64,000 bases of DNA, from the NCBI RefSeq assembly GCF_001425835.1, contig NZ_LMDP01000005.1, forward strand, positions 1 through 64,000, given 5' to 3'. The notes below the pieces were generated by a model. The model was given only the letters and a program-made list of their open reading frames with translations, searched no databases and was not told where the DNA came from. Position 1 is the stretch's first letter, and each line of letters starts with the position of its first letter. The DNA comes from Afipia sp. Root123D2. GTDB taxonomy: Bacteria; Pseudomonadota; Alphaproteobacteria; Rhizobiales; Xanthobacteraceae. Both the position numbers and the translations under genes were made by a program. This document shows positions 1-64,000 of the stretch, in pieces.

Positions 1-2
1 TG

Positions 3-2066
3 ATCGTCAGCCATGACGGCAGCGAAGCCGACGATGGCATATGTCAGCGCGTTTCGGATCTGGGTTATCGCGTCGCGCAAGTCGACGCGGCGGGAAGCAG
101 CAATCATCGCCAGCAGCAAGCCAATGACGAAGCGTCCTCCCCCGAGGACGGTCACTCCCACCTTCATGAGCACACCTCCAGCGGCGGGGCGTGGTGGCGG
201 ACCCGCAAGGGCATCCTGACGATCGCTTCCGGAATGGCATTGGCAGTGGCCTACGTGCTTGGTAAGGCCGTACCGACGACGGAGCATTGGGCATTCCTGC
301 TCGCCATGCTGGTTGGTCTGGTTCCAATTGCGCGTCGCGCGGTCTCCGCCGCGCGTGTCGGCACGCCGTTCTCGATCGAGATGCTGATGTCGGTTGCCGC
401 GATCGGTGCGGTCGTGATCGGTGCAACCGAAGAGGCCGCCACGGTGGTCTTCTTGTTCCTGATCGGCGAACTGCTCGAAGGCGTCGCCGCCAGCCGTGCC
501 CGGGCCAGCATTCAGGATCTTACCAGACTTGTTCCGAAGACCGCCCGGGTCGAGGAGGATGGGCAGGTACGCGAAGTACAGGCAGAAACTCTTGCCGTCG
601 GGGCGCTGATTCAAGTCCGGCCCGGCGATCGAATCCCCGCCGATGGCATGATCGTTTCCGGACAGAGCGCGATCGACGAAGCGCCCGTGACGGGCGAGAG
701 CACGCCGGTCCGGAAGGGGCCTGATGACACTCTGTTCGCCGGCACCGTCAACGGCGATGGGCTGCTGCGGGTGCGGGTGACCGCCGCTGCGGCGGACAAT
801 ACCATCGCGCGGGTCGTGCGCCTTGTCGAGGAAGCCCAAGAATCCAAGGCGCCTACCGAACGGTTCATCGACCGATTCTCGCGGTTCTACACGCCGGGTG
901 TGGTCGCAGTGGCAATACTGGTAGCTGTCGTGCCGCCGCTGCTGTTCGGTGGCGTTTGGAGCAACTGGATCTACAAGGGTCTGGCGATCTTGCTGATCGG
1001 CTGTCCCTGCGCCCTGGTCATTTCGACGCCTGCGGCGATCGCCGCCAGCCTCTCCGCAGGCGCGCGCCGGGGCCTGTTACTGAAGGGTGGTGCCGTTCTC
1101 GAACAAGTCGGCAAGGTGACGATGGCTTGTTTCGACAAGACCGGCACGTTGACGGCGGGCAAACCCCAAGTCACGGACGTCATCGGGCTCGCGCGCAGCG
1201 AGAACGACGTACTCGGTTTTGCCGCCGCGCTCGAGGCCGGATCGAGCCACCCACTAGCTACCGCAATTCTGGCCGAGGCGCACAAGCGCGACATTCCAAT
1301 TCCGGCGACTTCGGAATCCGAGGCGGTCGGCGGAAAGGGGATTCGCGCAAGGGTCGACGGACTCCACGTCTTTCTTGGATCGCCGTCGGCCGCAGCCGAA
1401 ATCGTTTCTCTGAAACCCGACGATGAACTTCGCTTCGCAGGACTCACCGACGAAGGCAAGACGGTTTCGGTTCTGGTGATCGGTCAGCTTTTGGCCGGCG
1501 CTATAGCGATGCGCGATGAACCGCGTCCGGATGCCGTGAAAGGCCTGAAACTGCTTAACGAGGCGGGCATCAAAACGGTCATGCTGACTGGCGATAACCA
1601 GCGGACAGCGGCCGCGGTCGGCAAGCAACTCGGGATCGAGGTTCAGGCCGGGCTTTTGCCGCAGGACAAGCAGCGTATCGTCGCCCAATTCAGGAACGCG
1701 GGATGGACGGTGGCCAAGATCGGCGATGGCATCAACGACGCTCCGGCGCTGGCGGCCGCGGACGTCGGCATCGCCATGGGAGGCGGGACCGACGTCGCGC
1801 TGGAGACCGCCGACGCGGCGGTGCTTCACGGTCGGGTCTCCGATGTCGCGGCGATGGTCGATCTGTCGAAACGGACCATGGTCAATATCCGCCAAAACAT
1901 CGCAGTCGCGCTCGGTCTGAAGGCGGTCTTCCTGGTCACCACGATAGTCGGCCTGACAGGGTTGTGGCCGGCCATCCTTGCCGACACTGGCGCGACGGTG
2001 CTGGTCACGCTCAACGCGCTGCGGCTGCTGGCGCCGCCCGGCGCCGACCAGGCGGATGAAAAGTAA
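3..2066 (+). CDS. zntA: Zn/Cd/Pb-translocating P1B-type ATPase, 5' end beyond the window
   Basis: Exports Zn2+, Cd2+ or Pb2+ from the cytoplasm at the cost of ATP. The frame is open from base 3, so the first ATG inside the window (234) is not the true start. The upstream 77 codons encode the end of a heavy-metal-associated domain (ending SDLGYRV) and a His-rich linker (HSHLHEH). In window numbering the protein shows TGES, the membrane CPC motif near residues 334-336, phosphorylation motif DKTGT near 378, SSHPL, TGDN and GDGINDAP. CPCALVISTP and the final-helix ADTGATVLVTLNALRLL favour the Zn/Cd class over copper; the Asp in that helix matches the ZntA metal-binding Asp. First gene of an apparent operon with the ferritin-like and CDF genes. 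Very sure of family; the exact metal is inferred. Confidence 0.96.
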   Translation: MVSHDGSEADDGICQRVSDLGYRVAQVDAAGSSNHRQQQANDEASSPEDGHSHLHEHTSSGGAWWRTRKGILTIASGMALAVAYVLGKAVPTTEHWAFLLAMLVGLVPIARRAVSAARVGTPFSIEMLMSVAAIGAVVIGATEEAATVVFLFLIGELLEGVAASRARASIQDLTRLVPKTARVEEDGQVREVQAETLAVGALIQVRPGDRIPADGMIVSGQSAIDEAPVTGESTPVRKGPDDTLFAGTVNGDGLLRVRVTAAAADNTIARVVRLVEEAQESKAPTERFIDRFSRFYTPGVVAVAILVAVVPPLLFGGVWSNWIYKGLAILLIGCPCALVISTPAAIAASLSAGARRGLLLKGGAVLEQVGKVTMACFDKTGTLTAGKPQVTDVIGLARSENDVLGFAAALEAGSSHPLATAILAEAHKRDIPIPATSESEAVGGKGIRARVDGLHVFLGSPSAAAEIVSLKPDDELRFAGLTDEGKTVSVLVIGQLLAGAIAMRDEPRPDAVKGLKLLNEAGIKTVMLTGDNQRTAAAVGKQLGIEVQAGLLPQDKQRIVAQFRNAGWTVAKIGDGINDAPALAAADVGIAMGGGTDVALETADAAVLHGRVSDVAAMVDLSKRTMVNIRQNIAVALGLKAVFLVTTIVGLTGLWPAILADTGATVLVTLNALRLLAPPGADQADEK

Positions 2067-2104
2067 CCCCCCAAAACATTGGACTTCAAACCAAGGAGAA
2101 TTCC

Positions 2105-2419
2105 ATGGGCTTCGACCAGTATCACGAACCGCCGGACGAACTGTCGCAGGACATCCGGACTTTTGCGCGGATGATCACCTCGCTGATCGAGGAGGCGGAA
2201 GCGATCAGTTGGTACGAACAGCGGATGTCCGTCGAAAAGGACAAGGTGGCCAAGGCAATCATGGCGAATGCGCAGAAGGAGGAATTCAAGCACTTCGGCA
2301 TGAACCTGGAATTCCTGTTACGCAAGAAGAAGGCATGGCGAACCGAGCTTGAGGGGATCCTCTTCAGGGACGGCGACATCGTCGCACTTGCGGAGAAAGC
2401 GGAGAAGAAGGCCGATTGA
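2105..2419 (+). CDS. Encapsulated-ferritin-like (EncFtn family) protein
   Basis: A 104-residue, mostly helical protein resembling encapsulin-associated ferritin (EncFtn) of Rhodospirillum rubrum, which builds a ferroxidase centre between two subunits. The pattern EEAEAISWYEQR (E30, E32, W36, Y37) and EEFKHFGM (E60, H63) lines up, from memory, with EncFtn E32, E34, W38, Y39, E62 and H65, so the metal ligands look intact. It starts with a strong AAGGAG site after the Zn/Cd ATPase and lies 38 bp behind it, implying co-transcription. No encapsulin shell gene or targeting peptide is visible; the C-terminus ends in a Lys/Glu-rich stretch. It may oxidise or store iron released during Zn/Cd stress, or bind another metal. 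Family fairly sure; role inferred. Confidence 0.82.
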   Translation: MGFDQYHEPPDELSQDIRTFARMITSLIEEAEAISWYEQRMSVEKDKVAKAIMANAQKEEFKHFGMNLEFLLRKKKAWRTELEGILFRDGDIVALAEKAEKKAD

Positions 2420-2432
2420 AGGGAGGGAGGGC

Positions 2433-2660
2433 GTCGCGGAGGAGCGCCGACGGAAGAGGCGGAGTAGGGTGGTCAAGGCGGGCACGATCTCGTTCGGCGG
2501 GGCGACGATACCCTGCGTCGTGCGCAATCTCAGCACGGTTGGCGCGCTGCTCATTGTCGAAAGTCCGCTCGGCATTCCGAGACGCTTCACGCTACTGGTC
2601 CGCCTCGGACTCGTTTGCGAAGGAGTGTCGCGTGATCTGGATCACGGTGTCTCTTTCTGA
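2433..2660 (+). pseudogene. PilZ-domain protein, apparently broken by two frameshifts
   Basis: One frame reads ERRRKRRSRVVKAG, then FGGATIPCVVRNLS and GALLIVESPLGIPRRFTLLV, which is the RxxxR and NLSxxGA signature of small rhizobial PilZ proteins (c-di-GMP receptors). After FTLLV the expected continuation, SDSFAKECRVIW, is in the next frame, and the closing HGVSF returns to the first. Two compensating single-base shifts around 2600 and 2640 explain this. Within the main frame the product stays open but its C-terminal third is scrambled. No good ATG or Shine-Dalgarno site lies at the right place. It overlaps the tail of the ferritin-like gene region, so it may have been inserted or decayed there. 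Confidence 0.5.
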
Positions 2661-2761
2661 GCAGCCGAACGACGGCGGTGTGAGGCATCGCGCGTCGGAA
2701 CCTGAATGACCGCGACCGCGACCGACCGCTTTCGGCGCGGCTGAGCGCAAGGAGGACACAG

Positions 2762-3271
2762 ATGCACAGGATCCGTAAGAAATGGGTGCGATCGGCGACA
2801 ACAGGGCTGATTTTCCTGCTTGCCGCACTAATCGATATTCATGCTGTGGCTGCAGCGCGCGGCAGCTCCGCGTCGGAAAACCCCTTGGCTGCCGAACACA
2901 TCGATGCCCTGCCGCCCGATCTCCACCGTGTGGTCGTCAACCGTGCGCGCGCCTGCGGCAATAAGGCGGCGGCCGCGCACTATTTCTCGGTTTCAATCGA
3001 AGCCGAAGGCTTCCGCTTCGTCTCGTTGCATTTCGAGGACTTCGCGTGCGCGAACCGCGCCGCCGTCTGCATCGCCGATCGCTGTCTCCACGAGGTGTAC
3101 CTGGAATCGCACGGGCGGCACCGCCTCGTCTTCACCACGCACGCCCGTGATCTGAAACTCACCAACGATGGCGCTGCTGGAATCGAGGTGACTGATGGCA
3201 CATCGATACGAGTTTTTCGCTGGAATGGATGGCGGTTTGTGTCCGTCCGTACGATCAAGAATGGTTGGTAA
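2762..3271 (+). CDS. Secreted hypothetical protein
   Basis: A 169-residue protein with a Sec signal peptide (basic start, hydrophobic core at about residues 13-30, AVAAA cleavage region). The start is fixed by AAGGAGG 7 bp upstream of ATG. The mature part holds four cysteines (near positions 65, 98, 106 and 111) that could form disulfides, and a C-terminal half with alternating beta-like segments ending in RVFRWNGWRFV. I do not recognise the family. It is followed 3 bp later by the membrane protein at 3275, so both sit in the Zn/Cd efflux operon and may help in the periplasm, but no function can be assigned. Confidence 0.8.
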   Translation: MHRIRKKWVRSATTGLIFLLAALIDIHAVAAARGSSASENPLAAEHIDALPPDLHRVVVNRARACGNKAAAAHYFSVSIEAEGFRFVSLHFEDFACANRAAVCIADRCLHEVYLESHGRHRLVFTTHARDLKLTNDGAAGIEVTDGTSIRVFRWNGWRFVSVRTIKNGW

Positions 3272-3274
3272 CGC

Positions 3275-4129
3275 GTGACATCGTCGATCATTGGACATCT
3301 CCATTTTGGAGGTGCGGACCTTAGCTTCCGCAAGAAGTTCCGCCTGTTCTTCACGGTCGCGGCGGTCGTGCTGCTGCTCGGCGGCATCAAGGCCGCCGTG
3401 CACTTTTTCGGCTTCGAGTTTCTCGAACTCAACAGGTTGCTGACGAGCGGCATCGGCGGCGCCATCTTCATCATCGGATTTCTGTTGTCGAGCATTCTTG
3501 CCGACTACAAGGAAGCGGAACGCATCCCGGCGGACATCCGCACGTCCATTGAAGCCATCGACGGCGATCTGGAATCGTTTGCCGTTATCAACAAGGACTT
3601 CGATTTGATTGCGAGCCGCCGCGTCCTGATCGACACGATCGATAAACTGCGGACCGGTCTTGGCCACGCCAGCGATCACAAGGATATTCCACCGGTTCTT
3701 GAGGAGATCGGCAAGTTGACGCCGATTTTCGGACACCTGGAGGGAATGGGGATGGCGGCCAACTTCGTCGTCCGCCTCCGCTCAACGCAGGATGTGATCC
3801 GCAGAGCCGTGCTCCGAATCTACCAGATTCAGCGCGTGGAGTTCGTGCCATCGGTCCACGTTCTGGTGCAGACGCTGGTCGCCGCTATTGTCATGATGAT
3901 GCTCTTTCTCAAGACCGAGGGCGATCCGGCATCGGCAATCATGTTTGGCTTCATTTCCTACATGTTCGTCTACGCGCTGTACCTCGTCCGTCTTCTCGAG
4001 CAGCCATTCGCCAAAGGACACGATTCAGTTGATGACGTCAGTTTCTTTCTGCTGGACGAACTCGAAGTAAAATTGCGCGGATCGATCGGCGAAAGCGCTT
4101 CGAATCCAATGCTTAAACCGGAGAACTGA
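3275..4129 (+). CDS. Hypothetical integral membrane protein (bestrophin-like tail)
   Basis: A 284-residue protein beginning at GTG, 3 bp after the previous stop. Four hydrophobic helices are visible (about 25-45, 57-78, 196-217 and 224-244) with a soluble helical segment between helices 2 and 3. The segment after the last helix, LEQPFAKGHDSVDD, resembles the ENPFGxDxxD region of bestrophin-type channels, but the resemblance is weak. The stop is followed 2 bp later by the CDF transporter start, so translation is probably coupled to it. Function unknown; an ion channel or accessory membrane protein of the metal operon is a guess from context. Confidence 0.75.
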   Translation: MTSSIIGHLHFGGADLSFRKKFRLFFTVAAVVLLLGGIKAAVHFFGFEFLELNRLLTSGIGGAIFIIGFLLSSILADYKEAERIPADIRTSIEAIDGDLESFAVINKDFDLIASRRVLIDTIDKLRTGLGHASDHKDIPPVLEEIGKLTPIFGHLEGMGMAANFVVRLRSTQDVIRRAVLRIYQIQRVEFVPSVHVLVQTLVAAIVMMMLFLKTEGDPASAIMFGFISYMFVYALYLVRLLEQPFAKGHDSVDDVSFFLLDELEVKLRGSIGESASNPMLKPEN

Positions 4130-4131
4130 CG

Positions 4132-5031
4132 ATGCATGGTGGAGGTCCCGCCGGGACGGCGGCCGCGCGACACGCAGGCCGACTTGCATGGGCGCTTGCC
4201 CTGACGGCGACATACATGTTTGCCGAAATTGCTGGCGGCCTGATCACGGGCAGCCTGGCGCTCCTGGCTGACGCCGCACACATGCTGACCGACGTCGGCG
4301 GACTGGCGCTGGCGCTGCTCGCGATCCGCTTTGCCGCCCGAGAGGCCACACCACAGCGGACCTTCGGCTACCTCCGTATGGAGGTGCTTTCCGCGCTGAC
4401 GAATGCCGTCGTGCTGCTGCTGCTTACGGTCTACATTCTCTATGAAGCATACCAGCGTTTCCTCGCCCCGCCGGACATCCTGAGCGGACCAATGTTGATC
4501 GTGGCGTGCGTCGGTCTGATCGTGAATTTGGTCAGTATGTGGCTGCTGGCGGGCGGTTCGTCGGAGAGCCTGAATGTCAAGGGCGCCTATTTCGAGGTGC
4601 TGAGCGACATGCTGGGGTCCATCGGCGTCATCATCGCCGCGCTGCTCATGATGTGGAAAGGATGGGTGCTGGCCGATCCTATCATCGGCGCGGGCATCGG
4701 GCTGTTCATCGTGCCGCGGACGTGGATCCTACTCAAACAGGTCACGCACATCCTTATGGAAGGCACGCCTCCGGACGTCGATCTCGGTCTTCTCGAGCGC
4801 CAACTATCGACCATCGAAGGTGTGAAGACGGTCCACGATCTCCACGTCTGGACGATTACGTCCGGCTTCGACGCCATGAGCTGCCACCTGGTGGTTAACG
4901 ACATGTCGGTCGCCAGTACGATTCTGCAGGAAGCCCGCCGCCGCATGAAGGACGGTTTCAAGATCGACCATGTCACAATTCAGATCGAGGACGAGGCGTT
5001 ACGCAACGAGGAAGGCGTGCTGCATGTCTAA
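4132..5031 (+). CDS. CDF family cation efflux transporter (ZitB/CzcD type)
   Basis: Proton-coupled antiporter exporting Zn2+ (also Cd2+ or Co2+) from the cytoplasm. The 299 residues include six membrane helices with the HxxxD metal sites of the family: DAAHMLTDVGG in helix 2 and EVLSDMLGSIGV in helix 5. A cytoplasmic C-terminal domain follows (VHDLHVWTITSG, near residues 233-244), the usual dimerisation and metal-sensing domain. The start ATG is 3 bp after the preceding stop. The His-rich loop of some CzcD proteins is absent. Last gene of the apparent Zn/Cd operon that begins at the left edge; a strong bidirectional hairpin lies 130 bp downstream. Confidence 0.93.
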   Translation: MHGGGPAGTAAARHAGRLAWALALTATYMFAEIAGGLITGSLALLADAAHMLTDVGGLALALLAIRFAAREATPQRTFGYLRMEVLSALTNAVVLLLLTVYILYEAYQRFLAPPDILSGPMLIVACVGLIVNLVSMWLLAGGSSESLNVKGAYFEVLSDMLGSIGVIIAALLMMWKGWVLADPIIGAGIGLFIVPRTWILLKQVTHILMEGTPPDVDLGLLERQLSTIEGVKTVHDLHVWTITSGFDAMSCHLVVNDMSVASTILQEARRRMKDGFKIDHVTIQIEDEALRNEEGVLHV

Positions 5032-5161
5032 GCACGAACAACCATGAGCATGTCGGACATCGCGAAGGTCCGGATGATTGCGCGGGGCGGTAATCCATGC
5101 GCTGGCCGGCTTCGAGGACGTTTGTGATCGGCGCAACGGCGCGACTTCCTTCGGGCTTTAA

Positions 5162-5187
5162 AAAATAAGCGCGAGCGCGCTTATTTT
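5162..5187. terminator. Bidirectional intrinsic terminator
   Basis: A perfect 12-bp inverted repeat, AAAATAAGCGCG and its complement, separated by 2 bp, gives a GC-rich stem flanked by an A tract on one side and a T tract on the other. That is the form of a rho-independent terminator usable from both directions. It closes the metal operon read rightward and lies at the truncated end of the IS630-type fragment read leftward. Confidence 0.75.
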
Positions 5188-5199
5188 AGCGCTGGGCGT

Positions 5200-5360
5200 C
5201 ATCGGAGAACCGCGCGCGCGATGACCGAGAACCGGGTTCGGCGTCGTTCGCCCGTCAACACGCCACTGTCGGACCCATTTGATCGCACTGCTGGCGCTTA
5301 CCGAAAATACCTTTGGCAACGCAGATGCACGCGGAATGGCTGGTCTTTCGGACCGGCAGA
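5200..5360 (-). pseudogene. IS630-type transposase N-terminal fragment
   Basis: Read leftward, the stretch translates as [16 protein letters not shown] followed by [17 protein letters not shown], the helix-turn-helix of IS630-family transposases that many rhizobial elements carry. The part before it (positions about 5330-5360) is already degenerate, and the catalytic DDE domain is missing, so this is an IS remnant. No terminal inverted repeats are visible. The terminator at 5162-5187 lies at its broken end. Confidence 0.5.
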
Positions 5361-5449
5361 GTGTTGCGATGAGGCGTCTATGGCGGAGTAACCCTATGGG
5401 CGCGGTCCGTTGGTGCACGAAATGAGGTTACTGGCGGCGAACTATCATC

Positions 5450-5812
5450 TCACTGCGACAATCGTTCGCGACGCGCTTCGGCGAGGGCCTTCGCACACCC
5501 GTCCATATCACCTTTGGCGTTAGCCATACGCGCGCGTTGCAGCGCCGCGCGATCGTGGCGCTCATCGACTCCCGCCTTCTCCTTGCCTCGCCTGACCGAA
5601 TTTGGAGTCGGTTGATGGTGTAGGTTTGCGGCATGCGATTGATGAGCAGAACCGCTCCCCTGATTTGAAGCCAACGCGTCCATGGCCGTCTCCACTTGCG
5701 CGATGTCGGATGCACACGGGCCAGCGAGGACCGTCTGGCTTGGAAAAATCGACGTACCGAAGAAACAGACTGCGGCGATCGCCTGGACTCGGTGGATCGG
5801 TTTTTTCAACAA
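5450..5812 (-). CDS. Small secreted protein, likely periplasmic
   Basis: A 120-residue protein with a signal peptide (MLKKPIHR, hydrophobic stretch, cleavage near AGPC). The mature part shows CASDIAQVETAM, LHHQPTPNSV and a C-terminal CAKALAEARR, a layout I recognise from short uncharacterised secreted proteins of Bradyrhizobiaceae; two cysteines could pair. Codon use fits a real gene. It stands alone between the terminator region and the tRNA-like sequence, transcribed leftward. No function is known to me. Confidence 0.72.
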   Translation of the reverse strand: MLKKPIHRVQAIAAVCFFGTSIFPSQTVLAGPCASDIAQVETAMDALASNQGSGSAHQSHAANLHHQPTPNSVRRGKEKAGVDERHDRAALQRARMANAKGDMDGCAKALAEARRERLSQ

Positions 5813-6214
5813 TCAATCCTCCTGCCAAATTAGAGCTGCAGTGGAAGTTACAAGATGTCACGGACGCTAGCTGACGAAAACGCCGCCCTTTCGTCCGGTT
5901 TGAACTGCCTTCGCACGCGGAGAAGAGCAGCGGTTCTTCATGCAGCGGCTGTGAAAGTGCGACAACAACCGCAAGATCTTCTGACGCCGATCCTATGATC
6001 GCTAGAACCTCGAACGGTCTCCGTCGCCCCCGTCCTACAAGGACGGAAACTGCCGGGATACGTTGCAGCACGCAATTTGCTACCGCACTCGAACGATGTC
6101 CATAGTAGTTTAAGCCGTCCGACGAAAACACAAAATTTACGTTGGTTCCGGAATAATGCCATTAGCACGCGAAAGTCTCTGCCGTCTTTGTGAAATTGGT
6201 ATAGAATCTCTTTT
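5813..6214. other. Non-coding stretch, nothing recognised
   Basis: Between the secreted protein and the tRNA-like sequence I see no convincing coding frame, repeat or promoter. The region upstream of 5812 must carry the promoter for the leftward secreted-protein gene, but no standard box stands out. Confidence 0.5.
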
Positions 6215-6287
6215 GCGGGTGTAGCTCGAGGGTTGAGCAACAGTTTCCAAACTGGAGGCGTGGGTTCGATTCCCTCCATCCGCTCCA
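6215..6287 (+). tRNA. Degenerate tRNA-Gly(UCC)-like sequence, probable tRNA pseudogene
   Basis: Seventy-three bases fold as a tRNA: acceptor GCGGGTG pairs with CATCCGC before T-CCA; the D stem is GCTC/GAGC; a TTCGATT T loop is present. The acceptor, T-arm and encoded CCA resemble tRNA-Gly. However, the anticodon loop is TTCCAA (six bases, one short of a UCC loop), the first anticodon-stem pair is A-G, one T-stem pair is T-T, and the usual D-loop A14 is a G. This suggests a decayed copy, for instance left by an integrative element that used a tRNA-Gly attachment site. A functional tRNA is not excluded. Confidence 0.5.
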
Positions 6288-6583
6288 AATTTTCGATGTT
6301 CGTGAGCCGATTGTTAATGTCAATTTTGCTTTTAGGCTCTGACCTGCGGGAGGCCGGAAGCAAGATAAATCGATCAGGCATACAAGTCGCAATCGCACCG
6401 GTGCTTGTAGCAGAAATCGCGGCGCCTGAGGCCATCGCATAAATTGGGCTTATCGTGGTTTAGGTGGCAAGTCTTCTGAGTAATTCCTAAAAGGAAATTG
6501 GTGCGACCAGAATTTCAGCGAAATTGTCGTGCTAAAGTTTAGGAGTTATAGCTGAGATAATCCAAGCATGAGCCGTCAAGTCT
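6288..6583. other. Non-coding stretch between the tRNA-like sequence and gene remnants
   Basis: No supported gene, and locally more AT-rich than its surroundings. Stop codons break all frames. It separates the tRNA-like copy from the fkbM and transporter fragments. Confidence 0.45.
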
Positions 6584-6688
6584 GACATCAACTGGAGCCG
6601 ACTACTCAATCGACTCTACAATTATGAGGAGAAGATCGAGGTCTTCCTGCGCGGCGTCGTCGATGGGCAATATTCGTTCGTCGATTGA
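6584..6688 (+). pseudogene. FkbM methyltransferase fragment
   Basis: Thirty-four codons read DINWSRLLNRLYNYEEKIEV and continue to YSFVD before a stop. They match the segment RYWSRILNDRYDYEEEIEVF to YTFVD of the intact FkbM methyltransferase at 16116-17093, both in protein and in position of the DNA (about 16365-16470). The copy ends just before the SAM-binding CGAN motif. No start codon or remaining domain is present, so this is a short remnant of a paralogue. Confidence 0.65.
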
Positions 6689-6873
6689 GCGAAAAGTACG
6701 CCATGTTTGCCAGGCTGTGTTGAAACCCCGCCGCGACGAACAGCGACACGGCAAGGAACACGGGGACGAACCTGTCGATGATCGTCCGCCCATGGTGGCG
6801 AAGAACGCTGCCAACCCACGAGCCAGTTTGCGAGCATCCCGGACAGGACGGTTTGGATCCATCCATTGATACC
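6687..6873 (-). pseudogene. Formate/nitrite transporter (FNT/NirC-like) fragment, frameshifted
   Basis: Read leftward in one frame, GWIQTVLSGMLANWLVGW (about 6873-6811) matches the FNT family CNWLV region. In another frame TIIDRFVPVFLAVSLFVAAG then FQHSLANMAYF (about 6785-6687) matches the GFEHSVANM signature. A frameshift near 6800 separates the two. The fragment abuts the end of the fkbM remnant, with the two facing each other, marking a rearrangement junction. The full-length protein (about 270 residues) is not present. Confidence 0.6.
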
Positions 6874-7047
6874 GCTGGTTTCGCGATATGCCATTTCAGA
6901 CTGGTTCCCAAAACAAGTTGACATCCAGATGCATCTGGAGCGGATCAGGGCCCGGAATAAGAACTCTTGAGGTTGGATCATCCTCGAACTCAGCGGGCGC
7001 TCAATCACAGCCCCGCTGAGTTCGAACAGCGCTTTCAGTCCGACACC

Positions 7048-9504
7048 TCACAAGTTCACAGTCTTCAATCGTAGCGCATTGCCCACGACGCTGACTGAAG
7101 ATAGCGCCATCGCCGCTGCAGCGATGATGGGTGACAGCAGCAATCCGAACGTCGGATAGAGCACACCGGCCGCGATCGGAATGCCGGCAGCGTTATAGAT
7201 GAACGCGAAGAACAGGTTCTGCCGGATGTTGCTCATCGTCGCTTCGGAGAGACGGCGGGCACGAACGATTCCCATCAAGTCGCCCTTGAGAAGAGTGACT
7301 CCCGCGCTTTCCATCGCGACGTCGGTCCCGGTGCCCATCGCGATTCCAACGTCCGAGGTCGCCAAGGCAGGGGCGTCGTTGACGCCATCTCCGGCCATTG
7401 CAACGATCCGCCCCGCCTTCTGCAACTTGCTGACGACGGCGCTCTTCTGGTCCGGAAGCACTTCTGCCTCCACATCGGAGATGCCGAGCCGTTTCGCGAC
7501 CGCATTTGCCGTGGTTCTATTGTCGCCGGTCAGCATAATGACCTTGATGCCTTCTGCCGCCAGCGCCTTCAAGGCGTCAGGCGTCGATTGCTTCACTGGA
7601 TCGGCGATTGCAAAGAGTCCCACCAACTTTCCATCGAGTGCGATATTGATAACGGTTGCACCTTCACCGCGCAGGTTTTCGGCTTGTGGCTCCAACGTTT
7701 GTGTCTGGACACCTAACGATTTCAGATAGGCCGCATTGCCCAGCAGGATAGTCTTGCCTTCGACCTTTCCGGTCACGCCTTTGCCCGTCGGCGAATCGAA
7801 TTCCTCCACGTTCGCCAGTGTCAGATCGCGCTCTTTGGCTGCGCGAACGATGGCGTCCGCCAGCGGATGTTCGCTCGATCGCTCGACGCTTGCCGCGAGA
7901 CGCAGCAGGACGTCCTCCTGAAAGCCGGAAGAAGCCACAATGGAGACGACCTTCGGCTTGCCTTCGGTTAGCGTCCCCGTTTTGTCGACCACCAAGGTGT
8001 CTACCTTCTCTAGACGCTCAAGCGCTTCGGCGTTCTTGATCAGCACGCCGGCGTGAGCGCCGCGTCCCACGCCGACCATGATCGACATAGGTGTGGCGAG
8101 GCCAAGTGCGCAAGGGCAAGCAATGATCAGCACGCTCACGGCCGCCACCAGGCCGAACGCCAAACGAGGCTCAGGACCGACCATGGCCCAGACCACGAAG
8201 GCAACGAGCGCGGCCACGATCACCGCGGGCACGAACCAGCCCGCGACCTGGTCGGCGAGACGCTGAATCGGCGCCCGCGACCGTTGCGCTTGCGCAACCA
8301 TCTGAACGATCTGGGACAACACCGTATCGCGGCCGACCTTTTCGGCCCGCATCACGAAGCTTCCGGATTGATTGAGGGTCCCGGCAATCACCTTGGCTCC
8401 GGTTTCCTTGGTGACGGGCATGGACTCTCCTGTCACAAGCGATTCATCGACCGATGAACGCCCCTCGAGAATGACGCCGTCGACCGGTACCTTTTCGCCG
8501 GGACGGACGCGCAGCCGGTCGTCGACGTTCAGACCATCGAGCGGGACTTCATGATCGGTACCATCCTCCGCAACGAGGCGTGCCGTCTTCGGGGCGAGAT
8601 CGAGCAGCGCCTTGATCGCTCCCGACGTTGCCTCGCGGGCTCGCAATTCGAGGACCTGGCCCAGCAATACCAGAACGGTGATCACTGCCGCCGCTTCAAA
8701 ATAGACGGCAACGGCATCATCGTGTCCGCGGAACGCGGGAGGGAAGACGTGTGGGGCGACGGTGGCGACGAGGCTGTAGACGTAAGCCACACCGGTCCCC
8801 ATCGCGATCAAGGTGAACATATTGAGGTTGCGGGTTAACAGCGATTGCCAGCCGCGCACGAAAAAAGGCCAACCCGCCCAGATTACGACCGGGGTCGCAA
8901 AGACGAGTTGAATCCAGTTCGACAGGGTCTGGTCGACCCAGCCGTGGCCACCGACCAGGTGTCCGCCCATCTCGAGAACGACAGCGGGCAACGCGAGCAC
9001 GAGACCGATCCAGAACCGCCGGGTCATGTCCGCCAGTTCGGGATTGGGTGGCGCATCCAGTGTCGCCACCTCCGGCTCGAGCGCCATTCCGCAGATGGGA
9101 CAGCTGCCGGGTCCTATCTGCCTGATCTCCGGATGCATCGGACACGTGTAAACGGTGCCTTCCGGAACGGTCGCCTTCATCGCCGAGGCCTGCGACTTGT
9201 CGAGGTACTGCTCCGGAGCGGTGGCAAACTTGGCGCGGCAGCCGGCCGAGCAAAAATGGTAGGTGCGGCCGTGGTAATCGAACCGGTGCTTGCTTGTCGC
9301 CGGATCGACGGTCATCCCGCAGACCGGGTCCACCACCCTTCCGTCTCCGGAGACGGGTTGGTGGTGATGGTCATGAGCGTCCTCACGATGATCACCGTGA
9401 CCGCCGCCGCAACACGCCGCCTTGTTTTCGGGGCTCGGCGCTGCCATCGCCATCGAGGAGTAGCCGCATTCGCCTGTGGAACTTGCCTTTTCTGGATCGG
9501 TCAT
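7048..9504 (-). CDS. copA: Cu+-exporting P1B-type ATPase with YHS and metal-binding N-terminal domains
   Basis: Exports Cu+ from the cytoplasm. The 818 residues start with a His/Cys-rich region ([14 protein letters not shown], residues 31-48), then a YHS domain ([10 protein letters not shown] to FCSAGC, about 58-101) and a second short metal-binding domain (YTCPMHPEI to SCPICGM, about 119-140), in place of classical GMxCxxC domains. The core has TGES (358), copper-type CPC (463-465) in [16 protein letters not shown] (D508), SSEHPL, TGDN and GDGVNDAP. It is divergent from csoR, and the 53-bp gap holds a palindromic operator, so derepression by Cu+ is likely. N-terminal YHS domains are known in a subset of copper ATPases. 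Family certain. Confidence 0.97.
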
Positions 9505-9531
9505 CTAAATCTCCTGCACGGCTTGCGACCC

Positions 9532-9548
9532 ATACCCAGTAGGGGTAT
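9532..9548. promoter_or_regulatory. CsoR operator between copA and csoR
   Basis: ATACCC-N5-GGGTAT is a perfect 6-bp inverted repeat with the TACCC/GGGTA half-sites typical of CsoR/RcnR-family operators. It begins 27 bp upstream of the copA start and ends 9 bp before the csoR ATG, so one bound tetramer could block both genes. Confidence 0.75.
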
Positions 9549-9557
9549 ATAGAGCAA

Positions 9558-9833
9558 ATGCGAAAAGACATCAAGACGTCCTGCCAAAAGCGCCTGAGTC
9601 GGATCGAGGGACAGGTGCGCGGCCTCGCCAAGATGGTGGAAGAGGACCGGTACTGCATCGATATCGTAACGCAGATCTCCGCTGTTCGTGCCGCGCTGCG
9701 GCGCGTGGAGGAAGAGATCCTCAAAGATCATGTCTCGCACTGCGTCGAGCATGCGATCGCGAGCGGCGACAAGGCGGACCAGCGTCGCAAGATCGCGGAA
9801 TTGATGGCGGTGGTCGGGCGTGCGGAACGATGA
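9558..9833 (+). CDS. csoR: CsoR-family copper-sensing repressor
   Basis: A 91-residue all-helical DUF156 regulator. The Cu+ ligands of CsoR are present in the C-H-C order: C33 (RYCID), H58 and C62 (DHVSHC), with an extra N-terminal C9 and the family motif RLSRIEGQVRGLAKM. Apo-protein binds DNA; Cu+ releases it. The ATG lies only 9 bp after the operator with at best a weak GAG ribosome site, so autorepression could also block translation initiation directly. Divergent from copA, its obvious target. An RcnR/FrmR role is less likely because the C-H-C set and the neighbour are both copper-type. Confidence 0.93.
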   Translation: MRKDIKTSCQKRLSRIEGQVRGLAKMVEEDRYCIDIVTQISAVRAALRRVEEEILKDHVSHCVEHAIASGDKADQRRKIAELMAVVGRAER

Positions 9834-9928
9834 CCGTCTCGTTGCGTCAGGTTCCGTCTTGGCGGTACGAGGATTCCCGACTATGATTCCAAGTTCGAAC
9901 ACGGCAAATCTAAAGCATTGACCCGTTT

Positions 9929-10405
9929 ATGTTGACCGGACTTACCAGTACGCAGCGGCAGGGAGCAGGGTGGTTCATCGCCTTGACATATCTGTTTTGC
10001 GTGCTGGCCCCGACGCTTTCCTTCGCCTTGCCGGGCAGTCAGTCCACTCCCTACTGCCTGACCGACGAAGGTCACGTGCCGGGCATGGTCCACGTGCATC
10101 ACGAAGGCATGATGCACGTCCACAAGGATGGACATGCCCATCACCATTCCGGCGTCCAGACTCACGCTGATTCATCTGCGGGTCACGACGCGAAACCCGT
10201 CGCGTTGAAGAGCGACTCCGGCCCGGCAAAACCACCGCATTCGGCGGATGGAAAGTGCTGCGGCCTGATGTGCGTTACCGCGCTTCCCGCGCCGTTCGTC
10301 GCGGTGGCTAAACCCGCGGTGCCGAAGGCCGTCCGGATCTCCCATGATTATCGGAAGCTGACCGACAACGCGCCTCCACAGCGCTATCGCCCCCCCATTT
10401 CCTGA
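9929..10405 (+). CDS. His-rich periplasmic protein
   Basis: A 158-residue protein with a signal-like hydrophobic segment (about 14-34) followed by a His-rich region containing HVPGMVHVHHEGMMHVHKDG and HAHHH, then KCCGLMC. The tail HDYRKLTDNAPPQRYRPPIS recalls the HDxxxDPPPPR tails of the Cys-rich proteins at 38176 and 49535. It probably binds copper in the periplasm or inner membrane. It lies between csoR and the lipoprotein and efflux genes. No catalytic domain is seen; the exact family is not recognised. Confidence 0.75.
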   Translation: MLTGLTSTQRQGAGWFIALTYLFCVLAPTLSFALPGSQSTPYCLTDEGHVPGMVHVHHEGMMHVHKDGHAHHHSGVQTHADSSAGHDAKPVALKSDSGPAKPPHSADGKCCGLMCVTALPAPFVAVAKPAVPKAVRISHDYRKLTDNAPPQRYRPPIS

Positions 10406-10485
10406 CCTGACAAAAGCATGACGCGGTGCTGCGCCCGTTCGGGGGCACGCGCACCTGTGGTCCATCGTCAGTTCAGGAAAGTCTT

Positions 10486-10785
10486 ATGTCAGCGCAAATT
10501 GGGGCGACTGCCGCCGCCGTTGGTTCGGTGGTGCGCGGAATATTCGGAATCAGATTCGGGACATTCGCAGGGGTGGCTGTTGCGGCCCTGATCTTGGGAG
10601 GCTGCGCGGTGCCGACGGCGTCGCTCGTCGGCCCGGACCCCGCGGATCCCGGAACAAAGGTTGCGGGCGTCGGCTATCGGTCGACCATCGCCCCTTACGC
10701 CAGCCTTCGTCCGACGACGCCTTCCGGCTGGAAGGAACAGAACCGGAGCGTCACGCCGTCACCGAAGTCCGGACACGAGCACTAG
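10486..10785 (+). CDS. Small lipoprotein
   Basis: A 99-residue protein. I chose ATG 10486 because CAGGAAAG lies 7 bp upstream; a longer in-frame version from 10426 has no such site. A hydrophobic segment ends in a lipobox (LILGGC, Cys about residue 40). The rest is a Pro/Thr/Ser-rich tail without clear fold. It is 9 bp ahead of the TolC-like lipoprotein and probably co-transcribed. Function unknown. Confidence 0.7.
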   Translation: MSAQIGATAAAVGSVVRGIFGIRFGTFAGVAVAALILGGCAVPTASLVGPDPADPGTKVAGVGYRSTIAPYASLRPTTPSGWKEQNRSVTPSPKSGHEH

Positions 10786-10794
10786 GAGCACGTC

Positions 10795-12255
10795 ATGAAA
10801 ATCATCCGTGGCGTGCTGCCGCATCAGAGCGTTCTCCGAAATAATCGGTTGGCGTTGGCGCTGGCCGTTTCCCTTCTCCTTTCCGGTTGCGCAACGTTTT
10901 CGCCGGATCGAGGAATGGGCGTCGTCGCCGATATCGCCGACAACACCATCAAGAAGGACGTGGTCGCGATCCGCTCCGTGGATGATGCGCAACGCACGGA
11001 CGATGCCGTCAAGCCGCTGCTGCGCCGGACGCTCAACGTCGAAACCACAGTCCAGGTCGCGTTGCTCAACAACCGGGGACTGCAAGCCGCCTACAACGAA
11101 TTGGCGTTGGCGGAAACCGACCTCGTCCAGGAAAGCCTTCCGCCCAATCCGACATTCTCGATTTCGCGAATATCGGGCGGCGGCGCCGTCGAAATCGAAC
11201 GTCAGGTGGTCGGGGACATTCTTGCGTTGGCGACGCTGCCGTTCCGTTCCGAGATCGCCAAGAGGCGATTCCACCAGGCGCAATTGCGGGCAGCATTGGA
11301 GACCTTGAGGCTCGCGTCCGATGTGCGGCGATCCTACTACCGCGCCGTCGGCGCTAACGAGATGGTCGGCCTTCTCACAGATGCCAAGTCCACGGCGGAG
11401 GCGACCGCCAAGCTGGCCTCGAAGCTGGGTGAAACCGGTTCGCTCAACAAGCTCGATCAGGCCCGCGAGCAGGTCTTCTACGCGGAGACGACAGCCGATC
11501 TCGCTTCGGCACGTCAGGAGGCGACCAGTTCGCGTGAACGTCTCGCACGACTGATGGGGCTTTGGGACGGCGAACTTACGTTCCGCCTGCCCAAGACGCT
11601 TCCGCCATTGCCACGACGTCCTTCCGCTCTGCCGTCGATCGAAGTGGATGCAGTGACGCACCGGATCGACCTGCAGATCGCACGCATCGAACTGGATGCG
11701 CTGGCGAAATCGCTCAATCTCACGGAAGCGAGTCGTTTCGTCACGCTGCTCGATGTTGCAGGAATCGCGAAGACCACCAGGGATCCCGATGGCTCCCGGT
11801 TCCGTGAACGCGGCTTCGACATCCAGTTCCAGATCCCCATCTTCGATGGCGGCGAAGTCCGGGTGCGACAAGCGAGCGAGACCTACAATCAGGCCTTCAA
11901 TCGCCTGACCGAGAAGGCGATCAACGTGCGCTCGGAAGCACGAGACGCGTACCGGACGTATCGATCGAGCTACGAGATCGCCCGGCAGTATGAGCGCGAG
12001 GTGCTGCCGCTCCGGAAGATCATCACCGAAGAAATGCAGCTGCGCTTCTCGAGCATGCAGGTCGATGTGTTCGCGCTGCTGACGGAAGCGCGCCAGCGCA
12101 TCGCGTCGCTGCGGGCCGGAATCGATGCCAAGCGCAGCTTCTGGCTCGCCCAATCTGATCTGCAGACCGCCGTCAACGGCGGCGGCTCGGGAGAAACACA
12201 AATAGAGTCCCGTCCGACGACCACCGCCCAGGCTGGCGGCGGCGGCGGTCATTGA
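10795..12255 (+). CDS. Outer-membrane efflux lipoprotein, TolC/CusC family
   Basis: Outer-membrane channel of a tripartite efflux system. The 486 residues carry a lipoprotein signal (LLLSGC, Cys about 32) and two long helical OEP repeats with NNRGLQAAYNELALAE and RRSYYRAVGANEMVG. The end is Gly/His-rich (GGGGGH). CusC-like channels normally sit beside cusBA; here cusBA lies 15 kb away in opposite orientation, so the partner is inferred. The stop overlaps or abuts the next start region, and the gene is in one run with the multicopper oxidase at 12267. Confidence 0.9.
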   Translation: MKIIRGVLPHQSVLRNNRLALALAVSLLLSGCATFSPDRGMGVVADIADNTIKKDVVAIRSVDDAQRTDDAVKPLLRRTLNVETTVQVALLNNRGLQAAYNELALAETDLVQESLPPNPTFSISRISGGGAVEIERQVVGDILALATLPFRSEIAKRRFHQAQLRAALETLRLASDVRRSYYRAVGANEMVGLLTDAKSTAEATAKLASKLGETGSLNKLDQAREQVFYAETTADLASARQEATSSRERLARLMGLWDGELTFRLPKTLPPLPRRPSALPSIEVDAVTHRIDLQIARIELDALAKSLNLTEASRFVTLLDVAGIAKTTRDPDGSRFRERGFDIQFQIPIFDGGEVRVRQASETYNQAFNRLTEKAINVRSEARDAYRTYRSSYEIARQYEREVLPLRKIITEEMQLRFSSMQVDVFALLTEARQRIASLRAGIDAKRSFWLAQSDLQTAVNGGGSGETQIESRPTTTAQAGGGGGH

Positions 12256-12266
12256 TGGAGGCCAAC

Positions 12267-13649
12267 ATGCTATCGCGAAGAGGATTTCTGGGAACGGCGG
12301 CGCTGGTCGGCGCCAGCGCCGTCAGCGGCCGCGTGCAGGCGGCCAACATTCCGGAAGCGCCGATCATGGACAAGGTGACGATGCAGCCGCCGCTGCATCC
12401 GACCAGCGGTCCGGATTACCGTCCGGTCGTCACGCTCAACGGCTGGTCGCTTCCCTGGCGAATGAACGGCGACTGGAAGGAGTTTCATCTCGTCGCTGAA
12501 CCTGTCGTCCGCGAATTCGCGCCCGGCATGAAAGCCAACCTCTGGGGCTACAACGGTCAGGCACCGGGGCCGACGATCGAGGCGGTCGAGGGCGACAAGG
12601 TCCGCATCTTCGTCACCAACAAATTGCCGGAACACACGACCGTGCATTGGCACGGCATGATCGTGCCGAACGGCATGGACGGCGTCGGCGGACTCAATCA
12701 GCCGCATATCAAGCCCGGCAAGACCTTCGTCTACGAGTTCGAGATGAAGAACAGCGGGACGTTCATGTACCACCCGCACTCCGACGAAATGGTCCAGATG
12801 GCGATGGGCATGATGGGGATGTTCATCGTGCATCCGCGCGACCCGTCCTTCCGCCCGGTCGATCGCGACTTCGTCTTTATCATGAGCACCTACGACATCG
12901 ATCCCGGCACCTACCTGCCGAAGGTCAACGAGATGACCGACTTCAACATGTGGACATTCAACAGCCGGGTGTTTCCGGGCATCGACCCGCTGCCGGTGCG
13001 GCTCGGCGACAAGGTACGAGTGCGGATCGGCAATCTCACCATGACCAACCATCCGATCCACCTGCACGGACACCATTTCGCGGTGACCTGCACGGACGGC
13101 GGCTGGGTTCCCGAAAGCGCGCAATGGCCGGAGACGACGACCGACGTACCTGTCGGCGCGGTTCGTGCGTTCGACGTCGTCGCCGACAATCCCGGGGACT
13201 GGGCGTTTCACTGCCACAAGTCGCACCACACCATGAACGCCATGGGCCACGACATGCGCAACATGATCGGCGTCTCAAAGAAGGACTTGGCGAAAGCGGT
13301 CGGCAAGCTGGCGCCCGACGCTATGGTGATGGGGTCGACGGGCATGGCGATGGGCGAGATGGAGATGCCCGCGCCGGACAACACGCTGCCGATGATGACA
13401 GGCTCCGGACAATTCGGGCCGATCGAAATGGGCGGCATGTTCACGGTGATGAAGATCCGCGAAGGCATGGCAAGTGACGACTATCGCGATCCAGGGCCGT
13501 ACAAGAACCCTGAGCGTACGGTTGCTTACGAGGTCGATGCGACAGGAGCCCCAGTCCCCGCGTCGTCAAAACCGAAGGCGATGCCTGACGACATGAAGGG
13601 CATGAAAGGAATGAACATGAAGGGAATGAATGGCATGAAGGGGATGTAG
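12267..13649 (+). CDS. TAT-exported multicopper oxidase with Met-rich tail
   Basis: Periplasmic copper-tolerance oxidase. Start 12267 follows a GGAGG site 5 bp upstream. A TAT signal (SRRGFLG) opens the protein. Copper ligands are visible as HWHG (127-130), HPH (169-171), HPIHLHGHH (262-270) and HCHKSHHTMNAM (315-326); the last replaces the usual HCHxxxHxxxGM with an extended form. At about 460 residues it is compact, like the two-domain or short three-domain oxidases. The C-terminus is a repeat-like Met/Lys/Gly tail, a likely copper-binding extension. It follows the TolC-like gene and precedes a cytochrome c that could accept electrons. Confidence 0.92.
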   Translation: MLSRRGFLGTAALVGASAVSGRVQAANIPEAPIMDKVTMQPPLHPTSGPDYRPVVTLNGWSLPWRMNGDWKEFHLVAEPVVREFAPGMKANLWGYNGQAPGPTIEAVEGDKVRIFVTNKLPEHTTVHWHGMIVPNGMDGVGGLNQPHIKPGKTFVYEFEMKNSGTFMYHPHSDEMVQMAMGMMGMFIVHPRDPSFRPVDRDFVFIMSTYDIDPGTYLPKVNEMTDFNMWTFNSRVFPGIDPLPVRLGDKVRVRIGNLTMTNHPIHLHGHHFAVTCTDGGWVPESAQWPETTTDVPVGAVRAFDVVADNPGDWAFHCHKSHHTMNAMGHDMRNMIGVSKKDLAKAVGKLAPDAMVMGSTGMAMGEMEMPAPDNTLPMMTGSGQFGPIEMGGMFTVMKIREGMASDDYRDPGPYKNPERTVAYEVDATGAPVPASSKPKAMPDDMKGMKGMNMKGMNGMKGM

Positions 13650-13772
13650 TTGGCTGCGATCTCTCCACGCTGAGCGGGTAGGATCGGAAAGTCCGACCGC
13701 AGGCGGCACCAACACGTACTCTCGAACATCAATTATAGCTGCGTCCGAAGCATGACGCATGGAGACCTATCG

Positions 13773-14396
13773 ATGAAGCGAATAATACTCGGGGCCAGCC
13801 TTTTCGGCTTGATGGTACTGTTCGGAGGCGGTGCATTCATCGTCTCTGGAGCTTACGAAATTGGCGCTGATGTTCCGCATTGGAATATTACCAGCAAAGT
13901 GCTGGAAGCCGCACGCGATCGGGCGATCGCGGTTCGCGCACGCGATATCAAGGTGCCCGATTTGGCCGACGAACAATTGATTCTGAAGGGAGCGGGGCAG
14001 TACGCCGCGATGTGCGTGGGCTGCCATCTTGCGCCCGGCAAAAGCGATTCGGAGATCCGGCCCGGCCTGTATCCGCAGCCGCCCAATCTCTCGCAAACGA
14101 AGCTCGATCCAAGGACCGTCTTTTGGGTGACGAAGCACGGCTTGAAGATGACGGCGATGCCCGCATGGGGATTAGGTCATGATGACGATACGATCTGGAG
14201 CATCGTTGCTTTTGTCCAAAAATTGCCGGGTATGTCGCCGCAGGACTACAAGGACATCGTTGCCAAGGCGCCGCCCGACGAAGAAATGGGGTCTATGGAT
14301 CAAGGTGGCGGCGGCAATCAACATCAACACGGTAGCGAACCACATCAGCACGGCACAAAGCCTGAGCCCTCAAAAGGTGTAGGACAACAGCCATGA
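13773..14396 (+). CDS. Membrane-anchored or secreted cytochrome c with His-rich tail
   Basis: A class I cytochrome c of 207 residues from ATG 13773 (GGAGA upstream). A hydrophobic N-terminal segment (about 4-27) exports or anchors it. The haem site is CVGCH, and a Met in MTAMPAWG is the probable sixth ligand. The C-terminal 40 residues are His/Gln/Gly-rich (NQHQHGSEPHQHG), suggesting extra metal binding. It follows the multicopper oxidase by 120 bp. Likely carries electrons in periplasmic copper oxidation, an inference from context. Confidence 0.88.
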   Translation: MKRIILGASLFGLMVLFGGGAFIVSGAYEIGADVPHWNITSKVLEAARDRAIAVRARDIKVPDLADEQLILKGAGQYAAMCVGCHLAPGKSDSEIRPGLYPQPPNLSQTKLDPRTVFWVTKHGLKMTAMPAWGLGHDDDTIWSIVAFVQKLPGMSPQDYKDIVAKAPPDEEMGSMDQGGGGNQHQHGSEPHQHGTKPEPSKGVGQQP

Positions 14397-14398
14397 TC

Positions 14399-14560
14399 AA
14401 TTATCCGTATCACTTGCACGGCCACCACTTCGCGGTGACACGGACGGCGGCTGGGTGCTGGGATCGCGACGATGGATGTTCCTATCGAGCCGCTTTCAAC
14501 ATCGCCGACAATCCCGGCGGCTGGGCGTTCGCCTACCGCGAGCCGGCGGTTCGCTTCACT
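14399..14560 (+). pseudogene. Multicopper oxidase C-terminal fragment
   Basis: YPYHLHGHHFAVTRT and FNIADNPGGWAFAY match HPIHLHGHHFAVTCT and FDVVADNPGDWAFHC of the oxidase at 12267, and the DNA is clearly alike (compare 13048-13218). The copy lacks the domain before it, has lost about 30 bp inside, and ends without the final HCHxxxH ligands. It starts at the stop of the cytochrome c gene. A remnant of duplication. Confidence 0.7.
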
Positions 14561-14654
14561 CCGACCGTGCCGATCATTCCCGCTTCGCGATGACCGAGAG
14601 TCGGATAGGAATGTTCGAACAAGCCGCGCGATATTTGTCATGCAGGGTGATGTT

Positions 14655-15728
14655 ATGAACGAACGCCAGATCGACTGCGTGCCGGACGACGGATGGCACG
14701 CGGCGATGGGGACGTTCGCCGACGTCCACTACGAGCAGACGGCAATCTACGGCTCCGGACAACGGGGCGAACGATCGAGCCATATTCTGCTGCGGCGCGA
14801 GAGCACTCCCGTCGCAGGTGCCCGGATCGGATTGTATCTCGTGCCTTATCTCGGCCGCGGCATGGCGCTCGTGCGCTTCGCGCCGTTCTGGCGCCCCTTT
14901 GACGTTGCTCCCGACCCGGAGCACTACCGGACTGTGGTGGGAGCGTTGGTGGACGAATATTGTCGGCGGCGAAAGCTTTACCTCGTCCTCCGTCCGCGTC
15001 CCCATCCGGACTTCTATCCGATCGAAGCGCAAATTCTGACCGAAATGGGTCTTACGGACTCCAAGTCATCGATGCTTGACCGCTATTTCGTCGATGCGTC
15101 GCTCGACGAGGCGGAGCAGCAGAAAAGCCTGGATCAGCGATGGCGCTATAATCTCCGCAAGGGTCTTGCGCACGGCCTTGACGTTCGTATCGGTGACGCT
15201 CCGGCCGACATCAAGACCTTCCAGGAGATCTATGCCGAGATGGTTCGGCGCAAGAACCTGAACTATCCGGGCGTCGATTTGCCCGCATCCATTCCGGACC
15301 TGATGCGGCTTCCGGAACGAATGAAGATGCGCATTGCCTTGGCGTATCACGATGGAAAGCCGATCGGCGGGATCGCTTTCAGCGTCGTGGGCGATCTCGC
15401 CTACTACGTCTTCGGGGCGACCAGCGACGAGGCGACCGCACTGAACGCCGGATACGTCCTGCAATGGCACGTCATGCGCTGGCTGCGGGAAAACACGAAG
15501 GTGCGCTGGTACGAACTCGGCGGTCCCGGTGATCCGGGAATCCGGCAATTCAAAAAGGGACTCGCGGGCAAACGAGGCGTTCTGCTTGCCGTCCGTGAAT
15601 TTCACTACTGCCCCGATGTGACCGCGCGCGTGGTCGTGGGAGGACTGTTCGCCCTCCGTGACGCACGTAACAGGATCCAGCGCTGGCAGCGTGAAAGAAG
15701 GCCTTCCGAGGGAAGGCGAAGTAACTGA
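14655..15728 (+). CDS. FemAB/GNAT-like acyl- or aminoacyl-transferase
   Basis: A 357-residue cytoplasmic protein. ATG 14655 has AGGGTGA 4 bp upstream. The central and C-terminal part has the Acetyltransf_6 (BioF2-like, FemAB-related) pattern: RWRYNLRKGLAHGL, FQEIYAEMVRRKN, GKPIGGIAFSVVGDLAYYVFGATSDEA, and WYELGGPGDPGIRQFKKGLAG. Such enzymes transfer aminoacyl or acyl groups to cell-envelope or polysaccharide precursors. Its place between copper proteins is unusual; together with the FkbM and OpgC genes downstream it suggests envelope remodelling under metal stress. Family good, substrate unknown. Confidence 0.82.
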   Translation: MNERQIDCVPDDGWHAAMGTFADVHYEQTAIYGSGQRGERSSHILLRRESTPVAGARIGLYLVPYLGRGMALVRFAPFWRPFDVAPDPEHYRTVVGALVDEYCRRRKLYLVLRPRPHPDFYPIEAQILTEMGLTDSKSSMLDRYFVDASLDEAEQQKSLDQRWRYNLRKGLAHGLDVRIGDAPADIKTFQEIYAEMVRRKNLNYPGVDLPASIPDLMRLPERMKMRIALAYHDGKPIGGIAFSVVGDLAYYVFGATSDEATALNAGYVLQWHVMRWLRENTKVRWYELGGPGDPGIRQFKKGLAGKRGVLLAVREFHYCPDVTARVVVGGLFALRDARNRIQRWQRERRPSEGRRSN

Positions 15729-15740
15729 AGAGGAGTGAAA

Positions 15741-16046
15741 ATGAAAACACGCAACTTCATCGCGGGAATTGTCGCGATCTCTTTCGCTTTGTCGTCAGCC
15801 GCTGTAATGGCGCAGGCCGACATGGCCAAGGGCGAAGTCAAGAAGATCGACGAGTCCGCCGGCAAGATCACCTTGAAGCACGGGCCGATTAAGAACCTCG
15901 ACATGGACGAGGACGGCATGACGATGGTGTTCCGCGTTCAGGACCCGGCGATGCTCAAACAGGTCAAGGTCGGCGACAAGGTGCAATTCCAGGCCGAACG
16001 GGCAACGGCTGGCATCACCGTCACCAAGATCGAGAAGCAGAAATAG
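15741..16046 (+). CDS. cusF: CusF-like periplasmic copper-binding protein
   Basis: A 101-residue protein with a Sec signal ending in VMAQA. The mature part has the CusF layout: GEVKKIDESAGKITLKHGPI, then MTMVFRV, with the His and two Met that, with an aromatic residue, bind Cu+ or Ag+ in CusF. Start 15741 has AGGAG 5 bp upstream. A second CusF-like gene is at 23781. Probably delivers periplasmic Cu+ to the Cus pump. Confidence 0.9.
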   Translation: MKTRNFIAGIVAISFALSSAAVMAQADMAKGEVKKIDESAGKITLKHGPIKNLDMDEDGMTMVFRVQDPAMLKQVKVGDKVQFQAERATAGITVTKIEKQK

Positions 16047-16056
16047 CACCCGGCTT

Positions 16057-16092
16057 TTCGACGCCGTCGGCCTCAGGTTCGGCGGCGTCGAA
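16057..16092. other. Long hairpin between cusF and fkbM
   Basis: TTCGACGCCG and its exact complement CGGCGTCGAA are separated by 16 bp. There is no T tract, so it is not a classical terminator; it could slow transcription or protect the upstream mRNA end. It touches an ATG at 16092, supporting the later start of fkbM. Confidence 0.4.
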
Positions 16093-16115
16093 TGCGGCGG
16101 AGCAGGAGTTTTAGG

Positions 16116-17093
16116 ATGGAGGGATCGTTGCGTCGTAACAATGGGGCCGATGCAGAGTTTTTCTACGACCGCCAGAGCGGCAACCTAAGTGGGGCAAGCC
16201 TGGTCGACCAAATGGCGGTCTACGCACTGCAGATCGGCTCCGTCGTTACGCGGCCGTTCGGTCACCGCGGTTACGGATGGGGGTGCGACGTGGTTTCCAG
16301 CGCCGTCGCGCAACGCGACATCGTCGTTGGATTGAATGCAGATGCAAGATTTGCGATTCCGTTTTGTGATCGATACTGGAGCCGAATCCTCAACGATCGG
16401 TACGACTACGAAGAAGAGATCGAGGTGTTTCTGAAGAGCGTCGCCGACATCAGGTACACCTTCGTCGATTGCGGGGCCAATTTCGGCTATTGGTCGGTTC
16501 TCGCATCGAGCGAACCGTTCGGCCGCCAGACCGTCCTGGCGATCGAAGCCTCACCCGATAACGCCGCGCGGCTCGCATTGAATGCTGGATTGAATGGCAA
16601 CCGGTATCGCTGCGTGAACGCGGCCATCGGCGGCAGCACAGGCGGATTCGTGCGTGTCGCGGGACGACGACATGAGGCATTTTCGACTTATGCGGTTGCG
16701 GATGACGATCACGGAGCGGTGAGACGAGTCTCGCTCGACGGCCTACTTGGCAGCGTCCTCGATGCACAGGCGCCGACGGTCATCAAGCTGGATGTCGAAG
16801 GGGTAGAGATCGAAGCAATCGAAGGCGCAAAGAACTTGTTGTCCGGAGATTCGCTTTTGATCTGCGAGGATCACGGCTCGGATCGGGCGCACGGTGTTTC
16901 GTATCATTTGATGAATGAGGCCGCGTTGAGGCTCTACATCTTCGACCCCGCCGATTGTCATTTCGTTCGCGTCGAAGGTCCGGCGGTGCTGGATCGCGTG
17001 AAGCGATATCGTTGGGTCGGCTACAACGTATTCGCCACGCGAAGCTCGGTTTGGGAAGACCGATTGCAGTCTGCGCAATGGATTTGCCGATGA
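16116..17093 (+). CDS. FkbM-family SAM-dependent methyltransferase
   Basis: A 325-residue enzyme that probably O-methylates a sugar or other small molecule. Motif I is FVDCGANFGYWSV, the acidic strand IEASPD and the domain end VIKLDVEGVEIEAIEGA are typical of FkbM. An in-frame ATG at 16092 lies within the hairpin; ATG 16116 has CAGGAG at a proper distance and is preferred. The stop overlaps the opgC start (ATGA), so both are translationally coupled and may modify the same glycan. A decayed piece of a paralogue is at 6584. Confidence 0.88.
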   Translation: MEGSLRRNNGADAEFFYDRQSGNLSGASLVDQMAVYALQIGSVVTRPFGHRGYGWGCDVVSSAVAQRDIVVGLNADARFAIPFCDRYWSRILNDRYDYEEEIEVFLKSVADIRYTFVDCGANFGYWSVLASSEPFGRQTVLAIEASPDNAARLALNAGLNGNRYRCVNAAIGGSTGGFVRVAGRRHEAFSTYAVADDDHGAVRRVSLDGLLGSVLDAQAPTVIKLDVEGVEIEAIEGAKNLLSGDSLLICEDHGSDRAHGVSYHLMNEAALRLYIFDPADCHFVRVEGPAVLDRVKRYRWVGYNVFATRSSVWEDRLQSAQWICR

Positions 17094-18310
17094 CCGAGGG
17101 CGACATGCGGTGCGCACCGAATGCAGGTTCGCCTAGCGGAGGCACGGTCGAAGGCCATGGAGTACGCAGATCATCATCCTTGGGGCGCGACTTGCGGCTG
17201 GATCTGTTCCGCGGACTGGCGAACTGGGCGATCTTCCTTGATCACATTCCGAACAATACGGTGGCATGGGTGACCACGCGAAACTACGGCTTCAGCGATG
17301 CCGCGGACGTTTTCGTGTTCATTTCCGGTTACACCGCGGCGTTCATCTACGCACGCAGGATGGCCGCGCAGGGATATCTCGCGGGGACGGCCTTGCTGAT
17401 CCGCCGGGTGTGGCAGCTCTATGTGGCGCATGTCCTATTGTTCGTGTTCTACGCCGCGGCGATCGGCTACGTCGCGCAGGACTACGGACATTCCCACTTG
17501 CTGGATGAGTTCAACGTGGCCGGGCTGATAGAGCGACCGGTGGCGACGCTCACACACGGCCTCCTTCTCCAGTTCAAGCCGCTTAATCTGGACGTCCTGC
17601 CCTTATATATCGTGTTGATGGCGGGCTTTGCCCCGTTGCTGATGCTGATGATGCGGACTCCGAATACGGCGCTGGCTGCCGCAATCGCGGTCTATTTGCT
17701 GGCCCGCCATTTCGGCTGGAATTTTCCGGCCTATCCCGCGGGCGGCTGGTACTTCAATCCATTCACATGGCAGCTTCCGTTCACGATGGGAGCATGGGCG
17801 GCGTTGGGCGGCGCCGCCCGGGCGCAAGCGTTGGCTCGGACCCGAACAGTCCTGATCGCGAGCATTGCATTCGTGGTTTTCGCATTCGTCGTAACAGTTG
17901 GTGCTCGCCTTGATGTATCGACGTTGTCACCCCTGTTCGATGTTCTCAGTGAGAAAACCAATCTTGCACCCTACAGGATTGTTCATTTTCTGGCGCTTGC
18001 GGTGATCGTGGTTCACCTCGTTCCGCGAGACTGGAACGGCCTTCGTTCGAGCCTGGTTCGTCCGATCATCGTATGTGGTCAGAGGTCGCTGGAGGTTTTC
18101 TGCATCGGGATTTTTCTGTCGTTCGTCGGACATTTCATTCTGGAGATGTATTCGGACCGTATGCTTACCCAGATCGGGGTGAGCGTCGGCGGACTTCTGC
18201 TGATGACGGCCGTCGCGCTCTATCGGACCTGGTCCCGAACGCTTGATGTCCGCGCACCCAAACTATCGGTAACGCCCGCCGCAATCGGGCCCAAAGGAGG
18301 GAATGAATGA
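17090..18310 (+). CDS. opgC: OpgC-family membrane acyltransferase
   Basis: An integral membrane protein of 406 residues with about ten helices. The family opening RDLRLDLFRGLANWAIFLDH and FSDAADVFVFISGY, then NLDVLPLYIV and GGWYFNPFTWQLPF, identify the OpgC group, which adds succinyl or related groups to periplasmic glucans. Start 17090 overlaps the fkbM stop by 4 bp. A close paralogue lies at 35081, on the other strand. Succinylated anionic glucans could bind cations, which would give the gene a reason to be in a metal island; that is inference. Confidence 0.88.
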   Translation: MTEGDMRCAPNAGSPSGGTVEGHGVRRSSSLGRDLRLDLFRGLANWAIFLDHIPNNTVAWVTTRNYGFSDAADVFVFISGYTAAFIYARRMAAQGYLAGTALLIRRVWQLYVAHVLLFVFYAAAIGYVAQDYGHSHLLDEFNVAGLIERPVATLTHGLLLQFKPLNLDVLPLYIVLMAGFAPLLMLMMRTPNTALAAAIAVYLLARHFGWNFPAYPAGGWYFNPFTWQLPFTMGAWAALGGAARAQALARTRTVLIASIAFVVFAFVVTVGARLDVSTLSPLFDVLSEKTNLAPYRIVHFLALAVIVVHLVPRDWNGLRSSLVRPIIVCGQRSLEVFCIGIFLSFVGHFILEMYSDRMLTQIGVSVGGLLLMTAVALYRTWSRTLDVRAPKLSVTPAAIGPKGGNE

Positions 18311-18458
18311 CGAACCAAAGGACTTTCGCGTTTTGCGGCGCAGGCGACATAGCTGCGAAGAACGATACGACGTCTCGGACGTTTAAAGGACAACCGGTAA
18401 CCAGCCTACGGTCGATGCGAATCAATACGCGCAGCGACTGGGCTTAAGCGAGGTCTCT

Positions 18459-20327
18459 ATGATTGCGCTTCCTTATGATTATTTCCTGATCGCATGGTTC
18501 GTCATCGCGGTTGCCTCCGCCGCGTACGTCGCCTTCGACCAGTTCAACGGCAATCCTGAGCCGACGGTGATGAAGTGGGGCTTCATCCTCGTCACGCTCT
18601 ACATGGGACCGTTCGGTCTGCTACTTTACGTGCTGGCGGACAAAGAGCCGCATCCCGGCGAGCATGAGCGGTTCACCTCTCCGCTGTGGAAGCAGGGGAT
18701 TGGAAGCACCATCCATTGCGTCGCCGGCGATGCCACTGGGATCATCCTCGCGGCCACAATAACGGCGCTCCTGGGCCTTCCGATGTGGATCGACCTGATT
18801 GTCGAGTACGTTGCCGGGTTCACGTTCGGCCTCTTCATCTTCCAGTCCCTGTTCATGAAGAAGATGATGGGCGGAACGTACTGGGAGAACGTGCGCAAGA
18901 GCTTCATGCCCGAGTTCATCAGCATGAACGCCATGATGGCGGGAATGGCGCCGACGATGAGCCTGCTGATGATGGGCCGTGACATGCGCGCCATGGACCC
19001 GCTCGAACTGGTCTTCTGGGGCGTGATGTCGCTCGGCGTCATGGTCGGGTTTGCGACGGCGTACCCGTTCAACGTCTGGATGGTGAAGAAGAAGATCAAA
19101 CATGGTCTGATGACCGTGCGGGCAGAGGGCGGGGCGTCGCAGCCGCGTCAGGAAGCATATGGGAAACAGAGCGAAGCCGGACACCATGGCGGAATGCAGC
19201 ATGGGGGCGGTCACCGGATGGGCAGCGAGGCCACGGTCCCGCAGTTGGTCGCGTTGGCCGGGGTAACTTCGTTTCTTCTGATCTCCGGAATGGTGGTGCC
19301 GGGATTTTCTGTGAACCTGGGTCTGAGCGTCCGCGACGTAGACGGCGCCATCATGCCTCCGGGCATGATCAACACCTTCGATCTTCCGGGCGAGGCGATG
19401 AAGGACATGGCGGCGGTCAAGCCAAGGCAGGTCGTCTATAAGGCGCCGCCCGATGCCAAGGGCGACCGCGTGCTCGAACCGCGCGTCGAGAACGGGGTCA
19501 AGGTATTCGATATCGAAGCTTCCATCATCCAATGGAACATTCTGCCGGACGTTGCGGTCGAAGCCTACGCCTACAACCGCCAGGTGCCCGGACCGCGGTT
19601 GCAGTTGACCGAGGGCGATCACGTCCGCATCAATTTCCACAACGCGCTTCCGGAAACCACGACCGTTCATTGGCACGGGCTGATCGTCCCGAACGAGATG
19701 GATGGTCCGGCGAAGATCACCCAGAAACCGGTGCCGCCCGGCGGATCCTACACCTACGAATTCACGGTCGGGCAAAGCGGCACGTATTTCTATCACAGCC
19801 ACGACCATCCGGATCGCCAGCAGGCGCTGGGACTCTACGGCGCGTTGCTGATCGCGCCCAAGGACCCCGGTGCCGAAGTCAAAGCCGACCTCGATTACAC
19901 GATCCAGCTGCAGGAATGGCTCAAACGCGAGTGGTTGACCTATCCGGCCATGCTGATGGAGGGAGCGTTCCCGAACTATTTCACCATTAACGGCAAGGCC
20001 TATCCCTCGACCGATACCGTTGCCATGAAGGTCGGTCAAACCATCAAGTTGCGATTCATCGGCACCAACAATAATTTCGTGCATCCTATGCATGTTCACG
20101 GCGGACCGTTCGAGGTCGTTGCCGTCGATGGCGTAACCCTGAACGAAGGTGCCAGATATCAGGCGGACACCGTCAATGTCGGACCCGGCCAGCGTTATGA
20201 CGTTATCTGGACAGCGCGCAAACCCGGCAAATGGCTGGTGCATTGCCACATCCCGCATCACACGGCGAACAACAATGTCGAGCAGCAGGGCGGCGGAGGC
20301 CTGATGCTCGTTCTCGACGTGAAATGA
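18459..20327 (+). CDS. DUF4396-multicopper oxidase fusion protein
   Basis: A 622-residue protein of two parts. Residues 1-215 form a membrane domain of the DUF4396 type (helices near 10-27, 40-60, 88-135; MKKMMGGTYWENVRKSFMPEF; Met-rich MNAMMAGMAPTMSLLMMGRDMRAM). A short His/Met linker (HHGGMQHGGGHRMG) and another membrane helix (about 263-285) lead into a periplasmic two-domain multicopper oxidase: HWHG, YHSHDH, HPMHVHGG and HCHIPHHTANNN. The usual terminal axial Met after the last His is not obvious. The membrane part may bring copper to the oxidase. DUF4396 and oxidases are neighbours in many genomes; a fusion links them directly. Confidence 0.9.
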   Translation: MIALPYDYFLIAWFVIAVASAAYVAFDQFNGNPEPTVMKWGFILVTLYMGPFGLLLYVLADKEPHPGEHERFTSPLWKQGIGSTIHCVAGDATGIILAATITALLGLPMWIDLIVEYVAGFTFGLFIFQSLFMKKMMGGTYWENVRKSFMPEFISMNAMMAGMAPTMSLLMMGRDMRAMDPLELVFWGVMSLGVMVGFATAYPFNVWMVKKKIKHGLMTVRAEGGASQPRQEAYGKQSEAGHHGGMQHGGGHRMGSEATVPQLVALAGVTSFLLISGMVVPGFSVNLGLSVRDVDGAIMPPGMINTFDLPGEAMKDMAAVKPRQVVYKAPPDAKGDRVLEPRVENGVKVFDIEASIIQWNILPDVAVEAYAYNRQVPGPRLQLTEGDHVRINFHNALPETTTVHWHGLIVPNEMDGPAKITQKPVPPGGSYTYEFTVGQSGTYFYHSHDHPDRQQALGLYGALLIAPKDPGAEVKADLDYTIQLQEWLKREWLTYPAMLMEGAFPNYFTINGKAYPSTDTVAMKVGQTIKLRFIGTNNNFVHPMHVHGGPFEVVAVDGVTLNEGARYQADTVNVGPGQRYDVIWTARKPGKWLVHCHIPHHTANNNVEQQGGGGLMLVLDVK

Positions 20328-20357
20328 GCTTCCGCTTCACCGCAAACAGGAAAACAA

Positions 20358-20723
20358 ATGTCGAAGGCTTCAACGATCGCCATTGCATTGATCGCAGCAA
20401 TCTTTTCAGGCGGAGCAGCCGTTGCTCATCCGCAACTCGAGACCTCCGAACCCGCCGCTGGCGCGACGACGTCGTCGCCCAAGCAGATCAGGATCACCTT
20501 CAATGAAGTGGTGATACCGAAATTCTCCGGAATCGAAATCAAGGACAAAGCGGGCCGAACGATTGCGACCGGGAAATCCCAGGCAGACCCGGCCGACAAG
20601 AAGCGGCTGGTGGTCCCGGTGAAGGAGGAATTGTCTCCCGGCGAGTACAAGGTCGATTGGCACGCCGTCTCGGACGACACCCATCGCGTCAAGGGCACCT
20701 ATTCGTTCAGCGTGACCCGCTGA
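20358..20723 (+). CDS. copC: CopC-family periplasmic copper-binding protein
   Basis: A 121-residue protein with a Sec signal (cleavage at GAAVA-H). The mature N-terminus begins HPQLETSEPAAG, the Cu2+ amino-terminal His motif of CopC, and a second ligand is in WHAVSDDTHRVKG. The Ig-like fold is about 100 residues as usual. It overlaps copD (TGATG) and follows the fusion oxidase by 30 bp, forming a copC-copD copper unit. Confidence 0.93.
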   Translation: MSKASTIAIALIAAIFSGGAAVAHPQLETSEPAAGATTSSPKQIRITFNEVVIPKFSGIEIKDKAGRTIATGKSQADPADKKRLVVPVKEELSPGEYKVDWHAVSDDTHRVKGTYSFSVTR

Positions 20724-21658
20724 TGATCGAAGCCGGACTCATCATCGCGCGGTTCTTGCACTATCTGGCGACAACGGCCCTCGCGGGGCTGTCGTTGTTT
20801 CCGCTCTATGCCTACGCGGGAGCCGAACCGGGCGTCTTGGGCCGCTGGCGGCAACGCTGGATTTTGTGGATCGCCGTTGCAGCACTGTTCAGCGGCCTAT
20901 GCTGGTTTGCGTTTGCGGCCGCGAATATGAGCGGCAGCATGGCTGATCTCCTCGATGCGGAGACGCTGTGGGCGGTCGTCCACGACACGGGTTTTGGTAC
21001 TGTTTGGACTCTGCGCATGCTCCTTGCGACCCTCATGGTTGGCGTGGCGGCCCGGGGTCTCCGTTCGAAGGGGACGGCGTATCATCAGAATTGGATGATG
21101 CCACTCCTGGCCGCAATCCTTTTGGCATCGTTGGCGGGGACGGGTCACGCCCAGATTGAGGAAGGCTGGGCTGGCGTCATGCACATTGTTGCCGATGCCG
21201 TACATCTTCTTGCCGCCGGAGTCTGGCTCGGCGGCCTCATTCCATTGGCGTTGATCCTGCATCGCTACCTCGGAACGGACCTGAACGTCGGACCGAAGGA
21301 CATGGATCGAATTCTGATGCGGTTCTCCGGCATGGGATATCTTGCAGTCGCCGCGTTGATCGGGTCCGGCTTCGTCAATAGCTGGTTTCTGGTCGGATCG
21401 CTGTCCGGATTGCTGAACACGCCGTACGGCCAAATCCTTCTCGGGAAGCTTGCCCTGTTCGGTGGAATGCTCGCGCTTGCGATTGCGAACCGATTCTGGC
21501 TCGTTCCGTCGATGGGCAGGATTCGAAAGGATGCGGCCGAGGGATTGACGAGGTCGTCCGCCAGGCTGCGCAACCACGTGCTTGGAGAGCAGTTCTTGGG
21601 ATGGATGGTTCTCCTGGCGGTCAGCATTCTCGGCACGATGCAGCCGGCCGCCGGGTAG
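20723..21658 (+). CDS. copD: CopD-family copper-resistance membrane protein
   Basis: A 311-residue protein with eight predicted helices. The start overlaps the copC stop (TGATG), and the proteins together form the CopCD pair thought to move copper across the inner membrane. Conserved features include HYLATTALAGLSLFPLY, AGTGHAQIEEGW, HIVADAVHLLAAGVWLGGL and the RFSGMGYLAV segment. Length and topology match the family (about 300 residues). Confidence 0.92.
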   Translation: MIEAGLIIARFLHYLATTALAGLSLFPLYAYAGAEPGVLGRWRQRWILWIAVAALFSGLCWFAFAAANMSGSMADLLDAETLWAVVHDTGFGTVWTLRMLLATLMVGVAARGLRSKGTAYHQNWMMPLLAAILLASLAGTGHAQIEEGWAGVMHIVADAVHLLAAGVWLGGLIPLALILHRYLGTDLNVGPKDMDRILMRFSGMGYLAVAALIGSGFVNSWFLVGSLSGLLNTPYGQILLGKLALFGGMLALAIANRFWLVPSMGRIRKDAAEGLTRSSARLRNHVLGEQFLGWMVLLAVSILGTMQPAAG

Positions 21659-21706
21659 TGACAATGGGATTATGTAAAGGATGATCCGCTTGGAAGGAGG
21701 CTCAAG

Positions 21707-22180
21707 ATGAACACAGGTAACTTATCGCGGCGGAGCGCACTGGGAATTGTCGCGGTGGCATTGATCGCTCCGGCGGTTTCCGACGCTGCACAGAGCACCA
21801 TTATCCGTGTTCACAAGGATCCGAGTTGCGGTTGCTGCTCAGGCTGGGTGCGGCATCTGGAATCTGCGGGGTTCAGCGTCGCGGTTCAAGAAGAGAGAAA
21901 CCTTCAGGGCATCCGAAAGCACTTGAGCGTCCCGACCGATCTCGCCGCATGCCATACGGCCGAGGCGGGCGGGTACGTCATCGAGGGACATGTTCCGGCG
22001 GCGGCTATTCAGCGCCTATTGAAAGAGCGCCCCGTTGCGACAGGCGTGGCGGTCCCGGGAATGCCAGTGGGGTCGCCCGGTATGGAGGGCGGCACGCCCG
22101 AACGATATGCCGTTGTTCTGTTCGGGCCGGGCGGTCGACGCGCGTACATGGAATTCGAAGGCGTGCGTCCCGTTGGGTGA
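21707..22180 (+). CDS. DUF411 metal-binding protein
   Basis: A 157-residue secreted protein with an N-terminal signal that includes an RR pair (LSRRSALG). The thioredoxin-like fold of DUF411 shows HKDPSCGCCSGWVRHLE, CHTAEAGGYVIEGHVPA and GVAVPGMPVGSPGM. The CxCC cluster and the GMPxGSPGM loop are likely metal-binding. Strong AAGGAGG upstream. A paralogue lies at 41465. It closes the copper run 50 bp after copD. Confidence 0.9.
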   Translation: MNTGNLSRRSALGIVAVALIAPAVSDAAQSTIIRVHKDPSCGCCSGWVRHLESAGFSVAVQEERNLQGIRKHLSVPTDLAACHTAEAGGYVIEGHVPAAAIQRLLKERPVATGVAVPGMPVGSPGMEGGTPERYAVVLFGPGGRRAYMEFEGVRPVG

Positions 22181-22212
22181 AGTGGTGCGAGCAGCCAAAT
22201 ATTTAGCTGGAC

Positions 22213-23358
22213 CTACTTGTCGGTAATTGGCTGCATCGACCTTGTATGTTGTGCCGTCTCATCCATGGGTTTTGATATTAATCGCTGACGCAGACGGTCA
22301 ATGCGTACTTCAATTGAAGTCGAGATGGTTCTGCGCGCGCGCATAGCAGGTCGCTCGATTAACAGCCACGATGGAAGTGCGACAGCCATGGCCAACATCA
22401 GCGAAAGCAGTGTTAGCAACCAAACGCTGATGCTTGGCTGCACCAACATCAATGTTTGTGTGATTGGCCAGCCGAATATGTAAATGCCATAGGAAAGATC
22501 GATGCGATTGGTGAGGCTGCGCAGACGACCGATGGGCAGTTTTCCAAGCCAGACAATTGCGTACCCTGTCGCAAAAAGCGAAACGATGCGCTCAAGAGGA
22601 GATCCAATCGTAAGCCAAAACAAAACGGATACTGCGCCCACCCCGAAGGCAGACAAAACGATCTGGCTCCGGAAAACATAAAATCCGATGCCTAGAGAAA
22701 AACACAACCAAAAGCGCGCCGCCTGATCGAGAGGGGTTGTGTCGTGTCCGAAACGAACGAACAGAACTCCTCCCGCAATAGCCCACGAGAGGCCGAGCAG
22801 CCAAGCAAACCGCCGTTTGGTCAGAAACCCAAGCCATCCGACAAATGCGAGCAACAAATAGCACGCCGCTTCATACTTCAGCGTCCAGATCGATGCATTC
22901 ATGACGGAAGGATGTGGGTTCTCGCCGAAAACGCCGGGCAAACCTGTGGCCGCGGAACCCAGAAGCAGGGTGCTCAAGCCGTACCGCCAAACACGGGTGT
23001 CCGACAGGAATTGCGTCGGTGTGCAAGTCGTAACGATTGCTCCTACGAGGACCAGGAGCAGTGCGCAGACCCCGAGTGCAGGAAATATTCTGAGGCCGCG
23101 CGCAATCGTAAACTCAGTGATAGAGGGCGATTTAGCGAAACTTCCGGCAACCGTTAAGCCGGACAGAACGAAAAACACATTGACGGCATGATCACCCAGA
23201 TTGAAGTAGGTGATGCTCGAAAGGATTTCATCGGCCTTGTGACCAGAGTGTAAGAAAACTGCATGAGAAATGACCACGGCCGAGGCGGCCAGTAGACGTA
23301 ACAGGGTAAAGTTGTTCTGTTTCGGATCAAGAATGTCTCCGACACGGGTTAGTGCCAT
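22213..23358 (-). CDS. Acyltransferase 3 family membrane protein
   Basis: A 381-residue membrane protein with about ten helices. The opening NNFTLLRLLAASAVVISHAVF contains the family R-x10-H motif, followed by NVFFVLSGLTVAGSF and the RGLRIFPAL loop. Such OafA/ExoZ-like enzymes O-acylate exopolysaccharide, O-antigen or other glycans. It is convergent with the DUF411 gene. The C-terminal 45 residues are polar and basic. Substrate unknown; it is the fourth envelope-modifying gene in this copper block. Confidence 0.88.
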   Translation of the reverse strand: MALTRVGDILDPKQNNFTLLRLLAASAVVISHAVFLHSGHKADEILSSITYFNLGDHAVNVFFVLSGLTVAGSFAKSPSITEFTIARGLRIFPALGVCALLLVLVGAIVTTCTPTQFLSDTRVWRYGLSTLLLGSAATGLPGVFGENPHPSVMNASIWTLKYEAACYLLLAFVGWLGFLTKRRFAWLLGLSWAIAGGVLFVRFGHDTTPLDQAARFWLCFSLGIGFYVFRSQIVLSAFGVGAVSVLFWLTIGSPLERIVSLFATGYAIVWLGKLPIGRLRSLTNRIDLSYGIYIFGWPITQTLMLVQPSISVWLLTLLSLMLAMAVALPSWLLIERPAMRARRTISTSIEVRIDRLRQRLISKPMDETAQHTRSMQPITDK

Positions 23359-23780
23359 CTTCCCACCTATTTGAACGGCGTGATGTGCCGGATCGTTACG
23401 ACATGAACCGCCGCTTCAATCATCAGCAAGAAGTGCGCCAACGGTATGAATCTACGAGGACGCGAGCGAGCTGAGAGACTTGATCGGAAGCGGGTCGCCG
23501 ACCTCTCTCATCGGAAAGGCGACGACCGAGCGCCCCTGAAATCTTAACCGACAGGCATTTCTGAAAGGTTGAATTGAAGGCACGCCTGTCCAGGCAGTCA
23601 TTTGCCAAATATTCACTTTGGGTTTTCCAGCTCCAGCGTCGTTCCTGGCTTCGTGCGACTGTTACAATTGCTGCCCCTAATCGAAACAGGTTTTCGACAA
23701 CCGCGGCCATGGCCGCAGTTCTCGAATACGACTCGTTCGCGGCCAGGGCTTGTGCGATCCGATTCCGTCCGCCGCGTGCG
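23359..23780. other. Non-coding stretch, nothing recognised
   Basis: Between the acyltransferase start and the end of the CusF-like gene I see no convincing gene on either strand. The promoter for the leftward acyltransferase should be here. Confidence 0.45.
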
Positions 23781-24173
23781 TCAAGGCGCCGGCGTGATCG
23801 ACTGGACGGTATAGGTGCCGCCGGAGCCGCTCAGGGTGAAATTGACCTTGTCGCCGGTCTTCACCTTTGCGAGATCGACCGACGGTGCAACCGCGAACTC
23901 CATCGTCATGGCGGGCCAGTTGATGGCGGGAATCGGACCGTGATCGAAGGTGATCTTGTGATCCGCGGCGTTTAGCGCCGTGACCGTACCGGTGGCGGTC
24001 GCGCTCTTTGCGGCCTTCGCGTCGCTCATCGGCGCCATCTTCTTCATGTCAGACATGCCCGTGCCGCCTTGCGCGGACGCGGAGCCTATCTGCAGCGTCA
24101 GGGTTGCGCTGATTAGCGCGGCGGCAAGAACCCCGGGACGCGAGGTCCAGCGATGGTTGTCGACGAAGTACAT
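23781..24173 (-). CDS. cusF: CusF-like periplasmic copper-binding protein, second copy
   Basis: A 130-residue secreted protein. ATG 24173 has AGGAGA 6 bp upstream, so the longer frame starting at 24299 is rejected. After the signal (cleavage near SASAQ) a Met/Lys/Asp linker leads into the CusF fold: TGTVTALNAADHKITFDHGP, then WPAMTMEFAV. The His, the two Met of MTM and the Trp are the Cu+/Ag+ ligands of CusF. It is 148 bp downstream of cusA on the same strand, so it is probably in the cusBA-F operon. Confidence 0.92.
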   Translation of the reverse strand: MYFVDNHRWTSRPGVLAAALISATLTLQIGSASAQGGTGMSDMKKMAPMSDAKAAKSATATGTVTALNAADHKITFDHGPIPAINWPAMTMEFAVAPSVDLAKVKTGDKVNFTLSGSGGTYTVQSITPAP

Positions 24174-24320
24174 AGATATTCTCCTGTTTGGCTTGATGAT
24201 TGGCAGAGACCACGAGGGCGTGGGTTGCTGGTGATGAACGATTGAACGGGAGCCGCTAGGACCGTCTTCGCGTCCATTGCCGCCGTTTCCGACGCGCAAT
24301 TCTGTGAGGCCGCTCTTCCA

Positions 24321-27300
24321 TCATTGCACGTTCTCCGCACGATGCAGGTCTAGCGTCGGCGTCAAATTCCGATGTCCACCGTCTTTCTCTTCGCCGTGCC
24401 ACGGCGAGGCTGGCAACCCGTATCCCTTGACGATCGCAAAGATGGCGGGAATGACCACGAGGGTCAGCACGGTCGACGAAACCATGCCGCCAATCATCGG
24501 CACGGCAATGCGCTGCATGACCTCCGAGCCGGTCCCCGTGCTCCAGAGAATCGGCACCAGGCCCGCCATGATAGCGACGACCGTCATCATCTTGGGCCGC
24601 ACCCGGTCCACCGCGCCGACCATGATCGCGTCGTACAGATCGACGCGCGTGAAAGGCTCGCAGGTAGCCGCGCGTTCCGCCTTCAATTCGGCCATGGCCT
24701 GTTCGAGGTAGATCAGCATGACGACGCCGGTCTCGGCCGCGACGCCGGCCAACGCGATGAAGCCAACGGCGACGGCGACCGACATGTTGAATCCCAGCCA
24801 CCACATCAACCAGATGCCGCCGACCAGCGAGAACGGCAGCGACAACATCACGATAAGGGTGTCGGCCAGTTTCCGGAAATTAAGATAGAGCAGCAGGAAG
24901 ATGATCAGCAATGTCACCGGCACGACGATCTTTAGCCGCGCTTCCGCGCGCTCCAGATATTCAAATTGCCCGCTCCAAGAGACATAATAGCCCGGCGGAA
25001 ACTTGACCTTCTGCGCGACCGCCTGCTGCGCCTCCGCGACGTAGCCGCCCAGATCGCGACCGGTAATGTCGACGTAGATGTAAACCGCGAGTTGACCGTT
25101 CTCGGTGCGAATGGACGTGGCGCCGCGGGTCAATTTCACGCTGGCGACCTGGCCGAGCGGAACGCTTCCGCCGGCCGCCAGCGGCACCTGGACATCGGTG
25201 CTGATCGTTTGCGGGCTGGAGCGCAACGCGCGCGGGTACCGGATGTTGACGGCATAACGCTCCCGGCCTTCGACCGTCGTGGTGACAGTTTCACCGCCGA
25301 GTGCCGTGGAGATCACGTCCTGGATATCACTGATCGTCAGCCCGTAGCGACCCAACGCCAAACGATCGGGGATGATCTCCAAATAGTATCCGCCGATCAC
25401 GCGCTCCGCGTAGGCGCTTGAGGTACCGGGCACCGATCTGACCACCCCTTCGACTTCGCGGGCGATCTTCTCCATTTCTCCAAGATCCTTGCCGAAAATC
25501 TTGATCCCGACGGGGGTGCGGATTCCGGTCGACAGCATGTCGATGCGAGCGCGGATCGGCATTGTCCAAGCATTCGACACCCCAGGAAACTGGAGCGCCT
25601 TGTCCATCTCGGCCTTGAGACTGTCGATCGTCACGCCGGGCCGCCATTCCGATTTCGGCTTCAAATTGATGATGGTCTCGAACATCTCGGTCGGCGCCGG
25701 ATCGGTCGCGGTCGAGGCGCGGCCCGCTTTGCCATAGACGGACGCGACTTCGGGAAACGACTTGATGATGCGATCCTGAGTCTGCAACAGCTCCGCCGCC
25801 TTGGTGATGGACAGACCGGGCAGCGTCGTCGGCATGTACATCAACGTGCCTTCATTGAGGCTCGGCATGAACTCGCTGCCGAGTTGGCGGGCAGGCCAAA
25901 TCGTCACCGCAAGCGCCACCAGCGCAAACACGATCGTCAATGTCTTGGCGTTGAGAACCCACCGGATCACCGGTCGGTACACCCAGATCAGGAACCTGTT
26001 CACCGGATTCTTGTGTTCCGAGATGATGCGCCCGCGGACGAAGATGACCATCAGGGCAGGCACCAGCGTGATCGAGAGCAGGGCGGCCGCGGCCATCGAA
26101 AATGTTTTAGTGTAGGCGAGCGGCCCGAACATGCGTCCTTCCTGCGCCTCCAGGGTAAAGATCGGCAGGAACGAGACGGTGATCACCAGCAAACTGAAGA
26201 ACAGCGATGGTCCGACCTCGCTCGCCGCATTGATTAAGATCTGCGTCCGCGGCGTTCCGGGCTCCGCGCGCTCCAGGTGCTTGTGTGCATTTTCGATCAT
26301 GACGATCGCTGCGTCGATCATGGCGCCGACCGCGATAGCGATGCCGCCAAGGCTCATGATGTTGGCGCCGAGCCCCATGAATTTCATGGCGGCGAAGGCC
26401 ATCAGGATGCCGACGGGGAGCATCAGAATGGCCACGAGGGCGCTGCGCAGGTGAAGCAGGAAAATGAAGCAAACGAAGGCAACGATGATGCTCTCTTCGA
26501 GCAGCGTGCCCTTGAGGGTCTCGATGGCCGCCTTGATCAGTTCGGAGCGATCATAGACCGAGATGATCTCGACGCCCTTGGGCAGGCTTGAAGCGATCTC
26601 GGCGAGGCGCGCCTTCACGTTGTCGATGACTGTGAGGGCGTTGGCGCCGAACCGCTGCAACGCGATGCCGCTGACAACCTCTCCGTCGCCGTTGAGTTCG
26701 GTAATTCCTCGCCGCTCGTCCGGACCGAGTTCGACGCGAGCAACGTCCCGCAATCGAAGCGGAGCCCCCGCGTCGGTCTTCAGCACGATGTTCTCGATGT
26801 CCTCGATGCCCCTGAGGTAGCCGCGGCCGCGGACGACGAATTCAAACTCCGACAGTTCCACGGTGCGACCGCCAACATCCATGTTGCTCGCCCGGACGGC
26901 ACTGCGGAGCTTGTCCAGCGAGATGCCCTGGGCGCGCAATTTCTGCGGATCGACGACGATGTTGTATTGCTTGACGAAGCCGCCGACGCTGGCCACTTCC
27001 GCAACGCCTTCGGCATTGGAAATGCCATACCGAACGATCCAGTCCTGGACCGACCGCAGTTCGGCGAGGGTCATGTTCTTGGCCACGACGGCGTACTGGT
27101 AGACCCAGCCCACGCCGGTTGCGTCGGGCCCAAGAGTGGGTGTCACGCCGGCAGGAAGCCGGCGCGCTACGGTGTTGAGATATTCCAACACGCGCGAGCG
27201 TGCCCAGTAGGGATCCGTGCCGTCCTCGAAGATGACGTAGACAAAGGACACGCCGAAAAACGAGAAGCCCCGCACCACCTTCGATTTCGGCACCGTCAGC

Positions 27301-27518
27301 ATCGCGGTGGTCAATGGATAGGTCACCTGATCCTCGACGACCTGCGGCGCTTGCCCGGGATATTCGGTGTAGACGATCACCTGCACGTCGGAGAGATCGG
27401 GGATGGCATCGAGCGGCAGGGTGCGCAGCGCATAGATGCCCGCCATGACTGCGAATACCGTCCCGATCAGGACGAGCATGAGATTCCGCGCCGACCAGGC
27501 GATCAGGCGGGCGATCAT
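24321..27518 (-). CDS. cusA: CusA-type heavy-metal efflux RND pump
   Basis: The 1065-residue inner-membrane pump of a tripartite Cu+/Ag+ exporter. Twelve helices and two large periplasmic loops are present. Helix 4 has GAMIDAAIVMIEN with the proton-relay Asp. Periplasmic Met residues in LMYMPTTLPGLS and AWTMPIRARIDM correspond to the methionine relay of CusA. PEYPGQAP-like YTEYPGQAPQVVEDQVTYPL is the family start region. Its ATG overlaps the cusB stop by 4 bp. Two truncated cusA copies lie at 37285 and 52445. Copper/silver class is well supported; a Co/Zn/Cd pump (CzcA) is unlikely. Confidence 0.96.
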   Translation of the reverse strand: MIARLIAWSARNLMLVLIGTVFAVMAGIYALRTLPLDAIPDLSDVQVIVYTEYPGQAPQVVEDQVTYPLTTAMLTVPKSKVVRGFSFFGVSFVYVIFEDGTDPYWARSRVLEYLNTVARRLPAGVTPTLGPDATGVGWVYQYAVVAKNMTLAELRSVQDWIVRYGISNAEGVAEVASVGGFVKQYNIVVDPQKLRAQGISLDKLRSAVRASNMDVGGRTVELSEFEFVVRGRGYLRGIEDIENIVLKTDAGAPLRLRDVARVELGPDERRGITELNGDGEVVSGIALQRFGANALTVIDNVKARLAEIASSLPKGVEIISVYDRSELIKAAIETLKGTLLEESIIVAFVCFIFLLHLRSALVAILMLPVGILMAFAAMKFMGLGANIMSLGGIAIAVGAMIDAAIVMIENAHKHLERAEPGTPRTQILINAASEVGPSLFFSLLVITVSFLPIFTLEAQEGRMFGPLAYTKTFSMAAAALLSITLVPALMVIFVRGRIISEHKNPVNRFLIWVYRPVIRWVLNAKTLTIVFALVALAVTIWPARQLGSEFMPSLNEGTLMYMPTTLPGLSITKAAELLQTQDRIIKSFPEVASVYGKAGRASTATDPAPTEMFETIINLKPKSEWRPGVTIDSLKAEMDKALQFPGVSNAWTMPIRARIDMLSTGIRTPVGIKIFGKDLGEMEKIAREVEGVVRSVPGTSSAYAERVIGGYYLEIIPDRLALGRYGLTISDIQDVISTALGGETVTTTVEGRERYAVNIRYPRALRSSPQTISTDVQVPLAAGGSVPLGQVASVKLTRGATSIRTENGQLAVYIYVDITGRDLGGYVAEAQQAVAQKVKFPPGYYVSWSGQFEYLERAEARLKIVVPVTLLIIFLLLYLNFRKLADTLIVMLSLPFSLVGGIWLMWWLGFNMSVAVAVGFIALAGVAAETGVVMLIYLEQAMAELKAERAATCEPFTRVDLYDAIMVGAVDRVRPKMMTVVAIMAGLVPILWSTGTGSEVMQRIAVPMIGGMVSSTVLTLVVIPAIFAIVKGYGLPASPWHGEEKDGGHRNLTPTLDLHRAENVQ

Positions 27519-29035
27519 TTCGATTTCTCTCCGTCTGTAAATGCCTGCAAGGCGGATTTCAGGTTGCTTTCGGCATCGATCAGGAAGTTGGCGGCAACGA
27601 CAACGCGATCGCCTTCGCCGACCCCTTCGCGGATCTCAGTGTAGTCCTCGCCGTGCGTGCCGACCTTGACTTCACGCGGCTCGAAACGGCCTTCGCCTTT
27701 GTCGATGAAAACGATCTGCCGCGCTCCGGTATCGATCACCGCGCCGTTGGGTACCGCGATCACGGGCTTTTCCGCACCGAACGCGATTTCAACATCGGCG
27801 AACATGTCGGGAAGAAGCACGTCGTCCGGATTGGGTAGTTCGATACGCACCTTGGTGGTGCGCGTCTCGGTGTTGACCTGGGGATAGATCAAGGCGACGG
27901 ATCCCTTGAATTCACGTCCCGGCAGGCTGCGGAGCTTGATGGTTGCCGCCGAGCCGATCTTCACGGCATCGATATCCTGTTCGGCGACGTCGGCGATCAC
28001 CCAGATCACGGAGGTGTCGGCCAGCCGAAACAGCACGTCGCCCGGCATCGCCCGCATGCCTTCGACCGCCGTTCGTTCCAGAATCACGCCATCGCGGGGG
28101 GCCGTCCAGGTAATGGTCAGCGGCACCGTTTTGGTGCGTTCGATGTCGGCGATCACGTCGGCGGGCACGGCAAGGTTTTCGAGTCGCCGCCGCGCGCCCT
28201 CGACCAGTTGCTTGCGCCCCGCGAGATTGGCTGTTCCAGCACTGTCCCCGACGATGGAGAGATATTGGGCGCCGGCGGATGCCACATCCGGGGAATAAAG
28301 TTTCAGAAGGGGCTGTCCCTTGGTGACATGATCGCCTGTCGTAACGTTCTCGACGCTTTCGATGAACGACTGCGCCCGCAACGAAATGACGGCCACGCGC
28401 CGCTCATCGAGCTTGATCGTTCCGGGGGCGCGGATGGGCCTCGTCACGGTGCGCAGAGCGGCGGGCTCGGAGCGCACGCCGGTGCGCTGCAGCTTGCCCG
28501 GTGAAATCTGGATCGTGGAGGCGTCGTTCTCACCCTCGTAGACGGCGATGTAGTCCATTCCCATCGAATCCTTTTTCGGGACGGGAGAGGTGTCGGGAAG
28601 ACCCATTGGATTGCGATAGAAGAGAATTCGCTTGGCTCCGGAGTTGGCGTCCTGGGTTGGCGCTGCGGTTTCCCGAGGATTGTCGAAGCTGACGTCTTCG
28701 CTGGTATGAACGGCGATATACGATCGCCCGTCCGGCGTCGTCCTGGCATCCTTGGAATAGAGCGCCTTGCCGTCGGGGTCGCGGTAGTAAATGACCGGAC
28801 CTGAGCCTGCGGGTTGGCTGGGGTGGGATCCGAGCATGGCTGCGATGCGTGGCGGGATCCAGTCGGGCAACGCCGGATCGGAGTGGCCGAGACGATAGCC
28901 AAGTCCCAGCGTTGCGGCGAGGGCGCTGATCGCGAACACCATGAGCACGATCCGTTTCGCGGTCGATCTTCCGGCTCGGGCGCGGCGCGTCATATGTCCA
29001 TCTTCGAATGGATGGTAATCAGTCAACTTGTCCAT
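27515..29035 (-). CDS. cusB: CusB-type periplasmic adaptor of the heavy-metal RND pump
   Basis: The 506-residue membrane-fusion protein linking CusA to an outer-membrane channel. After an N-terminal membrane segment (about 28-48) it has two YHS-like short metal motifs, VIYYRDPDGKALYS and ILFYRNPMGLPDTSPVPKKDSMGMDY, the latter being the heavy-metal-binding domain of CusB. The barrel-sandwich and beta-barrel parts follow (GTIKLDERRVAVISLRAQ, GDHVTKGQPLLKLYSP, APRDGVILE). ATG 29035 is preferred; ATG 28993 is an alternative. A SigF-type promoter lies about 200 bp upstream (29237-29262). Confidence 0.93.
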   Translation of the reverse strand: MDKLTDYHPFEDGHMTRRARAGRSTAKRIVLMVFAISALAATLGLGYRLGHSDPALPDWIPPRIAAMLGSHPSQPAGSGPVIYYRDPDGKALYSKDARTTPDGRSYIAVHTSEDVSFDNPRETAAPTQDANSGAKRILFYRNPMGLPDTSPVPKKDSMGMDYIAVYEGENDASTIQISPGKLQRTGVRSEPAALRTVTRPIRAPGTIKLDERRVAVISLRAQSFIESVENVTTGDHVTKGQPLLKLYSPDVASAGAQYLSIVGDSAGTANLAGRKQLVEGARRRLENLAVPADVIADIERTKTVPLTITWTAPRDGVILERTAVEGMRAMPGDVLFRLADTSVIWVIADVAEQDIDAVKIGSAATIKLRSLPGREFKGSVALIYPQVNTETRTTKVRIELPNPDDVLLPDMFADVEIAFGAEKPVIAVPNGAVIDTGARQIVFIDKGEGRFEPREVKVGTHGEDYTEIREGVGEGDRVVVAANFLIDAESNLKSALQAFTDGEKSK

Positions 29036-29236
29036 CAATAGTGTGCCCCTGATGCGGCTTGCGCGGAAGAATGCAATTGAACCCTCTGGCGACCGCTCGA
29101 CGTTCGGAAGGAGATCGCGAGCCGTCCCCCCCGCCCGGGATGATCTGACGATCCTTCAATCCCCACGAACCATTGCCCGGACCCGAGGCGGTTCGTCGGC
29201 AAGGCAAGACGAGCTTGCAGACGAACCACCTGTTAG

Positions 29237-29281
29237 TTCGCGCCGCATACCGAACCGGTTACAGATTCACGACGACGTGAA
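29237..29281 (-). promoter_or_regulatory. SigF-type promoter plus inverted repeat, upstream of cusB
   Basis: On the minus strand GTAACC (29262-29257) and CGAA (29240-29237) are 16 bp apart. Three bp upstream of GTAACC is a perfect inverted repeat, TTCACG-N4-CGTGAA (29281-29266). It reads toward cusBA and predicts a leader of roughly 195 bases in which I see no supported gene. Confidence 0.8.
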
Positions 29282-29351
29282 AGCTTCGCCCAAGTGGTCC
29301 TTCGTGCTGCGAAACAATAGGGCGGCGATGAACGGTCCACCGCGGCTGGTT

Positions 29352-29612
29352 TCATCCGCGGCCGTCTTTTTGTTCCGGCGTATTCTGCTTGTCGTGACGC
29401 TCGTTGCTGGATTTCATCATATGATTGCAGCTTTCCATCATTTGCTGCATTTGGCCCATCATGTTCATCATTCCCTGTGAGCCGTTGCCCATCATGGGTT
29501 GATTGTTTTCCGTCGGTTTCTTCGGCGGCGTCGACGTCTCGTCCGCCCGGACGGCTGCGGAAGCCGCCAAGGACGCAATCAATGTGAGCGGGATGAGCGT
29601 GGTGATCTTCAT
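29352..29612 (-). CDS. Met-rich periplasmic protein
   Basis: An 86-residue protein; ATG 29612 follows a GGAAAGG-type site and begins a Sec signal (MKITTLIPLTLIASLAAS). The mature part is Met-rich: QPMMGNGSQGMMNMMGQMQQ and MMESCNHMMKSS. The spaced Met with one Cys and His suggest Cu+ binding. It is downstream of the CxxC membrane protein at 29943 and shares its SigF-type promoter. A longer paralogue with the same partner is at 43767. Confidence 0.82.
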   Translation of the reverse strand: MKITTLIPLTLIASLAASAAVRADETSTPPKKPTENNQPMMGNGSQGMMNMMGQMQQMMESCNHMMKSSNERHDKQNTPEQKDGRG

Positions 29613-29643
29613 CTTGTTGCCTTTCCTAAAGTTTGGACTCGCG

Positions 29644-29943
29644 TCACTGGTCAACGCGAGTTGCGGTGCGGTTTGGTGCAGACTGCGACGCTTCGCGTCG
29701 GTCGCATCCCGAGGCATTGCCACGAGAACACAGGTGCAGGGCGCACATCGCCAGACAGGGGAGTGCGGGCAGCAGGAACGGTCCGATGCCCGACGCAACG
29801 AGCCAAGGCCAGCCGAGCGCGGCTCCGGCAAGCAACGCCGACGTGGCCAGAATCAGCCACAACGTGCGGCTGCGGAAGCCAAACGTGCCGGGCATCCGAC
29901 GGCGCAGATCTCGCCTATCCAACGCCGACGTCAACCACGTCAT
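29644..29943 (-). CDS. Small Cys-containing inner-membrane protein
   Basis: A 99-residue protein with two helices, WLILATSALLAGAALGW and LVASGIGPFLLPALPCLAMC, and cysteines in LPCLAMCALHLC. Two ATGs, 29961 and 29943, both follow an ACAGGAGAC site because a 13-bp stretch is repeated; I chose 29943, which has the better spacing. The protein matches the one at 43340 (LVAAGLAPVILSTLPCLVMC), and in both places a Met-rich secreted protein follows. The Cys may bind Cu+ in the membrane. Confidence 0.75.
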   Translation of the reverse strand: MTWLTSALDRRDLRRRMPGTFGFRSRTLWLILATSALLAGAALGWPWLVASGIGPFLLPALPCLAMCALHLCSRGNASGCDRREASQSAPNRTATRVDQ

Positions 29944-30028
29944 GGTCGCGTCTCCTGTCATGGTCTCCTGTCATGCACGACAATTGCACTTTGGGCGCCC
30001 GCTTCAGAGGGCGAGCGTCATCTATTAG

Positions 30029-30073
30029 TTCGCGAAGGGGCGCACGCCGGTTACATGCTCACGCCTTCGTGAG
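30029..30073 (-). promoter_or_regulatory. SigF-type promoter plus inverted repeat, upstream of the Cys/Met protein pair
   Basis: Minus-strand GTAACC (30054-30049), 16-bp spacer, CGAA (30032-30029), with a perfect CTCACG-N4-CGTGAG (30073-30058) 3 bp upstream. The -10 box is about 70-85 bp from the start of the membrane-protein gene. Confidence 0.82.
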
Positions 30074-30241
30074 ATCGACCGGATGAGCGGTTTTCTCGGC
30101 ACGGACAAACAGGTGATATGCCGTCTTCCATCGTGGCTGCACTCATCGCCGCCGCCGCGACCTTCAGCATTCATGTTGGTGTAGACGAAGTAAGAATTTG
30201 GTCTTTCCACCGCGCAATGCCCGGGCGCGCCCAATGCCAGC

Positions 30242-30883
30242 CTACCAACGCAGCAGTTTGGGGCCGAGCACGGCGCCGGCGACCGTGCACAACACGATCG
30301 TGCCCCCATACCAGAGCGCAATGAAGGGAAGCAGGTCATCCATGCAATGCAAAGCATAAGCGGTCGCGCTGACGCCGCCGGCGACCAGCCCGGCGAGCGC
30401 ACCGGTGTGGACCAAATCCGTCGGGGCCGCGAGGCGGACCGCCGCCATGATTGCGGCGAACGGTACGACCGCCACCGTGGGGATGGCGATCAGGCATTCG
30501 AGCCAGTAACTGCCGAACACCATGGTCTCCCAGTGCGACCGCGGTGCCGTGGCAAGACTGATGGCTGCGATGATCATGGACGCGAGAAACGGCAGGACCG
30601 TGACGGCAAACCGGACCCCAAATTCGCCGCCAGGACGGATGTATTTGACAAGGTAATGCGAGGCCAAGATCACGATTGACAAACTGAAGGTCAGTTTTGC
30701 GAGTAGGAAGATTTTGGCGTGCATCTCTCTGAGGTCGGCGCGAACGCCGAGGACGAAGACCACCGCCAGCAGGGATGCCGCGGCTCCTATCAAGATTGCA
30801 TTCCGGACGTTCCGGACGACCTCCCGCGTGTCGACCGGGTCGACCTGCGAACTGAGCATGGAAATCAATTCGTTGGTTTTCAC
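30242..30883 (-). CDS. nrsF: NrsF-type anti-sigma factor (DUF1109)
   Basis: A 213-residue inner-membrane protein with six helices that holds the ECF sigma factor inactive at the membrane. Two cysteines, C130 (SYWLECLIAIP) and C180 (YALHCMDDLLPF), sit where Caulobacter NrsF has the conserved pair (C131 and C181, from memory) needed to sense Cr, Cd and other thiol stress. A third, C199, is in the last helix. The start overlaps the sigma stop by 4 bp (ATGA), as expected for a sigma/anti-sigma pair. A frameshifted relative is at 51014. Confidence 0.92.
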   Translation of the reverse strand: MKTNELISMLSSQVDPVDTREVVRNVRNAILIGAAASLLAVVFVLGVRADLREMHAKIFLLAKLTFSLSIVILASHYLVKYIRPGGEFGVRFAVTVLPFLASMIIAAISLATAPRSHWETMVFGSYWLECLIAIPTVAVVPFAAIMAAVRLAAPTDLVHTGALAGLVAGGVSATAYALHCMDDLLPFIALWYGGTIVLCTVAGAVLGPKLLRW

Positions 30884-31434
30884 GCTTTGGTCTCCCGTGC
30901 AATCAATGCCGTGAGGATCTTCAGCCCACGGTGAATGTTGACCTTGACGGCGGATGGCGACATCCCGCTACGATCGGCGGCTTCGGTCACGCTCAAGCCG
31001 TCGAGCTTCACGTATTGGAGCGAAAGTCTCATTCGTTCCGGTAACCTTTCAAAGAGCTTGGCGAGATCGAGCTGGCTTTCGGCGGCGGCGTTGTCGTTGG
31101 ATGCCAGGATGTATTCGGCGTTTTCCAAGGGTACGTGCGCCGTCGTGGTCCTGGTGCGTCGCAAATGGTCGATAAGCTTGTAGCGGGCAATAGCGTACAC
31201 CCACGGCGTCAGCGGCTGCTCCGGATCGTAGGTGTGACGTTGCATATGGATGACGATCAATGCCTCCTGCACGAGATCTTCAGTTTCTTCGGCCGCGCGT
31301 CCGGATCGCAAAAGTCTGCTCTTGTAGTAGCTTCGCAGATGTCCGCTCAAAGCCGTCAGCAGCGATCGATGCGCATTGGAATCGCCTTCGAGGCTCGCCG
31401 TCATGAGTGCTTTGAGCTCGGACTCCTTTGTCAT
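30880..31434 (-). CDS. sigF: ECF sigma factor, SigF (NrsF-controlled) type
   Basis: A 184-residue ECF RNA polymerase sigma factor. Region 2 has ETEDLVQEALIVIHMQRHTY and PLTPWVYAIARYKLIDHLRR; region 4 has FERLPERMRLSLQYVKLDGL and the helix-turn-helix SVTEAADRSGMSPSAVKVNIHRGLKIL. Paired with NrsF it belongs to the group of Caulobacter SigF. Its own promoter (31450-31475) has the SigF consensus, so it is autoregulated. Six more identical-form promoters within 8 kb mark a local regulon for metal and redox stress. Confidence 0.94.
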   Translation of the reverse strand: MTKESELKALMTASLEGDSNAHRSLLTALSGHLRSYYKSRLLRSGRAAEETEDLVQEALIVIHMQRHTYDPEQPLTPWVYAIARYKLIDHLRRTRTTTAHVPLENAEYILASNDNAAAESQLDLAKLFERLPERMRLSLQYVKLDGLSVTEAADRSGMSPSAVKVNIHRGLKILTALIARETKA

Positions 31435-31449
31435 CTCTCCCTCATTTGA

Positions 31450-31494
31450 TTCGAACGGAGAATGCCCGCGGTTACACGCTCACGGGATCGTGAG
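31450..31494 (-). promoter_or_regulatory. SigF-type promoter plus inverted repeat, upstream of sigF-nrsF
   Basis: Minus-strand GTAACC (31475-31470), 16-bp spacer, CGAA (31453-31450), and a perfect CTCACG-N4-CGTGAG (31494-31479) 3 bp upstream. The -10 box is 16 bp from the sigF ATG, so the leader is very short. Confidence 0.85.
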
Positions 31495-31827
31495 TGCAGT
31501 GACCGCGACAGGCGGAGGTCAGGAGAGATCACAAAAAGATAGCACATCGGCATGGTTCCTCGATCAGACCGTTCAACGCTTCGATCCGACCGAGGATTAT
31601 AGCGTGCTTTTGACGAGGGCAAGCTGCGGCGCCGCAACGAATTCCTCGGCCATCGAACAGTTCTGCGAGTGGTTCTGGATGAAGACGGCGCTTGTGGCGA
31701 CAGAGCTGGCTTTCGACGTTAACCGGCCGAGCGGCCCGGGGGGATCGGAACTGAGGAATATGGGAGGTTTGCACGAAGGGCACGTCTCGGTCGCCGCGTC
31801 TGCCCGACTCCAAAGTATGCGGTCGCG
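31495..31827. other. Divergent intergenic region between sigF and a small secreted protein
   Basis: About 330 bp without a supported gene, lying between two outward-facing SigF-type promoters. No further motif is recognised here. Confidence 0.5.
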
Positions 31828-31871
31828 CTCACATCGTCGTGACCTGTAACCCGCCCGATCTCTCGCTCGAA
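31828..31871 (+). promoter_or_regulatory. SigF-type promoter with degenerate inverted repeat, upstream of small secreted protein
   Basis: GTAACC (31846-31851), 16-bp spacer, CGAA (31868-31871). Upstream is CTCACA-N4-CGTGAC, a weaker copy of the inverted repeat, here 1 bp closer to GTAACC than at the other sites. The -10 box is about 58 bp from the ATG at 31929. Confidence 0.75.
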
Positions 31872-31928
31872 CTCATCTACATGCGATCCATTCAGGATCT
31901 GACGATCAAGCCGAGCCGGGAGACGAAA

Positions 31929-32201
31929 ATGGGCAAATCAAGCCTGGTTGCATTTCTGCCGCTGTTGCTGATCGCTGCCGCGTCGCCAAGCTTTGCGCAC
32001 ACGAACGGGATCGAAATGGGTTCGGCTCTCCGAACCAAGCCTGCGGAGCGGGCGGCTTCCGTAGTCTCGCGCGACGGCTGGGTCGGTACCCTGCGTTCGC
32101 TTCCGAAAACTTGCAGCTATCGCGGCGGACCGAAAACAGGCATGTGGTCGTGCGTACTAAACGTACGACGTTATGAACGGCGGAAGCCTTCGTTGAACTG
32201 A
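31929..32201 (+). CDS. Small secreted protein under a SigF-type promoter
   Basis: A 90-residue protein. ATG 31929 has GGGAGA upstream and begins a clear Sec signal (MGKSSLVAFLPLLLIAAASP, cleavage SFA-H). The mature part carries two Cys (KTCSYRGG and WSCVLNV) and a basic C-terminus. The mature N-terminus starts His-Thr, a possible metal-binding amino terminus. I do not recognise the family. The promoter location makes it a likely SigF regulon member. Confidence 0.68.
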   Translation: MGKSSLVAFLPLLLIAAASPSFAHTNGIEMGSALRTKPAERAASVVSRDGWVGTLRSLPKTCSYRGGPKTGMWSCVLNVRRYERRKPSLN

Positions 32202-32705
32202 TTTCCGGGTGTGCCCATCGCCTAGCATGACGGCATCCCTCAGGAACGAACCCACATCATGAATCTTTCATGCGGGATGGCGATTCAGTATCCAAAGCTC
32301 GATTAGATCCCAATAGCGGGCCATTTCAACTGCGTGGTCATGAGAGAATAAAAAGAGAATATTGGCGATCTGACAGGAGCATGCTGAAGTCGTTACGGTT
32401 GATTCCAGGACCGATGCAGAACGACGTCGTTGCTCAACCTGAGCGATGTTAATTTTCACTGCACTAGGCGTTGACCGCGCGCATTCTGGGAACGCAACCT
32501 TGGTTTTCACGACGGACACAAGCATGACGGACCGCAGAAGGATATCCCGGCGAATATGCCCGCAAGAATGTTAGGCGATCGGGCGGCCGTGATCTTTTGC
32601 ATTTCCTGGTGAGATCGGAAGGTTCTGTCCTGCCGAGATGCAGGAGGTTATGGTTTCTTGGTGTCCCTGGAGCGCGTGATCGCGACTTTACGCTCTGCGA
32701 GTTTG
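32202..32705. other. Non-coding or decayed stretch, nothing recognised
   Basis: About 500 bp with frequent stops in all frames and lower GC than the neighbours. No family match can be made. It precedes an arsH remnant and may be rearrangement debris. Confidence 0.45.
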
Positions 32706-33011
32706 TTTGGCCGATTCTTTCCTCTCGCTGTAACGATCTGTGAAATATCCGGTTACGCGGCATGTCAACAACGTGAACTTTATAGGCTCTTCCCTGAGGA
32801 CGACGGCTTCATCGACCCGGCGGCATCGAATTGTTCATAGGCGTTTGCGACCGATCACTGGTTGGGAAATCGCGATCGTCCGCATCCATCGGCCGAGGAC
32901 ACGGATTGATTGACAGCATTGAACGATTGGAGAACCGCCGCACGCCTGCATGACGGCCAGCATCTTGTGCGTCGGCAGCACCGCGCCGTACGACAGAAAT
33001 TAATCCCGTCC
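32706..33011 (-). pseudogene. arsH fragment
   Basis: DNA from about 32716 to 33010 closely follows 54496-54810 of the intact arsH, for example CTCGCTGTAACGATC, TCGAATTGTTCATAGGC, CATCCATCGGCCGAGGAC and TGCATGACGGCCAGC occur in both. The copy has a deletion of about 25 bp near 32800 and several small indels, so no long frame survives. It lacks both ends of the gene. Confidence 0.75.
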
Positions 33012-33056
33012 GAAGGCCCGTCCCATTGAGCGTGACGCCGGCTTCCAGATGGCCGG

Positions 33057-33173
33057 TTACCGTGACGGTATCCCACGAAGATGGCAACGCTTTGGGGCCT
33101 TACCATATCCGCCGCCAACGCGGCAGCGGAAGAGACCCAACGCGACCAGTCCTAGTAGCACGGCATTCTTCAT
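33057..33173 (-). CDS. Possible short lipoprotein-like peptide
   Basis: Thirty-eight codons from ATG 33173 with GGAG upstream. It opens with KNAVLLGLVALGLFRC, like a truncated signal or lipoprotein leader, followed by a basic tail. It may be the start of a gene whose remainder was lost at the junction with the arsH fragment. Low certainty. Confidence 0.25.
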   Translation of the reverse strand: MKNAVLLGLVALGLFRCRVGGGYGKAPKRCHLRGIPSR

Positions 33174-33240
33174 TGCAGCTCCGCCCACGGCAACGCTAGC
33201 CTCAACATTCGCTTTCACTGGAATGCTGCCACGAAAAGCA

Positions 33241-33630
33241 TCATATCCTTTGATGTGGCGAGCTGTGATGCAGAGCCCAGAGTTCGACAACGGCAATTGT
33301 TGCGACGATGATTCCCACCACGAGATGAACCTGCATCGCCATGGCATCGTCGTGGAAGCTGAGAACCCAAGGGCAGACCGCCAACCACGCGCCGATAGTG
33401 AGGTTGATCCATTCCTCCTGTTCGAAGAACATCGGAATCGAGACCGGCTTGAGGAGGTCGGCAATCGAAAAAATAGCGACGATGCCGATGGCGGCACCGG
33501 CCATCCAAGACGTATGCCATCCGAGCCGAGAGCTGAAGCCGAATATCCAGGGCGATAGAAACAGAAACCCGCCCAGGGCGAGATTGGCGACGTCTATAAT
33601 AGCTTCGGTTTTCCAGCTTTGCTTGAGCAT
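33241..33630 (-). CDS. SPW-repeat membrane protein
   Basis: A 129-residue membrane protein with four helices arranged as two SPW repeats: GGFLFLSPWIFGF and AWLAVCPWVLSF. ATG 33630 has GAGG upstream; the longer start is rejected. SPW proteins are common in rhizobia and of unknown function. The tail is His-rich (LHHSSPHQ). Its promoter is not obvious. Confidence 0.85.
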   Translation of the reverse strand: MLKQSWKTEAIIDVANLALGGFLFLSPWIFGFSSRLGWHTSWMAGAAIGIVAIFSIADLLKPVSIPMFFEQEEWINLTIGAWLAVCPWVLSFHDDAMAMQVHLVVGIIVATIAVVELWALHHSSPHQRI

Positions 33631-34175
33631 AGCGACCTCGCTTTGTGAAGGCCACACGATGTAGTTACAATGACACTATAGCCCCTTTAACCTGGAATTT
33701 TCCAAGGATTTTCGGACCGGTCACGTTGGGCAGCGGGCGTCGCTGTTCGATGCGATCGTCGCCAGGGCCGGCCCCGCCCCGAAATCGCGGCGGCCAGACA
33801 GCCGTGGCCAGCAGAAATCCCGCTCTCGCCTTCATCTCGTGTAACCGGGCGGTCGCTTGACCCGAACTTATTTGAGAAGCGCATGCAAAGCGCAATGGAA
33901 AAGCGCAAGGACCGCAACTGCCCTAACCCACGAGGGATGGCGATACCCGAGGAGCTGCGGTCGATTCATTGGTGCGCGCCGCACGCTTCTGTTTCACCGG
34001 CCGCCGGCAAACTATCTGCAGCGCGAGAACGAGAAAATCGCGATCGCGCTCTAGCACAAAGGGGCCAACCGACGGCGGTCAAGCTGTCGACTGCAAACAC
34101 TACGGGAGGTCGCATCGCCGGGGAAAATCCGCGACGGCGTGCGAATCATTGAGTATCGACGACGGAGGCAGATGG
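33631..34175. other. Region upstream of the methyltransferase, with a SigF-type promoter
   Basis: About 545 bp without a recognisable gene. It contains the SigF-type promoter at 33841. A frame of 89 codons from 33883 is open but shows no domain or signal peptide, so I do not call it. Confidence 0.4.
33841..33866 (+). promoter_or_regulatory. SigF-type promoter without a clear inverted repeat
   Basis: GTAACC (33841-33846), exactly 16 bp, CGAA (33863-33866). The upstream bases CTCTCG-N4-CATCTC only faintly recall the inverted repeat of the other sites. The next supported gene is the methyltransferase at 34176, so the leader would be about 300 bases. Confidence 0.6.
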
Positions 34176-34826
34176 ATGCATGCAAACATATTCTGGGGAG
34201 GCATAGCGATCTCGATCGTCGTCGTGTCATGGTTTTTCTATCGTCTTGTCGTGCCGAGCAACTGGCGTGAATGGAGCCGGGCGGGACTCGTGCAAGCATT
34301 CATCATTGCGTTTTATGCCGAGATGTATGGATTTCCCGTTACGATCTATCTACTGACGCGGATTTTCGGTCTGGACGTCGCCGGCAACTTTTGGGACGAG
34401 AATCTCTGGGTTTATCTAACCGGCGACTGGTGGGTGATGCCGGTTTCGATGGCGATTGGCTACACGGTTGTATTTTCGGGGATCACGCTGCTGATCGCAG
34501 GTTGGCGTGAGGTTTATCGAGCGACTGCAAAAAGACGGCTCGCCTCCGAGGGGCCTTACGCTTTTGTGCGCCATCCGCAATATAGCGGCATTTTCCTCGC
34601 CCTTTTTGGTGAAGGCGTCGTGCATTGGCCGACAATATTTTCACTTGCGGCCTTTCCTATCATCGTCATCGCCTACCAGCGTCTGGCTCGAAAGGAGGAG
34701 AGGCAGATGCTCATACGGTTCGGCGATGAATATCAGAACTATCAAAAGCGCGTACCGATGTTCTTGCCGGATCGTTGCTGTTGGCGTGCAGCTCTTGGTG
34801 ACCGGCCGTCTCGAGAGAAGCAATAG
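34176..34826 (+). CDS. Isoprenylcysteine carboxyl methyltransferase-like membrane protein
   Basis: A 216-residue membrane protein with about five helices. The C-terminal part has the ICMT/phospholipid methyltransferase pattern: GPYAFVRHPQYSGIFLALFG, then RLARKEERQMLIRFGDEYQNYQKRVPMFLP. ATG 34176 has GGAGG upstream. Bacterial members methylate membrane lipids or small molecules and are frequent in metal-resistance clusters. A SigF-type promoter lies about 310 bp upstream. Substrate unknown. Confidence 0.85.
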   Translation: MHANIFWGGIAISIVVVSWFFYRLVVPSNWREWSRAGLVQAFIIAFYAEMYGFPVTIYLLTRIFGLDVAGNFWDENLWVYLTGDWWVMPVSMAIGYTVVFSGITLLIAGWREVYRATAKRRLASEGPYAFVRHPQYSGIFLALFGEGVVHWPTIFSLAAFPIIVIAYQRLARKEERQMLIRFGDEYQNYQKRVPMFLPDRCCWRAALGDRPSREKQ

Positions 34827-35080
34827 CAGGAGCGACGACAAAAAGAAATTTTAGCAGTGTATTTGGACATGCGATAGAGCGTCGCGCGCAAAATTGCGAA
34901 AGCTCTTTGCGGAATGGAGCAAGGGGACCGGAGGTCAAGGAAAGCGAAAGGGACTGGTCAATGACCGCCGCGGGCTCGTCGATGAGCATTCGATTACCTT
35001 GATCGACGCCGCCGCAGTAGAAAACTCAACGAAATAGCTAGCCCAGAACGAGCGTCCGCGCTTCCTGATGTCGCCGTTTT

Positions 35081-36319
35081 CTACCGTTCGTGAGAGAAGC
35101 CGATTCGGCCCAACCAAGTCGGACGGTTGGTCGATGTTTCAGTATCATCGCTGTTGGCAGCATTACTCGCATCTTTTCCAGTGCGTCCCGCTAGGAAAAG
35201 CGGTCGTGGTATATCCAATGTTTTGGACCAAGACACAAAGTACGCAACTGCAGTCATCAGCGAAAGCCCAGCTACGCTGACGAGGATTTCTGTCCACACT
35301 GTGCGTGAGCCGGTCTCCAATATGAAATGGGCCAAAAATGATAGAAGAACTCCCGAACAAAAGACGTTTAATGATTGCTCACCGCATTTGATTAGAGGCT
35401 GAAGAATGCGAGATTTCAAACCGCGCCAGTTCCTCGGCAGAAATCTTGTGACAAAGAGTGCAAAGAATACGAAGTGGACCACGCGGTAAGGGGCGAGATT
35501 GGTCTTGTCGTTAGGATTGAATGCGTCAAAAAGCCATTTTGGGAGTTCGTTTGCCAGATATGGGATATGAACTGTCATCGTCATCACAAGCGAAAACAGC
35601 AGATAGGCGGCTCCAACGTAACGAAGGGCTCGCGAATTGGTGAGGGGACGCAATCGGATTGCAGCTACGGTATACCACGCACCAAGGACAAACAGTAGTT
35701 GCCATGCAAAAGGATTAAAATACCACGCCCCCCGGGGGTAGGAGGATAAATTCCAGCCGAGATCTCGTGCAACGAAGTATATGCACAATGATCCTAGCAT
35801 CGTAGCGTTGGGCAATCGCAACATAAGCCATAGAATTGGCGGCATACCTGCCAAAAGCACGATGTAAAGGGGGAGCACATCCATGTTGAGGGGTTTGAAA
35901 CGGAGGAGCAAGCCCTGGGTAAGGACATCGAACGGGTTGTGCAGCAACCCGGCTATATTGAATTCATTTATGAGCTCGGGATTAGCGTAGCTTTGTGCGA
36001 CATGGCCGATCACGGCTACATACAACACAAACAAGAAAATGTGTGCAACGTAGAGCCGCCAGACGCGCCTCATCAACCAAGACGTTCCCGCAACAAAACC
36101 GCGCTGAATCATGATGTTCGCGCAGACCAGAGATGTCATATAGCCTGACATAAATATGAAGAGTTCCGCTGCATCGCTGAAGCCATAGTTTCTGGTCGTG
36201 ATCCACGCGACAACGTTGTTTGGTATATGGTCAAGGAAGATCGCCCAGTTAGCAATGCCGCGGAAGAGATCAAGGCGAAGGTCGCGTCCGCTCATTGGAG
36301 GGGTGGCATTAATGCGCAT
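35081..36319 (-). CDS. opgC: OpgC-family membrane acyltransferase, second copy
   Basis: A 412-residue membrane protein paralogous to the one at 17090: both share RDLRLDLFRG-ANWAIFLDH, TTRNYGFSDAA, LRFKPLN-DVLPLYIV, WYFNPF-WQL and the DKTNLAPYRVVHF region. It is more AT-rich than its paralogue, pointing to a separate origin. The C-terminal 35 residues are polar and variable. A SigF-type promoter with inverted repeat is at 36596-36640, about 280 bp upstream, so this copy is probably stress-induced. Expected to acylate periplasmic glucans. Confidence 0.87.
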   Translation of the reverse strand: MRINATPPMSGRDLRLDLFRGIANWAIFLDHIPNNVVAWITTRNYGFSDAAELFIFMSGYMTSLVCANIMIQRGFVAGTSWLMRRVWRLYVAHIFLFVLYVAVIGHVAQSYANPELINEFNIAGLLHNPFDVLTQGLLLRFKPLNMDVLPLYIVLLAGMPPILWLMLRLPNATMLGSLCIYFVARDLGWNLSSYPRGAWYFNPFAWQLLFVLGAWYTVAAIRLRPLTNSRALRYVGAAYLLFSLVMTMTVHIPYLANELPKWLFDAFNPNDKTNLAPYRVVHFVFFALFVTRFLPRNWRGLKSRILQPLIKCGEQSLNVFCSGVLLSFLAHFILETGSRTVWTEILVSVAGLSLMTAVAYFVSWSKTLDIPRPLFLAGRTGKDASNAANSDDTETSTNRPTWLGRIGFSHER

Positions 36320-36595
36320 GCGTATCGTCTTTTATTTTCTAAACGCTTGCTTGACGCGGGTCTGTTTGCGATCGCAGGGATTTTCGAAGAAGCGGAACAC
36401 GATTGGAAAACCCCGTACCGGGGATTGGGTACGTTGTGGGTGGATTGTTTGCGTCTCAGTCGATGTACGCGATGAGAATCGTTTTCGTGCGACGACCATG
36501 GCCCCCGAGTCCAGCGCTAACTTGTTCGCCTACATTTAAGGTCACCGCTCACAAGCGGTCTCGTGACGCCGGCTGTTAGCGTTCCTCACAATAAG
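36320..36595. other. Long leader of the second opgC
   Basis: About 275 bp between the SigF-type promoter and opgC with no supported gene. It includes CCCCG-TAC-CGGGG near 36415, which could form a small hairpin. Confidence 0.4.
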
Positions 36596-36640
36596 TTCGG
36601 AGATATCGCTATGTCGGTTACAGGTTCACGCTGACGTGAG
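36596..36640 (-). promoter_or_regulatory. SigF-type promoter plus inverted repeat, upstream of the second opgC
   Basis: Minus-strand GTAACC (36621-36616), 16-bp spacer, CGAA (36599-36596), with CTCACG-N4-CGTGAA (36640-36625) 3 bp upstream. It faces opgC. Confidence 0.8.
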
Positions 36641-36786
36641 AGGCTAGGCGCCGCTTCTCGCTATGGTGATCATAACCGCGGTTAAGTCTTGAGTGGCTTG
36701 CACGACAGCGTCTGCACGATGCGCATTAGGTGCTGTTCCACTGGCTGGTCCATTGGGCACTACAAACCCGGCCAATTCTTTTCAGT

Positions 36787-36831
36787 GTCACCTATCCGTG
36801 AACGTGTAACCTGTCCGGAGCGCTTTGCGAA
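36787..36831 (+). promoter_or_regulatory. SigF-type promoter plus inverted repeat, upstream of the small membrane protein
   Basis: GTAACC (36806-36811), 16-bp spacer, CGAA (36828-36831), with GTCACC-N4-CGTGAA 3 bp upstream: one arm intact, one mismatched. It is divergent from the opgC promoter 166 bp away. Confidence 0.8.
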
Positions 36832-36974
36832 GTTATCATCAAGATCTCACTTCGTGGCGCGTCGACCGCGTGGCGGGACGCTGGTTTGTTGCGAATATGA
36901 CAGTTGCTACCTTTCAATGACGGGAAGGTCACAGTTCTTTTTCGTATCTTGGCGTCACAGCATTAGGAGAGAAG

Positions 36975-37379
36975 ATGATGGGACCGAATGAAAAATCGAC
37001 AGGTACACGGCCTGACTCTTCTGCGACTGTAAAGTGGGATAAATGGCTCGGTGGATGGGGCTGGATGGTGGTCTGCGTGCTCGTCATCGTCGGCGCCATT
37101 CTGGCTGTCAGCGGCGAGCTCGATGGCAAGCTGCCTGCTGGCGCCTTGTTACCCCTTTTGTTTGTACTGCCATGCGCGCTCATGATGTTTATGTGCATGA
37201 AGAACATGGGCGGCAATCAAAGCGGAGCGCACAGGTCAATTTCAAGAGCCGATGGACGTCGAAGATCAGCTGTGATTACATCCACGAGTTCCCACCGGGT
37301 CATTACGTGGTCTGGAGCGGCGGCCAGTAGGAATATCTCGAGCGTGCCATCGCGCGCCTCGAGATCGTCGTACCGGTGA
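36975..37379 (+). CDS. Small DUF2933-like membrane protein with a run-on tail
   Basis: Start ATG 36975 has AGGAGAGA upstream. Residues 1-80 form a plausible protein: a polar start, helix WGWMVVCVLVIVGAILAVSG and helix ALLPLLFVLPCALMMFMCMK ending in KNMGGN, similar to DUF2933 proteins of copper operons with their terminal Cys/Met/His. After about residue 87 the frame runs on out of frame through the cusA remnant, so the last 47 residues are likely spurious and the natural C-terminus was lost by the insertion or deletion. Under a SigF-type promoter. Confidence 0.65.
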   Translation: MMGPNEKSTGTRPDSSATVKWDKWLGGWGWMVVCVLVIVGAILAVSGELDGKLPAGALLPLLFVLPCALMMFMCMKNMGGNQSGAHRSISRADGRRRSAVITSTSSHRVITWSGAAASRNISSVPSRASRSSYR

Positions 37380-37789
37380 CGCTGATCATCATCTTCCTCT
37401 TGCTCTTCCTCAATTTCCGCAAGCTCACGGAAACGCTCATCGTGGAGGTAAGGGAAGAACGTGTCCGGCAGGGCAGGCCGTTTACCCGGATGGACCTGCA
37501 CTAGGCCATCATGCGCGGAGCTGTGGAGCGCGTGCGGCCGAAGATGATGACGGTTGTTCCCATCATGGCGGGCCTGGTGCTGATCCTCTGGAGCACCGGC
37601 ACCGGCTCGGAGGTGGTGCAGCGTATCGCGGTGCCGATGATTGGCGGAATGATGTCGTCGACTATGCTCACCTTGGTGGTAATTCCGGCGATCTACGGTC
37701 TCATCAAGGTATGGCGGCTACCGACGAAGTATGCCTCAATCTCGGAGGACGGGATGGAATCCGTACTTCTTCGGGAGGCTGCCGAGTGA
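37285..37789 (+). pseudogene. cusA remnant (C-terminal part, internal deletion and stops)
   Basis: Translates as FPPGHYVVWSG, a stop, EYLERAIARLEIVVPVTLII, then, after loss of the segment covering helices 9-11, MDLH[19 protein letters not shown], [20 protein letters not shown] to the end. This matches the last third of cusA at 24321. Two in-frame stops and a deletion of about 70 codons make it non-functional. A small Met-rich membrane peptide follows, as after the second remnant at 52445. Confidence 0.85.
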
Positions 37790-37801
37790 GCGGAGGAAAT
37801 G

Positions 37802-37921
37802 ATGATGCAGGATATGATGGGCGGCGGGATGATGTGGGGTATGGGTCTTTTCGGCGTTGTCGCACTCGTCGTGTTGGTGCTGATCGGCGCGGCCCTCGTA
37901 AAATACTTGTTCTTCAGATGA
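37802..37921 (+). CDS. Small Met-rich single-helix membrane peptide
   Basis: A 39-residue peptide, beginning MMQDMMGGGMMWGMG and then one helix, LFGVVALVVLVLIGAALVKYLFF. GGAGG lies 5 bp upstream of ATG 37802 (neighbouring ATGs are alternatives). A homologue is encoded at 53577 behind the other cusA remnant. Such short Met-rich helices with LVKYL ends are often found next to Cus pumps and may be accessory subunits. Too short for routine gene calling, but the conserved pair supports it. Confidence 0.7.
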   Translation: MMQDMMGGGMMWGMGLFGVVALVVLVLIGAALVKYLFFR

Positions 37922-38017
37922 GAAATCTTATCGCCTCATTGTGCCAACTCTGCCGTTTCGGTGTTCCATGCTGCCAGAAATTGTTTTCGGCATACTTTAG
38001 TGCGAGCATTCAATGTC

Positions 38018-38107
38018 ATGAAACGCTGGTCGATCCGACGGCTTGTAGCACTCACGGTGTTTGTCACCGTGGGCATGAGCGGCGCGCTCATTTCACAAAA
38101 AGTTTAG
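38018..38107 (+). CDS. Possible 29-residue signal-like peptide
   Basis: ATG 38018 opens MKRWSIRRLVALTVFVTVGM and ends after ISQKV. It looks like a signal peptide or the start of a truncated secreted protein. No good ribosome site. Low certainty. Confidence 0.25.
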   Translation: MKRWSIRRLVALTVFVTVGMSGALISQKV

Positions 38108-38175
38108 AACCAACGGTCATCTGAGGTGGCGCACCTCTGGTAATCCATTGTGGAAACCGGTATCTCTAGAAGATC

Positions 38176-38523
38176 ATGACTGGTGTGTTTCGCCAATTTT
38201 CTGCCGTGGTTCTTATCCTCTCCTTGGTGTTGGGGACGGTGGGAGTTGGCGTGCGCGCCTCGTCGATGAATGGGAAGATGGCATCAATTGCCCTGAGCGA
38301 CATGTCCGGGCAAGGCAGTTGCAATGGTTGCGCCGGAAGCAAAAGTGGCGTTCCAGTCAACCTCTGCTCCGTGTATTGCATTGGCGTGGCTGCGGTATTC
38401 CCCGAAGTAGCGACGATTGACGGTGTCGCTGGCGAAAGCCGTCAATATTTGACGCCGCGTCTTTTGGTCGGGCACGATGTGTCCCCCGATCCTTATCCCC
38501 CTCGATCTGTTGTCTTGAGCTAA
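38176..38523 (+). CDS. Cys-rich periplasmic protein (DUF2946-like)
   Basis: A 115-residue protein with a signal segment (about 10-28). The mature part has CNGCAGSKSG and LCSVYCIGVA, then a tail GHDVSPDPYPPRS. The HDxxPDPxPPR tail and paired cysteines recall DUF2946-type proteins of copper operons; similar tails occur at 9929 and 49535. It lies just before the multicopper oxidase. Probably binds copper. Confidence 0.72.
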   Translation: MTGVFRQFSAVVLILSLVLGTVGVGVRASSMNGKMASIALSDMSGQGSCNGCAGSKSGVPVNLCSVYCIGVAAVFPEVATIDGVAGESRQYLTPRLLVGHDVSPDPYPPRSVVLS

Positions 38524-38654
38524 TTTGCACCCATTGCGGGTGCAATTCGCAATGAGCATCGACGCGTTGTGGCGTGTCGTGTGTGTCTAATCGTGGCCTG
38601 CGTCTGGCTGAAAGGCTGCGGCACGATTCAAAGCGGCATCAAGGACGGATCTTC

Positions 38655-40064
38655 ATGCACTCGATTCGATGGCCTGGCATTGACCGGCGGTCGCTTTTCG
38701 TCGGCGGCGCAAGTTTGGCGGCAGCGGCTCTATTTCCGCGCGGCAGTCGTGGTGGTACTGCTGCGCCTGTTCGAGAATTTACGCTCGTAGCTGCGCCAAG
38801 CCGCGTATCGCTGGTTGGTCCGCCTCACCCTGATACGGCTGTCTGGTCCTACAACGCCAACATCCCTGGTTCGGAGATTCGAGTTCGCCAAGGCGAGCGC
38901 TTGCGAATCCTGGTTGAGAACCAATTATCTCAGGCAACGACAGTGCATTGGCATGGCGTGCGGGTGCCGAATGCAATGGATGGCGTGCCGTTTCTGACCC
39001 AGAAGCCGATCGCCCCCGGGGAGACATTTACCTACGAATTCGATGTTCCGGATGCTGGCACCTATTGGTACCACCCGCATCACCACAGTGCCGAGCAGGT
39101 TGGCCGAGGTTTGGCTGGAGCGTTGATCGTCGAGGAGAGCGAACCGCTTGTCGTGAATCGCGACCTTGTCTGGGTTCTTCGCGATTGGCGCTTGGCGCGT
39201 GATGCGTCGATTGTCAACGACTTCGGTGATCGCATGGAAGTGACGATGGCCGGGCGCATTGGCAATGTTGTTACCATCAACGGCCATGTGCCCGAGAAAA
39301 TCTCCGTTCTCGCCGGAGAACGGCTGCGTTTGCGATTGATCAATGCCGCACCAGCGCGGATTTTCGGACTCGAGTTCAGGGATCTTCGGCCGTTGATTGT
39401 TGCGCTCGATGGGCAACCAGTCGAGCCGCGCGAGCCATCAGATAACCGCGTTGTATTGGGACCGGCGATGCGCGCCGACGTTCTGCTCGACATGAGCGGA
39501 ACGCCCGGCGCAACCGCGAGCGTGGTCGATACATTCTATCGTGATTTCTACAAGCTGGTCGAACTCGAATACGGCAAGGAGCCGCTGCTGCGAGCGCAGC
39601 CACTCCATGCGCCCTCACGAATACGCTCCAACACCATGCCGGAGCCAGATATCGACAACGCCGAAAAGCACACCGCAGTCCTGGGGGGCGGGATGATGAG
39701 TGGCCGCGGCATGATGATGGGCATGAGCGGCAACGGCATGGGATGGTCGATTAATAACGTTGCTGGAACGAGTCACGATATGACGCCGATGATCACGTTG
39801 TCCCGTGGACGTTCCTGCGTCATCAGCATCCGCAATGAAACCGCCTGGTTTCATCCGATACACCTACACGGGCATTCGTTCCGGGTGATTGCACGCAACG
39901 GCCAACCAACGCGCGACCGCGAGTGGCTGGACACCGTGCTGATTCCACCGCGGGAGACTGCCGACATCGCTTTCGTCGCCGATAATCCAGGTGACTGGAT
40001 GTTCCACTGTCACATTCTCGATCATCAGGACGGCGGCATGACGGCCGTCATCCGTGTAGCCTGA
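38655..40064 (+). CDS. CueO/CopA-type multicopper oxidase
   Basis: A 469-residue periplasmic oxidase. ATG 38655 begins a signal with DRRSLFVGG, of TAT type, preceded by AAGGA. Three cupredoxin domains are present with ligands HWHG, YHPHHH, FHPIHLHGHSF and FHCHILDHQDGGM; the last has the type 1 copper Cys, His and Met intact. A Met-rich loop (GMMSGRGMMMGMSGNGMG) before the third domain matches the Cu+-binding insert of CueO. It heads a run with cytochrome c, a TAT-secreted protein and DUF411. Oxidises Cu+ to Cu2+ in the periplasm. Confidence 0.94.
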   Translation: MHSIRWPGIDRRSLFVGGASLAAAALFPRGSRGGTAAPVREFTLVAAPSRVSLVGPPHPDTAVWSYNANIPGSEIRVRQGERLRILVENQLSQATTVHWHGVRVPNAMDGVPFLTQKPIAPGETFTYEFDVPDAGTYWYHPHHHSAEQVGRGLAGALIVEESEPLVVNRDLVWVLRDWRLARDASIVNDFGDRMEVTMAGRIGNVVTINGHVPEKISVLAGERLRLRLINAAPARIFGLEFRDLRPLIVALDGQPVEPREPSDNRVVLGPAMRADVLLDMSGTPGATASVVDTFYRDFYKLVELEYGKEPLLRAQPLHAPSRIRSNTMPEPDIDNAEKHTAVLGGGMMSGRGMMMGMSGNGMGWSINNVAGTSHDMTPMITLSRGRSCVISIRNETAWFHPIHLHGHSFRVIARNGQPTRDREWLDTVLIPPRETADIAFVADNPGDWMFHCHILDHQDGGMTAVIRVA

Positions 40065-40078
40065 GGCGGAGCTATTCG

Positions 40079-40783
40079 ATGAAAATGAAAGCGTATCTTG
40101 TTTTCTGTACGGCACTTGTATTCTTCGCATCTCATGCGGCTTACGCCGATGGCGATCCAAAACGCGGTGCAAGGATCTATGGCGCCTGTGCGGCTTGCCA
40201 CTCGCTCGAGCCCAATTTGCATCTGACCGGACCCAGCCTTGACGGGCTGTGGGGCAAGAAGGCCGCGTCGGTCACGGACTTCGTGAGATATTCCAGCGCA
40301 CTCAAGGAGCAGGGCTTTCAGTGGGATGAGACGTCGCTGAATGCCTGGCTTACCGATCCGAAGGCATTCGTGCCTGGCACTTACATGACCTTTCGCGGGA
40401 TCAAGGATGGAAAAGTGCGCAGCGATCTCATCGCCTTTCTCAAGATCGCAATGATACCTGGCGGCGCCAAGACCGTTGTAGCGCAGGGACTGATCGACGC
40501 TGAAACCGCACGCGGTCAGGCGCCAGAACCGTTAGCCGCCGCCCCTCCGGAACAACAGGTGACGGGCCTCCGATTTTGCCACGAGACATTTTTCGTCGCG
40601 ACGGCGGACGGAAAACAGCGTCCGTTCTGGGAGATGAATCTGCGCCTAAAAATCGATTCCAGCGCGAACGGCCCAAAAGTGGGAAAGCCTGTGCTTGTGC
40701 ATGGCGGGATGCAGGGGGATCGCGCGTCGGTCGTATTTTCAAATCTGGATGAAATCGGAAGTTTGGTCGAGAAAAAATGTTGA
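40079..40783 (+). CDS. Cytochrome c with a C-terminal Cys-bracketed domain
   Basis: A 234-residue secreted cytochrome c. After a Sec signal, the class I haem domain has CAACH (37-41), GPSLDGLWGKKA and a Met in TYMTF as likely sixth ligand. Residues 160-234 form another domain: FCHETFFVATADGKQRPFWE, NLRLKIDSS, GDRASVVFSNLDEIGSLVEKKC, with a Cys at each end. The paralogue at 53711 has identical length and the same domain, and the protein at 40962 carries it without haem. It follows the multicopper oxidase by 14 bp, a likely electron partner. Confidence 0.9.
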   Translation: MKMKAYLVFCTALVFFASHAAYADGDPKRGARIYGACAACHSLEPNLHLTGPSLDGLWGKKAASVTDFVRYSSALKEQGFQWDETSLNAWLTDPKAFVPGTYMTFRGIKDGKVRSDLIAFLKIAMIPGGAKTVVAQGLIDAETARGQAPEPLAAAPPEQQVTGLRFCHETFFVATADGKQRPFWEMNLRLKIDSSANGPKVGKPVLVHGGMQGDRASVVFSNLDEIGSLVEKKC

Positions 40784-40961
40784 ACGCACTACGCCAAGGG
40801 AGCGAGATCGCCGATGCTAGGACATGACCGCATTGCATTGGATCGATAAACGCTGACAACGCTGGTCGACACGTGAAGAGCATCGCCTATGCCAAAGACA
40901 GAGAACGATCATTCGACATCCTCAAGGAGGTCGCAATCGCGACTAGCAAAAGGACAATATC

Positions 40962-41405
40962 ATGTCTGACATTGATTCATCTAAAGGTCGGCTGCTTCGC
41001 CGCCGCTCATTTCTTGCCACGGTTGCGAGCATTGCAGCGACCTTGACGTTGACCCGTCGTGGCTACAGTGACGAAGCGCTTGCCGCTAACGTTGGAAGCG
41101 ATAAGTCACGTGTTTCTCGAGAGAACCTGAAGCCTACCTCCCGCGCTCCAGCGGCGGCGACCATGGATTTGAGAACGCTCGGCCCGGAACATCAGGTCGT
41201 CTCAATCAGTAACCTCGGCGACACTTATCGCGTTGTTACGGCTTCCGGGAAAGTGGTCTCGTACTCGGAATTCGACCTGCGTTTCAAGACTGATGCCAGC
41301 AATCGTGGACCAGCCGAACACACCCCGGTTTTGATGCCCACCAGTAGCGACCGGGCGTTCGTCGTGTTCGCCGCCCCGCGCGAAATCAGTTCTTTCATCG
41401 GTTGA
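40962..41405 (+). CDS. TAT-exported protein with the cytochrome-linked C-terminal domain
   Basis: A 147-residue protein whose signal has RRRSFLAT (TAT). The mature C-terminal part, VVSISNLGDTYRVVTASGK, SEFDLRFKTDAS and DRAFVVFAAPREISSFI, matches the second domain of the cytochromes at 40079 and 53711, but lacks their two cysteines and has no haem site. AAGGAC precedes the ATG. It may be a stand-alone version of the same periplasmic module. I do not know a name for this domain. Confidence 0.8.
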   Translation: MSDIDSSKGRLLRRRSFLATVASIAATLTLTRRGYSDEALAANVGSDKSRVSRENLKPTSRAPAAATMDLRTLGPEHQVVSISNLGDTYRVVTASGKVVSYSEFDLRFKTDASNRGPAEHTPVLMPTSSDRAFVVFAAPREISSFIG

Positions 41406-41464
41406 GCAGCACCACGCTAGATCTACCTATCGAAAAGAAGAAATATTCAATTCGGAGACGGAAA

Positions 41465-41908
41465 ATGAGAATGATCAAACTACTGTTTGCATTGCTTTTG
41501 TTGGGATCGGTGACAGTCCAAGCTGTCGCGCAAGAGAAGACAAAAGTCACGCTGTACAGAAATCCGAACTGCAGCTGTTGCCTGGATTATGCTGAGTATT
41601 TGCGCGGTGCAGGTTTCGAAGTCACGGTCGACTCGAAGCAGGATCTGGCGGTCGTCCGGAAGCAGTTGCACGTTCCCGAACAGTTTGAAGGCTGCCATGT
41701 ATCGGTCATCGACAAGTATGCAGTCGAAGGCCATGTGTCTGCGGGTGCCATCAAGAAGCTACTCGCCGAACGTCCGACCATCGCTGGCATTTCGATTCCG
41801 GGGATGCCCGCGGGGACGCCGGGAATGACCGGCCACAAGACAGGACCGCTTCCGGTCTATGAAATCGGGAACGATACTGTGCCCGGGAAGGTCTTTGCGA
41901 CCGAGTAG
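41465..41908 (+). CDS. DUF411 metal-binding protein, second copy
   Basis: A 147-residue secreted protein. ATG 41465 has GGAGA upstream; an earlier start at 41402 is rejected. After a Sec signal it has YRNPNCSCCLDYAEYLRGAG, FEGCHVSVIDKYAVEGHVSA and SIPGMPAGTPGM, as in the DUF411 protein at 21707. CxCC and GMPAGTPGM are likely copper sites. Part of the oxidase-cytochrome run. Confidence 0.9.
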   Translation: MRMIKLLFALLLLGSVTVQAVAQEKTKVTLYRNPNCSCCLDYAEYLRGAGFEVTVDSKQDLAVVRKQLHVPEQFEGCHVSVIDKYAVEGHVSAGAIKKLLAERPTIAGISIPGMPAGTPGMTGHKTGPLPVYEIGNDTVPGKVFATE

Positions 41909-41923
41909 AGCGGAGCATCTACG

Positions 41924-42670
41924 ATGCTGGCCATGGGTGAATCCGAGTTAGGTTGGGAGGCCACTTTACTGGCGATCACCGCAGCGGGCTTACTCCTCGT
42001 ATCGGCCATCTTGGCCGGTATCGTGCTCCTGTTGCGACGCTACTGGCGCTGGCCGTCGACAGTATTTGGAATGGAAACAGGCGCCCAGCCGGTTCTTGCC
42101 ACACCCGGCCTTGTTGGTGGCGGTGCGCATGCGGGAATCCGACGAATTATCCTTCTCGGCCCTCTCACGATTTTTCTGGGACTCGCAGTCGTACTTGCCT
42201 GGGGGATGACCCGTAACCCAAGCACGATCCCGTCGGCGCTGATCGGGAAGCCGGTACCACAGTTCGCGCTGCCGCCGGTCAAAGGCCGCGCGCTTGGTCT
42301 GGCCAGTATCGATCTCATCGGCGAAGTATCGTTGGTCAATGTCTTTGCCTCGTGGTGCACCGCATGCCGGGAAGAGCATCCGGTATTCATGCAGTTGAAG
42401 GCCGAGGGGATCGTTGCCATTCACGGACTTAATTACAAGGACCAGCCTGATGACGCCGCGCGATGGCTCAACGCGATGGGCGATCCTTATGCCCGCACCG
42501 GTGCCGATCGCAACGGACGCGTGGCAATTGATTGGGGCGTTTACGGCGTGCCTGAAACGTTCGTCATCACCAAGGATGGCCGTGTTGCTTACAAACACAT
42601 CGGAGCGGTGACGCCAAAGGTGCTCGAAGACACGATTCTTCCACTGATCCGAAAGCTGCGGCAACCATGA
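41924..42670 (+). CDS. DsbE/CcmG-like thiol-disulfide protein with an extra N-terminal membrane segment
   Basis: A 248-residue membrane-tethered thioredoxin. From residue 71 it is a normal CcmG: helix ILLGPLTIFLGLAVVLAWG, STIPSALIGKPVPQFALPP, active site WCTAC (C145, C148) and YGVPETFVITKDG. The first 70 residues add another helix (15-37) with LLRRYWRW, absent from standard CcmG. It reduces apocytochrome c or copper-site thiols in the periplasm. The start overlaps none, but its stop overlaps the next gene (ATGA). Copper context suggests service to Sco/Cox or the cytochromes here. Confidence 0.87.
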   Translation: MLAMGESELGWEATLLAITAAGLLLVSAILAGIVLLLRRYWRWPSTVFGMETGAQPVLATPGLVGGGAHAGIRRIILLGPLTIFLGLAVVLAWGMTRNPSTIPSALIGKPVPQFALPPVKGRALGLASIDLIGEVSLVNVFASWCTACREEHPVFMQLKAEGIVAIHGLNYKDQPDDAARWLNAMGDPYARTGADRNGRVAIDWGVYGVPETFVITKDGRVAYKHIGAVTPKVLEDTILPLIRKLRQP

Positions 42671-43326
42671 TGTCCGTGAAACGATTGCTTGTACGTGGTG
42701 TGGGTCTCTGCTTCGCGGCAACCGTCCTCGTTGTTGCGACATGGACAATTGCGGCGGCGCAGGAGCCGAGCAGGCATCTCACTGTCAACGAGAGACCCAA
42801 GCCGCTTGCGGCGATCCAGTTCGAGGACGCCAATGGTCAGTCGCGAAGTTTGGCTGATTTCCACGGCAAGGTCGTGCTCCTCAATATCTGGGCGACCTGG
42901 TGCGTACCGTGCCGCAAGGAGATGCCGACACTCGACCGGCTGCAATCTGCGTTGGGGGGAACCGACTTCGAGGTGGTGGCGCTGTCGATTGACCGCCGCA
43001 TGGATGCGGTGCGCAAGTTCTTTGCCGAGATCGGAATCCGAAAGCTTGCGATATACCTCGACAGTTCGGCGAAGGCGACGCGCGACCTGGGAGCGGTAGG
43101 CCTTCCGACATCGCTGCTGATCGATCGCGAGGGTCGGGAGATCGGCAGGCTTATCGGACCTGCCGAGTGGGATGCGCCAGAGATCACTGAAGTCATTAGT
43201 TGCGTGATTGCGAGAGACGCCGCGGCGCCGTTCTCGAAAGAATCAAAATTAGCCGCAACGCCACCCTGCGGCAAACGCAGCGTTGGCATCCCAGCCGGTG
43301 GCACCGATAGCAACAGGCAACCATGA
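42667..43326 (+). CDS. tlpA: TlpA-like periplasmic thioredoxin
   Basis: A 219-residue protein with a signal or anchor (about 9-31), then a TlpA fold with WCVPC (C79, C82), LADFHGKVVLLNIWATW and LGAVGLPTSLLIDREG. TlpA in Bradyrhizobium reduces the Cu sites of Sco and CoxB. The ATG overlaps the previous stop. The C-terminal 35 residues are an irregular extension with a Cys (TPPCGKR). Works with the Sco and PCu(A)C proteins 3 kb downstream. Confidence 0.88.
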   Translation: MMSVKRLLVRGVGLCFAATVLVVATWTIAAAQEPSRHLTVNERPKPLAAIQFEDANGQSRSLADFHGKVVLLNIWATWCVPCRKEMPTLDRLQSALGGTDFEVVALSIDRRMDAVRKFFAEIGIRKLAIYLDSSAKATRDLGAVGLPTSLLIDREGREIGRLIGPAEWDAPEITEVISCVIARDAAAPFSKESKLAATPPCGKRSVGIPAGGTDSNRQP

Positions 43327-43339
43327 AGGAGAAGATCGC

Positions 43340-43774
43340 ATGACGTTACCACGAACCACCGCGACGGCTGATCCGCCGCTCGGGCGGGATGTACTCAACG
43401 CGGCACGATACTATCTCGGCAATCGATGGGCTCTTCTGGCGCTCGGCAGTCTCGCCGTGATTGCCGGACTGTCATTCGGAGGCTGGGGGTGGTTGGTGGC
43501 AGCCGGCCTTGCGCCGGTCATTCTCAGTACGCTGCCTTGCCTGGTGATGTGCGGATTTGGCGTGTGCGCGATGTGCCGGTCCAACAAAGCGCAATCGACA
43601 GTATCAGGCGATGCGACGAACTCTGCGACATCGTCCGGCGTGCTTGGGGCTGCCAAGATGGACCAGCCAACGGCGAGCGGCTCAAGTTGTTGCCACGGCG
43701 TGGTTGATCAACCTCAGTCATCGCAAGTCAAAAAGCTTCAGGCACTCAACGAAAGGACAGACTCCCATGCGTAA
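43340..43774 (+). CDS. Small Cys-rich membrane protein, second copy
   Basis: A 144-residue protein, ATG 43340 with AAGGAG upstream. Two helices, WALLALGSLAVIAGLSFGG and LVAAGLAPVILSTLPCLVMC, then CAMCRSN, match the protein at 29943. A Ser/Thr-rich tail ends in SSCCHGVV. The next gene overlaps by 8 bp and encodes a Met-rich secreted protein, the same pairing as at 29.3-29.9 kb. Probable membrane copper binder. Confidence 0.78.
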   Translation: MTLPRTTATADPPLGRDVLNAARYYLGNRWALLALGSLAVIAGLSFGGWGWLVAAGLAPVILSTLPCLVMCGFGVCAMCRSNKAQSTVSGDATNSATSSGVLGAAKMDQPTASGSSCCHGVVDQPQSSQVKKLQALNERTDSHA

Positions 43775-44231
43775 GATCACAACACCGCTCTTGCTCGCGT
43801 TCATTGTTGCCGCGAGCGCTTCAACCGCGTCGCCCCTCTACGCCGAGGAAGGGGCGATGCAGAACGAACACTGCGACATGATGCAAGGCGAGCACGGCGG
43901 GATGATGCAAGACCGTCAGGGTGGCATGATGGGTCGGGGCGGAATGATGGGAGGTGGCCAAGGCGGCATGATGGGTCAAGGACGTATGATGGGAGGCGGT
44001 CACGGTGGCATGATGGGTCAAGGCGGCATGATGCAAGGCGGTCACGGCATGATGGGTCGAGGCGAAATGTCGCAAGGCAGCCAGGACGCAATGGTCGGCA
44101 TGATGAAGCAAATGAGCCAAATGATGAAACAGATGAGCCAAATGATGGAGCAGCACAACAACATGATGAGCAACAACCAGCCGAAAGACCAGGAAAAGAA
44201 GAATGTGCCTGCTGAGCCAGAGAAGAAGTGA
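43767..44231 (+). CDS. Met/Gly/His-repeat periplasmic protein
   Basis: A 154-residue secreted protein; ATG 43767 has AAGGA upstream. After a Sec signal (cleavage near LYAEE) it is built of repeats of GGMMGQG/GGHGGMM type from about residue 40 to 110, then MMKQMSQMMKQMSQMMEQHN. More than 40 Met suggest high-capacity Cu+ or Ag+ binding. The C-terminus is charged. It pairs with the membrane protein at 43340; the short paralogue is at 29352. Confidence 0.82.
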   Translation: MRKITTPLLLAFIVAASASTASPLYAEEGAMQNEHCDMMQGEHGGMMQDRQGGMMGRGGMMGGGQGGMMGQGRMMGGGHGGMMGQGGMMQGGHGMMGRGEMSQGSQDAMVGMMKQMSQMMKQMSQMMEQHNNMMSNNQPKDQEKKNVPAEPEKK

Positions 44232-44311
44232 TGCCGATAAAGGCTGGGCGGCGGTCCCGATCGGTACTCAGCCCTCTACTGTGCTGCGACTGAAGCCCAT
44301 GAGGGATTGCA

Positions 44312-45184
44312 ATGAGACGGCTTAATGGTTTTGTACGCGACTTGGGTGCCGCGGCGCTGGTGATTGTGCTCATTCTCGGGGCCGGGGCAATCCGAACTGC
44401 CGGAGCAAATCAGCAAGATGCCGCTGCCGTTGCTCTGGCCTATGACCGCGGCACTGATGCGCTATTGAAATCGGACGGCCGAACACTTTATCAGAGCGCC
44501 GACGGCGGACGAAGCTGGAAAGCGATCCGGATTCCCGCTTCCGAGAACGGCCAGATAGCCAGCATCGCACCATCCCCAGCCGCCAAGGGTGTTACCTACG
44601 TGGTGGGAAAGGGATTGGGTGTACTGCGAACCGAGGACGGCGGTAAGAGCTGGATCGAGCGCAACGACGGACTCCCCAGCCGAGATGTTGTCGCTGTCGC
44701 AGCACATACCACCGAACCGGAGACCGTCTACGTTGTCGTATCGGATCACGGCGTGTACCGCAGTCAAGACGCCGGAAGGAACTGGCGTTTGATGGACCGT
44801 GGCTCTCAGGGTGGCATCCGTCAGTTGATCCACTCCGATATGACCGGAAGTATGCAAACTGGCTGGCTGTTCGCTGCGACCGCCAAAGGCGTTCGGCGGA
44901 CGATGGATTGCTTCTGCCTTTGGCAGGATGCCGGAAAGCTCGGGACCGAGGCCCGTAGCGTTGCTTACGACCCGAGCCATCCCGATCACTTTTATGCCGT
45001 CACCGACAAAGGGCTTTTTCGCAGCAAGGATGGCGGAGAAAATTGGAGTCAGATGGTTTGGCCGAACGCCAATGCGATTACAGTCACGTTTGCTCCTTCC
45101 AATATCCTCTACGTGATCGACGGGAACGGCGCTTTGTTCCGGAGCACGGATGACGGTAACACCTGGACTCGGGTCGATGCGTAG
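44312..45184 (+). CDS. BNR/Asp-box beta-propeller protein
   Basis: A 290-residue secreted protein with an N-terminal helix (about 12-32). Several Asp-box repeats are visible: SADGGRSWKAI, TEDGGKSWIE, SQDAGRNWRL, SKDGGENWSQ, STDDGNTWTR, giving a sialidase-like or YCF48-like propeller. A CFC pair (MDCFCLWQ) interrupts one blade. The function is unknown; similar proteins precede cytochromes in other copper regions. It overlaps the next cytochrome by 8 bp. Confidence 0.82.
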   Translation: MRRLNGFVRDLGAAALVIVLILGAGAIRTAGANQQDAAAVALAYDRGTDALLKSDGRTLYQSADGGRSWKAIRIPASENGQIASIAPSPAAKGVTYVVGKGLGVLRTEDGGKSWIERNDGLPSRDVVAVAAHTTEPETVYVVVSDHGVYRSQDAGRNWRLMDRGSQGGIRQLIHSDMTGSMQTGWLFAATAKGVRRTMDCFCLWQDAGKLGTEARSVAYDPSHPDHFYAVTDKGLFRSKDGGENWSQMVWPNANAITVTFAPSNILYVIDGNGALFRSTDDGNTWTRVDA

Positions 45185-45632
45185 GGTCGCGATGGGTGTG
45201 ATGCTTATCGTGGCCGGTCAGACCGTCGTCGCACGTGCGAATGGTGAAACGCCGGTGCCCGACGTCGACTCGATCAATTCAGGGCGGGCGATCTACGAAC
45301 AACATTGCGCGTCGTGTCATGGCGCCAACGCTGAGGGGGCGCCAAATTGGCAGGAACGCGATGCGCTTGGCGAGCTTCCAGCGCCGCCGCACAATGCAGA
45401 AGGTCACACCTGGCGGCACTCCGATGCCGCTCTGTACGAGATGGTGAGCAAGGGTTGGCGCGATCCGTTCAACAAGTCTAAACGAATGACCATGCCAGCC
45501 TTCAGCGATGCGCTCACGCCGGAGCAGATCCGCGCGGTGATTAGCTATCTGAGGACGCTGTGGACTCCCGAGCAACGCCAGTTTCAATCGGACGAGACCC
45601 GCGATCATCCCGCGCCGAGCCGGATGCCCTAG
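45177..45632 (+). CDS. Cytochrome c, class I
   Basis: A 151-residue secreted cytochrome c. I chose ATG 45177, which opens MRRVAMGVMLIVAGQTVVARA, a signal peptide, and overlaps the previous stop. Haem site CASCHG, then HTWRHSD, and a Met in MTMPAFSDALT as the sixth ligand. The layout resembles the subunit III/CytC552-type cytochromes. Next to Sco, it could be an electron donor to or from a copper enzyme. Confidence 0.88.
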   Translation: MRRVAMGVMLIVAGQTVVARANGETPVPDVDSINSGRAIYEQHCASCHGANAEGAPNWQERDALGELPAPPHNAEGHTWRHSDAALYEMVSKGWRDPFNKSKRMTMPAFSDALTPEQIRAVISYLRTLWTPEQRQFQSDETRDHPAPSRMP

Positions 45633-45663
45633 CCCTCGATTATCGCAAGGACAATCGATTCTT

Positions 45664-46290
45664 ATGAGAAGCCTACGCAAATTTCTGATTATCGTCGCTC
45701 TCGCTATCGCAACGTCTGTTGCGATAGCTTGGGCGTGGCGGACCATTAGCCCGGTGACGCCATCGTTACCAAAACCAACAACGTCCGGTACCCCTCTCAT
45801 TGGCGGCCCGTTCACGCTCGTTGCAACGAATGGCGAAGTCGTCAGCGAGAAAACCTATCTGGGCAAGTGGGCCCTCATTTTCTTCGGTTACACATTTTGC
45901 CCGGATGTTTGTCCGACGACGCTCAACAACATGACCGTGGCGCTCGAGAAGCTCGGTTCGGATGCGGTCAAGATCCAGCCCATGTTCATTACCATCGATC
46001 CCGCGCGCGATACGCGGGACGTCTTGAGCGAGTACCTAAAATCGTTTGACTCACGGATCCTCGGGTTGACGGGCACTCAGGCGCAGATCGATCGCGTCGT
46101 CAAGGAATACCGTATCTACGTCGCGCAACAGAAGTCAGGGACCGATGACAGGGATTATCTCGTCTCGCACAGCGGTTACCTCTATCTGATGAGTCCCACG
46201 GGAAAATTCGTGAGCGTCATCCAGGGCAGCGAGGATGGCGAAGCGATCGCCAGCTGGCTGCGCAAGGAAATATCACGTTCAAGACAGTAA
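45664..46290 (+). CDS. Sco1/SenC copper chaperone
   Basis: A 208-residue membrane-anchored Sco protein. The anchor is at about 7-27. The copper site has CPDVCP (C79, C83) and H169 in LVSHSGYLYL, all present. Sco loads the CuA centre of cytochrome c oxidase and works with TlpA and PCu(A)C, both encoded nearby. Length matches the family. Confidence 0.94.
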   Translation: MRSLRKFLIIVALAIATSVAIAWAWRTISPVTPSLPKPTTSGTPLIGGPFTLVATNGEVVSEKTYLGKWALIFFGYTFCPDVCPTTLNNMTVALEKLGSDAVKIQPMFITIDPARDTRDVLSEYLKSFDSRILGLTGTQAQIDRVVKEYRIYVAQQKSGTDDRDYLVSHSGYLYLMSPTGKFVSVIQGSEDGEAIASWLRKEISRSRQ

Positions 46291-46302
46291 CGGAGAAATG
46301 AG

Positions 46303-46812
46303 ATGAAGCTCACATACAAACTGATTGGTGCGTTGGCGGTTGCGTTGTCCGTCAGCGGTCAGGTGGAAGCGCAAACGGCGGACGCCAATACGATTGCTGT
46401 CGAGCACGTGTGGGCGCGCGCGACACCGGCAGGAGCGAAGGCTGGCGCGGTGTACATGACTGTGGTCAACAAAAGTGCGATCCCGGATCGCCTGCTAGGT
46501 GCGACAACGCCAGTGGCAGACAAGGTCCAGTTTCACAGCGTTAGCGAGGCAAACGGTGTTTCCAGTATGCGTGAGCTGCCTGCGATGGATATTCCACCCG
46601 GCGCGAAAGTCATCCTAAAGCCCGGTGATACGCATGCGATGCTGGTCGGACTGAAACAACCGTTGAAGGAAGGCCAGACTATCCCGCTGACCCTGGATTT
46701 CGAAAAGGCCGGCAAAGTCAACGTGGCAGCTTCCGTTGCGAAGGTTGGCGCCATGCAAGGCGGGAGTATGGGATCGATGGCGCACGGGGCTGACAAGCCG
46801 ATGAAGAAATGA
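46303..46812 (+). CDS. PCu(A)C periplasmic copper chaperone
   Basis: A 169-residue secreted protein. After a Sec signal (cleavage near VEAQT) the cupredoxin-like fold has the H-x10-M-x21-H-x-M copper site: QFHSVSEANGVSSMREL and GDTHAMLVGL. The C-terminal tail is Met/His-rich (MQGGSMGSMAHGADKPMKK), a second Cu site seen in some members. It delivers Cu to Sco or CuA. The next start overlaps the stop (ATGA). Confidence 0.94.
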   Translation: MKLTYKLIGALAVALSVSGQVEAQTADANTIAVEHVWARATPAGAKAGAVYMTVVNKSAIPDRLLGATTPVADKVQFHSVSEANGVSSMRELPAMDIPPGAKVILKPGDTHAMLVGLKQPLKEGQTIPLTLDFEKAGKVNVAASVAKVGAMQGGSMGSMAHGADKPMKK

Positions 46813-47783
46813 GCGACGATCGAGCAGCGAAAGTATCGATGATGAATCTCACGCGACGGAGAAATTTGAGGGTCGTTGTGCCGGCCATTGGCGTCATCGG
46901 CATCATGCTTGGCGTCGTTGCATATTCGCCAACGCTTTACCGACTGTTCTGTGCAGCAACCGGCTATGGGGGCACGACGCAAAGGGTTGACTCCGACATG
47001 AACGCTATCTCAGGTCGTGTCATTACCGTGCGGTTCGATAGCAATGTTGCGCCAGGCCTGCCCTGGCGTTTTGAGCCGGTGCAGCGCGAAGTGAAAGTCC
47101 GTCTCGGGGAGCAGCAGCTTGTATCCTTCACAGCCGAAAATCTCACGGATCAGGCTATCGTTGGGCATGCCACGTTTAACGTAACGCCTCAGACTACGGG
47201 TATCTACTTCAATAAGATCCAATGTTTCTGCTTTGACGAGGAGCGTCTCAACGCACATCAGAAGGTCGATATGCCCGTCGTCTTCTTCGTCGACCCGGCG
47301 TTAGCCAGCGATCCCGATACGCGCGATGTCGATGCCATTACGCTGTCATATACGTTCTTTCGCTCTGTCAAGCCGGAGAACGCCAAAGATCTTTCGCGCT
47401 TCGTTGCCAGTGCCGAACCTGACCCAGTTCGCGGGCAGGCGCTCTTCAGCGAAAGGTGCGCTTCGTGCCATGCACTTGGCGCCAACAAGACAGGACCGAT
47501 GCTTGGCGGCGTGTTTGAACGCAAGGCCGGCTCTGCTGCCGGTTATAAATATTCGCCTGCGCTGGCCAATACCAGTCTTAGCTGGTCCGCTGACAATCTC
47601 GATCGCTGGCTGACCGATCCTCGCAAATTCATCGCTGGCGTGAGAATGCCGGCGCGCGTTGTAGATGCGGCGTCCCGGAGAGACATCATTGCCTACCTGG
47701 AAAAGGCAACCCGCGAGACGAGTGCCCGATCACAATCGAGATCGGTTGCGCAGGGTTCAACAGATCAGCATCGGAAAGAATGA
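46809..47783 (+). CDS. Cox11/CtaG-cytochrome c fusion protein
   Basis: A 324-residue fusion. Residues 20-195 are Cox11/CtaG, the CuB-assembly factor of haem-copper oxidases: one anchor helix (22-42), LPWRFEPVQREVKV, and the copper motif CFCF (139-142). Residues 203-302 are a class I cytochrome c with CASCH (217-221), TGPMLGGVFERKAG and a Met in VRMPARV (280). Cox11 and cytochrome c are separate proteins in the organisms I know well. The fusion may couple copper delivery with its redox state. Start overlaps the chaperone stop by 4 bp. Confidence 0.92.
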   Translation: MSDDRAAKVSMMNLTRRRNLRVVVPAIGVIGIMLGVVAYSPTLYRLFCAATGYGGTTQRVDSDMNAISGRVITVRFDSNVAPGLPWRFEPVQREVKVRLGEQQLVSFTAENLTDQAIVGHATFNVTPQTTGIYFNKIQCFCFDEERLNAHQKVDMPVVFFVDPALASDPDTRDVDAITLSYTFFRSVKPENAKDLSRFVASAEPDPVRGQALFSERCASCHALGANKTGPMLGGVFERKAGSAAGYKYSPALANTSLSWSADNLDRWLTDPRKFIAGVRMPARVVDAASRRDIIAYLEKATRETSARSQSRSVAQGSTDQHRKE

Positions 47784-47795
47784 CGAGGGGTTCGG

Positions 47796-48590
47796 ATGAC
47801 ACAAAGATTTTGGACAGGGCGCCGTGTCGCTTGGTTGGTTTTGCCGCTTGTTCTGGTGAGTGCGGCCGCTGCATGGCTTGCTTTCGATCCCGGATTCCGC
47901 CGACAGCAGACCGCGAATCTCTCGACAGGCGCGCCGAACGACGAATTTGAACGTCGCGTGCATGACTATCTGATGGCTCACCCTGACGTTATCATGCAGT
48001 CTGTCAATCAACTTGAGGCGCGTCAACGCGCCAAAGACGAGACCGAAGTTCAGGCGATTGTCAAAAGCCGCGCAGACGAGATTTTTCGTGATGCGGCCAC
48101 CCCGGTGAGCGGGAATGTCGATGGGGACATCACTCTTGTGGAATTCTTTGACTATAACTGCCCCTATTGTCGCCAGGTCGCGTCAGTCGTGACCAAGGCC
48201 GAGGAATCCGATCCAAAACTGCGCGTGGCTTACAAGGAGTTCCCGATTCTGGGGCCAAACTCGATCGTTGCTGCCAAAGCGGCACTCGCGGCCAACAAAC
48301 AAGGCAAGTATGTTGCGTTCCATAGGGCGCTCTATGAGGTGCACGGCGCGGTTGATTCAGGAAAGGTCAAGGAGGTCGCCGCCGCGGTGGGACTGGATAT
48401 GGATCGTCTCAACGCCGACATGAAAGACCCTGCAATTGAGGCGCTGATTGCCAAGAACTTTGCATTGGCTCAGGCGCTCCGCATCAACGGCACGCCAGGC
48501 TTTGTTGTAGGTGATCAGATTCTGCGCGGTGCGACCGATCTGAAGACCCTACAGACGATGATTCGTACAGCGCGAGAGCATCGGCAATGA
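47796..48590 (+). CDS. DsbA-family thiol-disulfide oxidoreductase
   Basis: A 264-residue periplasmic protein, anchored or secreted by a helix at about 12-29. A helical N-terminal segment (RVHDYLMAHPDVIMQSVNQLEARQRA, about 54-79) is typical of the ScsC/BdbD-like group. The thioredoxin domain has FFDYNCPYCRQV (CPYC) and the cis-Pro loop GTPGFVVGDQ. Together with CcdA downstream and TlpA/CcmG upstream it forms a periplasmic thiol-redox set like the Scs copper-tolerance system. Confidence 0.9.
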   Translation: MTQRFWTGRRVAWLVLPLVLVSAAAAWLAFDPGFRRQQTANLSTGAPNDEFERRVHDYLMAHPDVIMQSVNQLEARQRAKDETEVQAIVKSRADEIFRDAATPVSGNVDGDITLVEFFDYNCPYCRQVASVVTKAEESDPKLRVAYKEFPILGPNSIVAAKAALAANKQGKYVAFHRALYEVHGAVDSGKVKEVAAAVGLDMDRLNADMKDPAIEALIAKNFALAQALRINGTPGFVVGDQILRGATDLKTLQTMIRTAREHRQ

Positions 48591-48621
48591 CGAGGACGAA
48601 ACCCGACGGTTTTGACAAGTG

Positions 48622-49359
48622 ATGGAAAGTTCGGTTGCTGCGACTTCAGCCGTCTTTATTGCGGGCGTCATTTCGTTCTTGTCGCCTTGCGTCCTGCCGT
48701 TGGTGCCCGGTTACGTGTCGTACATTGCCGGGCAATCGATGCCGGATTCGAGCGCGTCGCGAGCGCTGGTCGTGCGAGCACGTGCGCTTGCCCTGAGTAC
48801 CTGCTTTGTGCTGGGATTCGCGACAATTTTCGTAATCCTAGGTGCAAGCGCAACGGCTCTCGGCCAAGCGCTCATCTCTTATCGCTACGAGCTGAATCTG
48901 ATTGGCGGGCTGGTCGTGATTGGCTTTGGCCTTTTTGCGACCGGACTGCTGCGTCCTTTCTGGCTTCAGCGTGATTTCAGGTTTGATATTGTGCTTCCGG
49001 GCGGCCGCCCGGTCGCCGCCTATCTCCTAGGAATGGCATTCGCGTTTGGCTGGACTCCCTGCATTGGTCCCATGCTTGGCGCGATCCTCACGGTAAGTGC
49101 AGCCTCGGCCACGGTTGCCGAAGGGGTGAAGCTTCTTGCTGTGTATTCGCTCGGGCTTGGTCTGCCGTTTTTATTGGTGGCCTTGTTTACGGGCGGGCTG
49201 TTGGCAAGGCTCAAGTCGATCGGTCGTGTCGGCCGGATCCTTCAGATTGTCGCGGGAAGCATCATGGTCCTCATGGGCGTGGCGATTATAACCGGCCAGC
49301 TTTCGACGTTTTCATTCTGGCTGTTGGAAACCTTTCCGCTGTTGTCCACCATAGGATGA
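48622..49359 (+). CDS. ccdA: CcdA-type thiol-disulfide transmembrane transporter
   Basis: A 245-residue membrane protein with six helices. The two reactive Cys are in FLSPCVLPLVPGY and GWTPCIGPMLGA. CcdA carries electrons from cytoplasmic thioredoxin to periplasmic TlpA, CcmG or ScsC-like proteins, all encoded just upstream. ATG 48622 is preferred to the GTG 3 bp earlier. Ends the second copper block. Confidence 0.94.
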   Translation: MESSVAATSAVFIAGVISFLSPCVLPLVPGYVSYIAGQSMPDSSASRALVVRARALALSTCFVLGFATIFVILGASATALGQALISYRYELNLIGGLVVIGFGLFATGLLRPFWLQRDFRFDIVLPGGRPVAAYLLGMAFAFGWTPCIGPMLGAILTVSAASATVAEGVKLLAVYSLGLGLPFLLVALFTGGLLARLKSIGRVGRILQIVAGSIMVLMGVAIITGQLSTFSFWLLETFPLLSTIG

Positions 49360-49534
49360 GCGACAAGTTTTCAACAGGGTCGCGATGCTTCGAGTTGTTT
49401 GATCTTGCCAAGGTTGCAAGCCGACTGGGTCGGTATCGTTGACGGAATTGTGCATCGCACTCGCGTCCGGCCTTGCCACCTCGTCAACGCCAATTAGGTG
49501 GCGCTCAGCCGAGCGTTTTTGCTATCCTATCGAT

Positions 49535-49900
49535 ATGGAAGCCATCGTACGTTCGTTGTCCTTGCTGTTGCTAGCCATGGCATTGATGCTGCCTACGGTC
49601 GGGCAGACGAGTGCGCGCCCAGAAGCCCCGATTGTGACCCAAGCCACCCTTGTTCAATCTGCAATTCCTCGTCAAGCAAGTCGCATGTCGATGAAATGCG
49701 GCCGATGCTTCGGAAAGGCTTGCGACGCGTGTGCAGTTGCTTGCGGTACCGGTTGCAGTACGGCAAGTGCCCTCGCTCCACTTGTGATTGTTCTGGCATT
49801 GGTCAGCCTCCCGGCAGCAACGCCATCCGTTTTTGAAGCCGCTCTCGATCACGGCCGCGCACCTGATCCACCTCCGCCGAGACTTATCGTCATCAGTTGA
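49535..49900 (+). CDS. Cys-rich secreted protein
   Basis: A 121-residue protein with a signal (about 5-24). The middle has MKCGRCFGKACDACAVACGTGC, eight-fold Cys-rich, then a helix and a tail DHGRAPDPPPPR. The tail matches that at 38176 (DPYPPR). ATG 49535 lacks a clear ribosome site. Probably binds Cu or Zn in the envelope. The family is related to DUF2946-like proteins, but the assignment is weak. Confidence 0.65.
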   Translation: MEAIVRSLSLLLLAMALMLPTVGQTSARPEAPIVTQATLVQSAIPRQASRMSMKCGRCFGKACDACAVACGTGCSTASALAPLVIVLALVSLPAATPSVFEAALDHGRAPDPPPPRLIVIS

Positions 49901-50109
49901 GATGGCCGCACCCGCGGGCATCGCAGGTTCGTGTGCATCAGGTCAACATCAAGCCTGAAGGCTTCCTCGAACAATTCATTTCGGTGGTTAATCGTTCGGA
50001 TTGCTGGCGGACGATAATCTCAATGCGCGGCGCCTGAGATCAGCAGTCAACAGCCGAACCGTTATCCCATTGGTTGGCATTGCGACAACGCAATGACCGG
50101 GAGGACGAA

Positions 50110-50964
50110 ATGATAACCTCACAAACTTTGGCCGTACTGGGAAGCCTTGTCGTTTTGCTTCCCGTTGCATTTACTGCGTTACCCTCGGGCTTCAATCCGC
50201 ATTCAGCAGGCCAGCGCGACGATGCATGGTATAGCGGCTCTGAGATCGACCATCATCAGATCGTCGATGCAAGCTTGGCGCCTTATTCGGCGATCGGAAA
50301 ATTCAAAGGAACAATGACGTGTACAGCAGCGATCGTGCTCAATCCAAGGATCATCATTACGGCAGGTCATTGCGTCGCTGAAAGAGACGGCACGACAAGA
50401 AAATCCAATTTTTCGTTCCATCTGGCCTATCAAGCGGGAGCTGATCTTGGACCCTTCCAGGCAACAGTCTGGGCCGTCGGATCGAAGCAGAGCCTTACGC
50501 ACGAATCTGTCCGGGATGCTTCGAGAGATTGGGCTATACTTGTTCTTAATCGCGCGCCTACGGACGTCCAGCCGCTTCTTCTGAGCCATCGTTCGTTGAG
50601 GACCGAAGAGTTGTCTGAACGGCAAATCCTCTTGCCGGCGTATTCGAACGATATCGGCAACGCCGAAGTCCTTAGCGTCGATCCGGTCTGCAGTGTTCGC
50701 GATCTGGTATGGGATACACTCCTTCACACCTGTGTGGCGCGGCCTGGTTCTTCTGGAGCCCCGCTACTGCTGCGAGACGGGTCAGGTTACGCCCTCATCG
50801 GCATCCACACCGCTTCGATCTTTGCGAGCGACGCGGATGGCCACGTTGGAAAATTTGTCGGCAACCAGGCCGTCGCTTCCTGGATGTTCTCGGATGCGGC
50901 GTTCACACTCTCCAGGCAACTGGACAACGGTCCCGTCCAAACCGTTAATTCCGGGAACTACTGA
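50110..50964 (+). CDS. Trypsin-like serine protease
   Basis: A 284-residue secreted S1-type protease; ATG 50110 has GGGAGG upstream. After a signal, the triad is visible: His in ITAGHCV, Asp in RDWAILVL, Ser in RPGSSGAPLL. Cysteines around TCTAAIVL and DPVCSV/HTCVAR suggest disulfides. It is directly upstream of the nrsF-like pseudogene, with no sigma gene between. Substrate unknown. Confidence 0.88.
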   Translation: MITSQTLAVLGSLVVLLPVAFTALPSGFNPHSAGQRDDAWYSGSEIDHHQIVDASLAPYSAIGKFKGTMTCTAAIVLNPRIIITAGHCVAERDGTTRKSNFSFHLAYQAGADLGPFQATVWAVGSKQSLTHESVRDASRDWAILVLNRAPTDVQPLLLSHRSLRTEELSERQILLPAYSNDIGNAEVLSVDPVCSVRDLVWDTLLHTCVARPGSSGAPLLLRDGSGYALIGIHTASIFASDADGHVGKFVGNQAVASWMFSDAAFTLSRQLDNGPVQTVNSGNY

Positions 50965-51013
50965 TCGCTGCTACGAGGAATCGATATAGCTATTGGCGCG
51001 AGAAAGGAAGGCC

Positions 51014-51650
51014 ATGACAACCGATCAGCTGATTGAATTACTCGCCGCGGACCTCACGCCGGTGGGGCGGCGGCGTATCATGTGGACGATGATCCTCGCC
51101 GTCGCGCTCGGCACAGCGGCAGCTTTCGGCGCGATGCTCCTGCTTTTTAATCCTCGCATTGAATTTCCGAGTGGAAGAACCCTGGGCACCCTGTTGATCA
51201 AGATCTTCTTTGCGTCAGGCGTTGTTGCAACTGCGGCGGTATTCCTGCCTCAGCTAACACGTCCTGAAGCGCGGATGTACAGTCTTCCCAAGCTCGTCTT
51301 CATTCCATTCGCTACGGTCGCAGTATCAGCTACCGTGGCTCTCGCTTTGTCTCATTGGTCTAGCTGGGCCGGCATGATCGTCGGGCGGGATTGGACGACA
51401 TGTCGCGATTCCGGTGCTCGCGGTCTTGCCTTTCGCGTGCATTATCTGGGGCCTGCGCGTGGGGGCGTCAACCGATCCAATGCGCGCCGGCGAAATCGCC
51501 GGTCTCGTGGCAGGCGGCCTTGCCGCATTGGCGTGCGCCTTCCCTTGTGTGGATGGGGCGCTTCCATCGATCGCACTTTGGTACAGCTTCCCGATCGTCA
51601 TCTGTGCCGTCGTGGGGAGCAAGCTCGGCCCGGGCCTGCTGCAGTGGTGA
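51014..51650 (+). pseudogene. nrsF-like anti-sigma gene, frameshifted
   Basis: The first frame gives 130 residues similar to NrsF (MTTDQLIELLAADLTPVGRR, helices, WAGMIVGRDWTTC). The rest, IPVLAVLPFACIIWGLRVGA to ALPSIALWY and KLGPGLLQW, lies in another frame. A single-base shift near 51403 explains it. Both NrsF cysteines would be present (DWTTC and FPCVDG). There is no sigma gene beside it. A sequencing error is possible, but without it the anti-sigma is broken. Confidence 0.78.
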
Positions 51651-51763
51651 TTTGCTTGATGTCGGCGTCGTACGTCTTGGTCGACGAACAGTTGCTATGC
51701 TGCGCCACACGGACAGGTCCGTTGGCGGCCCGTACACCAACTTAACGCCGGCGGAGACGAACG

Positions 51764-52441
51764 GTGATCAAGTCATCTATCAAGCAAGGTTCGCCAGGAC
51801 TATTAGTCCGGTACCGATTTTGGGTTGCTAAACTGTTTTATAATCTTTCGTTTGCCATCTTGGCTCGCGATGCAAGCTGGCAGGAAGAACTCGTCGCTTC
51901 TCTTAAGCCCAAGGCAGGTGATCGGATACTCAATTTTGGGCCGCACAGTTCCTCCACGGCGATTTCGCTCGCGCTTCGATATCCCGAAGCAACTTTCGTC
52001 ATTGTGGACCCAAACTCAAAGGCTGCCGAAAGGATGCGGCTTAGTGCTGCTCGGAAACAGCTCGGGAACATTACTGTTGTTCATGCGTCTCTTCTGGGCA
52101 AGCTTCCGCTGAACGCGGGTTCGTTCGATGCGGTTATTTGTACGCTTGCGCTCCATGACAATCCTCCGGAGGCAAAGCTTGGCATTATTAAAGAGATGGG
52201 CCGGGTTCTACGGCATGGTGGGACGTTACGAGCAGTCGATTTCGACAAGCCGGAAAATGCTAAAGAACGGCGGATTCTCGAGCTAGCGGGACGCATCTCA
52301 GGAGTCGCTGCGGTAACGCCACACTTCGACGGTAGTTGGGTTGATTTTCTAGCGAAAGCTGGCCTCGCAGGCGCGTCACGGATGTCATCTCATTCATTCG
52401 AGTCAGGACGGATTTCGATCGTGAAAGCACGAAAGCGCTAA
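51764..52441 (+). CDS. Class I SAM-dependent methyltransferase
   Basis: A 225-residue enzyme starting at GTG 51764. The Rossmann motifs are DRILNFGPHSSSTAI (motif I, with an unusual NFGPHSS in place of DxGxGTG), FVIVDPNSKAAERM, and FDAVICTLALHDNPPE. This resembles UbiE/Methyltransf_11 proteins. The gene is AT-richer than its neighbours and ends 3 bp before the cusA remnant. Substrate unknown; related genes occur in arsenic and mercury regions. Confidence 0.82.
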   Translation: MIKSSIKQGSPGLLVRYRFWVAKLFYNLSFAILARDASWQEELVASLKPKAGDRILNFGPHSSSTAISLALRYPEATFVIVDPNSKAAERMRLSAARKQLGNITVVHASLLGKLPLNAGSFDAVICTLALHDNPPEAKLGIIKEMGRVLRHGGTLRAVDFDKPENAKERRILELAGRISGVAAVTPHFDGSWVDFLAKAGLAGASRMSSHSFESGRISIVKARKR

Positions 52442-52444
52442 GTT

Positions 52445-53568
52445 TTGTTCGAGACCGTGATCAACCTCAAGCCGAAGCGGCAATGGCGCCCCGGCGCGAC
52501 GATCGATAGCCTCACCGCCGAAATGGACAAGGCGTTGCAATTCCCGGGCGTCTCCAATGCCTGGACCATGCCAATCAAGGCCCGCATCGACATGTTGTCG
52601 ACCGGAATCCGGACACCGGTCGGCGTCACGGTGATCGGCCCCGATCTGGATGGGATCGACAAGCTGGCGAAACAAGTCGAGCGGGTTCTGAAGGCGGTGC
52701 CGGGCACATCGTCGGCTTATGCCGAGCGCGGCATCGGCGGATACTATCTCGAGATCACGCCCGATCGGATGGCGCTGGCGCGTTACGGCATTATGATCCA
52801 GGACGTGCAGGACGTGATCGCCACCGCACTGGGGGGCAGACGGTGACCACGACCGTTGAGGGTCGCCAGCGCTTCACCGTCAATACCAGCATCGCGTTTC
52901 CACCGGGCTACTACGTGGTCTGGAGCGGCCAGTACGAGTATCTCGAGCGGGCCACCGCACGGTTGAAAATCGTAGTGCCGGTGACGCTGCTGATCATCTT
53001 TCTGCTGCTGTACCTCAACTTCCGCTCCATCCCCGAAACCATGATCGTCATGCTGTCGCTGCCGTTTGCCCTGGTTGGTGGCCTGTGGCTGATGTGGTTG
53101 TTGAACTTCAACCTGTCCGTCGCCGTCGCCGTCGGATTCATCGCACTGGCAGGCGTCGCCGCCGAAACCGGGGTGGTTATGCTGATCTATCTCAATCAGG
53201 CCTTTGATGAGGTCAAATTGCGATGCACACTCAAGGACCGGAAGGTTACGCGTCGAGACCTTTATGATGCGATCATGGAAGGCGCGGTCGAGCGGGTGCG
53301 GCCGAAGATGATGACGGTCGTCGCCATCATGGCGGGCCTGCTGCCGATCATGTGGAGCACCGGCACCGGTTCCGAAATCATGCAGAGGATCGCGGTGCCG
53401 ATGATCGGTGGCATGATCTCGTCGACGTTGCTGACGCTGATCGTGATCCCGGCGATCTTCGGCTTGGTCAAGGGATACCGACTTCCGAACGGCGGCAGCG
53501 ATCAATCTGCAACGCCTTCGGCTCCTGTAAAGAGAGTGACACAGCATATTCCGGAACCAGCCAAATGA
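52445..53568 (+). pseudogene. cusA remnant (second), frameshifted with internal deletion
   Basis: MFETVINLKPKRQWRPGATI and the following 120 residues match cusA from about residue 600. A shift in a G run near 52835 moves to the frame MTTTVEGRQRFTVN, where about 80 codons are missing before FPPGYYVVWSGQ; the rest to the end is intact, with [13 protein letters not shown]. The N-terminal 600 residues are absent. The second part (52843-53568) could still be translated but lacks the pump's first half. Confidence 0.88.
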
Positions 53569-53576
53569 GGTGAGCC

Positions 53577-53714
53577 ATGATGGACGGAATGATGATGCCC
53601 GGGATGATGTGGGGCGTGGCGCTGGTCGGGCTGCTGGTCATCGTCGTGCTGATCCTGACCGCGGCGGCGCTCGTCAAGTATCTGTTGTCCGGACGCAAAG
53701 GAGACCGACCATGA
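53577..53714 (+). CDS. Small Met-rich single-helix membrane peptide, second copy
   Basis: A 45-residue peptide: MMDGMMMPGMMWGVALVG followed by a helix VIVVLILTAAALVKYLLSG. It is homologous to the 39-residue peptide at 37802 and also follows a cusA remnant. The stop overlaps the start of the cytochrome gene (ATGA). Such conservation of a very small frame supports translation. A role as accessory Cus or copper subunit is inferred. Confidence 0.75.
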   Translation: MMDGMMMPGMMWGVALVGLLVIVVLILTAAALVKYLLSGRKGDRP

Positions 53715-54415
53715 GAATATTCGGGATCGCGGCACTGTTCGCCGGCGCATTGCTGACGCCGGCTCTCGCCGAGCAGGGCGATGCCGCACGCGGTCAGCGC
53801 GACTTCAGAGCCTGCGCGCCGTGCCACTCGCTCGAACCCGGCCGCAACATGACAGGACCAAGTCTGGCCAACCTGTGGGGACGGAAGGCCGGGTCGCTGC
53901 CGAGTTTCGACCGTTATTCCGATGCGCTTAAGTCATCGGGAATTATCTGGGACGATCGTGCGCTCGACGGATGGTTGACTGATCCAAAGCGGATGGTGCC
54001 GGACAACGACATGCCGTTCGACGGCATCGAGGACCCCGGCGCCCGCGCAGACCTGTTGGCGTTCCTCAAGGAGGCCACCAAGCCGGGAGCCGCACCCACG
54101 CAATCCGCGCAGACGCAGATGAAAGGCATGGGCGGAATGATGGGCGGAGGCCGCGACCCAAATCTGAAGAAGATTGAGCCCGCCAAGCAGGTAAAGGCGA
54201 TCACCTATTGCCGTGATACTTATCGGGTTGCTACCGCCGACGGAAAGACGCGTGCGTTCTGGGAACGCAATCTTCGCTTCATGACCGATTCAAGCAACGA
54301 CGGGCCAGAGAAAGGTGCGCCCGCAATTATGCCTGCGGGAATGATGGGGGATCGTGCGGCGGTGATCTTCGCTGCACCTAATGAAATCGGGAGATTCATC
54401 GAGAAAAAATGCTAG
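53711..54415 (+). CDS. Cytochrome c with a C-terminal Cys-bracketed domain, second copy
   Basis: A 234-residue secreted cytochrome, same length as the one at 40079. Sec signal ends at PALAE. Haem site CAPCH (35-39), then GPSLANLWGRKAG and MPFDGI (M101, likely ligand). A Met-rich linker (MKGMGGMMGGG) leads to the second domain: YCRDTYRVATADGKTRAFWE, NLRFMTDSS, GDRAAVIFAAPNEIGRFIEKKC. It starts inside the stop of the small Met-rich peptide, so the two are coupled. Likely periplasmic copper-redox carrier. Confidence 0.9.
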   Translation: MRIFGIAALFAGALLTPALAEQGDAARGQRDFRACAPCHSLEPGRNMTGPSLANLWGRKAGSLPSFDRYSDALKSSGIIWDDRALDGWLTDPKRMVPDNDMPFDGIEDPGARADLLAFLKEATKPGAAPTQSAQTQMKGMGGMMGGGRDPNLKKIEPAKQVKAITYCRDTYRVATADGKTRAFWERNLRFMTDSSNDGPEKGAPAIMPAGMMGDRAAVIFAAPNEIGRFIEKKC

Positions 54416-54439
54416 GAATGTCCGGTTTCGGAGCGTCGG

Positions 54440-55162
54440 CTAGAGCGCCGTGCCGAGACTCATGCGCTCTGAAATGCGTTCGACCGTTTCCTTGCGCTCG
54501 CTGTAACGATCCGTGAGATAACCGGATACGCCACGCGTCAGCAACGTGAACTTCATAAGCTCTTCCATGACGTCGACGATCCGATCATAGTAGGGCGACG
54601 GCTTCATGCGCCCGGCCTCATCGAATTGTTCATAGGCCTTGGCGACCGACGACTGGTTCGGGATCGTGATCATGCGCATCCATCGGCCGAGGACGCGAAG
54701 CTGGTTGACGGCATTGAACGATTGAGAACCGCCGCAGACCTGCATGACGGCCAGCGTTTTGCCTTGCGTCGGTCGCACCGCGCCGATCGATAACGGAATC
54801 CAGTCAATTTGCGCCTTCATGATGCCGGTCATCGCACCGTGGCGCTCCGGACTGCACCAGACCTGGCCTTCCGACCAAGCAGACAACTCACGAAGTTCCT
54901 GAACCTTCTTGTGCGTTGCCGGGACGTCGTCCGGGAGAGGAAGGCCGGAGGGATCGAAGATCCTGGTCTCCGCGCCGAAGGTTTGAAGAAGGCGCGCCGC
55001 TTCAACCGTGGCGAAACGGCTGAATGACCGCTCGCGCAACGATCCGTACAGGAGAAGAATGCGCGGGCGGTGCGTCGGCATTGGGCGATGCAGCGATCCG
55101 GGATCGGGATGGACGAAGGCTTCGTCGTTGATGTTCGGCAAATCTTGCATTTCAGTCCGCAT
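54440..55162 (-). CDS. arsH: ArsH NADPH-dependent FMN oxidoreductase
   Basis: A 240-residue flavoprotein that oxidises trivalent organoarsenicals. Motifs include [15 protein letters not shown] (FMN phosphate), [20 protein letters not shown] and [27 protein letters not shown] 55162 is chosen (GTG 55174 and ATG 55150 are alternatives); it overlaps the tail of arsC. Last gene of the leftward ars operon. A broken arsH copy is at 32706. Confidence 0.94.
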
Positions 55163-55556
55163 TGATGATTTCACCGTCTTCCTTTACGAACCGTCCGATG
55201 TTCGGTTTCGGGAGAATGGACAGCACTTCTTCGGAAGGACGACACAGCGTGACGCCCTTGGATGTCACGACGATAGGGCGATTGATCAGAATCGGATGAG
55301 TAACCATGAAGTCGATCAAATCGTCGTCGCTTCACTTTGAATCCGCCAGTCCGAGAGCGTCGTACGGCGTACCCTTTATTCGGAGCAGGTCACGAGGATA
55401 GATACCCATTTGGGTAATCAACTCGACCAGTTTTTCGCGTGACGGCGGTTGCTTCAAATATTCGATGATTTCCGGTTCGACGCCGCTTTGACGGATCATT
55501 GCCAAAGTGTTGCGGGACGTCCCGCAATCCGGATTGTGATAGATGGTGACGCTCAT
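55152..55556 (-). pseudogene. arsC: arsC (glutaredoxin-type arsenate reductase) with an internal UGA stop
   Basis: The frame from ATG 55556 reads MSVTIYHNPDCGTSRNTLAM (active-site Cys in NPDCGTSRN), LLRIKGTPYDALGLADSK, then TGA at codon 75 (55334-55332). In the same frame it continues SDDDLIDFMVTHPILINRPI, VVTSKGVTLCRPSEEVL to a stop at 55152. The family usually has Trp at the stop position, so TGG to TGA explains it. Without readthrough the 74-residue product lacks the arsenate-binding Arg of the second half. Starts within the acr3 stop (ATGA). Confidence 0.85.
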
Positions 55557-56608
55557 GAGCGAACCTCGGCGCTTTTGATCTGTTCGGGTGGGCGCGATTC
55601 GTACCAACCGCGAGACATCCGCACGATCTTCACGACCGAAAGCATTACGGGCACTTCGACGAGCACGCCAACGACGGTGGCGAGCGCCGCTCCGGAATTG
55701 ACCCCGAACAGGCTGATGGCCGCCGCCACGGCGAGTTCGAAGAAATTGCTGGCGCCGATCAGCGCGGCGGGTGCGGCCACGCACCACGCCACTCCGAAAT
55801 GCCGACTGAGCAAATAGGCGAGACCCGCATTGAAGTAGACTTGAATCAGGATCGGGATTGCGAGAATGACGATGACGGCGGGCTGCGCGACAATCTGTTC
55901 GCCCTGGAATGCAAACAGCAGGATCAGGGTGGCGAGGAGGGCAATCAGGGATAGCGGCTGGAGCCGACTTAGGGTCCGGGTGAATGCGGCCGAACCGATG
56001 TTGAGCAAGGCGCGACGCCATACCTGCGCGATGACGACCGGAACCACGATGTAGAGGACAACGGATAGCAACAGTGTTTCCCATGGCACGGTGATGGAAG
56101 CCACGCCGAGGAGCAGGCCGACCAGTGGCGCGAACAGGAACACCATCAGCACGTCGTTGAGCGCCACTTGGCCCAGCGTGTAGTGGGGTTCGCCGCCCAC
56201 GAGATTGGACCAAACGAAGACCATCGCCGTGCAGGGCGCTGCCGCCAGCAAGATCAAACCGGCGATGTAGGACTGGGTTTGGTCAGCCGGGAGCATCGGC
56301 GCAAACAAATGACCGATCAACAGCGTCCCCAGCAATGCCATCGAGAACGGTTTGACCGCCCAGTTGATGAAGAGGGTCACGCCGACGCCGCGCGCGTGCT
56401 CCGTGACTTTCCCCATGGCGGCGAAGTCGATCTTCAGCAACATCGGGATGATCATGAGCCAGATCAGCACGGCGATCGGCAGGTTGACCTTCGCGATTTC
56501 AGCGCCTGAAACCGCGGCAAAGAAACCTGGCACCAGTTGGCCGAGGCCGATGCCCACGACGATGCAAAGGGCGACCCATAGAGACAGATATCGTTCGAAC
56601 GTATTCAT
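55553..56608 (-). CDS. acr3: ACR3-type arsenite efflux pump
   Basis: A 351-residue exporter of As(III) with ten helices. The family Cys and motif are in LAAAPCTAMVFVWSNL; NDVLMVFLFAPL and ASNFFELAVAAAISLFG are also typical. Length and topology fit ACR3. Its stop overlaps the arsC start, and 2 bp separate it from the upstream phosphatase-type arsC. Central gene of the ars operon. Confidence 0.95.
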   Translation of the reverse strand: MNTFERYLSLWVALCIVVGIGLGQLVPGFFAAVSGAEIAKVNLPIAVLIWLMIIPMLLKIDFAAMGKVTEHARGVGVTLFINWAVKPFSMALLGTLLIGHLFAPMLPADQTQSYIAGLILLAAAPCTAMVFVWSNLVGGEPHYTLGQVALNDVLMVFLFAPLVGLLLGVASITVPWETLLLSVVLYIVVPVVIAQVWRRALLNIGSAAFTRTLSRLQPLSLIALLATLILLFAFQGEQIVAQPAVIVILAIPILIQVYFNAGLAYLLSRHFGVAWCVAAPAALIGASNFFELAVAAAISLFGVNSGAALATVVGVLVEVPVMLSVVKIVRMSRGWYESRPPEQIKSAEVRS

Positions 56609-56610
56609 GA

Positions 56611-57138
56611 TCAGGCCACCTGAGGTCGGTCCGACGTCGAGCCCTCGGAGTTTCCGATGTCATGAAGTTTGGTGCCGAGCGCCATTCTGTCGATCGAAGC
56701 AAGCCGAAGAGCGGTGAATAGCGAAATGCGATTCTTCATGTAGCGAAGTGCGGCAACGAACGCGGCTTCCTTCTGGATGTCGATTCCTTCCACGGCCGCG
56801 GGGTCTTCGATGCCCCAATGCGCCGTCATCGGCTGCCCCGGCCAGACAGGGCAACTTTCCCCGGCGGCGCCGTCGCAAACCGTAAAGACGAAGTCCATCA
56901 CGGGCGCATCCGGAGCGGCGAATTCTTGCCAGCTCTTCGAACGCAAACCGTCCGTGGGATAGTCGAGGCTGGCCAGTACGCGCAATGCAACCGGATTGAC
57001 CGCTCCCTTCGGTTGGCTACCTGCGGAGAATGAGCGGAAGCGGTCGCTTCCGTCCTTGCGCAGGATGGATTCGGCCAGAATTGAGCGGGCGGAATTGCCC
57101 GTGCAGAGAAACAGGACGTTATAGACGCGGTCAGGCAC
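56611..57138 (-). CDS. arsC: Thioredoxin-type (LMW phosphatase-like) arsenate reductase
   Basis: A 175-residue enzyme reducing As(V) to As(III). The P-loop is LFLCTGNSARSILAES, and other features are FTVCDGAAGESCPVWPG with the resolving Cys pair and HWGIEDPA. It has a C-terminal extension to 175 residues. It overlaps arsR1 by 8 bp. With the glutaredoxin-type arsC broken downstream, this is probably the working arsenate reductase. Confidence 0.92.
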   Translation of the reverse strand: MPDRVYNVLFLCTGNSARSILAESILRKDGSDRFRSFSAGSQPKGAVNPVALRVLASLDYPTDGLRSKSWQEFAAPDAPVMDFVFTVCDGAAGESCPVWPGQPMTAHWGIEDPAAVEGIDIQKEAAFVAALRYMKNRISLFTALRLASIDRMALGTKLHDIGNSEGSTSDRPQVA

Positions 57139-57493
57139 GAGATTTCTCCTTCTTCGGAGGCGGACAGCAAGGGACGAGACTTTCGAAAATGGGCGCGCAA
57201 ATTTCCTGTCGACCGCCGCAGCAGTCCTGCAACAGGAAGACGGTGATCGCCTGGAAGGTTGTGAGGTTCGCCCGATACACGATCGAACGGCTGTGCCGCT
57301 CGGACGTCACGAGATCGGCCCGGGTCAGCACGGAGAGGTGGGCCGAAAGCGTGTTCTGCGGCACCTCAAGCAATCGCGCGAGATCGCCGGCGGCCAATCC
57401 ATCGGGTTCATGTTGTACCAGGACCCGGAAGGCCTGGAGGCGGGTTTGCTGAGCGAGGGCGCCGAGCGCCAGAATGGCTTGTTCGATTTCCAT
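57131..57493 (-). CDS. arsR: ArsR-family arsenic-responsive repressor
   Basis: A 120-residue winged-helix regulator: LAQQTRLQAFRVLVQHEPDG, VPQNTLSAHLSVLTRADLVT and RSIVYRANLTTFQ. Its Cys are near the C-terminus (LLQDCCGG, EICAPI, VPCCPPP), suggesting As(III) binding by a late Cys cluster. The start codon sits inside a 9-bp inverted repeat (57486-57513), an apparent operator. First gene of the leftward ars operon; divergent from a second arsR. Confidence 0.93.
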   Translation of the reverse strand: MEIEQAILALGALAQQTRLQAFRVLVQHEPDGLAAGDLARLLEVPQNTLSAHLSVLTRADLVTSERHSRSIVYRANLTTFQAITVFLLQDCCGGRQEICAPIFESLVPCCPPPKKEKSRA

Positions 57494-57513
57494 ATATCCA
57501 GACTTATGGAAAT
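57486..57513. promoter_or_regulatory. Operator-like inverted repeat over the arsR1 start codon
   Basis: ATTTCCATA-N10-TATGGAAAT is a perfect 9-bp inverted repeat. It includes the arsR1 ATG, so a bound dimer would block transcription or mask the first codons. No Shine-Dalgarno site is visible, so a leaderless transcript is possible. Confidence 0.6.
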
Positions 57514-57564
57514 ATTCGATTTTGTCAACCTGTTTCGAGGAAATCGGAGGTACTTATATTTCGA

Positions 57565-57581
57565 ATATTCTAGAAATATGG
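57565..57581. promoter_or_regulatory. ArsR2 operator copy 1
   Basis: Contains ATTCTAGAAATATGG around the palindromic core TTCTAGAA, 37 bp before the second arsR. The same 15-mer recurs at 57964. Confidence 0.55.
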
Positions 57582-57617
57582 TTTGACTCCAGAAAGCTTC
57601 CCGCTCAGTATTCTGGC

Positions 57618-57938
57618 ATGAAACTCATCGACGCAGCATCGCGCCTCGAAGCCCTCGGCAATCCGACGAGGCTCCGGATTTATCGGACGCTCGTGCGGGC
57701 GGGGCAGTCCGGAATGCCCGTTGGCCGTTTGCAGGAAAAATTGAAGGTCGCTCCGTCCACCTTGTCCCATCACGTCAAGTCGCTGGTGAGCGTCGGCCTG
57801 ATCCGGCAAGTCCGGGAAGGGACGACGCTCGTGTGTCATGCCGAGTACGACACGATGCGTGGGCTGGTGGATTTCCTCGTGGCTGAATGCTGTGCCGACG
57901 AAGCCACCGGATGTAACGAGACAAAGACCGCTGCCTAA
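57618..57938 (+). CDS. arsR: ArsR-family repressor, second gene
   Basis: A 106-residue winged-helix protein: SRLEALGNPTRLRIYRTLVR, APSTLSHHVKSLVSVGLIRQ and a Cys-rich end ECCADEATGCNE. A Cys also lies at LVCHAEYD. I chose ATG 57618; the longer frame has no support. It differs from ArsR1 in sequence and in the position of the Cys. Identical 15-bp motifs lie upstream of this gene and of the oxidoreductase that follows, so it probably controls both itself and that unit. Confidence 0.9.
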   Translation: MKLIDAASRLEALGNPTRLRIYRTLVRAGQSGMPVGRLQEKLKVAPSTLSHHVKSLVSVGLIRQVREGTTLVCHAEYDTMRGLVDFLVAECCADEATGCNETKTAA

Positions 57939-57963
57939 GTCTTTCGGACCTTAAATTTCGGTC

Positions 57964-57978
57964 ATTCTAGAAATATGG
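57964..57978. promoter_or_regulatory. ArsR2 operator copy 2
   Basis: ATTCTAGAAATATGG, identical to the copy at 57565, lies 11 bp before the start of the oxidoreductase remnant and near its AATGGAAA ribosome-site region. Confidence 0.6.
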
Positions 57979-57988
57979 AGAATGGAAA

Positions 57989-59110
57989 ATGACATCGAAA
58001 ACCGTAGCCGTCATCGGCGGGGATCCCGTCGGTCTTGCCGCCGCCGCTCACTTGATGGAACGCGGCATGACACCGATCGTGCTGGAGGCTGGAGAGCGGA
58101 CCGGTCACGCGGTCAGGCAGTGGCGGCACGTTCAACTGTTCTCGCCTTGGAAGTACAACATCGACGGCGCGGCGGCTCGCCTGCTGGCTTCAACGGGGTG
58201 GAATCCCCCGATCCGGAAGTCTATCCTACGGGCGGCGAGTTGCTCGACCACTATCTCGATCCCCTTGGGACCAAGACGCCGCTGAAGGATGTCATCCGGA
58301 CATCCAGTCGCGTGACGGCGATCAGCCGCGTCGGATTCGACAAGGCAAAGACGAGAGGCCGTGAGAACGCGCCGTTCGAAATCCGGTTTCAGAACGGCAA
58401 GGGGCCTTAGGTCTTGCGGGCCGACGCCGTGATCGACGTGTCTGGAACGTGGTCGTCTCCCAATCCCGCGGGCGCGAACGGGCTTCCTGCAATCGGGGAA
58501 CGGGACTGTGCAAGCCGGATCATCTATGGAATGCCTGACGTCTCCGGAAACGATCGGGAGCGGTACAAGGGCAAAACCGTTGCTGTGCTCGGCGCAGGCC
58601 ATTCCGCCATCGGTACGTTGACCGATCTGGCGCGCCTTCGCGATGAGGCCCCGACAACGGAGGTCATCTGGCTTCTCCGCGGCACCGATCCGTCGAAAGC
58701 ATTCGGCGGAGGTGCCAACGACAAGTTGGTCGCCCGTGGCGAATTGGGCGCGGTATTTGCTGGCCTCGTTGCCAACGGCAGGATCAAGGTGGAATGGTTT
58801 CGGCGTCACGCACGTTTCCGCGTTGGGAGAACGGTTACGCATCGGGGCAGGGTTAGCCTGCTGCGGCCGCCACGTCGTCGTCGATGAGTTGATCGTGGCG
58901 ACGGGATTCCGGCCCGATCTCTCGTTTCTGGGCGAAATGCGGTTGCGCCTGGATTCCGCGATCGAGGCCCCGGTCGATCTAGCGCCCTTGATCGATCCAA
59001 ACGAACACAGTTGCGGGACGGTGCGCCCCCGAACTCCGGCAGGATGAACCGGGGCTGTATCTCGCCGGCATGAAGTCCTATGGGCGGGCGCCGACGTTCC
59101 TGATGATCAC
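57989..59110 (+). pseudogene. FAD-dependent oxidoreductase (ArsO-like), multiple frameshifts
   Basis: Starts properly as MTSKTVAVIGGDPVGLAAAA (dinucleotide motif; the usual GxGxxG has D for the middle G), WRHVQLFSPWKYNID, then shifts frame near 58200 to PDPEVYPTGGELLDHYLDPL, has a stop at 58408, continues in frame with GTWSSPNPAGANGLPAIGE and GKTVAVLGAGHSAIGTL, then shifts again near 58800 before ELIVATGFRPDLSF and closes with YLAGMKSYGRAPTFLMITG. The family is a flavin monooxygenase-like reductase seen in ars operons. At least three lesions make it non-functional. Confidence 0.85.
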
Positions 59111-59621
59111 GGGGTGTGAACATCTACCGCGCATCGTCGAGGCGTTCGGTGCCACACCGGGGCAGGCCGTCTTTGCGGGGATGATGATCGGTCCGGCCCA
59201 GGTCGCGGCGCATGTCCTTGAAGCGAGTACGCTTGGCAGATTCCATCCATTGCTTTCGACGCGGCTTGCCTGCATCACGCATCCGATCGATGCCTGCGTG
59301 ATCGGGATATTCGGAGGGCCTGCGGCCGCGGCATTTGCTTTGCTTCACGGCGCAGGCAACGGCCTGCTCACGATCGCTCGGGGAACGTTGCCGCTGGCGA
59401 TCTTCGGCCCCGAAAACTATGGCTATCGGCTTGGATTATTGGGCGCACCTTCGCGCGTTTGTCAGGCATTGGCTCCGTTGGGATTCAGCCTGCTGATTGA
59501 TCCACTATGGGGAGGGGTTCTGGTTGTATTGTCGTTACTGAGTCTTGTCGCATTCGCTGCGCTGTTATTGGTGCCAAGGCATGCAACCAAGAACACCGTG
59601 GCCGAAGAGGCGAAAAGCTGA
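59111..59621 (+). pseudogene. MFS transporter C-terminal fragment fused to the oxidoreductase tail
   Basis: HLPRIVEAFGATPGQAVFAG and then FHPLLSTRLACITHPID, GAGNGLLTIARGTLPLAIFG, ENYGYRLGLLGAPSRVCQAL match the second half of a 12-helix MFS permease typical of ars operons. About the first 200 residues are missing, and the frame is continuous with the end of the FAD oxidoreductase (LMITGCEHLPR), so a deletion joined the two genes. Confidence 0.75.
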
Positions 59622-59987
59622 TGGCATTGCGATCCCACCGTTAATAACATCGGCCGCTGTTAAGCAGGTTAGAAATTTGATTCGCATAATATAGATTATG
59701 GAACATAAGTAATTGAAATAGTTGAAGAAATAAGAGATTTCACAGCAATGGATAGGCACTCCTTATGGCAGAAACAAGTCGTCCATCCGACCTTGCTAGC
59801 TGCGACGTATGTCACACGAGGCGACCCTTCTGAAATCAACCCATCTCATCCTCCCCATTAGTAAGGGCGCAAAGGGTTCTCAAGCACCCGGCAGCCGCCC
59901 GATGCTAGCGGGATCGCCGCAAAGCACGTATCAATTTTACTCAATTTTATTCGGCGACCTGCATACGCCGCCGCTTGGAGATTCCCC
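59622..59987. other. AT-rich boundary between the ars region and the defence genes
   Basis: About 365 bp without a gene, clearly AT-richer than either side. No repeat or attachment site is identified. A likely promoter region for the ATPase gene. Confidence 0.45.
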
Positions 59988-61502
59988 TTGCAGTTCACGG
60001 TCATACCGTATTCGCGCAGTTCGCGCGTGGAGCGCGACATTGCCGGTGGCCGGCAATGTTTTCTCGTAACCGATAATTGGGACGACTATTCCTATAAAAC
60101 GGCGTTCTCGCTTATCTATTTGGACGGCGATGGTACCCGTCATGACATCGGCGCTGTTAAGATTATGCAACGCAACATGCGCCACGGATACACCCAGGTC
60201 GAAGACGGCTTTGCCGCCCTCGGGCCGGAATATGCATCACTTGGACAAAGCCAAGAATATTACGAAAATCTAATTGCGGTCGATGAAGAGGATCGCATCG
60301 CGATTTTCGAAGCACTGCAGGACGTGGTCTGGAATGATGATATTTTCGCCGCCGTCCAGAACGAAACCGCGTTCGAGACGTCGTTGCTCCGGTCTGTTTC
60401 GGCACGAGAGTTGACCAAACTCAGAACCATTGCACACGAGCAGGCGATGCTGACGCCGTTCCATTTCCGGTACAAGTTTCCCGAATCGGACGATGCCGTC
60501 ATCGAAGTTCAGGTGACCCCCGACGCGGTTCCGCCGACAAATATTCATGCCATTATCGGCCGCAACGGCGTCGGAAAAACAACACTTCTTCGTTCGATCA
60601 GTACCCTACTGCGGGTCGGGCGGAAACGATCGCTCGGACGCCTGACCTTCATCACCGACGACGATGAGCTCAATGGTGAGGAAGGCTTCGCAAACCTTGT
60701 CACCGTGGCCTTCAGCGCGTTCGATGAATTTGACCCCGCCATACCCAATGATGGGACCGCCACAGGCCTGCAATACGCCTATATTGGCCTGAAGAAGAAC
60801 GTGCGCCTGAAGAGCGGTAGGCATGAGGCACGAAATAAGACGACAGCTGATCTGCGCACTGACTTTGTCGCGAGTACCCTCAAATGCCTGCGCAGCTCGC
60901 GAAAGCCGCGATGGCGGTCTGCCATGCGCATCCTGGAAAGCGATCCGCTTTTTGCCGCACTGCGATTAGAACGACTTGCCGACTTGCCGCAAGACGACTT
61001 CGAGAACACTGCAGTTCAATTGTTTGACGCGGCAAGCTCCGGCCACAAGATTGTGTTGCTCACCATGACGCGGTTAGTCGAGCTGGTCAGCGAGCGAACG
61101 CTGGTTCTGATCGACGAGCCGGAAGCCCATCTTCATCCCCCGCTCGCGGCATCGTTCGTCCGTGCGCTCTCGGGTCTATTGGCGCAACGCAACGGCGTGG
61201 CCATTCTGGCCACTCACTCACCCGTCATTGCTCAGGAAGTACCCAGCAATTGTGTGTCGCTGTTTTTCCGTGACGGAGCAAGCATTGGGATCGAGCGTCC
61301 AGAGGTCGAAACCTTTGCTGAGAATGTCGGGCTGCTGACACGCGAGATTTTTCGGGTTGAATTCACCGCAAGCGGATATCACGCGCTGATCTCGGACGTC
61401 GTTTCAAGATCAAACACTGTCGACCAGGCACTGGCGACCTTCGAGGACCATATAGGTGCCGAGGGCCGCGCACTAGTTCGCGCGCTCTGGGAGGAGCGCT
61501 GA
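59988..61502 (+). CDS. ptuA: Septu-like AAA/ABC ATPase (PtuA-like)
   Basis: A 504-residue P-loop ATPase. TTG 59988 has TTGGAG upstream and is the best start seen. Residues 1-180 are an N-terminal region without recognised motif. Walker A is GRNGVGKTT (191-199), a degenerate signature SSGHK lies near 350-354, Walker B is LVLIDEPEAHLHPP (372-385) and the H-loop THSP at 409-412. This ABC-type AAA architecture with an HNH nuclease gene 3 bp downstream is that of the Septu anti-phage system. Related ATPases occur in other defence systems, so the exact type is inferred from the pair. Confidence 0.82.
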   Translation: MQFTVIPYSRSSRVERDIAGGRQCFLVTDNWDDYSYKTAFSLIYLDGDGTRHDIGAVKIMQRNMRHGYTQVEDGFAALGPEYASLGQSQEYYENLIAVDEEDRIAIFEALQDVVWNDDIFAAVQNETAFETSLLRSVSARELTKLRTIAHEQAMLTPFHFRYKFPESDDAVIEVQVTPDAVPPTNIHAIIGRNGVGKTTLLRSISTLLRVGRKRSLGRLTFITDDDELNGEEGFANLVTVAFSAFDEFDPAIPNDGTATGLQYAYIGLKKNVRLKSGRHEARNKTTADLRTDFVASTLKCLRSSRKPRWRSAMRILESDPLFAALRLERLADLPQDDFENTAVQLFDAASSGHKIVLLTMTRLVELVSERTLVLIDEPEAHLHPPLAASFVRALSGLLAQRNGVAILATHSPVIAQEVPSNCVSLFFRDGASIGIERPEVETFAENVGLLTREIFRVEFTASGYHALISDVVSRSNTVDQALATFEDHIGAEGRALVRALWEER

Positions 61503-61505
61503 GCC

Positions 61506-62345
61506 GTGATTGCGATTTCGTGTCCAACGGATGATGCAGAGGTGGTGTTTCGCGGATTGGCAGCGCGCACCCGAGACCCAAAACTTCGCAGTGCGCTTCT
61601 TGCCCTGTCCGAACGGATCGGGGAGCGCGCGACCGAATATCTGGAATTGGCGACTCGCACAGAACTCTTCCAGCTGATGGCTGAAGATCCCGACGGTGTC
61701 AGCAAGGAAGATCTTTCTAACGTCTATGATCGCGTTCTCGTCCGTGGCAAAGGGCGCCCGGTCTATGACCGCCTGCGGGCGGGCGCGAAGTATCGACGCT
61801 GCCCGCTCTGTGGCGCGCGGGACGTCAAAACGCTCGATCACTATCTGCCGCAATCAGGGTATCCCGAGTTTGCCGTCTTTCCAGCCAACCTGGTGCCGAG
61901 CTGTTCGGATTGTAACAAAGTCAAACAGGAACATGCGCCTCGCGCACACGCCGAACAGACATTTCATCCGTATTTTGACGACTGGAGTTCGCACCGGATT
62001 CTCCGAGCAACGATCGGTATTACCAACACCGTGCAGGTCAGTTTTTCCATCGACCCCGTCGCCGGAGTGCCGGCGGCGCGTATAGCCAGAGCGCGGCGAC
62101 ATTTTGAGCTGTTCGAACTCGGGTCATTGTACGCGGGGAGTGCCGCAGTCGAATTGGTCGAATGCAAGGACACGTTTCGGCGCAATTTTACCGGCGGTGC
62201 AGACATCCTTCGATCGGAACTAAAGCACACCGCGCGCAGCCGCCAGCGCGGCAATTTGAATGCGTGGCGCGCGGCGCTCTATTGGGGCCTTGCGGCAAGC
62301 GATGAGTTTTGCAACGGCGGGTTCAAGCTGATCGAGGAAAGCTGA
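61506..62345 (+). CDS. ptuB: HNH endonuclease (PtuB-like)
   Basis: A 279-residue nuclease starting at GTG 61506, 3 bp after the ATPase. The HNH/zinc site is CPLCGARDVKTLDHYLPQSG and FPANLVPSCSDCNKVK: C99, C102, D111-H112, N128, C133 and C136. DHYLPQSxYPEF is the pattern of HNH nucleases in Septu and related pairs. The C-terminal 130 residues are a separate domain of unknown role. Expected to cut phage or host DNA under control of the ATPase. Confidence 0.85.
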   Translation: MIAISCPTDDAEVVFRGLAARTRDPKLRSALLALSERIGERATEYLELATRTELFQLMAEDPDGVSKEDLSNVYDRVLVRGKGRPVYDRLRAGAKYRRCPLCGARDVKTLDHYLPQSGYPEFAVFPANLVPSCSDCNKVKQEHAPRAHAEQTFHPYFDDWSSHRILRATIGITNTVQVSFSIDPVAGVPAARIARARRHFELFELGSLYAGSAAVELVECKDTFRRNFTGGADILRSELKHTARSRQRGNLNAWRAALYWGLAASDEFCNGGFKLIEES

Positions 62346-62557
62346 TTTACCTGAAAATAGGGTCGGTTCTCCTGGGACGCGCGATCAATCGTGGCGAGAT
62401 CGTCGCTGCCCGCCTCACCCCGCGGATCGTGCTGCTTCCGACGGACCTTGCGCGCCATGAGATTCTGATGACGTTCGAGCCTCTGTCAGACAAAGCCATC
62501 AACGAGATCGTCGACGAAGTCTTCTTACCGCTGGTGGATTCGGGGACTTCTTCGTAG
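62309..62557 (+). CDS. Small ORF overlapping the nuclease end
   Basis: An open frame of up to 82 codons from TTG 62309, or shorter (about 71 codons) from a non-ATG codon at the nuclease stop. The sequence IGSVLLGRAINRGEIVAARL, LLPTDLARHEILMTFEPLSD, EIVDEVFLPLV looks protein-like, with helices and a hydrophobic core. It may be a third component of the defence unit or the end of another gene. No family is recognised. Confidence 0.4.
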   Translation: MQRRVQADRGKLIYLKIGSVLLGRAINRGEIVAARLTPRIVLLPTDLARHEILMTFEPLSDKAINEIVDEVFLPLVDSGTSS

Positions 62558-62741
62558 GTGATCAACGCGGGGATACGGCTGGCGCCGAGCAAGGTGTGGC
62601 GTGACCCAGGATTGGCGACCTGGGCTGTTCGCAACGAGAAGGGATGATGCGCATCTCGAGAAAATAAAGTCCGCACTTCTCGCACGTGTCGCGCCGGCGC
62701 GGCGTTCGTGCTCACTGGCAGGCACTTAGCAGATCAAAGGG

Positions 62742-63998
62742 TCAGATCGGTGGCGCGGCTCGTGATATAGGATACCGGAAGCCCGGGTAGACGAAGGACC
62801 GGCTGATCGTGTTGCAGTCCGCTTCCGAGAGCCCCTCCCGCCGTACGACCTCATACCACTTGCTTCGAACCTGCTCTTCCATGTCCGACACGATCTTTTC
62901 GGCCACGTCTTTTTCAAGCAGGAAGCGCATGCTTTGCGAGACAATGTTCTCGGCATTGGCATAGCGGCCCGCGTCGCCGCAGATCATGGCGAGATCGCGC
63001 CGCTCCTCACTGATCAAGGGTCCCGGCGTGAGATCGTAGGCTGGCGATAGGTTCCAGTCAGGAGTCATTGCCATGACCGCATGATTGCGCGGGTGATCGT
63101 CGGTGTTCGAAATCAATGCGTTGAAGCACATCCTGCGAAACAGTTCGGCAGCATCACCCCGGGGGTTGGCCGAAACTCGCCGCAGCTCTTCGACCAGCAG
63201 CACATAGGACCATCGATCGCGCGTGTCATGCCCCTCTTCGGCGCGAAGCAGCGTCAGACCGCTAAGCATGCGGGCGCGCAGATAACCACCGTCGGCCCGC
63301 TCGCGATCAAAGCGTTTGACCATGAGGACGTCACGACCGCCGACGACGATCACCTTGCTTTCCGCCGTCGTGATACCGCATGCCCGTGCGAGCATGAGCA
63401 TGGCGTGTTCAGCGCGCGCGTTGTTCCATTTGTCGTCCTTCCTGTTGAACTTGGCGATCCATAGCCCATCGGTGTCCTCGACCACGGCCTTCGGCCGCGC
63501 ACCGCCCATTGACGTGCCGACCAGCAGCAGTTCTTCGACCTGAGCGACTTCGGCGTCATCGGGGCGATCTTCTTCATCGACGATTGCATCGGCGATCTTC
63601 TGCAGCCGAGCGAGGCTGAGGGTCTTGTTGAAATCCCGCTTGGGCGCCGGAGGCTGCTGATTCAGTCCGAAGCCGAGGGCGCCCGCCCGATCATCAGGTG
63701 AGTGCAGCAGGTAATCCATCTCGTTGAGCTGGGCAGCACCGAGATGCCTTTCGATAAGGCGGCGGCCCCAGTAGTCCGGCCCTGCATCACGCAGCGCGCC
63801 GAACAAGCCTTTCATGCTGACGGTTCCATAGGTCTGATTAGCAAGCCTGAGTTCGATCGGATCGATCGGCACGGCCTCGGCGCGGGCGAGATAGGTGCGG
63901 CCATAGACCAGTCTGCCGATCGCAATGTCGCGCCTGTCTTTGGTAAGCTCAAACCGCGCCGCCGTAACCGGCGCGGTTTGACCGGGCAAAGTAACGTA
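62742..63998 (-). CDS. hipA: HipA-family toxin kinase, 5' end beyond the window
   Basis: A Ser/Thr kinase of the HipA toxin family. The frame is open to the right edge (YVTLPGQTAPVTAARFEL), so the start lies outside. The HipA N-terminal domain (about 1-120, GRLVYGRTYLARAEAVPID) and C-terminal kinase part (WIAKFNRKDD, AMLMLARACGI, catalytic NTDDHPRNHA, metal-binding AYDLTP) are present. The cognate hipB antitoxin, normally upstream, is not in the window. It converges on the Septu-like unit. Kinase fold clear; toxin function inferred. Confidence 0.92.
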   Translation of the reverse strand, partial: YVTLPGQTAPVTAARFELTKDRRDIAIGRLVYGRTYLARAEAVPIDPIELRLANQTYGTVSMKGLFGALRDAGPDYWGRRLIERHLGAAQLNEMDYLLHSPDDRAGALGFGLNQQPPAPKRDFNKTLSLARLQKIADAIVDEEDRPDDAEVAQVEELLLVGTSMGGARPKAVVEDTDGLWIAKFNRKDDKWNNARAEHAMLMLARACGITTAESKVIVVGGRDVLMVKRFDRERADGGYLRARMLSGLTLLRAEEGHDTRDRWSYVLLVEELRRVSANPRGDAAELFRRMCFNALISNTDDHPRNHAVMAMTPDWNLSPAYDLTPGPLISEERRDLAMICGDAGRYANAENIVSQSMRFLLEKDVAEKIVSDMEEQVRSKWYEVVRREGLSEADCNTISRSFVYPGFRYPISRAAPPI

Positions 63999-64000
63999 GA

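Follow-up and report, generated by a model that had tools for sequence, protein, structure and literature searches.

In R. sphaeroides, 28 of the 31 CenR sites immediately precede the -35 box, and the targets of this regulator include rpoH1, TIGR02302 and msrA (PMC9275681). Similarly, the srlA promoter of S. meliloti carries the repeat AGTCAC-N6-GTGACT directly upstream of the -35 box; it is bound by CenR, is essential for activity and has its centre near -42, and a related site, ATTCACGACGTTGTGAAT, occupies the same position at SMc01226 (PMC9561847). In Brucella, the response regulator EssR has sites in common with CenR (PMC10746171). In B. japonicum, the EcfF targets are induced without stress once OsrA alone is lost, ecfF itself 18.8-fold (PMC3420878).

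The sigF-nrsF locus and its repeats

The window, that is, the whole stretch of 64,000 nucleotides of Afipia sp. Root123D2 that was analysed, contains an ECF sigma gene followed by a gene for an NrsF-family anti-sigma factor, both passing the Pfam cut-offs; the latter product stays under the NCBIfam NrsF equivalog cut-off (79.5 of 300 bits). The features are given below, all promoters being from the pattern scan. Gaps are counted from the end of CGTGA to GTAAC, and ranks refer to the CenR matrix.

23781..24173, minus strand: CusF-like copper-binding protein (Pfam CusF_Ec, 95 bits, cut-off 27)
24321..27518, minus strand: CusA-like efflux pump (cluster representative matches ACR_tran)
27515..29035, minus strand: CusB-like adaptor by reading, first gene behind the 29237 promoter (cluster representative matches HlyD_D23)
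29237..29262, minus strand: GTAACC-N16-CGAA promoter, faces the cusB-like and cusA-like genes
29266..29281, minus strand: perfect repeat, predicted CenR box, gap 4 to the -35, rank 7
29644..29961, minus strand: small membrane protein, first gene behind the 30029 promoter, no Pfam match
30029..30054, minus strand: GTAACC-N16-CGAA promoter, faces the small membrane protein gene
30058..30073, minus strand: perfect repeat, predicted CenR box, gap 4, rank 2
30242..30883, minus strand: anti-sigma factor NrsF (Pfam NrsF, 194 bits, cut-off 26.8)
30880..31434, minus strand: ECF sigma factor, SigF type (Pfam Sigma70_r2 and r4_2; NCBIfam PRK12539, 313 bits, cut-off 171)
31450..31475, minus strand: GTAACC-N16-CGAA promoter for sigF-nrsF
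31479..31494, minus strand: perfect repeat, predicted CenR box at the sigF promoter, gap 4, rank 1
31828..31843, plus strand: imperfect repeat, gap 3, rank 4
31846..31871, plus strand: GTAACC-N16-CGAA promoter, faces the small secreted protein gene
31929..32201, plus strand: small secreted protein, first gene behind the 31846 promoter, no Pfam match
33841..33866, plus strand: GTAACC-N16-CGAA promoter-like site without repeat
35081..36319, minus strand: membrane protein, OpgC-like by reading alone, behind the 36596 promoter
36596..36621, minus strand: GTAACC-N16-CGAA promoter, faces 35081-36319
36625..36640, minus strand: perfect repeat, predicted CenR box, gap 4, rank 5
36787..36802, plus strand: imperfect repeat, distal arm damaged, gap 4, rank 15
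36806..36831, plus strand: GTAACC-N16-CGAA promoter

A pattern scan of the window found YTCACG-N4-CGTGAR exact at the four perfect repeats, where the first-pass annotation had placed them, each 3 bp (gap 4 in our count) from GTAACC. Its two further sites were also as it described them: GTCACC-TATC-CGTGAA at 36787-36802, with one damaged arm and unchanged spacing, and the degenerate CTCACA-TCGT-CGTGAC at 31828-31843, 1 bp closer. All six stand directly upstream of a -35 box, as activating CenR sites do. The ECF16 (SigF/EcfF) promoter pattern tGTAACc-N16-CGAA is exact at all seven window sites, and no repeat was found beside the seventh (33841-33866). Relatives of the small membrane protein stand behind repeat-bearing promoters in other loci.

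Across the 4.8 Mb genome the exact Y/R form has four occurrences, each in the window, and the shorter TCACG-N4-CGTGA has nine (control, 2): four at window SigF promoters, one at ecfF and four elsewhere. With one mismatch allowed, 42 places were found in the whole genome versus 15 for the read-backwards control. With two, the window holds 15 matches versus a shuffle mean of 12.6, that is, no enrichment, so that the evidence lies in the exact sites and their position alone. Seven of the nine GTAACC-N16-CGAA matches of the genome fall in the window, where a slightly looser pattern gives 8 matches versus 1.4 expected; since the pooled genome total for GTAACC-N15-17-CGAA is 28 versus 29 in the control, it is their clustering that stands out.

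Occurrence and spacing of the repeat in other genomes

The full repeat together with the promoter pattern was found in 72 stretches of public genomes, nearly all from Hyphomicrobiales, with about 0.5 expected by our own calculation. A one-mismatch search of 200 genomes matched 31, and since the control matched 11, lone matches outside the genus are partly due to chance; a further search of 200 genomes matched 28 (control, 4). Class-wide, 4 of 385 genomes matched, two of them known Hyphomicrobiales and two (G553, G563) from outside the order, but the read-backwards control also matched two (G303, G439), so that the spread beyond the order is at chance level. Six relatives contain 43 exact repeats versus 9 for the control, nine of the 43 being already known as ecfF, CcdA-like or rpoH2 sites. 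Twenty others were fetched, 15 intergenic and 5 intragenic, a ratio that overstates the intergenic share because the 14 remaining repeats, mostly G+C-rich, were left out.

Identical sequences were counted once in the comparisons of gaps, promoter classes and matrix scores. In 80 distinct sequences, drawn from 200 genomes, a gap of 4 occurs 29 times, gaps of 5-7 occur 7 times, of 10-12 14 times and of 15-18 28 times, and gaps of 20 and 26 once each. Copper-family promoters have gap 4 in all but a few cases, and a perfect repeat at gap 4 was seen in 76 of 131 promoters from loci chosen for holding one. The fixed phase and spacing that had been read from the window are thus constant only within the copper family (the fetched CcdA-like promoters have gaps of 6, 7, 10 and 11); as a general rule, a fixed helical phase is ruled out by the spread over the 80 sequences, and the variation outside this family argues against a single rigid activator geometry.

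The first-pass annotation would have taken absence of the repeat from orthologous sigF promoters as a refutation, and read literally this applies to most sigF genes seen. In 35 of 40 sigma-own promoters the perfect repeat is absent, with the qualification that the "upstream of sigma" class was set by a motif script which filed at least two apparently sigma-own sites (L083, L085) under "other". Yet the target promoters of the same loci have one, so its absence at sigF does not refute the element, which belongs mainly to target promoters. It also occurs, at differing spacings, upstream of chromosomal ecfF-osrA, bufferin, CcdA-like and msrB promoters (msrB in L184). In addition, it lies upstream of rpoH2 and of TIGR02302 genes, where no ECF promoter stands beside it (rpoH in 18 genomes, three of which were fetched; TIGR02302 in three). 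These last sites rule out the repeat as a part of sigma-factor recognition and, with only four of the nine genome sites at window SigF promoters, speak against the dedicated SigF operator offered earlier.

Genes of the 72 loci (up to 8 kb each) and of the window were clustered, and a profile scan covered 30 of the 38 clusters common to at least three loci, with 25 of the 59 matching families listed. Among the clusters listed, those present in most loci include no regulator besides the sigma factor itself; NrsF is present in 63. Regulator-like members of the 60 clusters listed are MerR (7 loci), an XRE-like protein by reading (5) and a CsoR-type repressor (3, with a member also in the window). 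A dedicated regulator gene beside the repeats is thus unsupported by these clusters. A CRP/FNR-type site was set aside on the orientation of its half-sites.

Match to CenR sites and alternative readings

The repeat looks like a predicted target of CenR, a regulator of envelope stress that is conserved. The window repeats have the form of CenR sites, with 10-bp-phased half-sites, TCAC-N6-GTGA or TGA-N8-TGA, and a fit to a matrix built solely from the 31 ChIP-seq-derived R. sphaeroides sites. In this matrix their best ranks are 1, 2, 4, 5, 7 and 15 of 127,972 positions and, with both strands counted, they take ranks 1-9, 11, 15 and 18. Of 500 column-permuted matrices, none places at least four window repeats in the top 20, and two place at least one. 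Median scores are 13.64 for repeat promoters (n=76), versus 4.38 for sigma-own promoters without a perfect repeat (n=34) and 4.29 for random stretches (n=400). Two known CenR targets, rpoH2 and TIGR02302, carry the same site in this group, and the targets common with R. sphaeroides CenR are rpoH, TIGR02302 and an Msr gene (msrB here, msrA there).

A CenR-like protein (L253) is encoded elsewhere in the genome, on another contig. Its aspartates 11-13, 51 and 56 match the R. sphaeroides CenR positions, and 145 of 151 genomes have one strong match each, so that it is likely to be CenR. No CenR match was found in two genomes with the repeat beside a GTAAC box (G008, G032), whose assemblies are incomplete (83% and 92%). 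R. sphaeroides cenR has a CenR site of its own; among 29 relatives, the 300 bp ahead of cenR contain the full box in no case and a half-degenerate TCACG-N6-TGT in 22.

The repeat and its conservation, the agreement with CenR sites that were determined independently, the shared targets and the CenR-like gene are all read from sequence; from them we infer binding in this lineage, an activating sign and a contact with the ECF polymerase: CenR probably binds the predicted boxes and co-activates with SigF or EcfF polymerase. The dimeric activator beside RNA polymerase proposed by the first-pass annotation thus survives in part, since the dimer-sized site fits CenR and CenR sites immediately precede the -35 at activated genes of two other alphaproteobacteria (PMC9275681, PMC9561847); what did not hold is a regulator dedicated to SigF and a generally fixed phase. 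Nor is the element undescribed, as had been thought, CenR sites of this form having been in print since 2022. Our literature searches found no match to the literal repeat sequence and no paper linking CenR to SigF or EcfF; PMC4842269 mentions ecfF once, with no inverted repeat.

The same box could serve a CenR that represses or damps, for instance by holding down copper genes as long as the envelope is healthy, which we consider unlikely. ECF promoters usually work without an activator, and the gap variation outside the copper family would be easier for a repressor to tolerate. CenR of R. sphaeroides does repress some genes (17 of its 59 predicted units), and in S. meliloti boxes located close to start sites point to repression as well. 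However, published CenR sites upstream of the -35 accompany activation, the repressed R. sphaeroides units have their site between the -35 and the start whereas the window boxes are upstream of the -35, and copper-family promoters are nearly all at gap 4. As for which protein reads the box, the genome encodes ten OmpR-type regulators, so a second one could recognise the same site, and in B. ovis CenR and EssR interact and have 33 ChIP-seq peaks in common (47 for CenR, 65 for EssR; PMC10746171). We give EssR, or a CenR-EssR pair, a small chance of being the user of the box, although the matrix, made from CenR ChIP-seq data, is blind to the difference between them.

Regulators of the TetR and NarL/FixJ types use 5-4-5 or 6-4-6 sites, and half-sites spaced by 10 bp suit many families. 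That such an unrelated dimeric regulator reads the repeat is nevertheless very improbable in view of the independent CenR matrix with its permutation control, the rpoH and TIGR02302 targets common with CenR, and the lack, among the clusters listed, of a regulator gene common to the loci. The repeats might even be functionless relics copied along with mobile promoters, as the window repeat-promoter strings recur unchanged in other genomes (G003, G077, L082, L130), one of them from another genus. This we find hardly credible: the 80 distinct sequences, from 13 genera, have 37 different four-base centres (the scan required intact arms). Moreover, 20 target-type promoters lack a perfect gap-4 repeat; at least 8 of the 10 arm bases are present at gap 4 in 8 of these and at gap 3 in 3, and at no other gap from 0 to 11 in any.

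A possible meeting of two stress circuits

CenR, a member of the OmpR family, is the response regulator in the CenK-CenR two-component system of the envelope. We propose that it would bind TCACG-N4-CGTGA as a dimer, its centre some 41-47 bp upstream of copper-family promoter starts, and would contact RNA polymerase carrying SigF or EcfF. This contact would boost transcription of genes for defence against copper and periplasmic oxidation. NrsF/OsrA would set whether the sigma factor is free, and CenR would supply the output promoters with a further input, derived from the envelope. At these promoters two separate stress circuits thus appear to converge. An ECF sigma factor is usually regarded as sufficient for its own promoters; if the proposal is true, a conserved CenR box at many ECF16 output promoters of this group unites the two main strategies of envelope sensing on individual promoters, copper defence, methionine repair and the bufferins come within the CenR regulon, and mobile metal-resistance cassettes gain a route into core regulation.

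More tentatively, horizontally acquired copper cassettes may bring their own sigma factor and plug its promoters into the conserved host CenR, which is essential elsewhere, forming an AND gate. At single promoters, full output would then require that the ECF sigma factor has been freed and that CenR is phosphorylated. The sigma gene's own promoter would usually lie outside the gate. The induction of EcfF targets by OsrA loss alone implies that CenR is not limiting in B. japonicum (PMC3420878).

In B. japonicum, EcfF-OsrA belongs to the same sigma/anti-sigma family as the window pair and uses promoters of the type GTAAC(g,a)-N14-15; the available text describes no repeat at EcfF promoters, its sole inverted repeat belonging to ecfQ (PMC3420878). 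The repeat is present at ecfF in the B. diazoefficiens strain that we examined. SigF-NrsF of C. crescentus also has GTAACC-type promoters, ahead of DUF2282/DUF692 (bufferin-type) operons, but no inverted repeat is mentioned in the parts available, and the extra regulator of sigF there depends on -37 to +37, not on sequence upstream of the -35 (PMC3511200). The S. meliloti srlA site shares with the window repeat an inverted TCAC-N6-GTGA directly upstream of the -35 and differs in that no SigF/EcfF-type -35 is reported with it in the available text, which gives only four such repeats genome-wide, none at an ECF16 gene (PMC9561847). The R. sphaeroides CenKR sites have 10-bp-phased half-sites and a sequence near-identical to the window repeats, but they are described as a direct repeat, TGA-N8-TGA, whereas ours are inverted, and the available text nowhere uses the words ECF, SigF or copper (PMC9275681).

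Copper-type promoters and their repeat

TCACG-N4-CGTGA lies directly upstream of GTAACC-N16-CGAA promoters of the window in four perfect and two imperfect copies; the four intact and two imperfect repeats that the first-pass annotation had placed beside SigF promoters are thus all present. We counted the gap from CGTGA to GTAAC, by which the 3 bp of that annotation becomes a gap of 4. The genome (4.8 Mb, seven contigs) carries in this region CusF, by Pfam, and, by reading, the copper genes CusA, CusB and a multicopper oxidase.

Features of the window
30242-31434: sigma/anti-sigma pair, copper region
33841: seventh GTAACC-N16-CGAA promoter, repeat absent
36975-37789 and 52445-53568: CusA-type efflux pump-like short open frames, apparently fragments of further CusA-type copies
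50993-51745: second NrsF-family gene, with a Pfam match spanning model positions 1-121 of 204 only; no sigma gene seen beside it

The repeat-promoter strings of the window were found unchanged in the genomes G003 and G077, the latter of another genus of the family, and at the gap-4 loci L082 and L130, pointing to a recent transfer of the copper cassette.

Is the repeat commoner than chance would allow? With two mismatches it is no commoner in the window than in shuffled sequence, so only its exact form is informative. The exact form YTCACG-N4-CGTGAR occurs at four places genome-wide, all inside the window, and the complete TCACG-N4-CGTGA-N4-GTAACC-N16-CGAA is present in 72 stretches of a one-genome-per-species collection, against about 0.5 expected in 257 billion bases by our own arithmetic. 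The named genera are Afipia, Bradyrhizobium, Nitrobacter, Tardiphaga, Microvirga and Devosia, together with MAGs of those families and single MAGs labelled Proteobacteria, bacterium and Caulobacterales. With one mismatch allowed, 31 of 200 relatives have repeat plus -35, against 11 for the control; a class-wide search matched 4 of 385 genomes, two outside the order, which is the control level.

Within the window and the 72 loci, each selected for holding at least one repeat, we counted 131 distinct GTAACC-N16-CGAA sites, of which 76 carry a perfect repeat at gap 4. Among sites preceding a sigma gene only 5 of 40 have a perfect repeat, and a further one matches 9 of the 10 arm bases; a sigma gene's own promoter is thus usually without the repeat that the target promoter carries. 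Of the 20 remaining target-type sites, eight match 8 or more of the 10 arm bases at gap 4 and three do so at gap 3; no other gap between 0 and 11 gives such a match. In Nitrobacter one repeat is common to two divergent promoters, at gap 4 on either side; the Nitrobacter winogradskyi locus L086 (about 2910-2945) offers a natural test of one symmetric dimer serving two polymerases.

Transcripts from gap-4 promoters (window and L059-L130, the gap-4 loci) tend to form a hairpin within 45 nt of the predicted start: the mean folding z against mononucleotide shuffles was -1.13 for 79 transcript starts, 25 of them below -1.5, versus -0.10 for 77 control stretches taken 150 nt downstream, of which 8 fell below -1.5. 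This 5'-end stem may protect or control the messages.

CenR as the predicted reader of the box

The Sinorhizobium meliloti srlA promoter bears AGTCAC-N6-GTGACT directly upstream of its -35, centred at -42; activity falls with arm mutations, and gel shifts show CenR binding (PMC9561847). ChIP-seq of Rhodobacter sphaeroides CenR gave TGA-N8-TGA, directly upstream of -35 at 28 of 31 sites, with rpoH1, a TIGR02302 protein, msrA and cenR among the targets (PMC9275681). A matrix built from those 31 sites alone placed the six window repeats at ranks 1-9, 11, 15 and 18 of 127,972 positions (both strands each); among 500 column-permuted matrices none placed four or more in the top 20, and two placed at least one. 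The median score was 13.64 for perfect-repeat promoters (n=76) versus 4.38 for sigma genes' own promoters without one (n=34); random stretches gave 4.29 (n=400), ten of them reaching at least 10.5, a score attained by 13 of 21 other promoters.

The genome encodes 10 OmpR-type regulators. One of them, L253, on another contig, is likely CenR, judging by its aspartates, whose positions (11-13, 51 and 56) agree with those described for CenR of R. sphaeroides (PMC9275681), and by its single strong match per genome in 145 of 151 genomes (identity 93-96% across listed genus members). The six genomes without a match include the repeat-carrying G008 and G032, both incomplete assemblies. Upstream of predicted cenR, the half-degenerate box TCACG-N6-TGT occurs in 22 of 29 relatives and the full box in none of the 29.

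SigF/EcfF is restrained by NrsF/OsrA until stress (PMC3511200 and PMC3420878). A CenR dimer on the box would contact the polymerase. Since transcription of ecfF starts 6 bp downstream of the -10 box (PMC3420878), the gap-4 box would be centred near -41, or about -47 if GTAACC is numbered -35 to -30; both predicted centres are where activators sit next to -35. A repressor role for CenR at the box is a less probable reading. EssR, a CenR relative (PMC10746171), may read the box instead, which we regard as less probable still. In the unstressed osrA mutant ecfF is up 18.8-fold and bll1027 89.5-fold (PMC3420878), which would mean that CenR is active even without stress or else acts as a modulator only.

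Other promoters and gaps

A looser search (gap 0-29, EcfF-type -35/-10) gave 92 sites, spread over 42 of 200 genomes and 13 of 114 genera, and the reversed pattern none in the 200 genomes. Twenty fetched stretches were read, some with no clear target; targets include ecfF-type operons, msrB (locus L184), CcdA/DsbD-like genes scoring below the DsbD model cut-off, and bufferin operons; in that of locus L177 a BufB-like protein reaches 381 bits (cut-off 310), and its BufA-like peptide scores below cut-off. Bradyrhizobium diazoefficiens SZCCT0138 has four sites: two copper-type, ecfF and, by reading, one before a bufferin-type gene. At 30 ecfF loci the perfect repeat stands at gap 15, 16 or 17 in 20, and a copy matching 9 of the 10 arm positions stands at gap 14 in one; it is absent in seven, and two showed no recognisable promoter.

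Genome-wide, the core repeat has 9 sites (control, 2).

Core-repeat sites of the genome
Four SigF promoters
ecfF
rpoH2
TIGR02302 gene, site common to a divergent gene
Before phhB (by reading)
Before a glycosyltransferase-like gene (by reading)

Matches to the rpoH2 site, differing in their centres, came from 18 genomes; three were fetched, one of them confirmed as RpoH by NCBIfam. The TIGR02302 site is present in three genomes. Other intergenic sites precede, by reading, DUF2852-like genes, efflux adaptors, a phasin and a porin. At the DUF2852-like genes of loci L202 and L216 a second palindrome adjoins the repeat, read as TGTAAAT/ATTTACA or GTGAATGT/ACATTCAC, perhaps another regulator's site.

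The first-pass annotation had described a fixed phase and spacing and offered a dedicated operator as one option. Neither extends this far: gaps cluster at 4-7, 10-12 and 15-18, and there is no single rigid geometry, because even within the CcdA-like promoters that were fetched the gap takes the values 6, 7, 10 and 11. The repeat also stands at ecfF and other genes, and at rpoH2 and TIGR02302 it lacks an adjoining ECF promoter.

Relation to known systems

We found no paper naming CenR together with SigF, EcfF, NrsF, OsrA or bufferin (the 11 papers that combine two or more of these six terms all lack CenR), which is limited evidence as subscription journals are mostly uncovered; ECF, SigF and copper are absent as words from PMC9275681, as are SigF, ECF and bufferin from PMC11389396. 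The box and CenR are already known, and the element of which the earlier reading knew no description matches CenR sites that have been described. If CenR does act directly on an ECF regulon, known parts would be joined there in a new way.
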